Shown here: positions 1-31,886 of the stretch, one piece after another | How positions within the stretch are numbered: position 1 is the stretch's first letter | How the letters are laid out: the number at the start of each line of letters is the position of its first letter | Virus record (IMG/VR): IMGVR_UViG_3300036930_000262 | Location: 1-31,886 of that record | Direction: 5' to 3' (one strand) | From: a virus | Length of the DNA stretch: 31,886 nt | The notes under the pieces: generated by a model | What the model was told of the DNA's origin: nothing | Databases searched by the model: none | The model's input: only the letters and a program-made list of their open reading frames with translations | Made by a program: the position numbers and the translations under genes

Positions 1-3
1 CCG

Positions 4-327
4 TCAATCGATCAATCTCATCTGGCGGGGATCGACGGCCGGCACCGGCTCCTCCGGACGCTGTAGATCGTCATAGTTGGGATCGAACTTCCGGATCAGG
101 CGGTTCAGCTTGAGGGAGCTTTCCCAGATCTCGAAGAGCAGGCCGCAACGCGGGCAGCCGCCTCGAATGCCGCCCACTCCGTCGGTGGCCGGGTTGTAGC
201 GTTTGTGTTTGGCGCAATGGCCGTCGAATTTCCGGGATCGGATTTTCAATCCTACACAGTACCAGGAAGCGCGGTCGCGGTACAATCCGAGTTTGCACGG
301 TACCGGTGGTACTTCCGCCCCGGACAA
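4..327 (-). CDS. Small zinc-finger-like protein
   Basis: No named family is recognised. The last 75 or so residues have the composition of a real protein, unlike the rest of the very long open frame opposite the integrase. They include a Cys, a GHCAKHKRYNP stretch and then a CPRCG knuckle followed by an amphipathic helix (LFEIWESSLKLNRLIRKF), which suggests one metal site. The stop lies 3 bp from the left end of the window. The start is uncertain: a TTG at 327 gives about 107 residues, and a later TTG would give a shorter protein. If the contig is circular, this gene sits directly upstream of the small gene that begins at base 31886 and would head the right-end minus-strand operon. Nucleic-acid binding is a guess from the knuckle alone. 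Confidence 0.5.
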   Translation of the reverse strand: MSGAEVPPVPCKLGLYRDRASWYCVGLKIRSRKFDGHCAKHKRYNPATDGVGGIRGGCPRCGLLFEIWESSLKLNRLIRKFDPNYDDLQRPEEPVPAVDPRQMRLID

Positions 328-378
328 TACGCGGTAGGATGAGCGCTGGGAAGTAAGTCGAAATCTACAGGTTTGATC

Positions 379-413
379 GAGCGCCGCGCATGTTAGTCGC
401 ACGCGCGGCGCTC
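379..413. repeat. Perfect 11-bp inverted repeat (hairpin) upstream of the integrase
   Basis: GAGCGCCGCGC at 379-389 pairs perfectly with GCGCGGCGCTC at 403-413 across a 13-nt loop. No T-run follows on either strand, so it is not a standard intrinsic terminator. It lies between the divergent gene at 4-327 and the integrase. It could be a recombinase arm site, a regulator site or an mRNA hairpin upstream of the integrase start. Confidence 0.6.
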
Positions 414-441
414 TGACCGACACCCTTACTTTGGAAGGGCT

Positions 442-1398
442 ATGGCTGACAGCGATTGTACCGCCGCGGGGCTGGTACGTCATCTCGAACTGGCGCGCGC
501 TGGCTATCGCCAGGCGCTTCTCACTCCGAACACCCGGCGCGGCTACTCCTACGACTGGGCCATGTTCGCGGGGTGGTGCAAGCTGATCGGACGGGACTCT
601 CTGCCGGCCAGCGCGGACACCGTCTCGCTCTACGCGACCGACCAGTTGGGCGGGCATAAGATCTCGACGGCCGCACGGCGCGTCGCGTCGATCACTCAGA
701 TGCACCGCTCCCATGACTTCGCATCGCCCGTCACGCCGGCGGTGCGCGATCTGTTCGCCGGGGCCCGCCGCCTGCGTCCGGAACTGCCGCACCAGGTGCG
801 GGCGTTGAGTGTCGACGAGCTGCGCAGTGTGGCGGCTAAGCTGGGGCGCGACGGATCGGCCCGCGCGCTGCGCGATCGCGCCATCCTGGTGATCGGCTTC
901 GCTTCCGCGCTCCGGAGCGCCAGCCTGACGGCGCTCGAGCTCGAGGACGCCGAGTTCGTCCCAGAGGGGATCCGGATCCAGGTACGGCGCGAGAAACAGG
1001 ATCAGGAGGGGAAGGGACGATGGATCGGCCTGCCGCGCGGCCGACATCAGGGCACGTGCCCGGTGCGTTCGTTGCAGGCCTGGCTCGACCGGAGAGGAGC
1101 CGCGCCGGGGCCGCTGTTCACCCGCCTCGATGGGCATGCACGCGCGGCCGCGATCGCGCTGCAGCCGGAGCGCATCTGCCAGATCGTGCAGGACGCGGTG
1201 GCGCGCATCGGTCTCGACCGGGCGCTCTATGGCGGTCACTCGCTGCGGGCGGGCTTCGTTACCACGGCTGGCGAGTGCGGCGTTGGTGAGCTGCTGATCG
1301 CGTCGCAGACCGGACACCGCGACATGAGCACCTTGCGGCGGTACTTCCGCCGGCGAGACCTCTGGCGGTCGAACGCCTGCGCTGCGTTGGGGCTGTGA
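442..1398 (+). CDS. int: Tyrosine recombinase / phage integrase
   Basis: Catalyses site-specific integration and excision of the phage genome through a phosphotyrosine intermediate. The N-terminal SAM-like core-binding domain covers about residues 18-110 (TPNTRRGYSYDWAMFAGWC) and the catalytic domain about 120-318. The expected active-site residues are visible: Arg158 in FASALRS, Lys185 in the beta-hairpin, His266 and Arg269 in HSLR, His292 in TGH and the nucleophile Tyr301 in RRYF. At 318 residues it is full length for a short phage/integron-type recombinase. The ATG at 442 has GGAAGGG close upstream and an AT-richer TACTTT just before that. The stop is 2 bp from the convergent gene at 1401-1586. 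No tRNA-derived attachment site was recognised nearby. Confidence 0.95.
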   Translation: MADSDCTAAGLVRHLELARAGYRQALLTPNTRRGYSYDWAMFAGWCKLIGRDSLPASADTVSLYATDQLGGHKISTAARRVASITQMHRSHDFASPVTPAVRDLFAGARRLRPELPHQVRALSVDELRSVAAKLGRDGSARALRDRAILVIGFASALRSASLTALELEDAEFVPEGIRIQVRREKQDQEGKGRWIGLPRGRHQGTCPVRSLQAWLDRRGAAPGPLFTRLDGHARAAAIALQPERICQIVQDAVARIGLDRALYGGHSLRAGFVTTAGECGVGELLIASQTGHRDMSTLRRYFRRRDLWRSNACAALGL

Positions 1399-1400
1399 CG

Positions 1401-1586
1401 TCACGCGGCTGCGCGCTCCCTGCGGACGCGCCAGACCGCTAGGATACGCGCGGAGCGCTCTTCAGCCGTCTTGCCCGCCCAACTGGCGCGAGCGGCGTCT
1501 ACGCAGATCTTGTGGATGCGCTTACGTGAGAGCTTTTTCGCCCGTGCGATCCCGCCAGCCCGGGCGATTTCCGAACGAGACAGCAT
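1401..1586 (-). CDS. Small basic AGG/ARAKK protein
   Basis: A 61-residue Ala/Arg/Lys-rich protein containing SEIARAGGIARAKKLSRKR and later AARASWAGKTAEERSARI. Helical proteins of this pattern (GG-ARA-KK-S plus an ARW-like repeat) are frequent in phage and plasmid genomes, and their function is usually unassigned. The ATG at 1586 is chosen because a TTGACA / TATCTT promoter ends 8 bp upstream of it; a TTG two codons earlier is possible. It is convergent with the integrase. A similar short protein lies at 26556-26717. DNA binding is plausible from the charge but is not shown. Confidence 0.65.
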   Translation of the reverse strand: MLSRSEIARAGGIARAKKLSRKRIHKICVDAARASWAGKTAEERSARILAVWRVRRERAAA

Positions 1587-1594
1587 GCACAATT

Positions 1595-1624
1595 AAGATA
1601 GACCCTCTCACGGGCGCCTGTCAA
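1595..1624 (-). promoter_or_regulatory. Sigma-70-type promoter for the 1401-1586 gene
   Basis: Read on the minus strand: TTGACA (1624-1619), an 18-bp spacer and TATCTT (1600-1595). The ATG at 1586 begins 8 nt after the -10 box, so the transcript should be leaderless or carry only one or two leader bases. Confidence 0.65.
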
Positions 1625-1684
1625 GGAATATGTTGGGGGATTTACTTACTTAATGCCCCCGCCAATATTTGGGCAGCCCCGTTT

Positions 1685-2029
1685 TCAGGCCGCGATTTTA
1701 CGCCGCAGCAGCATGATGCCGCCGAGGCAATAAGGGCTCCCGCACTCGCACGGCTGCTCATGCAGGCCGGCCGGCGTTTTCTCGCCGCGGAGCAGGCATT
1801 CCGGGTTCTGGAGTATGTAGAGCAGCAGCTCGTGGCGCCCGTTTACCTGGGCGCGCTCGCACATCTCGTCAATGCGGCGGTACGCCGTGGACACGGCGAT
1901 TTCGAGGGCCCCCGCGATTACCTTGGGGTCCTTCGCTTCCCAGAGCAGCGCCGCGATTTCACGCTCGGTCCGGTCAAACGAGATCATAATTGCCATTATT
2001 TTAGCAATTCGACAAAGAATAATCCTCAT
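1685..2029 (-). CDS. LuxR/GerE-type HTH regulator with C-terminal Cys cluster
   Basis: The segment ISFDRTEREIAALLWEAKDP through RRIDEMCERAQV to HELLLYI has the layout of a LuxR C-terminal (GerE) helix-turn-helix: an acidic TEREI helix 1, a recognition region around VIAGALEIAVSTAYRRI and a closing hydrophobic helix. No receiver or sensor domain is present, so it is a stand-alone DNA-binding protein of at most 114 residues. The C-terminus adds CECGSPYC, a possible metal site. Starts at 2029, 1996 or 1987 are all possible. The ATG at 1987 would place the 1988-2009 inverted repeat directly before the gene and allow autoregulation. It may be a lysogeny or early regulator, since no CI/Cro-like protein is recognised elsewhere. 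Confidence 0.75.
   Translation of the reverse strand: MRIILCRIAKIMAIMISFDRTEREIAALLWEAKDPKVIAGALEIAVSTAYRRIDEMCERAQVNGRHELLLYILQNPECLLRGEKTPAGLHEQPCECGSPYCLGGIMLLRRKIAA
1988..2009. promoter_or_regulatory. AT-rich inverted repeat, candidate operator
   Basis: AATTGC (1988-1993) and GCAATT (2004-2009) form an inverted repeat with a 10-bp AT-rich centre, in an otherwise GC-rich genome. It overlaps or immediately precedes the start of the HTH gene on the minus strand. The core TAGCAATT recurs, on the opposite strand, in the divergent promoter region near 26754-26762. Confidence 0.4.
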
Positions 2030-2048
2030 TGTTAGACGGGGTTTCCAC

Positions 2049-2082
2049 TTTCCGGGTTTTCTCTCGGAAATGCTTTTTTTCT
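2049..2082 (+). terminator. Candidate weak intrinsic terminator
   Basis: TTTCCG (2049-2054) pairs with CGGAAA (2065-2070) around a 10-nt loop and is followed by a run of seven T within 2074-2080. The 6-bp stem is weak. It would stop rightward read-through ahead of the early operon that begins at 2121. Confidence 0.4.
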
Positions 2083-2107
2083 AATAAGTTACCCGCGAGC
2101 CTGGCGT

Positions 2108-2120
2108 TACAACTGGGGTC
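2108..2120 (+). promoter_or_regulatory. Candidate -10 box of the early operon
   Basis: TACAAC at 2108-2113 is followed by 7 nt and then the ATG at 2121. This is the same -10-to-start spacing seen for 26717 and nearly that of 1586. No convincing -35 hexamer was found, so this rests on spacing and position only. Confidence 0.3.
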
Positions 2121-2594
2121 ATGCCCCCCACAGCAATCAAAGCGCCCGTCGCGTTCAGCGCGGCCGACGCCGACGAGCTGGGCGAGCTCCAAAGACAGAT
2201 CGACTTGCTCGATCCCGTCATCGCCCGATACAAAGTTTTGACCGAACGCGCCGACGACGCAGCCAAGGCGTCGCCGAAGGACGAGCCCGTGGTTTACCGC
2301 GGCGCGTACTGGGAACTGCAACTCGGCCCGCGGCGCAACGAGCGCACGGTCACCGAGAAGTGGAAAGCTTTCGTGTACCTGCGCAAGCTGCTCACGTACG
2401 AGGGCCTGGTCGCGGTCCTCGACATCCCGCTCGGGTTGATCGACAAGAACGTGCCCGACTCGATATCGAGGCCGTGGATCGTGAAAGAGCAGAGCGGGTA
2501 CCGGTCGCGCAAGCTCGTGGCGCTCGCGCCGCTGGCGGCCGAGCTGCCCGTGGCGCTGGCGCCGCTGGCGGCCGAGCTGCTGAAGGCGGCGTAG
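2121..2594 (+). CDS. Hypothetical early protein
   Basis: Not recognised; 157 residues. The N-terminal half (about 10-50) is a heptad-like helix rich in Leu, Asp and Glu (ADELGELQRQIDLLDPVIARY). A middle region (YWELQLGPRRNERTVTEKWKAFVYLRKLLTYEGLVAVLDIPL) looks globular. The C-terminus ends in a near-duplicated Ala/Leu segment (VALAPLAAEL twice, about 12 residues apart). It is the first gene of the rightward early operon, and the next gene follows after 1 bp. The start codon lies 7 nt behind a possible -10 box and has no clear Shine-Dalgarno sequence. Confidence 0.75.
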   Translation: MPPTAIKAPVAFSAADADELGELQRQIDLLDPVIARYKVLTERADDAAKASPKDEPVVYRGAYWELQLGPRRNERTVTEKWKAFVYLRKLLTYEGLVAVLDIPLGLIDKNVPDSISRPWIVKEQSGYRSRKLVALAPLAAELPVALAPLAAELLKAA

Positions 2595-2595
2595 G

Positions 2596-2739
2596 ATGAC
2601 GGTTCGCTGGCTGGGTTTCGTCGTCGAGCTTCGGTGGGAGGGCTGGCGCGCGCGCATCGTCTGCCCGCGCTGCAAACGCTCGGCCCGCTGGGGCTGGCAC
2701 GGGACCTGGCGCGGCTGGTCACTCTGCAAGGAGCGATGA
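2596..2739 (+). CDS. Trp-rich zinc-knuckle microprotein
   Basis: A 47-residue protein with CPRC at about residues 23-26 and a further Cys at 44, surrounded by seven Trp. This suggests a small, perhaps three-ligand or dimeric, metal-binding fold. It begins 1 bp after the previous stop, with GTAGG as a short ribosome-binding site. Its stop abuts the ATG of the next gene, so it sits in the operon with no spare bases. The function is unknown. Its reality is supported by this packing rather than by homology. Confidence 0.55.
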   Translation: MTVRWLGFVVELRWEGWRARIVCPRCKRSARWGWHGTWRGWSLCKER

Positions 2740-3204
2740 ATGGAAGACGAAAACGACAAGATTTGGGTTTGGCCGTTGGCGGCGATGGCGATAGTGGCGC
2801 TCGCTGCCGTTGTGGGCAGCTTCTGGACGCAACATCATCAGCGCGCGTCGTTGCGTGCGGCTGAGCCTCCCCCTTACATACAAAGCTCCGACCTAGGCTT
2901 AGCCGTGCCCAGTCCACCGCACGCCTCGGAGTGCTTCGATGTGCAGCTCTCAAAGGTGAGCGCGGCCCAATTTCGAATGACGGGGTACAACCATTGCGCT
3001 GTTACGCTGCCAACTGTGGTTGTCCTTGTCAAATTCTTCGACGGGCAGGGCAGGCGGGTCGGGGTCGGATCGTTCGCTTCCTTTTACGTGGCTGCTCACG
3101 AGAAGGAAATGCATGTGTTCCCGGCGCCGCCGGAGGTTTGGGGACTCTTCAGTAGAGTGGCAGTGCGGGAGATCACGGAGGACCTGAGCGAGGCGCGGAA
3201 ATGA
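2740..3204 (+). CDS. Membrane-anchored hypothetical protein
   Basis: 154 residues with a single N-terminal transmembrane segment (WVWPLAAMAIVALAAVVG, about residues 9-26) preceded by a short acidic start, so probably N-in with the rest outside the cytoplasm. The remainder looks like one small beta-rich domain with two Cys (ECFDVQ and YNHCAV) that could form a disulfide. The pattern of polar-hydrophobic strands (VVVLVKFFDGQGRRVGVGSFASFYV) resembles FxLyD-type extracellular domains, but this is only a resemblance. AAGGAGCG upstream serves as ribosome-binding site. It overlaps the next start by 4 bp. A role in superinfection exclusion is possible but unsupported. Confidence 0.7.
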   Translation: MEDENDKIWVWPLAAMAIVALAAVVGSFWTQHHQRASLRAAEPPPYIQSSDLGLAVPSPPHASECFDVQLSKVSAAQFRMTGYNHCAVTLPTVVVLVKFFDGQGRRVGVGSFASFYVAAHEKEMHVFPAPPEVWGLFSRVAVREITEDLSEARK

Positions 3205-3368
3205 ACGGTGTCACCTTAGCCGACGCCTGGGCCTCGCGCGCCGCCGACTACCTCGCGTCGCGCCGGGCCGCGCGCGTCGTCAAGCTAAACGTAGTCAGTT
3301 TGAATGACGCCTGGGCCTCGCGCGCCGCGGACTACCTTGCATCGCGCCGGGCCGCGCGCGTCGTCAAG
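3201..3368 (+). repeat. 84-bp in-frame tandem duplication
   Basis: Bases 3201-3284 and 3285-3368 encode two copies of a 28-residue unit. The last 63 bp of each copy differ at only a few positions, while the first 21 bp have diverged more. The duplication is therefore recent but not brand new. Confidence 0.85.
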
Positions 3369-3620
3369 CCGCGGGCGGTCACCGCCGAGCCCTATCGGCG
3401 GCCGCCCTGTGAGCCGGGCGAACGGCGGCAGGAGCTCTCGCCGCGGCTGTGCGGGATCTGCCTGCTGGTCAGCGAGGGCAAGACGAACCGCGACATCGCG
3501 GAGGCTCTCGATCTGTCCGAAGGCACCGTTAGGGTCTATGTTTCAAAGACGCTCCAGATTTTGGGCTTCCACTCGCGCAACCAGATCATCATGTGGTATC
3601 TGAAAGGCGGCAAGCTATGA
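3201..3620 (+). CDS. LuxR/GerE HTH protein with duplicated N-terminus
   Basis: The C-terminal 60 or so residues (from ELSPRLCGICLLVSEGKTN to the end) match the LuxR-type helix-turn-helix pattern: LSPR start, GKTNRDIAEALDLSEGTVRVYV recognition unit and LGFHSRNQII final helix. The first 56 residues are two near-identical copies of a 28-residue unit containing DAWASRAADYLASRRAARVVK. The repeated unit is a strongly basic helix, so the copy number may change DNA affinity or oligomer state. The gene overlaps both neighbours by 4 bp (ATGA type). A role in timing the early-to-middle switch is an inference from its position just upstream of the sigma factor. Confidence 0.85.
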   Translation: MNGVTLADAWASRAADYLASRRAARVVKLNVVSLNDAWASRAADYLASRRAARVVKPRAVTAEPYRRPPCEPGERRQELSPRLCGICLLVSEGKTNRDIAEALDLSEGTVRVYVSKTLQILGFHSRNQIIMWYLKGGKL

Positions 3621-3850
3621 GCGATTTGATGAGCCGACCCTACAAGCCGGACCCGGCGCGCTGCTGCGAGGCGTGCGCGTTCGGCCGCGGCGAGCATGCG
3701 GAATGGTGCGTAGTGCGCACCTGCGCAAAACCGCCGCAGCAACCGGTGCGCCTCTGCCCCCTCTGCGACTTGCCGCTGCGACTAAACCCGCAAACACTGA
3801 TGTGGGTATGTGTCCCCGATGGCGACCTCAACCAAAAGCGAGCAGGCTAA
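3617..3850 (+). CDS. Double zinc-knuckle small protein
   Basis: A 77-residue protein with two Cys clusters: CCEACAF followed by WC and TC in the first half, and LCPLCDLPLRL followed by WVCV in the second. The second cluster is a typical zinc-ribbon arrangement, CPLC plus a distal Cys. The ATG at 3617 overlaps the preceding stop (ATGA). Its 3' end overlaps the next gene by about 30 bp. It probably binds nucleic acid or protein in the early phase. No family name can be given. Confidence 0.65.
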   Translation: MSDLMSRPYKPDPARCCEACAFGRGEHAEWCVVRTCAKPPQQPVRLCPLCDLPLRLNPQTLMWVCVPDGDLNQKRAG

Positions 3851-4232
3851 GCGCCGGCGGACGATCGCCAAGGGCGCGGTCGCGGGCAAACCGCTCAAGG
3901 CGATCGCGCGCGAGGCGCAGTGCTCGAAGCGTCAAGTGCAGCGCGTCGAGGCCGAGCCGGAGACCCAGTTCCTAATCTCGGAGGCTTTACGGCCTCACCG
4001 CCAGCGCCTGACCAAGCTGGCCGGCAAAGTCATCTCAGCCGTTGAACGCGGCCTGCTGGCGCGCAAGACCGACAAGGCCGACCGCATCGTACAACTACGC
4101 GCGGTCGAGAGATACGCCGACCTGGTCGGGCTAGCCCAGGGCAAAGCCGCCGCTCCCGAGGGCGGCGACCGATCGCTCGTGACCTGGGAAGAGTTCGTAA
4201 TCTTATACCGTTCCCGCAAGGAGGCCGAGTAA
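3819..4232 (+). CDS. HTH protein, candidate terminase small subunit
   Basis: 137 residues from the ATG at 3819 (a GTG at 3810 is also possible). The N-terminus is basic (KSEQAKRRRTIAKG) and leads into a homeodomain-like helix-turn-helix (KPLKAIAREAQCSKRQVQRVEAE, about residues 25-50). A long helical region follows (ALRPHRQRLTKLAGKVISAVERGLL). HTH plus helical oligomerisation region is the usual design of small terminase subunits, which bind the packaging site and pass DNA to the large subunit. The large subunit starts 1.5 kb downstream in the same operon. A transcription-factor role cannot be excluded. Confidence 0.55.
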   Translation: MATSTKSEQAKRRRTIAKGAVAGKPLKAIAREAQCSKRQVQRVEAEPETQFLISEALRPHRQRLTKLAGKVISAVERGLLARKTDKADRIVQLRAVERYADLVGLAQGKAAAPEGGDRSLVTWEEFVILYRSRKEAE

Positions 4233-4233
4233 C

Positions 4234-4905
4234 ATGCCCGTGATCCGCATCACTGCCGAGCTTTGGGCGGAGGTCATGCACTCGCTCAAGGCGGGCCGCA
4301 AGGTCCCCGCGGTGAGGGCCGCGAACTGGCAGGCCGGCGTCGATGCGCTGGTGGTTGAGCACATGCCGGCGGCAGCCAACATCGCACGCAAAGTGTGGCG
4401 CGACTACACGCGCAGCGGTCAGGGCGGCTACGCACTCAAGATCGAACTCTCCGACATGGAGTCGTGCGCCTATCTGGGCTTGGTTCAGGCGGCGCGGCGC
4501 TACGATCCGAGCTATGGGCCGTTTGCGCATTTCGCGTATAAGCACGTCCACGGCGCCATCATCGACCGCTACCGGCGCGCCGCTTACCGGGACATGCAGC
4601 ACGCTTCGATCGACGCGGATCCGGAACGCGACGAGGAGCGCAAGCAGTTCGCGGCCCCGCCGGCCGGCCGGAGAGCCCCTACCGATACACCCGCCGAACT
4701 ACTGCGAGAGGCGCAGGCGGGCATCCTGGCCTCCGTCTGGGGGCTGCGCGCGGCCTGCCGGCAGGTGATCTTTGGCCTCTACTTTGAGGAACTCTCCGCG
4801 ACTCAACTGGCGCAACGCATGGGCATCAGCGTGGCTCAGGTGGGCGTGCTGCGGCGGGAGGGCCTGGCCGCGCTGCGCCCCGATGCAGAAAGGCTGGCAG
4901 CATGA
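4234..4905 (+). CDS. Phage-encoded sigma-70-family RNA polymerase sigma factor
   Basis: 223 residues. Region 2 (about 72-115) is clear: an SDMESCAYLGLVQAARRYDP core-binding helix, then FAHFAYKHVHGAIIDRYRR, the -10-recognition and melting part. The second half has a region-4-like helix-turn-helix (LYFEELSATQLAQRMGISVAQVGVLRREGL, about 180-212) for -35 binding. There is no region 1.1, and the linker between the two regions is short. This fits a minimal factor of the FliA/WhiG/SigB type. A strong AAGGAGG precedes the ATG at 4234. The likely role is redirecting host RNA polymerase to late phage promoters. The repeated start-proximal motif found from 7982 onward is the natural candidate target. 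Confidence 0.85.
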   Translation: MPVIRITAELWAEVMHSLKAGRKVPAVRAANWQAGVDALVVEHMPAAANIARKVWRDYTRSGQGGYALKIELSDMESCAYLGLVQAARRYDPSYGPFAHFAYKHVHGAIIDRYRRAAYRDMQHASIDADPERDEERKQFAAPPAGRRAPTDTPAELLREAQAGILASVWGLRAACRQVIFGLYFEELSATQLAQRMGISVAQVGVLRREGLAALRPDAERLAA

Positions 4906-5438
4906 CGCCCGCAGCGCGCGAAATCCAGACTCTCGAAAAGGAGATTCACATCCTGGAGGCCGGCGCGATCGCGCGCGCCACTTCCGCCATCGAGTTCAAG
5001 GTCGAGATTGGGAAGCGCCTGGTCCGCGCCAAGGAGATTCTCCCGCATGGCCAGTTTCTGGGATGGGCCCAGAAGGAATTCTCATGGACGCCGATGCATG
5101 TGAACCGGCACATCCATCTCGCGCGAAACATAACACGCGTGTTATCTTTGGGACCCGAGGCCAGCCTGCGCGGGGCGCTGGCCGCCATCGCGGCGCCCGA
5201 GTGGAACGCCACACCAGGCGAGCCGGCGGCCAGCGCGGCGGTCAAGGCGCTGCGCGTGGTGTTCGAGGACACAGGTGAACGGCGCTTCCCGGGGAAAGAG
5301 GAGTATTACGTGTGCCTCGGCCAACCTGGAGCCGAGTTGAGCCTGTGTCACGATTCCCATCCCACCTGGTGCGGCACACCGGCGGACTACGCCATCCTCC
5401 GCGTCGTACGCGACGACTTCCGGCAGGCCGCTGCATGA
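4902..5438 (+). CDS. DUF3102-like protein
   Basis: 178 residues. The segment VEIGKRLVRAKEILPHGQFLGWAQKEFSWTPMHVNRHIHLAR (about 33-75) matches the DUF3102 pattern found in phages and mobile elements: an IGKRL..AK..LPHG.F..W....F.W helix pair followed by an HTH-like helix. The first 25 residues form a charged helix. The C-terminal part (about 125-178) contains EEYYVCLGQPGAELSLCHDSHPTWC, an unrelated small Cys/His-bearing region. It overlaps the upstream sigma gene and the downstream gene by 4 bp each. DUF3102 proteins have no firmly established role; DNA binding is probable. Confidence 0.75.
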   Translation: MTPAAREIQTLEKEIHILEAGAIARATSAIEFKVEIGKRLVRAKEILPHGQFLGWAQKEFSWTPMHVNRHIHLARNITRVLSLGPEASLRGALAAIAAPEWNATPGEPAASAAVKALRVVFEDTGERRFPGKEEYYVCLGQPGAELSLCHDSHPTWCGTPADYAILRVVRDDFRQAAA

Positions 5439-5725
5439 GTCCGGCGCTCAGCTACGTCGAGCGCGTCCACGCGCAAAACGCTGAGCAGGTTCGCGCGTGG
5501 CGCGCGCGGCGGGCCCCAGACGTCCAAACGTGCGAATACTCAAGCGTGCAGCCGCATTCGCTCTACGTTCGCGAGTACCGGGCCCGCTTGCAGCGCCAGG
5601 GGTACGACTACCGCGGCGTTCGCGAGCAGCGCAGCCGCCGGGCCCGGTTCGCACGCGGGATCCGCCTCCTGGAGCTGGCCTGGGCGAGCGCGATGATGTA
5701 CCCGCACAGGGTGGGGAGTTGGTGA
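5435..5725 (+). CDS. Arg-rich hypothetical protein
   Basis: 96 residues and not recognised. It is strongly basic (AEQVRAWRARR, REYRARLQRQ, REQRSRRARFARG) and predicted helical, ending with a short hydrophobic stretch (LELAWASAMMYPH). The ATG at 5435 overlaps the preceding stop (ATGA). An upstream extension of the frame exists but lies inside the previous gene. It ends 4 bp before the terminase start. A role next to packaging, as an accessory or DNA-binding protein, is only suggested by position. Confidence 0.55.
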   Translation: MSPALSYVERVHAQNAEQVRAWRARRAPDVQTCEYSSVQPHSLYVREYRARLQRQGYDYRGVREQRSRRARFARGIRLLELAWASAMMYPHRVGSW

Positions 5726-5729
5726 CTGA

Positions 5730-7460
5730 ATGAATCCCGAGGAGATTTATTCGGGCTTCCAGGATCACGCGCGGTTCTGCCGCGAGTCGCTGATGGTCGA
5801 GGCGGAGGACAAGCGGCTGGGTCTGGTGCCCATGGTCCTCGGGCCGGGGCAGGTCAAGCTTTCCGAAGCCATCCGGCTGCAGCGAGAGAAAGAAGTCCCG
5901 GTTCGCATCATCTACCTGAAATCACGCCGCATTCAGGCGAGCACCGGCACCGCGGCCGAGTTCTTTCACGACACCATCGCGGACGGCGGAGTTCGAACGC
6001 TGGTACTCGGGCATCAGGAAGACTCGACGCGCACACTGTTCAAGATGTACCGGCGCTTTCACGAGCAATATAAGCCTTACGCCGGCGCGATCCGGTTGCC
6101 GCAACTGGTCGATTCGCGGGGGCTTCCGCTTGACACCCCGCTCTCCGAACGCCTCGATTACGGGAACCACTCGACCATCATGTGCCACACGGCCGGCAGC
6201 ACGACTTACGGCCGCTCGGATCGTTTCACCAACGTGCATTTTTCGGAGTTCCCCTACTACAACAGTCCGGGCGAGATCCGCACGGCGGTGATGTCCGCGG
6301 TCCCGAAACTGCCGCACACGTGCGTGGTGATTGAGGGCACGGCGGCCACCGTAGGCGACGAGTTTCATACCATGTGTACCGAGGCGCAGGCGGGCCGCTC
6401 GGACTGGGTGTTCCTCTTCATGGCGTGGCAGGATCACCCCAGCAACCGCATGCCCCTGCCCATGCCCGTTGGGCAGTTTATGAACGGACTGAGCCGCGAC
6501 GACCGGGATACCTACGAGCGGCTGGGCCTCCGTCCCGAGCAGATGTGCTGGTATCTCTACACGCTCCGGAACGACTGCAATAACGACCGGCAGAAGATGC
6601 GCCGCGAGCATCCGGCGAGTCCGGAGGAAGCCTTCACGGCGTCAAGCAGAAACCGTTTCAGCGTGCCCCACATTATGCGGATGCCCGTGCAGCGCGAGGC
6701 CATGCAGGGAGAAATCGAGGCGCGGGCGGTGGGCGACGAGGAGCGCATGGTCTGGATGCCGAACGAGGCCGGCTGTGTGAAGATGTACCGGCGCCCCGAG
6801 CGCGGCAAGGTATACGCGTGCGGGTCGGACTGTTCGCAGGGACTCGACGCCAACGAAGGCGGGTCGCCCGACTCCGATTACTGGACGGCGCAGATGCTCG
6901 ATCGGGATACCGGTGAGCAGGTGGCGGTGGCCAGGGCGCGCAAGATGCCGGGCGAGTCGGGCCGCTACCTTGCCAGGTTCCTGCGCCTCTATAACAACGC
7001 GCAATGCGCCGGCGAGCGCAACCCGGGGGGCGGCGGAATCGCCATGCTCGAAGCCGTGATGGACGCGGGCTACCCGAAAGACCTGCTCTATCACGACGTC
7101 ATCAACATCGAGGAGGACCCGCGCGTCCGCGGTACGCGCCTGGGCTGGTCGACGACCGGCGCCAGCCGGCCATTACTTGTTTCCTTGCTCGACGACGCGA
7201 TCCGGGAAGAGTCCATCTTCGTGCGCGATCCGGAGACCCAGGCGGAGCTGCTGACGTTCGTTTATTGGCCGGACGGAAAGGCACGGGCGCAAAAACGATG
7301 CCACGACGACTTGGTGATCGGGCTCGCCCTGGCGTGGATCGTGGTTCTGCGTATGCCGCGGCCGCGGCCGAAGAGCGACCAGATGCGGCCCGAGGTGCGG
7401 AAGTACGGACAGCGGCCTGGCGAAGTAGACCCCAGGGGGGCGCGTGTTCGGCTCCGATGA
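5730..7460 (+). CDS. terL: Terminase large subunit
   Basis: Motor and nuclease that packages DNA into the prohead. The 576 residues comprise an N-terminal ATPase and a C-terminal RNase H-like nuclease. The ATPase has an atypical Walker A (YLKSRRIQAST, about 62-72, with Arg/Gln-rich spacing like other phage terminases), a Walker B VHFSEF (Glu173 catalytic) and a coupling motif EGTA (202-205). The nuclease shows YACGSDCSQG (Asp367), a middle acidic motif near ERNPGGGG and the closing CHDD (Asp526/527), which together bind two metals. Length and order match full-length TerL. It follows the early operon with a 4-bp gap and overlaps the next gene by 4 bp. Confidence 0.95.
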   Translation: MNPEEIYSGFQDHARFCRESLMVEAEDKRLGLVPMVLGPGQVKLSEAIRLQREKEVPVRIIYLKSRRIQASTGTAAEFFHDTIADGGVRTLVLGHQEDSTRTLFKMYRRFHEQYKPYAGAIRLPQLVDSRGLPLDTPLSERLDYGNHSTIMCHTAGSTTYGRSDRFTNVHFSEFPYYNSPGEIRTAVMSAVPKLPHTCVVIEGTAATVGDEFHTMCTEAQAGRSDWVFLFMAWQDHPSNRMPLPMPVGQFMNGLSRDDRDTYERLGLRPEQMCWYLYTLRNDCNNDRQKMRREHPASPEEAFTASSRNRFSVPHIMRMPVQREAMQGEIEARAVGDEERMVWMPNEAGCVKMYRRPERGKVYACGSDCSQGLDANEGGSPDSDYWTAQMLDRDTGEQVAVARARKMPGESGRYLARFLRLYNNAQCAGERNPGGGGIAMLEAVMDAGYPKDLLYHDVINIEEDPRVRGTRLGWSTTGASRPLLVSLLDDAIREESIFVRDPETQAELLTFVYWPDGKARAQKRCHDDLVIGLALAWIVVLRMPRPRPKSDQMRPEVRKYGQRPGEVDPRGARVRLR

Positions 7461-7663
7461 CCAGGATTCACAGTGCGCCGCTGCCGGCGGTCCTGCATGA
7501 GCAACTCGACGACCTGCTGTTACATCGTGAGACGTGCCAGCCGGGGCGCGACGGCTGCGCCGTCTGCGCGCGGCTGTACGCGGTCACCGGCAGCCTGCTG
7601 GCGCCGTTCGCCGAGAAGCACTACGAGATCACAATCCGGGCGCAGAGGGCGCGGGCGGCGTGA
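7457..7663 (+). CDS. Small Cys-pair protein downstream of terL
   Basis: 68 residues: LHEQLDDLLLHRETCQPGRDGCAVCARLYAVTGSLL and so on. Three Cys in TCQPGRDGCAVC, with a nearby His, suggest a small zinc site between two helices. The ATG overlaps the terminase stop (ATGA), and its own stop overlaps the next ATG (TGATG), so translation is probably coupled. The function is unknown. Confidence 0.6.
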   Translation: MTRIHSAPLPAVLHEQLDDLLLHRETCQPGRDGCAVCARLYAVTGSLLAPFAEKHYEITIRAQRARAA

Positions 7664-7974
7664 TGAATCCCGCTGAGGTGGACTGGCAGCGTCGGGCAGG
7701 CCGAGACCGGGAGGGCGATAAATTCGACACTCTCGTCGCGGTTCACGGCAGCGGGCGCGTGCTGGCCCGCATCCAGTGCCCGGTGACTGCCGATGAGTAC
7801 TGGTACCGGGCTTTTTACTACTGCGCCGTCCCAAAAGAAATTCTCGACCCCAGCGAAGGCTACGATTTCATGGACGCCGACTCAGCAAAGCGAGCCGTGG
7901 AGGAGACGCTGGGCAAGTTCAACCCGCTCGCCCCACCGGCGAAAATCGCGGAACGCCCGAAAGAGATAGCGTAG
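7663..7974 (+). CDS. Hypothetical protein between terminase and portal
   Basis: 103 residues from an ATG overlapping the previous stop. It contains VAVHGSGRVLARIQCPVTADEYWYRAFYYCAVPKEIL, which looks like one alpha/beta domain rich in aromatics, and a Pro-rich tail. No family is recognised. It is the last gene of the upstream coupled block. A 22-bp gap with the conserved start-proximal motif follows, so the transcription unit may change here. Confidence 0.6.
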   Translation: MNPAEVDWQRRAGRDREGDKFDTLVAVHGSGRVLARIQCPVTADEYWYRAFYYCAVPKEILDPSEGYDFMDADSAKRAVEETLGKFNPLAPPAKIAERPKEIA

Positions 7975-7981
7975 CTGCCCC

Positions 7982-7996
7982 GGCGAATAAACTGGT
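7982..7996 (+). promoter_or_regulatory. Start-proximal motif (candidate late promoter) before the portal gene
   Basis: GGCGAATA at 7982-7989, then AACTGGT, then the GTG start at 7997. The 8-mer resembles the GCCGATAA -10 box of FliA-type sigma factors. A 7-nt spacing would put the transcription start on the start codon itself. Confidence 0.5.
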
Positions 7997-10264
7997 GTGG
8001 CTCCCAACACGCCTTTGCCGGCCTCACCGCCGGCCCCGCCCCCCGCGACCGACCAGGCCGACGCGCCGAAACCGAAGACGCAGCGCGACTTTCAGTTGAA
8101 GTGGCCGCAGGCGGAACTGTCGCGCATCGGCAACCGGGTGCTGCAGGACTACCGCGCGGCGCTGTCGGATCATAACCGCCGCATCGCGCGCTGGGCGATC
8201 TACTTCCGCAGGTGGCTCGGCAGCGTGGACACTCCCGCTGTGGGCGAAGAGGGCGCGTCGAACCTCCCCGTTCCCTACATCAAGTGGAACATTCTGACCA
8301 AATGGGCCAAGGAAATGGACGCGCTTTTTGGCGACGACGCCGAGATTGTGGCCGTGCCGGTCGGCGCTTCCGACTATAAGCGCGATAAGAAAATCGGCAA
8401 ATACATGAGCTGGCGGGTGTTCAACTCCATGAAGCTGACCAGCCGCTTTTGCGAGTTCGTTTTGCGCAAGCTACTGTTCGGCCGCTCGATCGCCTACGCG
8501 CCGTGGAAGCGCGACACGTTCGAGGTTTTGAACCCTCAACGCGACTATCAGCCCGAGGAGGTCGTCGATTACGAAGGGCCGGAGTTCGAACCGCTCTGGC
8601 CGGACGATTGGATCGTGCCCGTGGAGGAGGTCAAGAGCCTCCATGAGTTCAGCTTCGTGATCCGGCGGTATCGTACGACGCCCGACAAGCTACTCAAGGG
8701 CGAAGAGGACGGGCGGTATCAGGGCATCACCAAGAACTGGGATCAGATCCTCGCGCTGGCGCAGCGCGGCATGCAGCGCGCCTGGGAAGGCGAGGAAATC
8801 AAGCTCGAAAAAGACGAGATGGAGGGGCTGCAATACCAACGGCCACTCTCCTCGGGCGAGTCCGTGATGGTGCTCGAATGGTACGGGCAGTGGCGGCCGC
8901 TGCGGAAAGGCCCGCGCGGCGGCATGTCCGACGCGAGCGAGTGGGACACTAAGCGCCGCGAGATGACGCACGGCGAGTTCGTGGTGCGCTATATCCTGGA
9001 CCTGAACCTGTGTATCGGCATCCAGGACCTGCGCGAGCTGTATCCCACGAAGAAGCACCGGCGACCGTTCGTCGAAGCATCGATGTTCAAAGACGGGCGC
9101 TATTGGTCGGCGGGCATGGCCGAGCTGCTCATCGATCTCGAAGACGAACTGCGCGTCAACCATAACCAGGCGACCGAAGCGGGGCAGTTGGCGATGACGC
9201 CGATGTTTGGGTACCGGCCGGCGTCGGGCGCCAATCCCGACACGTTCAAGGTCGAGCCAGGGCTTTTCATTCCGCTGGATAACCCGCAGACGGACGTCGT
9301 GCAGATCAAGATCAGCGCGAACATGGAGATCGCGCAGTGGAAAGAGCAGTGCGTGCTGGCCTACGGCGAGAAACTCACCGGCCAGGGCGATTTGCAGATG
9401 GGCAGGCAGAGCGACCGGCCGAACGCGCCGCGCACGGTCGGGCAAACCGTTTCGCTGCTCGAAGAGGGCAACGTCCGGATCTCGCTCGACACCAAGGTGC
9501 TGAGAGAGGACATGGCGGGCGTACTGGCGCACTTCTGGGACCTGGAATATATGTTCTCGCCCGAGCAGACCTTTTTCCGGGTCACCGAGGAGGACGCGGC
9601 GGGCCTGTTCCCGGTGAACGACGGCGGCTCGATGTTGACCATGGACGATCGGGACGGGCGCTACGATTTCCGGCTGCAGTTCGCCAACAGTGTGTATTCG
9701 CGCGAGGCTAAGAAGCAGCAGGCCTTGGCGCGCTACCAGCTCGATTTGCAGAACCCGCTGATTGTGCAGAACGCGCCGGCGCTGTGGGAAGTCACCAACC
9801 AGGCGCACGAGGCGCTGGGGGATCCCAATTTTGGGGACATGGTTCCGAAGCCGCCGAAGCCCGACGCTTCGGTGGATCCGAAGACCGAATGGGTGGAGCT
9901 GCTGCACGGCGAAGACATCCACGTCAATCCGCAGGATAACGATCTGCTGCACATGATCCGGCACATGCGCGACCTGAAGGCGGCCGAAGCGGCGCCAGGC
10001 GGCGCGACGGGCGACCCCGACTCGGTCAAGAAGATGGCGCTCCACTACCACGAGCACATCCAGCAGTTGCAGCAGAAGAGGCTCCAGCAGGCCGTTGTCG
10101 AGCAGGCGGTGCAAGCAGCCCAAGCTCTTGCAGGCGCCGGGAAACCGCTTGCGTTTCCGAACGGCCTGTTTGGCAATGCGCCCCAGGAGCCGGCGGGGAA
10201 CCCCGCGGCCACGGGGCCGGCGATCTACAGCGGACACGCGGAGGACCTGCACGGGGAATCGTAG
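7997..10264 (+). CDS. Portal protein
   Basis: 755 residues; forms the dodecameric ring at the packaging vertex through which DNA enters and leaves. After a Pro-rich start (1-35), the core shows portal-like features: ALSDHNRRIARWAIYFRRW, a conserved VPYIKWNILTKWAKEMDALFG segment, the wing region EPLWPDDWIVP, and HRRPFVEASMFKDGRYWSAGMAELL followed by DLEDELRVNHNQATEAGQL in the crown-proximal helices. The C-terminal 100 residues are Gln/Ala-rich and helical (HEHIQQLQQKRLQQAVVEQAVQ), like the barrel of long podovirus-type portals. The GTG start is chosen because the conserved motif abuts it; no Shine-Dalgarno is present. The size favours a short-tailed phage. Confidence 0.88.
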   Translation: MAPNTPLPASPPAPPPATDQADAPKPKTQRDFQLKWPQAELSRIGNRVLQDYRAALSDHNRRIARWAIYFRRWLGSVDTPAVGEEGASNLPVPYIKWNILTKWAKEMDALFGDDAEIVAVPVGASDYKRDKKIGKYMSWRVFNSMKLTSRFCEFVLRKLLFGRSIAYAPWKRDTFEVLNPQRDYQPEEVVDYEGPEFEPLWPDDWIVPVEEVKSLHEFSFVIRRYRTTPDKLLKGEEDGRYQGITKNWDQILALAQRGMQRAWEGEEIKLEKDEMEGLQYQRPLSSGESVMVLEWYGQWRPLRKGPRGGMSDASEWDTKRREMTHGEFVVRYILDLNLCIGIQDLRELYPTKKHRRPFVEASMFKDGRYWSAGMAELLIDLEDELRVNHNQATEAGQLAMTPMFGYRPASGANPDTFKVEPGLFIPLDNPQTDVVQIKISANMEIAQWKEQCVLAYGEKLTGQGDLQMGRQSDRPNAPRTVGQTVSLLEEGNVRISLDTKVLREDMAGVLAHFWDLEYMFSPEQTFFRVTEEDAAGLFPVNDGGSMLTMDDRDGRYDFRLQFANSVYSREAKKQQALARYQLDLQNPLIVQNAPALWEVTNQAHEALGDPNFGDMVPKPPKPDASVDPKTEWVELLHGEDIHVNPQDNDLLHMIRHMRDLKAAEAAPGGATGDPDSVKKMALHYHEHIQQLQQKRLQQAVVEQAVQAAQALAGAGKPLAFPNGLFGNAPQEPAGNPAATGPAIYSGHAEDLHGES

Positions 10265-10274
10265 GTGAATAAAA

Positions 10275-10523
10275 GTGAATAACCCTCGCCCCGTCCGTTC
10301 CGACGCGGTGGCGGCGGACCTGTTCGACAAGATGCTGGCCAGCGCGGAGTTCGGCAAATTGTGGACGCGTGTGACCGCCGAGCGCGATCGCGCGGCCTCC
10401 CGGTGCTTGCGAGAAACCGACCTGGTAGAGCTGCGGCGGGCGCAAGGGGCGGCGGCGGCGCTCACGGCCGCGCTGGGGTTGCCGGCGCAGATGCTCGGCG
10501 AGATGCGAGCGGGCAAGCGATAA
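10275..10523 (+). CDS. Small helical protein downstream of portal
   Basis: 82 residues from a GTG; helical, with FDKMLASAEFGKLWTRVTAERDRAASRCLRETDLVELRRAQGAAAALTAALGLP. Small helical proteins in this position are common between portal and scaffold genes, and some are head-completion or chaperone-like proteins, but nothing here is diagnostic. A weak relative of the start-proximal motif (GGTGAATA, 10264-10271) precedes it by 3 nt. Confidence 0.6.
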   Translation: MNNPRPVRSDAVAADLFDKMLASAEFGKLWTRVTAERDRAASRCLRETDLVELRRAQGAAAALTAALGLPAQMLGEMRAGKR

Positions 10524-10525
10524 CT

Positions 10526-10540
10526 GTCGAAGACCCCGGT
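10526..10540 (+). promoter_or_regulatory. Start-proximal motif before 10541
   Basis: GTCGAAGA (10526-10533), CCCCGGT, then ATG. The 7-nt spacing is exact and the spacer is almost the same as at 24399-24405. Confidence 0.45.
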
Positions 10541-10852
10541 ATGCATTACGCAAACGGACAAGAAGCGAAGCTCGGAGACCTGGTTTACCAGCGCTCCGAT
10601 TATCCCGGCGGACCCGAAGTGGTTGGCGTACTAATCGCTGCGAAGGCCTCCTCGGAACCCTGCACCGCCACTATGCTGGCGCTGGCCACCCGCTATGACA
10701 GCGACCTTGGCCCAACCATCTGGACGCCAGGGATAGCCGGAAGCTCCTGGTGCACGACGGTCCCGAAGCTGTTGCCGCTCTCTCCGGCGGCAATGCCTGT
10801 TTCTCCGGACGCGCCGCCCCCCGACGCTCCGCCCTGTTCCGACCAGGCATAA
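10541..10852 (+). CDS. Hypothetical protein in head module
   Basis: 103 residues, MHYANGQEAKLGDLVYQRSD onward. The N-terminal part (EAKLGDLVYQR, EVVGVLIAAKAS, CTATMLALATRY) reads as a small beta-barrel, similar in feel to phage proteins that begin with a YANG-EA-GD-V pattern. The C-terminal third is Pro/Ser-rich. Its start is fixed by the conserved motif ending directly before the ATG. The stop overlaps the next ATG. The role is unknown. Confidence 0.6.
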   Translation: MHYANGQEAKLGDLVYQRSDYPGGPEVVGVLIAAKASSEPCTATMLALATRYDSDLGPTIWTPGIAGSSWCTTVPKLLPLSPAAMPVSPDAPPPDAPPCSDQA

Positions 10853-11205
10853 TGAGCGGCGTCGTCATCGCCGTCGCCTGCAACTACTGCTCGAGGCAGC
10901 GCGCGCCGTTCCGCGTCCACCGCATGACGTCGGGGCAACACATTTGCGACGACTGCCTGGCGTGGCACTTTCACGCGCTCGATTTCCTGGGTGGGGCGAC
11001 GCCTAAGGGGTGTCAGGAATGCGGCCGGACATGGGAAACCATGCAGGCCGAATCGCCCGACGCCGAGCTGGCCATCCGGGTTTTCGTGGTGGCGAAGGAC
11101 GGCATCTATCAGATGCTCTGCGCACCCTGTGCGCAAGCATTCCTGCCGAAGACCCCCGATCTCTATAAGGGAACCAAATTTGGAAGCGAGGTTTTACATC
11201 TATGA
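10852..11205 (+). CDS. Four-knuckle zinc-binding protein
   Basis: 117 residues with four Cys pairs in order: CNYC (about 10-13), CDDC (about 35-38), CQECG (about 57-60) and CAPC (about 97-100). They could build two zinc ribbons. The region between the third and fourth pairs (AELAIRVFVVAKDGIYQMLC) is a regular beta-hairpin. The ATG at 10852 overlaps the preceding stop, and its own stop overlaps the scaffold-like gene by 4 bp. Zinc-ribbon proteins inside head modules are unusual. It may be a regulator carried in the operon rather than a virion part. Confidence 0.65.
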   Translation: MSGVVIAVACNYCSRQRAPFRVHRMTSGQHICDDCLAWHFHALDFLGGATPKGCQECGRTWETMQAESPDAELAIRVFVVAKDGIYQMLCAPCAQAFLPKTPDLYKGTKFGSEVLHL

Positions 11206-12005
11206 GTCCACAAGTACCCGCGGCCGCGCCGGCCGCCCCTGTCGTCGCGGCTCCGGATCCGGCCGCCAGACTGGCCGCGCTCGAAGCCGAGAACACGGCG
11301 CTCAAAGGCTCCGTTACGGAGCATCAGAACAATGCCCGCTTCTGGTTCGACAAGGCCAAGACGGCCGCGCCGGCAGCGCCCGCGAAGGCGGCCGAGCCCG
11401 AGGCCGAGACAGATATGCTCGAACTGCTCACCACCGGCGGTGAGAAGGGCTTGCTGAAGCTGCTCAAGACCAAAGGCTTCATGAGCACCGAGCAGGCCGA
11501 GCACATGATCGAGAGCCGCGTCTCGCAGGTGCAATCCGAGCAGAAGCTGCTCAAAGATTACCCCGATCTGGCGGACGCCACCTCGGACTTCTTCAAGGCC
11601 ACCGCGGTGAATTACGGCGAGTTGAAAAAGCGCGGCGTGCCCGAGGGGCTGGCTTCGCGCCTGGCCGCGGAGCAGGCAGAATTACAGGGTCTGCAATCGG
11701 GCAAACTCAAGACTCCCGCCCAGAAGATCGCCGAGGCGGCCGCGGCGAAAGCCGCCGATCGCGCGGCGCGAGCTGCCGCGGGAGGGGGCGAGCGCGGCTC
11801 GCGTATGCAGGAGCCCAGTCCCGAAGACGACGCGCTGACCGAGAACGACAATGCGGCGATCCGCAATCTGGCCGACGCCCTCGATATTCCGATCAAGGAC
11901 AGCGTGGTGGACGGCAAGACTGTGTTGGGCGCCGAGTCGCGCTACGTGGCGCGGGCTAAGGCGGGGGTTAACGTGGGGTTGAAACTGGACCGGGGAAGAA
12001 GGTAG
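11202..12005 (+). CDS. Probable scaffolding protein
   Basis: 267 residues and almost entirely helical: an Ala/Pro-rich start, then a coiled coil (LAALEAENTALKGSVTEHQNNARFW), an acidic helical middle (TEQAEHMIESRVSQVQSEQKLLKDYPDL) and an Ala-rich helix ending in a charged tail. This composition and the location between portal and capsid genes match scaffold proteins, which direct capsid assembly and then leave the head. The assignment rests on architecture and synteny, not on sequence identity. It overlaps the upstream gene by 4 bp. Confidence 0.6.
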   Translation: MSPQVPAAAPAAPVVAAPDPAARLAALEAENTALKGSVTEHQNNARFWFDKAKTAAPAAPAKAAEPEAETDMLELLTTGGEKGLLKLLKTKGFMSTEQAEHMIESRVSQVQSEQKLLKDYPDLADATSDFFKATAVNYGELKKRGVPEGLASRLAAEQAELQGLQSGKLKTPAQKIAEAAAAKAADRAARAAAGGGERGSRMQEPSPEDDALTENDNAAIRNLADALDIPIKDSVVDGKTVLGAESRYVARAKAGVNVGLKLDRGRR

Positions 12006-12008
12006 CTC

Positions 12009-12938
12009 ATGAGTCAGAAAATCATCAAGAAGCCGGCGATTGCGGACCCCGCGGGAGCCTACAACCGGAAGGTGCTGGCCGACCGCAAGGCGCGGATCGA
12101 AGCGGCGCGCACTGTGCTGCCGGATCTCGGCCTGGATCTGCCCCAACCGAAGGAACCGGCCACGGCGGCCGAGTTCATCGACGAATTCGACAAGAGGGCG
12201 TTTGGCTACGGCGAGCAGGCCACCATCAGCAGGATCATCTACGGCCCCGACCCGCTGGTCGATTACTCGCCGGCATTCCGCGAGGCCATCGAGCGCTACG
12301 GGCGCGAGGACCTGGCTAACTTGTACGCCGAGGGCATCATGGCCAAGGGAGCGTCCTTCGAGCCCGACCCGCGTATGCGCAAGGCCTTGGCGCTGGCGAT
12401 CGACAAATTCGGGGCCCCAGCCATTGCCGACTCGTTTAAGGCGCGGGTGCTTAAGATCCCGATGCGCACGGTGGAGATCGACGCCTCGGACACGCTGGAT
12501 CCGGAAGTGATGGGGTCGGCGGTGCTGGCGGAGACCGTACGGCGCCACGAACGCCCAGGGATGGAGTACCGCTTCTTCACCCAGTTGTGCGTGGACCGAA
12601 TGGGCTGGCGCGGCTATACGCCGGTGAAGGAAAACGGCGATGTTGTGAAGGCGGGCACGCTGATGCTCGCGGAGATATCGCGCACCCAGGTGTTGAAGCG
12701 CCGCGACCGGCAGCGCGAACTGGCGCGCGAGAAACTCGATGGGATCGAGGAAGGCTATCAGGCGAGCCAGGAAGACGCTCTGCGCAGCGCCAGCGCGGAA
12801 GGCATCGACGTGGCCGGCATCTCACCGCTCAGGGCGGGAGAGAGGGTCACCGCGCGCGCCGGCGTGGGCGGCGACGATCCGGACCGCTACCTGGGGCAGA
12901 CGCGGGCCATGGGCGTGGAGATCGGGACGAAAGAGTAG
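12009..12938 (+). CDS. Hypothetical head-module protein
   Basis: 309 residues, family not recognised. Three parts are visible: a helical N-terminus (residues 1-50), a central mixed region (about 60-160) with GYGEQATISRIIYGPDP and IERYGREDLANLYAEG, and a C-terminal region with MEYRFFTQLCVDRMGWRGYTPV followed by a charged helix (LKRRDRQRELAREKL). Small units of this last kind (a GWRG motif, then Leu-rich and Arg-rich helices) occur near capsid genes of other phages. It lies directly before a long gap that holds a stable hairpin. Confidence 0.6.
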   Translation: MSQKIIKKPAIADPAGAYNRKVLADRKARIEAARTVLPDLGLDLPQPKEPATAAEFIDEFDKRAFGYGEQATISRIIYGPDPLVDYSPAFREAIERYGREDLANLYAEGIMAKGASFEPDPRMRKALALAIDKFGAPAIADSFKARVLKIPMRTVEIDASDTLDPEVMGSAVLAETVRRHERPGMEYRFFTQLCVDRMGWRGYTPVKENGDVVKAGTLMLAEISRTQVLKRRDRQRELAREKLDGIEEGYQASQEDALRSASAEGIDVAGISPLRAGERVTARAGVGGDDPDRYLGQTRAMGVEIGTKE

Positions 12939-13009
12939 CCCGCCCCGAGAACGCGCCCGTGCCGAAATACCACACGGGCAGTCCATCATCTTCAAGCTCC
13001 GCAGAGAGC

Positions 13010-13064
13010 AGCTCTCCCATGGTAAGGATTTCGCCGCGGGCAGCTCTTCCATGGGGGAGCTTTT
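13010..13064 (+). terminator. Long hairpin with short T-run in the 12939-13127 gap
   Basis: Thirteen bases at 13010-13022 pair with 13049-13061 (12 Watson-Crick pairs and one G-U in RNA). A 26-nt loop separates them and TTTT follows. The arm sequence is also part of a 15-bp direct repeat (13008-13022 and 13040-13054, one mismatch). It may attenuate transcription between head-assembly genes and the abundant capsid genes. The rest of this 189-bp gap has no supported gene, only a 14-codon frame at 13067. Confidence 0.5.
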
Positions 13065-13101
13065 CATGAGCCAGCCTCCGCTAGCGCATCGCCGTGAAAC
13101 T

Positions 13102-13116
13102 GGCGAATAAGCTTGC
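13102..13116 (+). promoter_or_regulatory. Start-proximal motif before 13128, followed by Shine-Dalgarno
   Basis: GGCGAATA (13102-13109), AGCTTGC, then AGGGGG and a short spacer to the GTG at 13128. If transcription starts 8 nt after the motif, the mRNA would have an 11-nt leader consisting mostly of the ribosome-binding site. Confidence 0.45.
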
Positions 13117-13127
13117 AGGGGGCGCAC

Positions 13128-13691
13128 GTGGCCAACGTAAATCAACTGTTCGGTTTTCTGCCCATCGGGCGCGACGCCGGGGGTCCGCTGGCGCCGCAGA
13201 TGTACTGCAAGGTGGCGGCGCATACGCAGGCGCTTTTCTGCGGCGACATCGTTTCGAAAGCGGCCGTTTCCGCGCCGGCGCACGATTCCGGCATCAACGT
13301 GCAAGGCTGCACGAGCTTGCAGAACGGGACGCCCGGCACTACGCTGTGGCTCGGCTCGAACCTGAACTACGGCGCGCCGGCGACCATCAGCTTTCACTGG
13401 GTGTTCGACACGCCCGACACCGTCTACATCGGTCAGTCGAGCGATAACACGTCGCTGACCAATGCCGCGGATGCGGGCAAGGACGCGCCGTTCACCACGG
13501 GCGCGGGCAACGCCACAACTCTGAAGAGCACGATGGGCTTCACGGGAGCTTCCGTCGGGACCGGGATTAGCGGCTGCGACATCCGGCTTTTGCGGCTGTT
13601 TCAGAAGGTCGGCAACGCCGAGGGCGCGTACGCGATTTTCGAAGTCATGCTGCTGAAGAGCGCCAAGGCGCAGGGTTCGGCGGGCACGTAG
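13128..13691 (+). CDS. Putative capsid-associated (decoration or stabilising) protein
   Basis: 187 residues from a GTG with AGGGGG eight bases upstream. The sequence is low in charged residues and rich in Gly, Ala, Thr and Asn, with alternating strand patterns (TISFHWVFDTPDTVYIG, CDIRLLRLFQKVG, AYAIFEVMLLKSA) typical of all-beta virion proteins. It is followed by a hairpin terminator and then the major capsid gene. This is a position often held by decoration or head-stabilising proteins. No specific family was identified, and it could also be a minor head protein. Confidence 0.6.
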   Translation: MANVNQLFGFLPIGRDAGGPLAPQMYCKVAAHTQALFCGDIVSKAAVSAPAHDSGINVQGCTSLQNGTPGTTLWLGSNLNYGAPATISFHWVFDTPDTVYIGQSSDNTSLTNAADAGKDAPFTTGAGNATTLKSTMGFTGASVGTGISGCDIRLLRLFQKVGNAEGAYAIFEVMLLKSAKAQGSAGT

Positions 13692-13701
13692 GAATCGGCG
13701 T

Positions 13702-13735
13702 CCGCCGGCATTGAGAGCCGGCGGCCGCATTTTTT
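13702..13735 (+). terminator. Hairpin with T6 before the capsid gene
   Basis: CCGCCGGC (13702-13709) pairs with GCCGGCGG (13717-13724) around ATTGAGA. After five more bases comes TTTTTT (13730-13735). The offset T-run makes it a partial terminator at best. GAGGGGG and GGAGGGG follow directly as the capsid ribosome-binding region. Confidence 0.5.
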
Positions 13736-13753
13736 GAGGGGGTTGGAGGGGCA

Positions 13754-14677
13754 ATGGTTATCAGACAGAGTATTCCGGATTTGTATCTGGAGAGCATGCT
13801 GCCGGCGATCGACGAGATTGTGCAGGACCGGTACAAACGGTGGCCGCCGCAGTTCCCGAATTACTTCCGGATGCGCTCGACCAATCGCGGCATCGAGCAG
13901 ACCACGGAAATGACCGGCTTCGGTCAGATGGTGGTCGTGCCCGAAGCGTTGGCGGTGCCATACAGCCAGCCGTATCCGGCATTTCGCAAGACCTACCTGA
14001 CCGTGCAATACGGCCTGGGGTTCAAGGTTTCGCGCCTGGCGCGCGACGATGACCGGCACGGCGTGGTGAACAAATTCGCCTCCGAGTTGGGCGAGAGCGG
14101 ACTGGAAACGCGCGAAGTGACGGCCGCGGCGGTGTTCAACGGCGGCTTCACGGATACCGGCCCGGACGGCGTCTCGCTGTTCAACACAGCTCACCCGCTG
14201 GTGGGAGCGGGCGGCGGAACGCAGACCAACCGGCTGAGCTACGCGAGCGACCCGGACATGACGTCCATCGGCCTGGCCCTGACGGACATGCGCCAGACGG
14301 TCGACCACACGGGCAAGAAAAAGCGCGTTCCTCCCAAGCAGGCCATCTTCCCGAGCGGCCTGGAATTTGTGGGCGCTACTATGTTGGGCGGCACGGACGC
14401 CCCCGACACCGCCAACCGGGCCATCAACCCGTTCCGCAAGCGGAGCGGCCTGCCGAGCTTCGACTCGTGGTCGGTTTGGGATTACCTGACCGACATGAAC
14501 GCCTGGTTCATCGAGAGCGATGTCGCCCTCACCGAACTGCGCTTCTACGAGCAGGAAGCGCTCAACACGATCCACGATGTGGACTTCGATACGCGGACGC
14601 TGAAGACGGCCGCCTGGCAGCGGTTTGCGGTTTCGTATAACGCCTTTTGGGGCGTGTACGGCGTGCCTTCGAGCTAA
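13754..14677 (+). CDS. Major capsid protein (HK97-like fold)
   Basis: 307 residues. The pattern is that of the HK97/Mu-T group: a helical start (IPDLYLESMLPAIDEIVQDRY), a substrate strand region (RGIEQTTEMTGFGQMVVVPE), the long spine-helix region (RDDDRHGVVNKFASELGESGLETREVTAAAVFNGGF) and the diagnostic LFNTAHPLVGAGG followed by N and Leu-rich residues. The C-terminus returns to DFDTRTLKTAAWQRFAVSYNAFWGVYG, the P-domain strands common to this group. No cleavable prodomain is evident, in keeping with a separate scaffold upstream. GGAGGGG before the ATG is strong, as expected for the most abundant virion protein. Confidence 0.92.
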   Translation: MVIRQSIPDLYLESMLPAIDEIVQDRYKRWPPQFPNYFRMRSTNRGIEQTTEMTGFGQMVVVPEALAVPYSQPYPAFRKTYLTVQYGLGFKVSRLARDDDRHGVVNKFASELGESGLETREVTAAAVFNGGFTDTGPDGVSLFNTAHPLVGAGGGTQTNRLSYASDPDMTSIGLALTDMRQTVDHTGKKKRVPPKQAIFPSGLEFVGATMLGGTDAPDTANRAINPFRKRSGLPSFDSWSVWDYLTDMNAWFIESDVALTELRFYEQEALNTIHDVDFDTRTLKTAAWQRFAVSYNAFWGVYGVPSS

Positions 14678-14686
14678 GGAGCGAAC

Positions 14687-15391
14687 ATGCCAAATCCCAA
14701 GTTCTCGGCCCCCACCAAGTACAGGGGGCCGTTGGTCGTCGAGACGCGCGGCGCGAACCCCAAGGCCGCCGACCAGCAGGTCGGCGACAGCGGGTACCAG
14801 GCGGCAATGTCGATCCGCACGCCGGTGGGCTACGGCTACAACCTGCTTGAATTCTGCCAGCCCGCGCCTTACGGCGCCGTGGCGGGCGTGCCGACGGGCG
14901 GCGTGGTTCTGTCGGCCGTGGATAACGCGGGAGGTCTGCTGCTTTCGGGCGCGATCCTCACCAGCCAGCGCGTTACGCGCGTGGCATTGACCGCGGCGCA
15001 ACTGATCGCGATGTACGCGGCGCCGGTTCTCATTCTCGCCGCGCCGGCGAGCGGAGCGGGCCTGGCCGTCGGTCAGATCCTCTTTGAAATGGTCACCACC
15101 GCGGCGGCCTTTACGGGCGGCGGCATCGTGGTGTTCCAGTACGGCGTCACAGCCAATGGCGCAGGCGCGGCCACGCACGCGGGATCGGTCCCTGCGGCCG
15201 TGGTCAAGGCGGGGACGGGAACTACACTCACGCTGCTCGGCCCGGCCAGCGCGGCCAACGGCCTCACGGTTCCGACGGACGGCACGACCGCGTCGGGCAT
15301 CTACATCTCGAACCAGACGGCGGCCTTCGCGGCGGGTACCGGCGCTAGCGCCATCGTCACCATTTCTTACGACGTCGTCACACTCGGGTAG
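14687..15391 (+). CDS. Virion beta-sandwich protein, probable head decoration
   Basis: 234 residues. The N-terminal 50 residues (RGPLVVETRGANPKAADQQV) form an extended arm. The second part has LTAAQLIAMYAAPVLILAAPASGAGL followed by alternating strands (FTGGGIVVFQYGV) and a regular series of Gly/Ala/Thr turns. This layout of a T-AQ-L-AP-L-AP-GAG start and jelly-roll strands recurs in phage head-surface proteins encoded directly after the capsid. AAGGAGCG precedes the ATG. Gene order supports a decoration role; a tail-spike attachment role is less likely. Confidence 0.65.
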   Translation: MPNPKFSAPTKYRGPLVVETRGANPKAADQQVGDSGYQAAMSIRTPVGYGYNLLEFCQPAPYGAVAGVPTGGVVLSAVDNAGGLLLSGAILTSQRVTRVALTAAQLIAMYAAPVLILAAPASGAGLAVGQILFEMVTTAAAFTGGGIVVFQYGVTANGAGAATHAGSVPAAVVKAGTGTTLTLLGPASAANGLTVPTDGTTASGIYISNQTAAFAAGTGASAIVTISYDVVTLG

Positions 15392-15394
15392 CGC

Positions 15395-15820
15395 ATGACC
15401 TTTCGCACGCAGCGGCGCAATTTTTACCCGGCCACGGCTTTGACGGCCGGGACGGTGACCTCGCAGACCGAGAAGGCGCGCGTCGGCCTCGGCGTGCGAC
15501 TCTATGTGACGATCAGCGCGGTAGCGGCGGGCGGCGGAACGGACTCGATTTTTCTTTGCGCGCTGCCGCCCAATGGGGGCGCGGCGCTACCGCTTGCGGG
15601 CTTCAGCCACGCGAATCTTCTGGCGGTGGCGGGGACGCTAGTCTTCGATTTCTATCCCGGCCAAAGCGCCGCCGGATTCGTCGGCACGGGGGCAACCCTG
15701 GCGGCCGCCGCGGGCTACGGCTCCGCCGCGGTTTCGGTGCCTTTGCAGTTTGCGGTGCAGATCGTAATCGGGACCGGCAACGCCGCAACGATTGCCATCG
15801 ACATCGAAATTCTGCCCTGA
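15395..15820 (+). CDS. Small all-beta virion protein
   Basis: 141 residues, rich in Gly, Ala, Val and Thr with few charges. Clear beta-strand alternation (VGLGVRLYVTISAVAAGG, TLVFDFYPG, VPLQFAVQIVIG, ATIAIDIEIL) suggests a single beta-sandwich. It follows the presumed decoration protein by 3 bp and is probably co-assembled with it. No family was recognised. The stop is followed by a 24-bp gap holding the conserved motif. Confidence 0.6.
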   Translation: MTFRTQRRNFYPATALTAGTVTSQTEKARVGLGVRLYVTISAVAAGGGTDSIFLCALPPNGGAALPLAGFSHANLLAVAGTLVFDFYPGQSAAGFVGTGATLAAAAGYGSAAVSVPLQFAVQIVIGTGNAATIAIDIEILP

Positions 15821-15829
15821 CGGCTCTCG

Positions 15830-15844
15830 GGCGAATTACCGGGT
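15830..15844 (+). promoter_or_regulatory. Start-proximal motif before the fibre gene
   Basis: GGCGAATT (15830-15837), ACCGGGT and then GTG at 15845. The 7-nt spacing is exact and there is no Shine-Dalgarno. Confidence 0.5.
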
Positions 15845-17014
15845 GTGAAACGCCTCTCGATTCTTCTCGCGCTGGCCGCGCGGATGCTGTACGGCCAGGC
15901 CCTCACTTTTCCCGCCGGCCCGACGGTCGGCCCGAACCAGGTCTTCGTCTCCACGAGCTGGCTGTACGCCAACAAAATGGATTACCGCGGCGCCTGGAAT
16001 GCCGGCGTCGTCTACAACAGCGAGGATGCGGTGGTTTCCGCAGGCTCGACGTACGTGAGCCTGCAGGCGCTCAACCTCGGTGAGAACCCCGCGACCTCAC
16101 CGTCCTACTGGGCGGCGATCGGCGGCGGGGGCGGCGGGGGCGGCGGGGCTAATTCGTTGGGCTATTACTTCATGGCGCAGGCCACGAACGCGCCAGCCAA
16201 TGGCCTAAACCTTGGCGCTTTATCCACCGGACTGCTAAAGATCACCGTGAGCGGCGGTACTGCTGCGCCGTCCATGGCGGTCCCGGGCGTCGATTACGAG
16301 CCTGGTGCCGGAAACCCTTCAACTAACGGCTACTGTTGGACATCGACCACGGCGGGCGTGCGGAGTTGGGCTGCGTGTGGGTCCGGCAGTATGGTTTATC
16401 CCGGTGCAGGCCTTCCGATCTCAACCGGCAGTGCCTGGGGGACATCGATTCCCCGGTTGGACGCCCTGGTGAGCATCTTCGATCCCGCATTCGGCGGGTG
16501 CGGCGCCTGTAACGCGGCCACCAACGCCGCCGCCCTCACGGCGGCAATGACAGCATCCAGGCGTGTGTATACGGGCCTAGGCGCCGGGGATGCCGGGTTC
16601 CTCTGGAGCGTCACGGATTATGCCCACTTGCTCCGCTGGACGGGGACGGGCTGGGAATTCCTGGACGCGGCGGGCAATTATATCGCGGGATGCGCCGGGG
16701 CCCCGGGTGGCAGCGGCTGGCAACTCTGCGACGGCAGCGCGACGAGCTACCTGCAAGTGGCCGCCGGGATCGCCTCGGCGGTCGCGTTTACGACGCCGAA
16801 CCTTGCCACGACGGCCGCCTATCTGAAATTTGGGGCGGGGTATAGCGCCTCGATCGCGGCGGCCACCGTCCCCACCGCCGGCGGGGCGAGCGCCACCGCG
16901 GCGGTCGCGTCGGGCAGCGGAGCGACGCCGGCCTCGGGGGCGCACGTTCACACGATCGCGCTTCCGGCCGACCCCGTGGCGAACCTGCAGGTGGTCGCGT
17001 ACTACAGGCGATAG
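15845..17014 (+). CDS. Tail-fibre-like protein with CBM5/12-like module
   Basis: 389 residues. An N-terminal hydrophobic segment (KRLSILLALAARMLYGQA, residues 2-19) looks like a cleavable signal peptide, which is unusual for a phage fibre. Residues 46-91 (YRGAWNAGVVYNSEDAVVS... YWAAIG) match the short chitin/carbohydrate-binding module of the CBM5/12 type often found in fibres. A Gly run (92-101) acts as a hinge. Then come two Gly/Ser-rich repeats and a C-terminal collar-like segment (GSGWQLCDGSATSYLQVA, later HVHTIALPADPVANLQVVAYYRR) typical of fibre or collar tips. It is likely the receptor-binding protein. If the N-terminus really is a signal, it would be exported, so an internal start or a membrane-anchored intermediate should be considered. 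Confidence 0.72.
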   Translation: MKRLSILLALAARMLYGQALTFPAGPTVGPNQVFVSTSWLYANKMDYRGAWNAGVVYNSEDAVVSAGSTYVSLQALNLGENPATSPSYWAAIGGGGGGGGGANSLGYYFMAQATNAPANGLNLGALSTGLLKITVSGGTAAPSMAVPGVDYEPGAGNPSTNGYCWTSTTAGVRSWAACGSGSMVYPGAGLPISTGSAWGTSIPRLDALVSIFDPAFGGCGACNAATNAAALTAAMTASRRVYTGLGAGDAGFLWSVTDYAHLLRWTGTGWEFLDAAGNYIAGCAGAPGGSGWQLCDGSATSYLQVAAGIASAVAFTTPNLATTAAYLKFGAGYSASIAAATVPTAGGASATAAVASGSGATPASGAHVHTIALPADPVANLQVVAYYRR

Positions 17015-17024
17015 CTTGCTGCGG

Positions 17025-17039
17025 GGCGAATGCCCCGGT
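17025..17039 (+). promoter_or_regulatory. Start-proximal motif before the GNAT gene
   Basis: GGCGAATG (17025-17032), CCCCGGT, then two more bases before the ATG at 17042. This is the one case with a 9-nt gap. GGGGC-GAAT-GCCCC can also fold as a tetraloop hairpin here (17023-17036). Confidence 0.4.
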
Positions 17040-17041
17040 AT

Positions 17042-17866
17042 ATGGCCATCGAACTCGTCGAGCCGTTCCCTGCGATGTACTGGCCGCTGGCGTGGGCGTG
17101 GCTCGATGCCGCGCGCTCGCAGGCGTGCGACGACTTCTCTCCCAAGACCCCCGAAGAATTTGTCGAATTACATCTTGAGGCCTGCCGGGGCTGGCGCTCG
17201 TTCGGCGTGTTGCGGGACGGGCAGCTCGGCGGGGTGATTCTGTTTGAGCCGGCGTCGCCGGCGCTGGCGATCATGCACGTGCTGTATGCGCGGCGCATGT
17301 GGGGGAAAGAAACGGTGGCGGCGTCGCGGATGGCGTGCGCGCGGCTGTTCGAATCGACCGAGGTTGGGAAGATTTTGGGCCTGGTGCCGGCCAACAACCG
17401 GCTGGCGATCGCGCTGGCAGTGCGGGGCGGGGGAAAGGTCGAGGGGGTCCTGCGGCAGCACTCGCGGCGGGACGGGAAACCGCTCGACGCGGTAGCGGTG
17501 GGGATCACGAGGGAGGATTTCAATGGGACTGAGCTTCGGCGGAACGACGACGGACAGCAATGCAAAAGCGCAAACGCTGCCCGCGATGAATCCTCTACAG
17601 GGATCGCTGCAACAGACGCTCTCGAGCGTACTCCAATCGCTGGTGCCGGCGGTGGGGAGCGGGGGGATCTCGCCGAACGTCCAGGCGACGCAGACGGCGG
17701 CCGACAACGAGACGAACCAGAACTACTCGTCGCTGGGAACGCGCATGAACCGGTTCCTGGCCGCGCGCGGGTTCGGGCAAAGCGGGCAAGCGGGGCAAAC
17801 GCAGCTCCAGACCGAGCTGTCAAGGCAGGGCGCGATCGGAAAAAACGCGTCCAACGCGGCAAATAG
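17042..17866 (+). CDS. GNAT-like acetyltransferase with long overlap of the next gene
   Basis: The first 160 residues or so have a GNAT layout: WRSFGVLRDGQLGGVILFEP (beta-2 to beta-4), ALAIMHVLYARRMWGKETVAASRMACARLFES (acetyl-CoA-binding region and helix 3) and KILGLVPANNRLAIALAVRGGGKVEGVLR (beta-5 with NN-A helix and beta-6). GNAT proteins of this type are encoded near tail genes in several podoviruses, with unknown targets. After about residue 160 the frame continues for 115 residues that are Arg/Gly/Asp-rich and look like an out-of-frame read of the gene at 17523. The frame has no earlier stop, so either the tail is a non-functional appendage or translation ends early by another means. An alternative start is the ATG at 17030. 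Confidence 0.65.
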   Translation: MAIELVEPFPAMYWPLAWAWLDAARSQACDDFSPKTPEEFVELHLEACRGWRSFGVLRDGQLGGVILFEPASPALAIMHVLYARRMWGKETVAASRMACARLFESTEVGKILGLVPANNRLAIALAVRGGGKVEGVLRQHSRRDGKPLDAVAVGITREDFNGTELRRNDDGQQCKSANAARDESSTGIAATDALERTPIAGAGGGERGDLAERPGDADGGRQRDEPELLVAGNAHEPVPGRARVRAKRASGANAAPDRAVKAGRDRKKRVQRGK

Positions 17867-17987
17867 CCAGCTCGGCCTCGACACGGGCTTTCTGTCGGAC
17901 GCGCTGAATTTCGCGTTCAACACGCCGGGATCGATTTCGAGCGGGACGACGACGGGATCGAGCGCAGGCGCGAGTTTCGCGGTATAA
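17523..17987 (+). CDS. Small Gln/Ser-rich virion-like protein
   Basis: 154 residues with GGGAGG six bases upstream of the ATG at 17523. This is strong support for the start even though it lies inside the longer GNAT frame. The sequence is rich in Gln, Ser, Thr and Asn with amphipathic helices (LQQTLSSVLQSLVP, NETNQNYSSLGTRMNRFLAARGFG), a composition found in internal or ejection virion proteins of podoviruses. The stop is 1 bp from the next gene. No family was identified. It probably belongs with the next two genes in a DNA-ejection group. Confidence 0.75.
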   Translation: MGLSFGGTTTDSNAKAQTLPAMNPLQGSLQQTLSSVLQSLVPAVGSGGISPNVQATQTAADNETNQNYSSLGTRMNRFLAARGFGQSGQAGQTQLQTELSRQGAIGKNASNAANSQLGLDTGFLSDALNFAFNTPGSISSGTTTGSSAGASFAV

Positions 17988-17988
17988 C

Positions 17989-19506
17989 ATGGCGCAATTT
18001 GCACCCATGATGAGCGCCGAGAATCCGTACAGCGGGCCGGCAGCCGACGCGTTCCGCACCGCGATGGGCCTGGCCGCAGGTCTGCGCGCGGAGGCGGCCA
18101 AGGGACAGCAGGCGGACCAGGCGGCGGCGCAGAAAACGCTCAAAGATAAGTTCGACACCGAGTTGAACTTGAGGAAAGAAGGCTACACCCCCTTCGATGC
18201 CTCGGAGAATTCGACCGCGCCGGGGCCGAACGGCGGACGGAGCCTCCATGTCCCGGATGGCGCCGCCGTCCCGGAGCGAGGCGTGCGGACAGCGCCGCCG
18301 AGCCAGGTGATTACCGATCCTTTCGGGCGGCAGTGGCTGGCGCCCGGCGCCAAACCTGACGCGACGCCTCAGCAGAGTTTCACAGACACCCAGGAGCTGG
18401 ACAAGCAGGGTGGCCGGCCGATCTCGGCTGAGGGGACCGTGGCGCAGCACACCGATATACCGCGCTTTCGGCAGGATGCTCAGGGCAACGTGAGCGATAC
18501 CGGCATGTTCGGCATCAACGGGCCAGTAGAGGATCCGTCGCGGGTGCGCACCGTGCCGGGCAGTGGGCAGCAGTTCTACCTGCCGACCGAGGGCGAGAAG
18601 ACGGCCGAGAGCGGCCGGGCGGCGGCGTCCAAGACCAAAGCGGAAGAGGACGCCAAGAACCTTACGCTGCCGGATTCCATCACGGCGAAGTGGGAGCAGA
18701 AGGCGGGCGTGCCGGCGGGGTCGCTGAAGGGCCTGGCCGTGCCGCGGTCGGAAGCGGTGAACGTGCTCAAGTCACTGGCTGATCCGTCGCAGAAGGCGCC
18801 GCACATCGAAACGCAAAAGGACGATGTGGGGAACGTGACCACCGTCGCGCGGGACGCGGAGAGCGGGAAAGAGCTTTGGCGGACGGTGGATAAGGGCATC
18901 GGGGAGAACAAGGCGAAGGACCGCGCGGCGGCGCAGGCCGATCGGGACGATGCGCGCCGGCAACGCGAGGCAGACGCGAATCAGAAGATCGTCGATACGC
19001 TGGACAGCAAGCGCGAGGCTTTGACGGGCCAGGCGGACCAGCAGCGGCAACTCCTCAACGAATACCAGCGCGCGATCGGGACGCCGAACGGCACGTTGTT
19101 TACCGATCCGACGGATAAGAACCGGGCACAGCGGCCGATGAACGCGGCGGCGCGTACGCGCATGGGCGAAGCCTTTATGCGCGTGAAGAGCAAGGCGGAC
19201 GATCTCGACAAGCAGGCGACTACGTTCGGACAGCAGGCGGAGGCGCGCAGGAACGGGCCGCAGCAGGCGGCGGCCGCTAGCCAGCCGAAACCGGCAGCGG
19301 CGCCCGCGCGACAGGCTGCCGCGCCACCGGAGACCCCCGCTACGGCGCCGTACAGGCCCGCGGCGGCGGCCGGGGCGGCTAAGGGGTCCCAGGCCACCAC
19401 GCTGGCCAAGGTGCGGGCCTACGCGAAGGCGCAGGGCATCAGCGAGGCCGAAGCCATCCGCGCGGCCAAAGGCGAAGGCTTCAGCATCGCCGGGTTGGGG
19501 CATTAA
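17989..19506 (+). CDS. Coiled-coil internal virion-type protein
   Basis: 505 residues. It begins with an Ala-rich helix (FRTAMGLAAGLRAEAAKGQQADQAAAQ), then a polar, Pro/Gly-rich region, then a charged helical region (AAAQADRDDARRQREADANQKIVDTLDSKREALTGQADQQRQLL, about residues 310-355). The C-terminal segment (SQATTLAKVRAYAKAQGISEAEAIRAAKGEGFSIAGLGH) looks like a small helical domain similar to those that end phage ejection proteins. Position between the small virion-like gene and the 1533-residue protein suggests an internal virion or ejection role. No family was recognised. Confidence 0.65.
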   Translation: MAQFAPMMSAENPYSGPAADAFRTAMGLAAGLRAEAAKGQQADQAAAQKTLKDKFDTELNLRKEGYTPFDASENSTAPGPNGGRSLHVPDGAAVPERGVRTAPPSQVITDPFGRQWLAPGAKPDATPQQSFTDTQELDKQGGRPISAEGTVAQHTDIPRFRQDAQGNVSDTGMFGINGPVEDPSRVRTVPGSGQQFYLPTEGEKTAESGRAAASKTKAEEDAKNLTLPDSITAKWEQKAGVPAGSLKGLAVPRSEAVNVLKSLADPSQKAPHIETQKDDVGNVTTVARDAESGKELWRTVDKGIGENKAKDRAAAQADRDDARRQREADANQKIVDTLDSKREALTGQADQQRQLLNEYQRAIGTPNGTLFTDPTDKNRAQRPMNAAARTRMGEAFMRVKSKADDLDKQATTFGQQAEARRNGPQQAAAASQPKPAAAPARQAAAPPETPATAPYRPAAAAGAAKGSQATTLAKVRAYAKAQGISEAEAIRAAKGEGFSIAGLGH

Positions 19507-19507
19507 T

Positions 19508-22500
19508 GTGGCGGACCAGAGCTTCAGCTCGTTTGTCGCCCAGGACCAGAGCGAGGCGGCGGCGGCCCCGCCCCGCCAGGCTTTCGGCGATTGGCTAAAG
19601 GCCGGCGCCGCTACGCCGACGACCAGCGGAGTCACCGCCGGCGGCCATAGCTACACCGCGCCGAAGATCTCCGACACGCTCGGCGATCCCAACGCCATCA
19701 ACGCGCAGACCTGGCAGGCCGCGCGAGTAGCCGCGAAAGCGATGACGGACCCCGCGCGGTTCGCGCCCGGCCCCTCGCTCGCCGATCGCGTGCGCACGAT
19801 CGCCGGGCAAGCCGGCCAGGTGGCCACCACGCACGCCGTGAAGGCGCTGGGTGGATCCACCATGACCGAGCTATGGGACATGGCCGGCCAATCCGCTAAA
19901 AGTCTCGTCGAGCATGTGACCGGCGAGAACTGGGAAGCCACGCGCGCGACGCTGCCCGCGCCGGCGAAGACCGCCGAATTCCTATTTCACGCGAGTAAGA
20001 TCATCCCCGGCATCGTCGATTTCCTGTTTACACCGCTTGGCGCGGCGACCGGACCCGCGGCCGAGTTGGGCGGCCCCGCCGCGCAGGCCGCCATCGGCGC
20101 AGCCTTTGGAACACAGATGGCGGGCGCCACGAAGGACGCCTACAAAAACTACAAAAAGACACCGTCCGCCTCGAGCGCAGGCGACCTGGTGGCCAGCGCC
20201 GCGGGTACACTCTTGCCGGCGGTCCACGCGGCCGGTACCGAATATCAGAACCAGGTGCGCGCGGCTTATATCGAGCGCGCGCGCGGCCCGGCACAGGAAT
20301 ACACGAGCACGGGCGAGCCCATACGGCGCGCTGGATCGGAGAACACACATGAAGAGTCCACTCGCACGACCGGGGCGCAAGAGCAGCCCCAAACAGTCGC
20401 AGGTCCGCAAGGGCAGCCTCATCGAGGCGCTGAACCAGGCGGCGGGAGCCAAGGACCGGCCAACGGCGCGGCCGGCGCTGCCGCCCCGGAGGTAGCGAAT
20501 GATAACCGTAGCGGTGGAAGTGTCGGGCAACCGCCCGGCGGCACTGGAGGAGATCGAGGACCTGGCGGGGCACAACCGCCTGTACCGGAAGGGAACGAAC
20601 ACGGCCCTGTATTTGGACTGCCCGGACCGGGCAACGGCGGGACTGCTGGCGCTCAACCTGGGGCTGATTCCGGGAGTGACGGCGGGAATCTTCGGCGGGT
20701 GACCGGTTCGGCCGATCTACCGCTGACTCCGGACGGGAAAGCGAACGCGGCCAAGCGGAATGTGCCGGCGGACGTGCAAGTGTTCCATGCGCCCAACCAA
20801 CGGTCGGAGGGGACGGCGCGCGGCGCCAGCGCGGGCGCGCGGCCGGCGAGCTGGCTGGCACCGTGGAAGCTGGGCGAGCACGAAGGGAAACCGGTAGAGG
20901 AGGCGCAGCCGGCGATCGATGAGCTGATGCGCAACCCGGGGCGAGCGCCCGGCGTGAGCGCGCACTCGGGCGAACAGGGCGAGAGCTTCGGGGCCGCGTC
21001 GCGGCGGCTTATCGACGGGGCCAACGCGCAGTACCGAGGGATCGGGCCGAACGATAAGGTCCTCAACATCACTTCCGGCAGGGCGCTGCAGATTATCGAC
21101 GCCAACGGAGATCCGGAAAGGATTATCGGGCGGCGGAAGGAGTTCCAGCGCGGGCAGATCTACCGGCGGACGGCGGAGGGGCTGACGCCGGCGGACCGCA
21201 TCGTTCCGGGGACTCAGAACTTCACGACGCATGAAGATACGGCGTGGAACCCGAGCAAGAAGGCAGGCGGGCCGGCCGTGCCGGCGGAAGGCCCAAACGG
21301 GCCGATTTGGCAGGAGTACTCCGGAAAGCCCGCGGAGGCCATCGCCAAGCTACAGCAGGAACAGCGGGGCGAAGTTCCGCGCGTATGGCGGAACGAGGAT
21401 CTGGCCAGGGCGACGAACACGGACGGCTGGATTGGCTTGATCTGGGGCGATCTGAAGGGCGGCCTGGCGCACATCGTCGACAAACACGTTATCAGGCAGA
21501 AGGACCTGAAGCTCGAAGACCTTGCCGAGATGATTCCCCGGATGCGGGTGGCGGAGAACGACGGGCGGTCCGTAGTCCTGGAGAGCGACACGCACAGGGC
21601 GACCGTTCGATTGAGCTACGACGATGTAGAGAAGCGCTGGCTGGTGACAGCGTTTGAGAAGAGGCCATCTACCGGAGAGAGTCCAACCGGCCCCGGATCC
21701 CCGAATCGGGGTGGCGGCCCGGTCATTGCGCCGCCAAACGGCCCTTCGGTTCCTCCGGCTCCCGAGGGAAGCGGCGGTGCACCTGGTTCCAGTGTGGCTC
21801 CGGGGGGCGGCGCAGTCAAGCGGGTGGATCCGCTGCTCGGGACGCACGTGGATCCCAGCGCGGTGCGGCAATTCTTTGGCGACGAGACGGGGACCTCGCT
21901 GGTGGGGTCCATCCTCAGGGCCGACGCGAAAGAGGCGCTGGCTCTGAAGGCCAAGCGCGATGCGGCGCTGGCGGAGGTCGAGAAAGCCAAGGGCACGCCC
22001 GGGGAACAAAAGTTCGGGCAGAAAACCATCCACTATTTCACGGGCGAGCGCGATCTGTGGGGCGCACGGGTTAACCAGGTGATCGCGCGGTTGCGCAAGA
22101 TGGTTCCGGATCACGTCGAGCAGGAAGCGATCTCGCTGATGCGCGACTTCAAGGGGCGCGAGCAAGAGCTGACACAATTCCTGGCCGGGACGCACCCGGC
22201 GTTTCAGGACCTCGATTCGAAGCAGCCGCTGATGCGCGGGCTGGCGGGATCGGAAACGGCCACGGCGCGGGAACGCATCGAGCAGTTGCGGCCGGCGATC
22301 CTGCGGGCGCTCGATCCGACGCCGCGCATGAGGGAGGCGGACGCGGTATTGAGCAAGATTGCGGCGGGGACGCTGGCGGAGGGGCAGCGGCTGGGGATTC
22401 TGGAGAGCCGGTGGACGCCGGAGCAGTACAACCCGCACATCCTGCATCCCAAGGGCGAGGGCGAAGTGCCAACCGCGCCGGCGGGAGACCGCGTGGGGCG

Positions 22501-24109
22501 CGCGATCGGCGGCAAGATGTCGCGCTACTTCGCGTTCGCCGAGACGCGGCAGTTCCCGACGCTGCTCGACGCGGTGGTGAATAACTACCGGCCGAAGACG
22601 CTCAACGCATTCGACGCGTTCACAATTCACGGGGATAAGTTCGCGACGGCGCGGGCGACGCACATCCTGACCGGGCTGCTCTCGAACGAAGGCGCTGGCA
22701 AGTGGGGGGTCAAAGAGAACGCGCCGGAGGGCTGGGTCCCACTGGCCGCGCACTCGACCGAGTTCCGGAACCTGGTGGGGTACGCCGATCCGGAGGGATT
22801 GCCGGCAGCGGCCGAGCAGCGGCTGTTTGTGCCGCAGTTCATCTCCGATGCGCTCCGGCCGATCACCGATCCCGATTACATGGGGCGCGTTCCGCTGTTT
22901 CGCGCGATGCGTATGACGCAGGCGTATCAGAAGGCCGTGCAGCTCGGGCTGAGTTTCTTCCACGCGTACACCGAGAATTTGATGGCGCTGGCCAATATGG
23001 GGCCAACCGGGTGGGTAAAGGCCTTGCGCGCGAACCGCGAGAGTCCGGAGTTCCTACTGGCAGAGCGGGACATGATCGCGCACGGAGGAACCAGCGCGAT
23101 CCAGGGCCACACGTTCGACGCGTATCGCGCGCTCGAACCCGGGTCGATTCCGACGTGGAGCGATATCTGGAGGCGCGCGCCGGTGCTCCACCAGGCGGAC
23201 GCGCTGGCGGGCAAGATTACGGATTTCACATTCGGGAATTTGCAGCGGCGCTTCAAGGTGACTGATTACCAGGTGCACCTGGTGGGGTGGCTGGCCAAGC
23301 ATCCGGAGGCCTCGGCCATGGAGACCTCGGCGGCCAAACAGTCGATGGCCAAAGAAGTGAACGCCGTCTATGGCGGGCTGAACTGGGAAAACCTGGGGGT
23401 GAACCGGGCCACCACGGAGATCGTACGGGCGCTGATGCTGGCGCCGGATTGGACGTTCAGCAACGTGTTCAACGTGAAGTACGCGGCGGAGCGGGGAACG
23501 CCGGCGGGGCGGATGGCGCGCATGTTCTGGATCCGCACGATCGCCGGCGGGCTGGCGGCGACGCAGGGGCTGAGCCTGATGCTTTCGGGGAAGCCTTCGA
23601 AGAATCTGACGCAGGTTTACTTCGGGACGGACGCGGACGGCGAGGACGTGTATCAGAACGTGTTCTTCAAAGGCGCAGGCGGCGACGCGGTGAACTTGGT
23701 TCACAACATGCTGGACTACGGGGGAGTGCAGGGTCTGGCGCGCTCGCTCGTGGGCAAGGCGGCGCCTCTGCTGCGCGCGGGCCTCCAGGTGGTACACAAC
23801 CAGGACTTCCTAGGGCGCACGATCGTGCCCAAGGGAATGAACCCAGTGGCCGGCACGGTGCGCGCAGCCCTCAAGACTGGTGAGGCGCTGGCGCCGGTTC
23901 CCTTCACGGTGGAGAACCTGTACAACATGTTGCTGGGACCGGACGCGGGGAAGTATAGCGTGCCGGAGTTCCTGACCACGACGGTGGCGGGCAATCCGCC
24001 GCGGCATGTGGCGCCGGAGGGTTACCGGGAAACGAGCCGCGGCCTGGTTCCGGAGAACGCGCCGGAGAACCAATCGATCTGGGATGAGATCCAGACGGGG
24101 AAGCGGTAA
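19508..24109 (+). CDS. Large polyvalent protein (LPP) with PBECR nuclease-like and histidine-phosphatase-like parts
   Basis: 1533 residues, GTG start. Order: residues 1-280, virion-type helical region; about 281-397, Gly/Pro/Gln-rich linker; about 398-545, histidine-phosphatase-like domain; about 600-725, PBECR-like nuclease fold (HIVDKH with His655 and His660, closing KRWLVTAFEK near 711); 725-790, second Pro/Gly linker; about 790-1533, helical large-polyvalent-protein-associated region. Such proteins are thought to be injected with phage DNA and to act on host defences or metabolism. The phosphatase part keeps Arg432 (APNQRSEGTA) and GEHEG (456-460). It lacks the RHG His, and the second catalytic His is replaced by Ser in ITSGR, so it is probably catalytically dead. 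A GTG at 20699 (codon 398) could start a separate 1136-residue product. Two small genes overlap the first linker in another frame. Confidence 0.8.
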   Translation: MADQSFSSFVAQDQSEAAAAPPRQAFGDWLKAGAATPTTSGVTAGGHSYTAPKISDTLGDPNAINAQTWQAARVAAKAMTDPARFAPGPSLADRVRTIAGQAGQVATTHAVKALGGSTMTELWDMAGQSAKSLVEHVTGENWEATRATLPAPAKTAEFLFHASKIIPGIVDFLFTPLGAATGPAAELGGPAAQAAIGAAFGTQMAGATKDAYKNYKKTPSASSAGDLVASAAGTLLPAVHAAGTEYQNQVRAAYIERARGPAQEYTSTGEPIRRAGSENTHEESTRTTGAQEQPQTVAGPQGQPHRGAEPGGGSQGPANGAAGAAAPEVANDNRSGGSVGQPPGGTGGDRGPGGAQPPVPEGNEHGPVFGLPGPGNGGTAGAQPGADSGSDGGNLRRVTGSADLPLTPDGKANAAKRNVPADVQVFHAPNQRSEGTARGASAGARPASWLAPWKLGEHEGKPVEEAQPAIDELMRNPGRAPGVSAHSGEQGESFGAASRRLIDGANAQYRGIGPNDKVLNITSGRALQIIDANGDPERIIGRRKEFQRGQIYRRTAEGLTPADRIVPGTQNFTTHEDTAWNPSKKAGGPAVPAEGPNGPIWQEYSGKPAEAIAKLQQEQRGEVPRVWRNEDLARATNTDGWIGLIWGDLKGGLAHIVDKHVIRQKDLKLEDLAEMIPRMRVAENDGRSVVLESDTHRATVRLSYDDVEKRWLVTAFEKRPSTGESPTGPGSPNRGGGPVIAPPNGPSVPPAPEGSGGAPGSSVAPGGGAVKRVDPLLGTHVDPSAVRQFFGDETGTSLVGSILRADAKEALALKAKRDAALAEVEKAKGTPGEQKFGQKTIHYFTGERDLWGARVNQVIARLRKMVPDHVEQEAISLMRDFKGREQELTQFLAGTHPAFQDLDSKQPLMRGLAGSETATARERIEQLRPAILRALDPTPRMREADAVLSKIAAGTLAEGQRLGILESRWTPEQYNPHILHPKGEGEVPTAPAGDRVGRAIGGKMSRYFAFAETRQFPTLLDAVVNNYRPKTLNAFDAFTIHGDKFATARATHILTGLLSNEGAGKWGVKENAPEGWVPLAAHSTEFRNLVGYADPEGLPAAAEQRLFVPQFISDALRPITDPDYMGRVPLFRAMRMTQAYQKAVQLGLSFFHAYTENLMALANMGPTGWVKALRANRESPEFLLAERDMIAHGGTSAIQGHTFDAYRALEPGSIPTWSDIWRRAPVLHQADALAGKITDFTFGNLQRRFKVTDYQVHLVGWLAKHPEASAMETSAAKQSMAKEVNAVYGGLNWENLGVNRATTEIVRALMLAPDWTFSNVFNVKYAAERGTPAGRMARMFWIRTIAGGLAATQGLSLMLSGKPSKNLTQVYFGTDADGEDVYQNVFFKGAGGDAVNLVHNMLDYGGVQGLARSLVGKAAPLLRAGLQVVHNQDFLGRTIVPKGMNPVAGTVRAALKTGEALAPVPFTVENLYNMLLGPDAGKYSVPEFLTTTVAGNPPRHVAPEGYRETSRGLVPENAPENQSIWDEIQTGKR
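20349..20495 (+). CDS. Small basic protein nested in the LPP linker
   Basis: 48 residues in a frame different from the LPP, with GGAGA seven bases before the ATG. It is Lys/Arg/Ser/Pro-rich (MKSPLARPGRKSSPKQSQVRKG) and then a short helix (SLIEALNQAAGAKDR). It is followed, after 3 bp, by the next nested gene in the same frame. The Shine-Dalgarno sequence and the tandem arrangement support it. Against it are its short length and the fact that the LPP linker is low-complexity, so any frame over it may look open. Confidence 0.5.
   Translation: MKSPLARPGRKSSPKQSQVRKGSLIEALNQAAGAKDRPTARPALPPRR
20499..20702 (+). CDS. Small protein nested in the LPP linker
   Basis: 67 residues with GGAGG eight bases upstream of the ATG. 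The sequence has ordinary protein character: an N-terminal strand MITVAVEVSG, a helix ALEEIEDLAGHN, a strand TALYLDCP and a hydrophobic helix TAGLLALNLGLIPGVTAGIFGG. The stop forms a 4-bp GTGA overlap with the possible internal start at 20699 in the LPP frame, the same coupling style used elsewhere in this genome. The LPP frame over this stretch is only Gly/Pro linker. No family was recognised. A short regulatory or membrane-associated role is possible. Confidence 0.6.
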   Translation: MITVAVEVSGNRPAALEEIEDLAGHNRLYRKGTNTALYLDCPDRATAGLLALNLGLIPGVTAGIFGG

Positions 24110-24124
24110 GGCCCCCCTCAAACT

Positions 24125-24139
24125 GTCGAATTAACCGGC
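24125..24139 (+). promoter_or_regulatory. Start-proximal motif before the lysis cassette, followed by Shine-Dalgarno
   Basis: GTCGAATT (24125-24132), AACCGGC, then GGGGGGAG and the GTG at 24150. It has the same two-part design as at 13102: motif, 7 nt, and a short leader made of the ribosome-binding site. Confidence 0.45.
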
Positions 24140-24149
24140 GGGGGGAGCT

Positions 24150-24368
24150 GTGACCATCGACGCGCGGCTGGAACAAATCGACACGAGGCTGGCGGGACTT
24201 GAAAAGCACCTGCTCGGAAACGGACAGCCCGGCTATCTTGCGCGGCAAGAGCAGCGCGTCAATCGCCTGGAGCGATGGCGCGCTTACATCACGGGCGCGG
24301 TGGTGACGCTATCGGGCCTGGTGGCGATCCTGGTTACGTTGGGCGCGGCGTGGGCGCATCACAAATGA
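24150..24368 (+). CDS. XhlA-like small membrane protein, lysis-associated
   Basis: 72 residues: an N-terminal amphipathic, charged helix (ARLEQIDTRLAGLEKHLL... QEQRVNRLERW) and one C-terminal transmembrane segment (AYITGAVVTLSGLVAILVTLGAAWA, about 46-70). Coiled-coil plus C-terminal TM is the design of hemolysin XhlA-type proteins that assist holins. It is the first gene of the lysis cassette. The GTG start is backed by GGGGGGAG. It could alternatively be a spanin-like or antiholin protein. Confidence 0.65.
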   Translation: MTIDARLEQIDTRLAGLEKHLLGNGQPGYLARQEQRVNRLERWRAYITGAVVTLSGLVAILVTLGAAWAHHK

Positions 24369-24390
24369 TCTTGCGCGGGGCGGCGGCGCT

Positions 24391-24405
24391 GGCGAATACC
24401 CCGGC
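24391..24405 (+). promoter_or_regulatory. Start-proximal motif before 24406
   Basis: GGCGAATA (24391-24398), CCCCGGC, then ATG at 24406. The 7-nt spacing is exact and there is no Shine-Dalgarno. This is the most complete example of the motif. Confidence 0.5.
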
Positions 24406-24624
24406 ATGTGGCCTAAAATTTTCCAAGCTGTAATGCAGACCGAGGAGAACTTACTCCCGGTCTTCGTGAGTAACCCGAGTACCGGCGCGATCGCCGGCGC
24501 CATCCTGGTGACCGAATCGATTTTCGGGAGTATCTTCGGGCTGCTGCCCGCCTCTCCCGCGACTCCGGCGGCCCCCGCGGCTCCCGCGCCGGCCCCTTTG
24601 CCCGCAGCCGGCAGCGCCGCGTAG
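24406..24624 (+). CDS. Hydrophobic Pro/Ala-tailed protein of lysis region
   Basis: 72 residues: an N-terminal amphipathic part (MWPKIFQAVMQTEENLLPVFV), one hydrophobic stretch (GAIAGAILVTESIFGSIFGLLP, about 27-48) and a Pro/Ala repeat tail to the end. It could be a holin partner or an accessory membrane protein. The start is set by the conserved motif. No family was recognised. The tail of alternating Ala-Pro is typical of rigid linkers, so the C-terminus may extend away from the membrane. Confidence 0.6.
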   Translation: MWPKIFQAVMQTEENLLPVFVSNPSTGAIAGAILVTESIFGSIFGLLPASPATPAAPAAPAPAPLPAAGSAA

Positions 24625-24629
24625 CGGCC

Positions 24630-24797
24630 ATGGACCGGGGAACGGCCAGCACCATCGCCGGGGGCGGGGCGGGGCTGCTGCTGCTACAGACCGTCCGGTG
24701 GGAACTGGTCGGCGTGCAGCCGGGCGAGACCGTCAAGGTGGGAATCGCTCTACTGCTCGCGCTGACCGGATACCTGATGTATCGCAAGGAGGCTTAG
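24630..24797 (+). CDS. Two-TM small holin-like protein
   Basis: 55 residues: one hydrophobic helix (AGGGAGLLLLQTV, about 9-22), a short turn with Glu and Pro (VGVQPGETVKV), and a second hydrophobic helix (GIALLLALTGYLMY, about 38-51) followed by RKEA. Two short transmembrane segments with charged ends and a size of 50-70 residues fit class II-like holins, which form pores for the endolysin. It sits directly before the endolysin-like gene, and its terminal AAGGAGG also serves that gene as ribosome-binding site. The start ATG at 24630 lies 5 bp after the previous stop. Confidence 0.65.
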   Translation: MDRGTASTIAGGGAGLLLLQTVRWELVGVQPGETVKVGIALLLALTGYLMYRKEA

Positions 24798-24800
24798 CCC

Positions 24801-25409
24801 GTGCAGAACTGCGCACTCTACGCCAGCGCCGCGCCCACGATGCGGCCTGGCGACATCATCGCGTGCTCGGGGACGGCACTGATCTCGCACGCAATTCAAG
24901 TAGTCACCGGGTCGCCGATCACGCACGTCATGACGGTGCGCCAGGCGATCCACGCCGGCGACCCGATCTCGGACGTCGTGGTGACTCAGGCCACGATGGG
25001 CGGCGGGGAGCCGAACGGCGCGCAGTCGGATCCACTCGGCCAGGTGCTCGCGTCGCAGTACGCGAACGGGCGCGCCTGGCTGTTGACGTTGGCGCCGTCG
25101 GTGCGCGCGAAGGTGGACTGGTTCAAGTTCTATCAATTCATCGGCGCGTGCGAGGGACGCGTGAAATACGACTGGTGGGGGTTGGTGCTCTACCGGCTAG
25201 GCCTGCGCGCGCAAGTGAACCCGAAAGCGATGTTCTGCAACGAATACGCGATCGCGATCATGCAGGCCTGCGGGTCGCTGCCCCCGGCGGGCGTGGGCGT
25301 GAATCCGCGCGAGCAGACGCCGCAGGCGTTCGTGAGTATGCCGCTGTTCAGCGCGTGCCGGCAGATTTGGGGCCCGGCGGGCGCGATCAGTTGGGGCCGG
25401 GCGGGTTAG
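24801..25409 (+). CDS. NlpC/P60-like (YiiX/YebB-type) cysteine hydrolase, probable endolysin
   Basis: 202 residues. The start (MRPGDIIACSGTALISHAIQVVTGSPITHV) matches the permuted papain-like YiiX/YebB pattern GD-I-lSh-I...tHV. Expected residues are His42 (THVMTV) and Cys146 (MFCNEYA), the nucleophile, in the permuted order of this group. The likely role is hydrolysis of peptidoglycan peptide bonds during lysis, supported by the holin-like gene directly upstream. GTG start with GGAGG six bases upstream. The C-terminal tail is Gly/Ala-rich. It could also be a capsid-linked peptidase or an amidase acting on other substrates. Confidence 0.72.
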   Translation: MQNCALYASAAPTMRPGDIIACSGTALISHAIQVVTGSPITHVMTVRQAIHAGDPISDVVVTQATMGGGEPNGAQSDPLGQVLASQYANGRAWLLTLAPSVRAKVDWFKFYQFIGACEGRVKYDWWGLVLYRLGLRAQVNPKAMFCNEYAIAIMQACGSLPPAGVGVNPREQTPQAFVSMPLFSACRQIWGPAGAISWGRAG

Positions 25410-25415
25410 GGTCCT

Positions 25416-25685
25416 TCAGGACGCCACTTCGGGCGGCGGAGCCACGCGAAAGGCGAAGGCGCACTCCTTGGAGTCGGATAGGGCATCCAGAAGGTCGGCC
25501 AGCGCACGGACGCGGTCTTTGATGGCGGGCTGGAACTCACGCCGGCAGGCCGGGCAGAAACTCACCGTCGTCTGCATCTTTCCGGCCAGATCGAGGGTCA
25601 TGACCGTGTGGCAGGCGCAACACTCGATCGAGAGGCGGCGCAGGTCCTCGATCGGCACCGTAAGCTCACGAATCAGGGCGCACAT
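25416..25685 (-). CDS. Zinc-ribbon protein, paralogue of 25698-25997
   Basis: 89 residues. Cys pattern: CCACHTVMTLDL, then FCPACRREFQP, giving a two-knuckle zinc ribbon. The N-terminus ELTVPIEDLRRLSIEC parallels the neighbour's VVSIKDLRFATLAC. Both have a T-V-T-V/M-DL core and a C-terminal helix with a Leu/Ala pattern. It is the last gene of the leftward accessory operon and is convergent with the endolysin gene (6-bp gap). The function is unknown. Nucleic-acid or protein binding is a reasonable guess. Confidence 0.65.
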   Translation of the reverse strand: MCALIRELTVPIEDLRRLSIECCACHTVMTLDLAGKMQTTVSFCPACRREFQPAIKDRVRALADLLDALSDSKECAFAFRVAPPPEVAS

Positions 25686-25697
25686 GGCTTTAGTCTC

Positions 25698-25997
25698 TCA
25701 CTTCGCGGGCGGCGGGGGCGGGGGAACGCTTTGGTCGCCGTTGGCGGTAAACGTGACGGCGGAGCCGAGCTTCGCTAGGGCTTTGTAGACCTCCTGGAGG
25801 CTATCGACGGCTTCCGGAACTGCGCTATCGAAGGGCGTATCGCACCGGGGGCAGGCGCGCGGCGCCACGAACGGCCTGCGGCGCGATTCCGGCTCAAACT
25901 CCGCGTTGAGGTCCACGGTCACGCGCGTGTTACAGCGCGGACAGGCCAACGTGGCGAAGCGGAGGTCCTTGATCGAGACGACGGATTGCTGGTACAT
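25698..25997 (-). CDS. Zinc-ribbon protein, paralogue of 25416-25685
   Basis: 99 residues from the ATG at 25997 (a GTG two codons earlier is possible). AAAGGAG lies 5 bases before the ATG. CPRCNTRVTVDL and CPRCDTPFDS make two metal knuckles, followed by a helix (SLQEVYKALAKLGS), a small strand and a Pro-rich tail. The N-terminal block is homologous to the next gene, so the pair arose by duplication. GGCGAACA, similar to the late motif, occurs upstream on this strand at about 26015, but with other sequence after it. Confidence 0.65.
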   Translation of the reverse strand: MYQQSVVSIKDLRFATLACPRCNTRVTVDLNAEFEPESRRRPFVAPRACPRCDTPFDSAVPEAVDSLQEVYKALAKLGSAVTFTANGDQSVPPPPPPAK

Positions 25998-26046
25998 GGT
26001 CACTCCTTTATGTTCGCCCCGTTCCTCACTTCGCGGGCGGCGGGGG

Positions 26047-26559
26047 CTAAAAGAGATTCTCGCTCACGTCTTCGGAACGCAGCCCTGCCGGGGAGTGAGC
26101 GCTGGAGACGACTATTTCTTTGCGGCCACAGCGGATGGTGACTCCCTCATATGTGAAGTTGGGTTCGACAGAGCTTCGAGCATGTATTGTGCAGGCGGTG
26201 CGCCCCTCGGCGTCGAAGGCCGTCACCGCGTAAAACAAGGCATCCACGAGCTGCTGAGATCCCGCCTTATCGGCCCACGGCATCGAAACGTTGATCAGGG
26301 CCTTGTGCCCGTCGAAGATTACATCGCCGACTGGCGATGGAATCTGCGTCTTTGTAGAGAGCCTCCACTCCTCGGCGCCGGATTCCGGGCGTCGAGGCTC
26401 GGAGGCAAGCTCAACCTTGCACTGGCGGCTGAGATCGGCGAGGGCTGTCTCTTGGAGCATCCCAATCTGGAGGCGGACCCCACAAAGCGTGAGGTAGTCG
26501 GTTGTGAGAGGCTGTGCGGAAAGTAGGAGTGCGCCTGCGAGGAGGTACTGGAGTCTCAT
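26047..26559 (-). CDS. Exported hypothetical protein
   Basis: 170 residues. The N-terminal signal peptide MRLQYLLAGALLLSAQPLTT is clear: a positive start, a Leu/Ala core, and a possible cleavage site after about residue 16-20. The mature part contains four Cys (LC, QC, AC, RC) suitable for two disulfides, and beta-rich segments (KALINVSMPWADKAGSQQLVDALFYAVTAFDAEGRT). It is the second gene of the leftward operon and overlaps its upstream gene (ATGA). A secreted or periplasmic protein in a prophage may be a moron gene that changes the lysogen's envelope. No family was recognised. Confidence 0.65.
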   Translation of the reverse strand: MRLQYLLAGALLLSAQPLTTDYLTLCGVRLQIGMLQETALADLSRQCKVELASEPRRPESGAEEWRLSTKTQIPSPVGDVIFDGHKALINVSMPWADKAGSQQLVDALFYAVTAFDAEGRTACTIHARSSVEPNFTYEGVTIRCGRKEIVVSSAHSPAGLRSEDVSENLF

Positions 26560-26717
26560 TTGGTTGCCTTTTTTGTCTTCGTCCAGCGCGCCTTACCGCC
26601 AGCCGATTGGACCCGCTTGCGGTCCTCGTCGCTCATGGTGGCAAAGCCCTTCGGCACTTTGACCGAGCCGCCGCGCCTGCCGAGTTCGACTGCGGCAGCG
26701 TTCTTCTTCATCGCCAT
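26556..26717 (-). CDS. Small basic helical protein
   Basis: 53 residues: AVELGRRGGSVKVPKGFATM, then SDEDRKRVQSAGGKARWTKTKKATK. The GG-KARW-K end and the GRRGGS start give the same general pattern as the 1401-1586 protein. It is strongly basic and predicted helical. The ATG at 26717 lies 7 nt after TAAACT, so the mRNA may be leaderless. A second ATG two codons in is also possible. It is the first gene of the leftward accessory operon. Proteins of this shape are common phage companions with no proven role. Confidence 0.6.
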   Translation of the reverse strand: MAMKKNAAAVELGRRGGSVKVPKGFATMSDEDRKRVQSAGGKARWTKTKKATK

Positions 26718-26724
26718 GCAAAAT

Positions 26725-26748
26725 AGTTTAGCATAAACCGCTTTCTGC
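26725..26748 (-). promoter_or_regulatory. Leftward promoter -10 box with 13-bp palindromic operator
   Basis: On the minus strand TAAACT (26730-26725) sits 7 nt from the ATG at 26717. The palindrome GTTTA-gca-TAAAC (26726-26738) overlaps the box. A possible -35 (TTAGCA) lies 18 bp upstream of it, at 26749-26754. Direct operator control of this promoter is likely. Confidence 0.5.
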
Positions 26749-26749
26749 T

Positions 26750-26788
26750 GCTAATTGCTATTGACAAGTATAACCGCTAACTGCTATT
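26750..26788. promoter_or_regulatory. Two direct repeats, candidate operators
   Basis: GCTAATTGCTATT (26750-26762) and GCTAACTGCTATT (26776-26788) are 26 bp apart and differ at one base. They overlap the -35 and -10 boxes of the rightward promoter. The core of the first copy, read in reverse complement, shares AGCAATT with the inverted repeat at 1988-2009. Confidence 0.55.
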
Positions 26789-26790
26789 CT
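26761..26790 (+). promoter_or_regulatory. Rightward sigma-70 promoter
   Basis: TTGACA (26761-26766), an 18-bp spacer and TATTCT (26785-26790). The transcript would have a leader of about 43 nt with GGAAAGGG before the GTG at 26840. Confidence 0.7.
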
Positions 26791-26839
26791 CAAATCGACA
26801 CACAGCCGCGAGGCTTTAAAGCGCGGAAAGGGAAACGGC

Positions 26840-27145
26840 GTGACGGTTTGGGTGGTCATTCGCAAGACGGAGACGGGCAATAACTTCCGGGCGCAGCTCT
26901 TCCGGCGCCCGGGCGGTCCGCCGGTGATGTGGTCGCGGGTATCGTCCTCGGCGTCCGAGGTCAAGCGCGACTTCAAGCGGGCGGGCTGCGATCTGAACTG
27001 GAAAGGCTGGCCGCATACCGAACAGGCCGGCTTCCGGGACAGCCAGGGACGAATCAAGTGGATCACGACAGCGGAAATCGAAACGCTGAAAGGAGACGAC
27101 GATGGCAGCGGCAGAAGCGGGATTACGGGACGTGGTGAAGTTTGA
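26840..27145 (+). CDS. Hypothetical protein, first gene of accessory operon
   Basis: 101 residues from a GTG with GGAAAGGG about nine bases upstream. Contains VWVVIRKTETGNNFRAQLFRRPG and SASEVKRDFKRAGCDLNWKGWPHTEQAGF, a basic alpha/beta mix with the character of a small DNA-associated protein. The last 15 residues overlap the next gene's start. No family was recognised. The rightward promoter and its operators are directly upstream. Confidence 0.6.
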   Translation: MTVWVVIRKTETGNNFRAQLFRRPGGPPVMWSRVSSSASEVKRDFKRAGCDLNWKGWPHTEQAGFRDSQGRIKWITTAEIETLKGDDDGSGRSGITGRGEV

Positions 27146-27857
27146 ACCGAACCAGCCGGTCGAAGTCGCGTTGAAATACGCGGCGGGGAAGACGGTGCGG
27201 GGGATCGGGGGAGACCGGGTGATGTTCAGCCTGGTGGACGGACGGGTGATGTTCCTCGATCCGGAGCCGGCGCGGCAGGTGGACGCGCTGGGGGTGAAGC
27301 CTGGGGAGCCGTTTCAGGTCTGCATGAACGGGAAGCGGGGGGAGCCGAGATCCTGGACGGCGTGGCTCTCGGCCGAGACGGAGCAGCGCCGGGCGCAGGC
27401 GGACGCGCGGGCGAAGGGCGATACGTGGACGGAGCGGAAGCTGGAGGAGAAAATGGTGCTGCGGGAAGAGACGCGGGCGAAGGTGATCGGGGCGCTGCCG
27501 AAGGTCAATGGCGGAGCGGCCGTCTCGAGAACGGCCGCCCCGGCTCAGGCCGCGCCAACGCCATCGCATCAATTAGCACAGCCACCTAGCACTGGCAATG
27601 GTAGCAGGAACGGGGGCCAGGACGGGGGCCAGGGGTCAGGGGCCGGGGGCCAGGGGCCGGGGGCGGTGGCGGCGCAGGTGGCGTTTCCGTGGGCAGCGCG
27701 GCTGCTGAGCGAGACGAATGCCCTGGTGGACGTGTACGCGGCCGCGGCGGCGTACGCCAAGGTACGGTACAAGGGACTGGTGAGTGCGGAGGATGTGCGC
27801 GAACTGCTGGCGACGGCTTATGCCAGCAGGCAGGATGGAGGGTGCGATGCGGCGTAA
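27102..27857 (+). CDS. Hypothetical protein with Gly/Gln linker
   Basis: 251 residues; strong AAAGGAG seven bases before the ATG, so the 44-bp overlap with the previous gene is real. The N-terminal domain (about 1-100: FEPNQPVEVALKYAAGKTVRG, RVMFSLVDGRVMFLDP, GEPFQVCMNGKRG) is a small beta-barrel-like unit. Then come a charged helix, a Gln/Gly-rich linker encoded by a G-rich repeat (about 168-188) and a C-terminal helical domain (PWAARLLSETNALVDVYAAAAAYAKVRYKGLVSAEDVRELLATAY). It may be an accessory nucleic-acid-binding protein, but the family is not recognised. Confidence 0.65.
   Translation: MAAAEAGLRDVVKFEPNQPVEVALKYAAGKTVRGIGGDRVMFSLVDGRVMFLDPEPARQVDALGVKPGEPFQVCMNGKRGEPRSWTAWLSAETEQRRAQADARAKGDTWTERKLEEKMVLREETRAKVIGALPKVNGGAAVSRTAAPAQAAPTPSHQLAQPPSTGNGSRNGGQDGGQGSGAGGQGPGAVAAQVAFPWAARLLSETNALVDVYAAAAAYAKVRYKGLVSAEDVRELLATAYASRQDGGCDAA
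27611..27669 (+). repeat. G-rich imperfect repeat with quadruplex potential
   Basis: At least five GGGG/GGGGG runs in about 60 bp, built from units such as GGGGGCCAGGAC and GGGGGCCAGGGG. The region codes the Gly/Gln linker of the 27102 gene. It could form a quadruplex in the non-template strand or transcript, or may reflect slippage-prone DNA. Confidence 0.6.
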
Positions 27858-27872
27858 CCGGGGAGGCGCGCG

Positions 27873-28076
27873 ATGAACGTCGATGAATTGCTGGTGGCGG
27901 TGAGGCGCGGGGTGGAGAACCGCGCCGCTCTCGACGAGGCGCAGCGGCAGGCGAACGCGGCCGGTAAGGCGATTTGCGTGAAGTGCGGGCGCGTGTTCAC
28001 AACGTGCCAGGAGTACCGGATGAACGCGCAGGGGCGGCTCATCTGCCGGCGGCCGTGCCGGGAGAGGCGGCCATGA
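27873..28076 (+). CDS. Small zinc-ribbon protein
   Basis: 67 residues: a helical N-terminus (DELLVAVRRGVENRAALDEAQRQANAA), then CVKCGRVFTTCQEYRMNAQGRLICRRPC, a zinc-ribbon-like segment with five Cys. GGGGAGG precedes the ATG by 8 bases. The stop overlaps the next ATG (ATGA). Probably a small DNA- or protein-binding factor. No family was recognised. Confidence 0.65.
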   Translation: MNVDELLVAVRRGVENRAALDEAQRQANAAGKAICVKCGRVFTTCQEYRMNAQGRLICRRPCRERRP

Positions 28077-28243
28077 TGCCCGACTGGAACGCCGACCCCG
28101 ACAATTACGCCTTCCAGAAGCGCCTGAGGCGCGAGACGGGCCTGACGCCCTGGGGTGAGGCTCACAAGTGGCGCCGGCGGTTCTGGTGTGCCCTGGCCCT
28201 CGCCGCAGCCGGCTGGCTGTTGTTTTTCCTGGCGAAGGGTTAG
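28073..28243 (+). CDS. Small C-terminally anchored membrane protein
   Basis: 56 residues from an ATG that overlaps the previous stop. A polar N-terminus (MMPDWNADPDNYAFQKRLRRETGLTP) leads to a basic stretch and one transmembrane helix (FWCALALAAAGWLLFFLA, about 37-54). Tail-anchored topology with a cytoplasmic N-terminus is likely. It is the last gene of its operon, directly before a strong terminator. Its role is unknown. Confidence 0.6.
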   Translation: MMPDWNADPDNYAFQKRLRRETGLTPWGEAHKWRRRFWCALALAAAGWLLFFLAKG

Positions 28244-28269
28244 AGTAAGCAACATATCTCTCATCTGCG

Positions 28270-28311
28270 AGCCCGCGCGGGCTTCCTCCTTTCTCCCGCG
28301 CGGGCTTTTTT
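28270..28311 (+). terminator. Strong intrinsic terminator
   Basis: AGCCCGCGCGGG (28270-28281) pairs with CCCGCGCGGGCT (28295-28306) as a perfect 12-bp stem around a 13-nt pyrimidine-rich loop. It is followed by six T (28306-28311). It ends the 26840-28243 operon. Confidence 0.92.
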
Positions 28312-28328
28312 GTAGAAATCTTCGCGGG

Positions 28329-28369
28329 TGCTACATTTTCATGTTGACATTCGCGCCGCGTTGCTACAT
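28329..28369. promoter_or_regulatory. Direct repeats flanking a promoter
   Basis: TGCTACAT occurs at 28329-28336 and again at 28362-28369, with 33-bp spacing (about three helical turns). The second copy overlaps the -10 box at 28367. This is typical of binding sites for a dimeric regulator placed on one face of the helix. Confidence 0.4.
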
Positions 28370-28372
28370 AAT
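28344..28372 (+). promoter_or_regulatory. Sigma-70 promoter for 28409-29558
   Basis: TTGACA (28344-28349), a 17-bp spacer and CATAAT (28367-28372). The leader to the ATG at 28409 is about 30 nt and contains AGGAGA. Confidence 0.75.
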
Positions 28373-28408
28373 CAAATTAGATCGAATCCATCGGTCAGGA
28401 GAAACGAA

Positions 28409-28744
28409 ATGGCACTCACAACGACGTCACGAAACGGCTTTCCTATGGTTTGGCATGTGGACCCCGACCAGCGTTTTCGCGTGGTAGTCAACACGCGCTA
28501 TGACGTGTTCGAGGTCTACAGCTTCGACACTCTTGCACAGGCGATCACAGAGCAGAGGCGCCGGAGAGCAATCGTAGTCAACCCCGCGGATGCTAACTTG
28601 GCCCACCAAACCGGGAATCCGCGCGATGGCGAGGCAATTTACCAGAGCGCTGCGGTGCGGTTTGTCGAGGACGGCGAAGAGTACGAATACTTCGGGCCGA
28701 GCTTGCCTAAACTCCATGTCGGCCACGATAGCTACCCAGGCTAG
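28409..28744 (+). CDS. Hypothetical protein
   Basis: 111 residues from an ATG with AGGAGA eight bases upstream. An N-terminal domain (about 12-60: MVWHVDPDQRFRVVVNTRYDVFEVYSFDTLAQAITEQRR) forms strand-turn-helix units. The rest (AIVVNPADANLAHQTGNPRDGEAIYQSAAVRFVEDGEEYEYFG) is acidic and loop-rich. No family was recognised. It is driven by its own promoter. An 86-bp gap follows with no supported gene, though GGCGAAAA occurs in it. Confidence 0.65.
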   Translation: MALTTTSRNGFPMVWHVDPDQRFRVVVNTRYDVFEVYSFDTLAQAITEQRRRRAIVVNPADANLAHQTGNPRDGEAIYQSAAVRFVEDGEEYEYFGPSLPKLHVGHDSYPG

Positions 28745-28830
28745 TCTCCGCAGTGCGCTTCTCCGCGTGCGCGGGGCCTCCGAAGGGAAATCGGGGCCGG
28801 GTAGGTAACCCCGGCGAAAAGAGCCACGTA

Positions 28831-28983
28831 ATGAGCCAACCACGAAAGCCTTGGGGTGGTAAGCGCGCGGGCGCTGGCCGCCCACCCGCGACGAAAGCTC
28901 GCTGCGCCTGCGGGTTGCACACGCTGGCGCGTGCCGTGCGACTGCGGCTCGCCTGCCGGCGGGCGGCGAACATACGGACATGA
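28831..28983 (+). CDS. Small Arg/Cys-rich protein
   Basis: 50 residues. WGGKRAGAGRPPATKARCACGLHTLARAVRLRLACRRAA contains the GGKRAGAGRPP segment that starts many phage small-terminase-like and DNA-binding proteins, plus three Cys. It overlaps the resolvase start by 4 bp (ATGA). It may be a remnant of, or helper for, a DNA-binding protein. The short length limits any assignment. Confidence 0.5.
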   Translation: MSQPRKPWGGKRAGAGRPPATKARCACGLHTLARAVRLRLACRRAANIRT

Positions 28984-29558
28984 GGACAGCTATTTACGCG
29001 CGCGTGTCAACGACGGATCAGAACTGCGAGATGCAACTCCGCGAGCTGAGGCAGCTCTGCCAGGCCCGCGGCTGGGCAGTGGCCGGGGAGTACGTCGATA
29101 CCGGCTGGAGCGGAGCGAAGGCCTCACGCCCCGAGCTCGACCGCCTGATGTGGGATGCGCGCAAGCGCGCGATCGACACCATCCTGGTCTGGAAGCTCGA
29201 CCGGTGGGGGCGGAGCGTGGCTAACTGCCTGGAGTCGATCCAGGAACTGCGGGCGTTGGGCGTGCGCTGGATCGCGCCGTCTCAAGGCTTGGATACGGAC
29301 CAGAGCAGCCCGACGTCGCGGCTGATGCTCACAATGATGGCCGCGTTCGCGGAGTTCGAGCGGGAGTTGATCCGCGAGCGCGTCAAGGAAGGCTTGGCCA
29401 CGGCGCGCTATCACGGGCGCGTGGGCGGGCGGCCGCGGCGGGTGTTCGCGCACGACCGGGCGAAGCGGCTGCGGGCGGAGGGGTTTACGATCCGCGCGAT
29501 CGCGGCGAAGCTCAAGGTCGGACAGGGGACGATTCAGCGGCTTTTCGAGCGAAAATAG
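28980..29558 (+). CDS. Serine recombinase (resolvase/invertase family)
   Basis: 192 residues, the usual length for resolvases and invertases. The catalytic N-terminal domain starts YARVSTTDQN with nucleophile Ser10. It includes WKLDRWGRSVANCLESIQEL and the IRERVKEG helix at the domain end. The C-terminal helix-turn-helix (HDRAKRLRAEGFTIRAIAAKLKVGQGTIQRLF) binds the cross-over site. It probably acts on short inverted or direct sites rather than on attP/attB, as it lacks the long C-terminal domains of large serine integrases. It is a second recombinase class beside the tyrosine integrase. Palindromes follow in the intergenic region. Confidence 0.9.
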   Translation: MRTAIYARVSTTDQNCEMQLRELRQLCQARGWAVAGEYVDTGWSGAKASRPELDRLMWDARKRAIDTILVWKLDRWGRSVANCLESIQELRALGVRWIAPSQGLDTDQSSPTSRLMLTMMAAFAEFERELIRERVKEGLATARYHGRVGGRPRRVFAHDRAKRLRAEGFTIRAIAAKLKVGQGTIQRLFERK

Positions 29559-29784
29559 GCTGTACCAGAAACCCAAAATGAGACGCGCGATCGCGCGTTG
29601 ATAACAGGGATCGGGGCAAGGGCTTTTCTTTCCAACCACATACAATTGTTTTGGGTACGGGTTCGGCCCGAAAAGGCCCAAAAGACGGGTCCGGCGGGAA
29701 AACTATGGTATACCAAATCGGGTTTGGGTCCCCGGGTTGCGGCGGGCGGCGGGGCGGCCCCCGCCACGTCGCGATGGGTCGCAC
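29559..29784. other. Convergent intergenic region with palindromes
   Basis: There is no supported gene between the resolvase and the minus-strand operon. It contains a 16-bp palindrome (29583-29598, ACGCGCGA and its complement) and a 10-bp palindrome TGGTATACCA (29706-29715). The 8-bp arms ACCCAAAA / TTTTGGGT lie near 29571 and 29650. These are candidate recombination or termination sites. Open frames here are not convincing. Confidence 0.5.
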
Positions 29785-30009
29785 TCACGCGAGCGCGTCC
29801 CGCACGCCGTCCGACGCCATGCCGCGGGCCTTGCGGCCGGTCGAGATCTTGTGGACCTGGCCGGGCGTGCCGGCGGCCGCGGGCGCGCCGGCGTCGCGGT
29901 ACTGCGCGCCGCGGTTGCAGACGGCGCCCCACGTCTCGGGCTGGTAGATTGAGCGCGTGTAGCGCCGGGGCCAGTGGCAGAAGGGGTGAGGGGTGAGATC
30001 ACCCTCCAT
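29785..30009 (-). CDS. Hypothetical protein, last gene of leftward operon
   Basis: 74 residues: HPFCHWPRRYTRSIYQPETWGAVCNRGAQYRDAG, then Pro/Ala/Gly-rich and Lys/Arg-rich ends (KISTGRKARGMASDGV). Two Cys and one His may bind metal, but this is weak. The ATG at 30009 overlaps the upstream stop (TAATG). No family was recognised. The frame looks more like coding DNA than the other open frames here. Confidence 0.55.
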   Translation of the reverse strand: MEGDLTPHPFCHWPRRYTRSIYQPETWGAVCNRGAQYRDAGAPAAAGTPGQVHKISTGRKARGMASDGVRDALA

Positions 30010-30314
30010 TAGCTCGCTTCCTCCCCGTCAATTAAAATTGACAGCGCCTCGCCGAGCCGGCGTGTGGCACTGAGCGCAACCTGGAGATCGCCGTGGCGGC
30101 TGTCGCTGGCCAGGAGGCCTTTGAGCTTCTGGCGGACCAGGTCGCTGGCGCGCTGGGCGGTCGCGAGGGCGGCGAGGACGTTCACCGCCGGCGCAAGCAT
30201 GCTTGCATCGCTATCCGATCTGTTTCGGATTTTCCCAGCAACTAAGGATTTCCGGGAGCTCGATGCTTCGGCCCTCAGCTCCGCGGCGGCTTGACGTTCG
30301 CGTTGTGGACTCAT
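30009..30314 (-). CDS. Hypothetical helical protein
   Basis: 101 residues, helical and with many Ala, Leu, Arg and Ser (ERQAAAELRAEASSSRKSLVA, MLAPAVNVLAALATAQRASDLVRQKLKGLLASDSRHGDLQVALSATRRLGEALSILIDG). A long amphipathic helix ending in GDLQVALSATRRLGEALS suggests oligomerisation. It overlaps neighbours at both ends in the ATGA/TAATG style, so it is part of the coupled leftward operon. No family was recognised. Confidence 0.6.
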   Translation of the reverse strand: MSPQRERQAAAELRAEASSSRKSLVAGKIRNRSDSDASMLAPAVNVLAALATAQRASDLVRQKLKGLLASDSRHGDLQVALSATRRLGEALSILIDGEEAS

Positions 30315-30403
30315 TGGCAGAGCCTCCAGATGAGAGACATGATGCCGGCGAGGCCGGCGGCGGTGAAGAACAGGCTGACGATGAGCTGCTGGGCGCGGGT
30401 CAT
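30311..30403 (-). CDS. Single-TM micropeptide
   Basis: 30 residues: a short basic start, then a transmembrane helix (LIVSLFFTAAGLAGIMSLIW, about 7-26) and RLCQ. Its start and stop both overlap the neighbours by 4 bp (ATGA), which supports it despite its length. Such micropeptides in phage early operons often target a host membrane complex, but there is no direct evidence here. Confidence 0.5.
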   Translation of the reverse strand: MTRAQQLIVSLFFTAAGLAGIMSLIWRLCQ

Positions 30404-30594
30404 GGGAGTCTCCACTTGGCGGTGAGGGCGATGTACGCGGATTCCCGCGCGCGTAGCTTCCGGTCGTCGGCGAGCGTTCGCCGGCGCGCCCGCTCGATCA
30501 GGCCCGAGCCGCACTGGCACGGCTTCGTCGAGCCATTGCCGCGGTCCAGCTTCCCGGTACCGGCGCACTTGGGGCAGTAGGGTTTGACGCTCAT
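30400..30594 (-). CDS. DnaJ-type zinc-knuckle small protein
   Basis: 64 residues from the ATG at 30594 (a GTG at 30600 overlaps the upstream stop and is also possible). CPKCAGTGKLDRGNGSTKPCQCGSGL matches the CxxCxGxG style of DnaJ central zinc fingers, with CPKC and CQC pairs. The rest is a basic helix (ERARRRTLADDRKLRARESAYI). Probably nucleic-acid or protein binding. It follows the conserved phage small protein at 30597-30866. Confidence 0.65.
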   Translation of the reverse strand: MSVKPYCPKCAGTGKLDRGNGSTKPCQCGSGLIERARRRTLADDRKLRARESAYIALTAKWRLP

Positions 30595-30596
30595 AG

Positions 30597-30866
30597 TCAC
30601 TTCCCAGCCCGCTTGATCTGGCGCAGTGGAGTCGGGGCCCCGATCGCCAGAGAGTCGCCGCGCCGGCTTTCGAAAAACTCGCCAGGGTCCGGAGCGCCCA
30701 TGGTCTTGAGCAGGTCAACTTCGACCTTCGCGGAGTTGATGATGGTCTGCGCCACGTCGCTGATGGTTTTCGCGCGCGCCAGGTCCATCGGTTTGTCTTC
30801 GTCTTTGAGCTGTTCGAGCGTTTCAAACAGGTGGTTGCGCAGGTCCGACATCCTATTTCTCGGCAT
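30597..30866 (-). CDS. Conserved phage small protein (DLRNHLFETLE type)
   Basis: 89 residues. The segment DLRNHLFETLEQLKDEDKPMDLARAKTISDVAQTIINSAKVEVDLLK is a well-known phage pattern found beside HNH-type proteins in many temperate phages of Gram-negative bacteria. The function is not established. Start at 30866 with GGAG about seven bases upstream. It overlaps the nuclease gene by 14 bp. Confidence 0.85.
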   Translation of the reverse strand: MPRNRMSDLRNHLFETLEQLKDEDKPMDLARAKTISDVAQTIINSAKVEVDLLKTMGAPDPGEFFESRRGDSLAIGAPTPLRQIKRAGK

Positions 30867-31530
30867 TTGCTCTCCTCAGTTTGCGTTTCAGGACACCTTG
30901 CAGTTGGATCGCCTCGGCCAGCGGCCGAGGGTAGATATTCCACATCCGATTGCGCCTGGCCATCTCGCCGCGCGAGACGCACTCCAGGTTCTCGATGGCG
31001 CAGTCCGCCTCCGTCGCGTGCTTCCCGGTCTTGAAAGCGATCACGTGACCGCGGGGTATCGGACCGCGCTCCTGTGCCCAGATGTGACGGTGGAGTTGCG
31101 GCCACGCGTCGGCGTTTCCCCAGCCGGTTGCCTCCTTGCCGAAGACGGCCTCGCGGATTTTGATTCGCAGGTAGCCTTCGCTGTCGAGCATGATCGTACC
31201 GACCGGCACCCAGTTGCGCGACGCGGCACCGGTACGCTCGCCCTTCTTGAACTGCGTCTCGGCCATTCGGCCGGGAGCCCAGCCCGGGCACCGCTGGCCT
31301 TTATTCGCGGGGACCTGGCCTTTTTGAAATTGGTGGGCGATCATACCCGGGCGCTCCATCTGGCTTTGCCAAAACTCGGCGCTCTTGCGGATCTTGTGCT
31401 TATAGGCTGCCCGGAGTATCGCGTCCACGGGCCTGTGAAGTTCAAGAGCGAGGTCCGCGGCGCGCAAGACTGGGTACAGCGCGCGGAGTTTGGCGAGTTC
31501 GGCGGGACTCCAGAAGCGGCGGCGGTTCAT
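30853..31530 (-). CDS. HNH-type homing-endonuclease-like protein
   Basis: 225 residues from the ATG at 31530. The N-terminal part is a helix-turn-helix-like region (RRRFWSPAELAKLRALYPVLRAADLALEL, about 1-30), usual for phage HNH proteins. A strand-rich middle (VPVGTIMLDSEGYLRIKIREAVFGKE) leads to the HNH region LHRHIWAQERGPIPRGHVIAFKTGKHATEADCAIENLECVSRGEMARRN, with His pair and Asn at the usual spacing. A C-terminal helix (LAEAIQLQGVLKRKLRRA) completes it. It is typically a DNA-nicking protein of the early region, often coupled to packaging. It is followed by the DLRNHLFETLE partner. Confidence 0.88.
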   Translation of the reverse strand: MNRRRFWSPAELAKLRALYPVLRAADLALELHRPVDAILRAAYKHKIRKSAEFWQSQMERPGMIAHQFQKGQVPANKGQRCPGWAPGRMAETQFKKGERTGAASRNWVPVGTIMLDSEGYLRIKIREAVFGKEATGWGNADAWPQLHRHIWAQERGPIPRGHVIAFKTGKHATEADCAIENLECVSRGEMARRNRMWNIYPRPLAEAIQLQGVLKRKLRRANAEK

Positions 31531-31775
31531 AGCGCGGCCTCCAGGGCGCCGTCGATGATGCGCCGGGTGATCGCGCGCAACGCGCGGCGGGCGCTGTCGG
31601 TCTCCGCGTTGAGGTGGTGCAATTCGTAGAGGGTGAGCAGCACTCCGCTGTGAGTCTCGAAGATCAGGACTCCCGATTCGATGGCGCAGCCGCCGAGTTC
31701 CGCGCACCGTTGCAGTGTGCGAAGGATGATAGGCACGCGCCAGGCTGACGACATTGGAATACGGAAGGACTTCAT
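31527..31775 (-). CDS. Small protein with duplicated N-terminus at right end
   Basis: 82 residues from the ATG at 31775; the frame is open back to 31886, which would give a 119-residue version. N-terminal RIPMSSAWRVPIILRTLQRC is repeated in the longer version. The C-terminus is helical (NAETDSARRALRAITRRIIDGALEAAL). It overlaps the HNH gene start by 4 bp. No family was recognised. The gene runs to the window edge, so its full start region may lie outside the window. Confidence 0.55.
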   Translation of the reverse strand: MKSFRIPMSSAWRVPIILRTLQRCAELGGCAIESGVLIFETHSGVLLTLYELHHLNAETDSARRALRAITRRIIDGALEAAL

Positions 31776-31886
31776 ACGGCGCACCCTCAGGACTCCCGAT
31801 TCGCCGAGTTCCGCGCGCCGTTGCAGTGTGCGAAGGATGATAGGCACGCGCCAGGCTGACGACATTGGAATACGGAAGGACTTCAT
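31664..31886. repeat. Direct duplication at the right end of the window
   Basis: 31664-31775 and 31787-31886 are near-identical copies. The second lacks 12 bp (ATGGCGCAGCCG) and differs at about one base. An 11-bp spacer separates them. The final bases are the ATG of the second copy on the minus strand. A duplicated sequence exactly at the end suggests an assembly break or a circular junction. Confidence 0.85.

Follow-up and report, generated by a model that had tools for sequence, protein, structure and literature searches.

The late sigma factor of phage T4, gp55, has a promoter composed of a -10 element only; it has no conventional region 4 and depends on both gp33 and the sliding clamp. 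Two other phage sigma factors, phiEco32 gp36 and phage 7-11 gp47, direct the host polymerase to middle and late phage promoters (PMC8948821). The promoter of phiEco32 gp36 (phi32_gp36) is a single element, tAATGTAtA, with transcription starting 6-8 bp downstream of it (PMC8948821). FliA has a bipartite promoter, TAAAGTTT-n11-GCCGATAA, in which GCCGATAA is the -10 consensus (PMC2859248). In Deinococcus-Thermus, a -10 element (TANNNT, read by the host sigma factor) placed directly ahead of the ORF gives rise to a leaderless mRNA (PMC12340547). More generally, -10-like signals about 12 bp ahead of start codons mark leaderless genes; by prediction, such genes make up 9.7-19.4% of the total in each of three Acidobacteria genomes (PMC3160421).

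Here we describe a gene that is very likely the late sigma factor of a temperate phage family, using FliA-like -10 single-element promoters that yield leaderless mRNAs. It lies at 4234-4905 of the window, by which we mean the whole stretch of DNA analysed, an IMG/VR virus record that is 31,886 bases long and represents a prophage. Like phiEco32 gp36 and 7-11 gp47, its product would be a phage sigma factor that directs the host polymerase to phage promoters. Its predicted specificity differs from theirs, being the FliA-like GKCGAATA, and it belongs to a temperate prophage of an acidobacterium; in addition, the element is placed so that the predicted transcription start is the start codon, and no companion of the phi32_gp79 kind was identified for it. 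The element and its spacing fit a single-element promoter of the phiEco32 gp36 type with starts 6-8 bp downstream, the start sites here being predicted. The likeness to T4 gp55 lies in the late role and the -10-only promoter, both predicted for the window; the differences are that the window sigma has a region 4 in its structural model and no known co-activator.

FliA and WhiG (sigma-28) have the nearest region 2 by sequence, and the putative promoter core GKCGAATA resembles their -10 element GCCGATAA, which would fit the region 2 of the phage protein, itself FliA-like. In contrast to FliA and WhiG, the window sigma has no region 3 and falls far under the curated FliA cut-offs, and its motif matches the -10 part of the bipartite FliA promoter with no fixed -35. 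ECF sigma factors share with it the two-domain layout (region 2, linker, region 4) and the fold of region 4, whereas its region 2 is nearer to FliA, a cognate anti-sigma neighbour was not recognised, and its predicted promoter is a single element. The leaderless promoters of Deinococcus-Thermus likewise have a -10 element directly ahead of the ORF, but in the window family a phage sigma would read GKCGAATA.

The sigma factor and its surroundings

The gene order of the prophage runs from the integrase through a minus-strand HTH gene, early rightward genes, a second HTH gene, sigma, a DUF3102-like gene and TerL to the portal and head genes. The features referred to below are:

442-1398: tyrosine integrase
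1685-2029, minus strand: small protein of the HTH group of 3201-3620 (family search with 3201-3620)
3201-3620: LuxR-like HTH gene
3617-3850: small cysteine-rich gene shortly upstream of sigma, shared with many relatives
3810-4232, plus strand: HTH gene immediately upstream of sigma (phrog_645, E=1.9e-6; HTH_38, 0.004)
4234-4905, plus strand: phage sigma factor gene, two-domain sigma-70 family, ATG start, 223 aa (TIGR02937 and AlphaFold/structural matches)
4348-4584, plus strand: sigma region 2, FliA/WhiG-like, residues 39-117 (Pfam Sigma70_r2, 31.8 bits, cut-off 24)
4753-4878, plus strand: sigma region 4, weak by sequence, residues 174-215 (Pfam Sigma70_r4 and structure match)
5730-7460, plus strand: terminase large subunit (TerL), downstream of sigma (phrog_2, E=3.8e-18)
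7997-10264: portal gene

A preliminary description had read this ORF as a complete small sigma factor with regions 2 and 4, set between an HTH gene and the packaging genes. The setting is as described, with the HTH gene directly upstream and terminase and portal downstream, and profile searches place the protein in the sigma-70 family rather than among unrelated HTH proteins: it scores 66.1 bits against the superfamily model TIGR02937 over residues 37-215 (curated cut-off 42.9), with region 2 over the Pfam cut-off and nearest to FliA/WhiG. Region 4 scores 19.3 bits on residues 176-215, under the Sigma70_r4 cut-off of 24.1, and both domains are present in the AlphaFold model. This model, built from 29 family members (mean pLDDT 83, pTM 0.49), consists of two separate helical domains. 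Whole-model Foldseek comparisons returned low TM-scores, the domains being freely placed, and per-domain VIA-align matches were used instead: residues 30-117 match the N-terminal domain of SigE (Z 12.5, 1.2 Å over 77 residues), and for residues 155-223 the match is region 4 of E. coli sigmaE on -35 DNA (Z 11.4, 1.5 Å over 69 residues). ORF 4234-4905 thus encodes a true member of the sigma-70 family with two domains: region 2 is clear, region 4 is weak by sequence and well formed in the model, and region 3 is absent.

Alignment to E. coli FliA places YKHVHGAIIDRYRR in region 2 opposite FliA VQRIRGAMLDELRS and shows FliA region 3 to be deleted from the phage protein, which is also unusual in carrying two histidines where FliA and most relatives carry arginine. 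When the sigma family profile was searched against the PDB, FliA came first (E=3.3e-26), with WhiG and RpoS behind (RpoS, 3.8e-13). The FliA model is matched by 29/29 family members at E<=0.001; the comparison with the curated cut-off covers the window protein alone, which scores 38.8 bits, below the 189.6 required. As the window sigma passes no curated FliA cut-off, we do not file it as FliA: sequence and model together suggest a FliA-type region 2 inside an ECF-like two-domain frame. A tblastn search of 50,697 phage records with the protein gave just three weak matches, phiEco32 and 7-11 not among them, and the limited set of open papers searched held no description of it.

BLAST comparisons also give the window sigma a mosaic-like appearance. 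Residues 1-137 are 58-59% identical to the proteins of two related loci (L012 and L043); region 4 (145-223), searched as the C-terminal part, matches only that of L050 (38%), a member of another phage lineage, to which it is most similar.

The preliminary description had also stated that no anti-sigma or activator partner accompanies the gene, which goes beyond what the sequences show. No profile match to an anti-sigma was found in the scanned neighbours of sigma, but many relatives retain the genes at 3617-3850 and 3810-4232 beside it, with a homologue of the latter just ahead of sigma in about 18 of them. The product of 3810-4232 is possibly the small terminase subunit. The HTH gene at 1685-2029, a possible lysogeny repressor, is divergent and lies ahead of the early operon; one lineage apart, most relatives retain it. 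A consensus scan of 1900-8100 found no sigma-70 promoters for the early operon, and neither an Rfam family nor a tRNA was detected in the window.

Several other features of the prophage were noted. The LuxR-like gene has an internal 95% identical repeat (3222-3285 and 3306-3369) that encodes DAWASRAADYLASRRAARVVK twice. A 1533-aa ORF at 19508-24109 has matches to PBECR1 (nuclease-like) and histidine phosphatase domains, and a serine recombinase gene at 28980-29558 (resolvase domain, E=4e-45) is present besides the tyrosine integrase. The record closes on the right with a near-tandem repeat of about 110 bp (31664-31775 and 31787-31886, 88% identical). A Bryobacterales (Acidobacteriota) MAG carries the same prophage in contig PLGA01000164.1, where the last part of an aminotransferase (HisC-like) gene can be recognised by eye in the 538 flanking bases; this MAG was the one genome with the portal among 396 Acidobacteriota genomes. 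It contains a second related phage contig (C455 of G048, here L101), of which 9963-11029 is 99.9% identical to 16570-17636 of the window over 1067 bp, the upstream DNA being unrelated. L101 has GGCGAATA-N7-ATG sites of its own.

Distribution of the sigma gene in the phage family

A portal search of viral contigs gathered 49 related loci, the close ones with 57-83% protein identity. TIGR02937 matches 35/47 related records, and the window sigma alone as query retrieves 32. A family search found the family sigma in every locus that reaches well upstream of TerL; the 13 records without it start <800 nt from TerL or are without TerL altogether. The preliminary description had called such a factor unusual in a GC-rich temperate phage; it is no peculiarity of a single phage but a core feature of the whole family. 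An ECF-like candidate in another locus (L019, 6232-6781, after the portal) scored 34.6 bits, below the cut-off; it is a different protein and was left out of the counts.

The sigma gene changes faster than its neighbours, with a mean identity across the family of 37% (TerL 60%, portal 69%). Its distances track those of the portal (Spearman 0.60, permutation p 0.002), and its frame is open in all copies. Given the family-wide presence, the 37% mean identity and the distances that follow the portal, the comparison of sequences marks sigma as an old, fast-changing core gene of the phage family, not a recent passenger. The window copy sits on a long branch and has a weak region 4, as might be expected if sigma were a functionless accessory gene, newly gained or in decay; set against the presence of sigma throughout the family, the correlation with portal distances and the open frames, that explanation is the least probable of those we weighed. 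In one relative (L048, 6690-9124), one strand encodes the portal and the other sigma and TerL, yet the late sites remain ahead of the portal-side genes.

A sequence at a fixed distance from late gene starts

With no motif presumed, GTCGAAT is the top over-represented 7-mer upstream of the portal (15/36 loci, 0.77 expected), and it ranks first among all 7-mers at 7-9 nt ahead of start codons in 39 loci. We counted G[T/G]CGAAT at exactly 8 nt from an ATG or GTG of an ORF of >=45 aa in 28 dereplicated sigma-bearing loci. There are 56 such sites in 324 kb downstream of sigma on the sense strand, 0 in 139 kb upstream of it and 2 antisense; permuted CGAAT cores at the same spacing give at most 2 for any permutation. 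For GKCGAATA, the histogram of spacings in these loci peaks with 35 sites at a single distance, with neighbours <=3, and the base ahead of the start codon is a pyrimidine (T or C) in 31/35. An independent set of 15 contigs, retrieved later by sigma profile and having DNA identity to the discovery set of <=79% where similarity was found, has 16 sites at spacing 8 downstream in the sense direction (next highest spacing, 5), 1 upstream in the sense direction and 0 antisense. Direct observation covers the family membership of the sigma factor, the synteny and the motif, together with the motif's exact spacing, strand and restriction to the region downstream of sigma.

In the window itself, six plus-strand sites stand ahead of gene starts:

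7982-7988, plus strand: candidate promoter GGCGAAT-N8-GTG, portal gene (start 7997)
13102-13108, plus strand: site GGCGAATA, 19 nt ahead of the GTG of a 187-aa ORF (13128), GGGGG between; short leader possible
15830-15836, plus strand: candidate promoter GGCGAAT-N8-GTG, 389-aa late ORF (start 15845)
17025-17031, plus strand: site GGCGAAT-N10-ATG, 274-aa acyltransferase-like ORF (start 17042; phrog_4470)
24125-24131, plus strand: site GTCGAAT, 18 nt ahead of GTG 24150, GGGGGGAG between; short leader possible
24391-24397, plus strand: candidate promoter GGCGAAT-N8-ATG, 72-aa late ORF (start 24406)

GGCGAAT-N8-start occurs 3 times in the window, whereas the 1049 other permuted 7-mers average 0.03 occurrences and none exceeds 1. 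The preliminary description had the candidate target motifs begin at the portal gene and suggested a late switch: all plus-strand sites ahead of gene starts in the window indeed lie at or after 7982, and the family-wide comparison strongly supports the idea at the level of sequence.

The motif varies among relatives. Its second base (T or G) tracks lineages only roughly, and some relatives use the variants GCCGAATA and GGCGAAA. A search for sigma residues covarying with the second base gave no clean residue; lineages differ and some carry both bases. Several loci, such as L051, have no exact site in the stretch of sequence covered, and the contig of L010 is truncated; in L022, a longer copy of L010, a single GGCGAATA-N7-ATG site is present. 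Neither column information nor k-mer enrichment, computed over 75 and 89 sites, revealed a positionally fixed upstream element that could serve as a -35.

The resemblance of the motif to the FliA -10 element would also be expected if these were late promoters for a host sigma factor, for example host FliA, with the phage sigma serving another purpose such as reprogramming or takeover of host genes; phage-encoded sigma factors that act on host development exist (PMC9429907). In the 5.3-Mb Bryobacterales host MAG, however, 64 matches at spacing 8 compare with 60 at spacing 11, and part of the 64 fall within this prophage and L101. By these counts the 8-nt arrangement is not enriched in the host genome and is not a host signal. 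The phage sigma is moreover universal in the family and the sites lie only downstream of it, and we consider reading by a host factor unlikely.

Both the LuxR-like gene 3201-3620 and the HTH gene 3810-4232 encode HTH domains in the early operon, and the motif might be an operator through which one of them activates the late genes. Yet a lineage of five loci (L027, L030, L034, L048 and L055) has many sites and no detectable homologue of either gene, and sigma is thus the regulator common to all. A single exact distance to the start codon, together with a pyrimidine-purine initiator, is also unexpected for an operator, which makes this proposal very unlikely.

The fixed distance to start codons would equally suit a translation signal, that is, a ribosome site of non-Shine-Dalgarno type rather than a promoter. 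The motif, however, is not complementary to the 16S anti-Shine-Dalgarno and is absent upstream of sigma, and the early genes of the same phage, sigma among them, carry ordinary Shine-Dalgarno sequences (AAGGAGG stands ahead of the sigma ORF). At the two window sites with 18-19 nt, furthermore, a G-rich stretch separates the motif from the start codon, as would be the case for a short-leader promoter. We assign a translation signal a smaller probability still than an operator. A comparison of Shine-Dalgarno frequencies (1/61 motif-led against 60/192 other ORFs) is biased, the motif filling most of the tested stretch, and is not used as evidence.

Late control and its meaning for the family

With promoters for the phage sigma as the preferred reading, sigma would be expressed along with the early rightward genes and join the host core RNA polymerase. 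The promoters to which it would then guide the polymerase are single elements, G[T/G]CGAATA, without a positionally fixed -35. If the 6-8 bp distance known from phi32_gp36 applies here, transcription from an element that ends 8 nt ahead of the start codon would begin on the start codon itself, where the pyrimidine followed by a purine looks like a YR initiator. With this spacing, the majority of the late mRNAs concerned would lack a leader, and a stretch of about 15 bp would act as promoter and translation start together. We infer the binding of polymerase, the recognition of the motif by sigma, the start sites and the timing. The presence of region 4 where no fixed -35 was found counts against this best explanation. 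It is nonetheless likely that such units of about 15 bp, read by a phage sigma of FliA-like specificity without a -35, drive the late genes of the whole family and place transcription starts precisely at the start codon; many late genes would then each have a separate promoter and a leaderless mRNA.

Phage late sigma factors with promoters of their own are already known. New here is a two-domain sigma of FliA-like character, carried by an uncultured temperate family, whose predicted single-element promoter is positioned so that one and the same base would begin both the transcript and its translation. The small sigma and its short, fixed and apparently host-orthogonal promoter are a candidate for a practical tool. 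For the phages, the finding extends late sigma factors to a temperate, GC-rich lineage with FliA-like specificity, and it gives an uncultured soil phage family, one member of which resides in an acidobacterial genome, a testable late-control system comprising a factor and its candidate target sites. If true, the position of one short element would tie a phage sigma to leaderless translation, and one small module probably sets both the transcription and the translation starts of the virus particle genes.

Follow-up and report, generated by a model that had tools for sequence, protein, structure and literature searches.

The analysed window is the whole stretch of 31,886 bp of this virus record, in which genes for an integrase, a large terminase, a head-tail adaptor and a major head protein are present. 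On its plus strand a large ORF (19508-24109, GTG start) encodes a polyvalent protein of 1533 aa, laid out as an N-terminal part A, a linker, a permuted histidine-phosphatase-like domain D, a PBECR1 nuclease-like domain and a long conserved C-terminal part, which is 80% identical in the related locus L002. Pfam matches to PBECR1 (7e-07; residues 640-719, 21425-21664, plus strand) and His_Phos_1 (7.3e-06) indicate that several effector-type domains are combined in one large phage protein, as is characteristic of polyvalent proteins, and ddrB-ParB, Zeta_toxin and His_Phos_1 domains were detected in the large proteins of the relatives. For the related proteins P1 DarB and JC1 gp69, packaging and injection with the DNA are known (PMC6630229, PMC9144972). 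Over 20349-20702 (plus strand) the large frame encodes a linker rich in Gly, Pro, Gln and Ala, bearing out its original description as Gly/Pro/Gln-rich, and a second Gly/Pro-rich linker is located at 21677-21874. Elsewhere in the window, 3201-3620 encodes a small protein with two near-identical 'DAWASRAADYLASRRAARVVK' copies, followed by what looks by eye like a LuxR-type HTH end.

Within the first linker, two small genes are aligned in tandem, both in the +1 frame relative to the 1533-aa ORF, wholly inside it, and each with its own Shine-Dalgarno sequence as read from the DNA. Gene B (20349-20495, plus strand; ATG at 20349, TAG at 20493-20495) encodes 48 aa, a basic and Pro-rich product with the core KGSLIEALNQA, and is preceded by GGAGA at 20338-20342 (plus strand). 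Gene C (20499-20702, plus strand; ATG at 20499, TGA at 20700-20702) encodes 67 aa, and its GGAGG (20488-20492, plus strand) lies within the end of B, the spacer between the two genes being exactly 3 bp (CGA, 20496-20498). The original prediction of two tandem small frames thus holds in all its coordinates, both ribosome-binding motifs and the 3-bp spacing. A local assembly error at B-C was ruled out because a Bryobacterales (Acidobacteriota) MAG contig is 100% identical to the window over 17715-21350, and because relatives show the same layout. The last 22-23 bases of this contig (L004) jump from window position 21350 back to 20324-20346, just before gene B, representing either an assembly artefact or a variant.

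Downstream of the linker, domain D (20693-21250, plus strand), which begins with RRVTGS, is continuous with the large ORF. The Val codon of RRVTGS lies over the TGA stop of C in the sequence GTGA (20699-20702, plus strand). This overlap had been predicted and does exist; the accompanying proposal that its in-frame GTG at 20699 starts the phosphatase-like part, giving a second product, is not supported. The equivalent codon in L014 is GTA (with TAA as the stop of C), which cannot start a protein, no Shine-Dalgarno sequence is present ahead of 20699, and in the fused relatives RRVTGS runs across this point, L003 among them, where no C is present at this place. The L014 and L003 sequences together exclude a conserved separate start of D. 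Relatives might have carried a stop between the two halves, but in every locus compared the large frame runs from A into D without one. Shifted to +1, the Val-Thr codons (GTN ACN) read TNA, so that GTG yields TGA and GTA yields TAA as the stop of C, and on the sequence evidence the GTGA overlap is a consequence of the conserved Val-Thr of RRVTGS. The catalytic RHG motif expected at the N-terminal strand of histidine phosphatase branch 1 is not at that position in D, which is permuted. The RHGET strand stands at the C-terminal end of the domain in L003 (6001-6636) and L012 (5660-6349), while the window reads THEDT in its place, indicating that the catalytic Arg has been lost in the window copy.

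The codon composition over the linker follows the small genes. In codon-position GC, a comparison suggested with the original prediction, a small-frame signal was detected over 20408-20708, where the pattern flips: in the large frame, GC at third positions drops from about 0.85 to 0.52-0.54, and at first positions it rises to 0.84-0.86. A codon model trained on the other genes of the phage gave, for three 99-bp windows of 20390-20686, scores of +11, +3 and +8 in the small frame and -8, -14 and -8 in the large frame. Elsewhere in the large ORF the large frame wins almost everywhere, and the frame switch coincides exactly with B-C before returning to the large frame.

The signal could in principle arise if only the large protein were translated and the small ORFs were a by-product of Gly/Pro/Ala-rich composition, with an open +1 frame and a GC-rich third position. 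Linkers rich in Gly, Pro, Ala and Gln indeed contain few Leu, Ile and Met codons, which create +1 stops; the resulting scarcity of such stops may explain why every nested gene is in the +1 frame. Third-position GC also dips somewhat in the control linker at 21677-21874, but there no frame has a positive codon score, indicating that linker composition alone does not give the frame signal. Synonymous shuffling argues in the same direction: the B and C ORFs were reproduced in none of 200 shuffles of the large protein of the window, and for 15 large genes 16 nested ORFs with ATG and Shine-Dalgarno were observed, all in +1, against 0.02 expected. In the other long genes of the same loci, used as a control (17,084 codons), no nested ORFs were found. 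Taken with the homology, the conservation, the near-universal start signals, the confidently predicted fold of C and its free-standing homologue described below, this makes translation of the large protein only a very improbable explanation.

Usable database relatives were not found for B and C. P0002 alone, searched against viral contigs, phages and plasmids, matched only the identical MAG copy, and searches with the gene at 17030-17866 and with part A, each alone, found no relatives. Relatives were reached only via the conserved C-terminal part of the large protein, giving 14 viral loci, and the genome loci L012 and L028 were reached by the same route. When their large ORFs were scanned, most proved to contain nested ORFs bearing an ATG and a Shine-Dalgarno sequence, nearly all of them in +1; this detection depends on codon bias and covered the interior of open large ORFs. 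Family HMMs were then searched against six-frame translations of the related loci. Seven other loci (six when identical copies are merged) carry B nested at the same junction, namely L002, L012/L023, L014, L016 and, outside the HMM training set, L015 and L037. C is nested behind B in L014, L015 and L037, always with the 3-bp spacing; L037 was found through domain D, was not used for the models and carries the B-C pair at the same place. Sites of the GGAG or GGGAG type precede the B starts of L002, L012, L014, L015 and L016, GGAGG precedes C at the equivalent place in L014 and L015, and a Shine-Dalgarno sequence precedes nearly all nested starts in the relatives and cultured phages.

A free-standing homologue of C, also outside the HMM training set, is located directly upstream of the large ORF of L003 (4905-5114; HMM E 2.3e-5; hhalign probability 91.5, 8e-7 against the C family). 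B is absent from L003, and no free-standing copy of B was found in the loci searched. A further match of C in genome G156 (36% over 55 aa, E 0.0041) was weak and was set aside as chance. The identity of the window C to those of L014, L015 and L037 is 58, 45 and 42%, compared with 38, 36 and 34% for the same bases read in the large frame; substitutions between these are near saturation and show little third-position excess. For B, L014 and L015 are 86% identical in the nested frame versus 62% in the large frame, and the differences at nested positions 1, 2 and 3 number 5, 6 and 17. The prediction of overprinted genes in the linker is therefore strongly supported by the homology of B and C in independent phages at the same junction and in the same +1 frame, and the contrary case, relatives that disrupt the small frames while keeping the linker, was not seen for the B-C pair.

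Selection on the two frames was examined over all nested genes. From the nested proteins and codon usage, 37.7 large-frame stops are expected over 21 nested genes and none was seen (log10 P about -18, a value inflated by the common descent of the loci); the third frame, in contrast, is usually interrupted by stops. Taken by itself, the window pair could well have an open large frame by chance (P 0.59 and 0.31), so the case for the large frame rests on the relatives. In six closer nested-gene pairs (one chosen pair per family and host group), the pooled differences at nested positions 1, 2 and 3 were 70, 64 and 126 (p 1e-6). The comparison of nested position 3 with position 2, which is the third position of the large frame, gave 126 versus 64 (p 4e-6), the opposite of what constraint on the large frame alone gives; these pooled P values are overstated because related loci are not independent samples. 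The excess at the nested third position and the absence of large-frame stops together indicate that both frames are constrained and kept by selection; for the large frame this holds across the relatives, not for the window alone. B and C thus have the features of a same-strand nested pair, each small ORF lying wholly inside the large one, with its own start signals and with both frames maintained across relatives.

The same data bear on the possibility that only the small genes are translated, the large frame being open by accident in GC-rich DNA, with A and D as separate proteins and D starting from GTG 20699. As this explanation would have it, the large frame has poor codon usage across the overlap, its openness in the window by itself has an appreciable probability under chance, and GTGA is a common coupling overlap. 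It is nevertheless very improbable, given the missing stops over the 21 nested genes, the GTA codon of L014, the conservation of RRVTGS upstream of 20699 in L003, the lack of a large-frame stop of its own for A in any locus compared, and the detection of full-length DarB-like protein in JC1 virions (PMC9144972).

Further nested families were identified in the relatives, all in +1. A family marked by 'NSPEFR' was found in seven loci, three of them in training (L018:8814, L022:8622, L024:8742, L019:8157, L015:9228 and L025:5432 among its positions), where it overlaps the end of a conserved upstream domain and is followed by variable downstream domains; a FlgM-like function for it (best E 0.0055) fell below the cut-off and is not claimed. 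A 'WTPEQLEKG' family is located in the linker before the ddrB-ParB domain in L002 (4397-4777) and L014 (8592-8759). Single nested +1 ORFs with good codon scores were detected at L024:9624-9845, L019:9717-9980, L016:9747-10019, L025:8147-8428, L017:6636-6821 and L048:8037, and no relatives of these six were found among the loci compared.

In cultured phages, a family of about 105 aa whose members begin with MNLNNW is nested in +1 within giant DarB-like genes. It is carried by LASTA, SopranoGao, Pavtok, PEp14, Stean, Itty13, POI1126, Atu_ph08, VvAW1 and Mwe-JY07 (positions L046:10551, L053:901, L048:10509, L051:901, L052:901, L044:10539, L045:10476, L033:11690, L047:7470 and L050:10446). With PBC5, described below, the hosts of its carriers are Klebsiella, Erwinia, Pseudomonas, Ochrobactrum, Agrobacterium, Sinorhizobium, Vibrio and Microcystis. 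Over 53,471 codons of cultured-phage genes, 10 nested genes were observed against 0.00 expected from synonymous shuffling. In GenBank, 21 records match the family and none of the 21 annotates a separate gene. No nested gene was found in BPP-1 bbp10 or in Pseudomonas phage 8P. The MNLNNW gene of Atu_ph08 ends a few bases ahead of a PBECR1 nuclease-like domain. The giant polyvalent ORF of Itty13 (L044:5525-17863, 4112 codons) is occupied in the GenBank annotation by three antisense genes. Similar-looking nested +1 ORFs of about 100 aa were also noted in the DarB-like genes of L034 (6683-7006, BcepMigl), its relatives L039-L042 and L043 (4465, Pseudoalteromonas Y7); in the Burkholderia lookalike, AAGGAGG or AAGGAGA precedes the ATG in five phages.

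PBC5 also carries the MNLNNW gene, but with a broken large frame, a case that counts against dual coding. There (L032:8425-9001) the nested gene marks a split in the giant ORF: its frame forms the tail of orf33, and the frame of PBECR1/orf23 is open across it; the split is either a sequencing error or real. The last 102 positions of phrog_938 match the nested family of cultured DarB-like genes, apparently because orf33 of PBC5 runs into that frame.

The product of C from the window was predicted by AF2, from three sequences, to form beta-alpha-beta-beta-alpha-beta with a pLDDT of 87, and the free-standing C of L003 gave the same secondary structure (pLDDT 90.3, five-sequence alignment). Both show the E-H-E-E-H-E element order of ferredoxin-like folds. 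Homology to a named family with this fold was not detected: Foldseek gave generic fold matches only (best 4e-3), searches of Pfam, NCBIfam and PDB gave nothing, and PHROG gave only a weak match (E 0.11). C is present in 5 of 6 loci with D and in none of 10 without D (Fisher p 0.0014), an association that is partly ascertained because D itself was the query that brought in some of the D loci. Because every genome bearing C has D, even L003, where C is not beside D, service to domain D may be the most likely role of C, a tentative assignment made from gene distribution. We propose that B and C are accessory proteins that act in the producing cell on their own polyvalent protein.

Altogether, the stretch is most probably dual-coding, the small genes sharing their bases with the linker of a fused polyvalent protein (probability about 0.88). 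Conservation of both frames, start signals, homology, a free-standing C and a predicted C fold were all obtained by computation; from these we infer the translation of B and C, their coupling, the order of events and their function. The large frame would encode a flexible linker joining part A to domain D in one fused protein, and the +1 frame would encode B and C as separate small proteins, made by internal initiation on the same polycistronic mRNA from their own Shine-Dalgarno sequences. With the Shine-Dalgarno of C inside the end of B and a gap of 3 bp, translational coupling of the two is probable. In the proposed history, A, B, C and D were once neighbours and A became joined to D across the small genes, so that the linker would be the other-frame reading of B and C; such a linker would tolerate dual reading because only its openness and flexibility matter. 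The small genes are probably older and the linker reading second, since the small frames have the normal codon usage of the phage (a criterion as used in PMC8227390) and C has a free-standing homologue. An original A, B, C, D order with later fusion, one of the two alternatives first put forward, is thus supported as history.

Two other histories were weighed for the same dual-coding arrangement. B and C may have entered a pre-existing linker together, as a complete cassette brought in by recombination, which agrees with the constant 3-bp spacing of the pair alongside different A types, with the maintenance of the B junction before different downstream domains, and with the joining of A to D without C in L003 and L012; every such event would need to preserve an open, in-phase large frame, and we consider this history unlikely. 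Alternatively, the small genes may have originated de novo, overprinted on a linker that was already there, instead of having been engulfed in a fusion. An internal position and the +1 direction, both seen here, typify de novo overlaps (PMC8227390), B is short, basic, of low complexity and without a free-standing copy in the loci searched, and L003, with A and D fused, lacks it. Against this, codon usage points to the small frames as the ancestral reading and to the linker as the derived one, a free-standing homologue of C exists and C is predicted to fold compactly, and the nested genes stay at the junction while the surrounding domains change, leaving de novo origin an unlikely alternative. 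Beyond this locus, the linkers of polyvalent proteins may be a general habitat of hidden genes, in which caught small genes stay functional in +1 and encode accessory or neutralising factors for the adjacent injected effector domains, a generalization for which we judge the odds to be even.

Annotation pipelines discard ORFs nested in longer ORFs, and an entire class of phage genes seems to have escaped notice in this way. Should these genes prove real, the proteins missed would form a recurrent class, with the family of about 105 aa in DarB-like genes among them, and experiments mutating or truncating DarB-like genes may have hit two genes at once. The fusion of A to D would offer a concrete comparative route for the origin of linkers in fused proteins, by reading across small genes, and the cultivable phages with genes nested in DarB-like genes allow direct tests of dual coding in linkers. 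An earlier report of this arrangement was not found in the literature searched, a scope that does not extend to Gill et al. 2011 (Bcep22). The words 'overlapping' and 'linker' are absent from PMC5512222, in which 'nested' and 'reading frame' are used for other matters, and a gene nested in DarB is unmentioned in the JC1 and Atu_ph08 papers.

Among known systems, same-strand nested genes include Rz1 and genes of phiX174. In the Rz/Rz1 spanins, a small gene with its own start lies in +1 fully inside a larger phage gene, and B and C are likewise small +1 genes inside a larger phage gene. In contrast to Rz1, B and C have no lipobox-like start, B having no Cys and the only Cys of C lying mid-protein, and they are located outside a lysis cassette, in a giant polyvalent gene of 1533 aa instead of an ORF for a small membrane protein. 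The embedded class of spanins has been noted for JC1 (PMC9144972). The large ORF itself resembles the polyvalent and DarB-like proteins (Iyer et al. 2017, PMC5512222) in being multidomain, with PBECR1 and other effector-type domains. The C-terminal end of phrog_938 is like the nested family of cultured DarB-like genes but is filed as the tail of a long 'endolysin', whereas elsewhere this family is a separate frame. The closest analogue is hepatitis B virus, in which a flexible spacer between two domains of the polymerase is overlapped by preS/S in another frame, and for which Pavesi has hypothesized an ancestral short S gene situated between separate genes of the two polymerase halves (PMC8227390). 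Here too a flexible spacer between domains appears to be read over short genes; hepatitis B virus, however, is an animal virus with a single case, whereas the present arrangement occurs in phages and involves several unrelated small genes and several linkers per protein.
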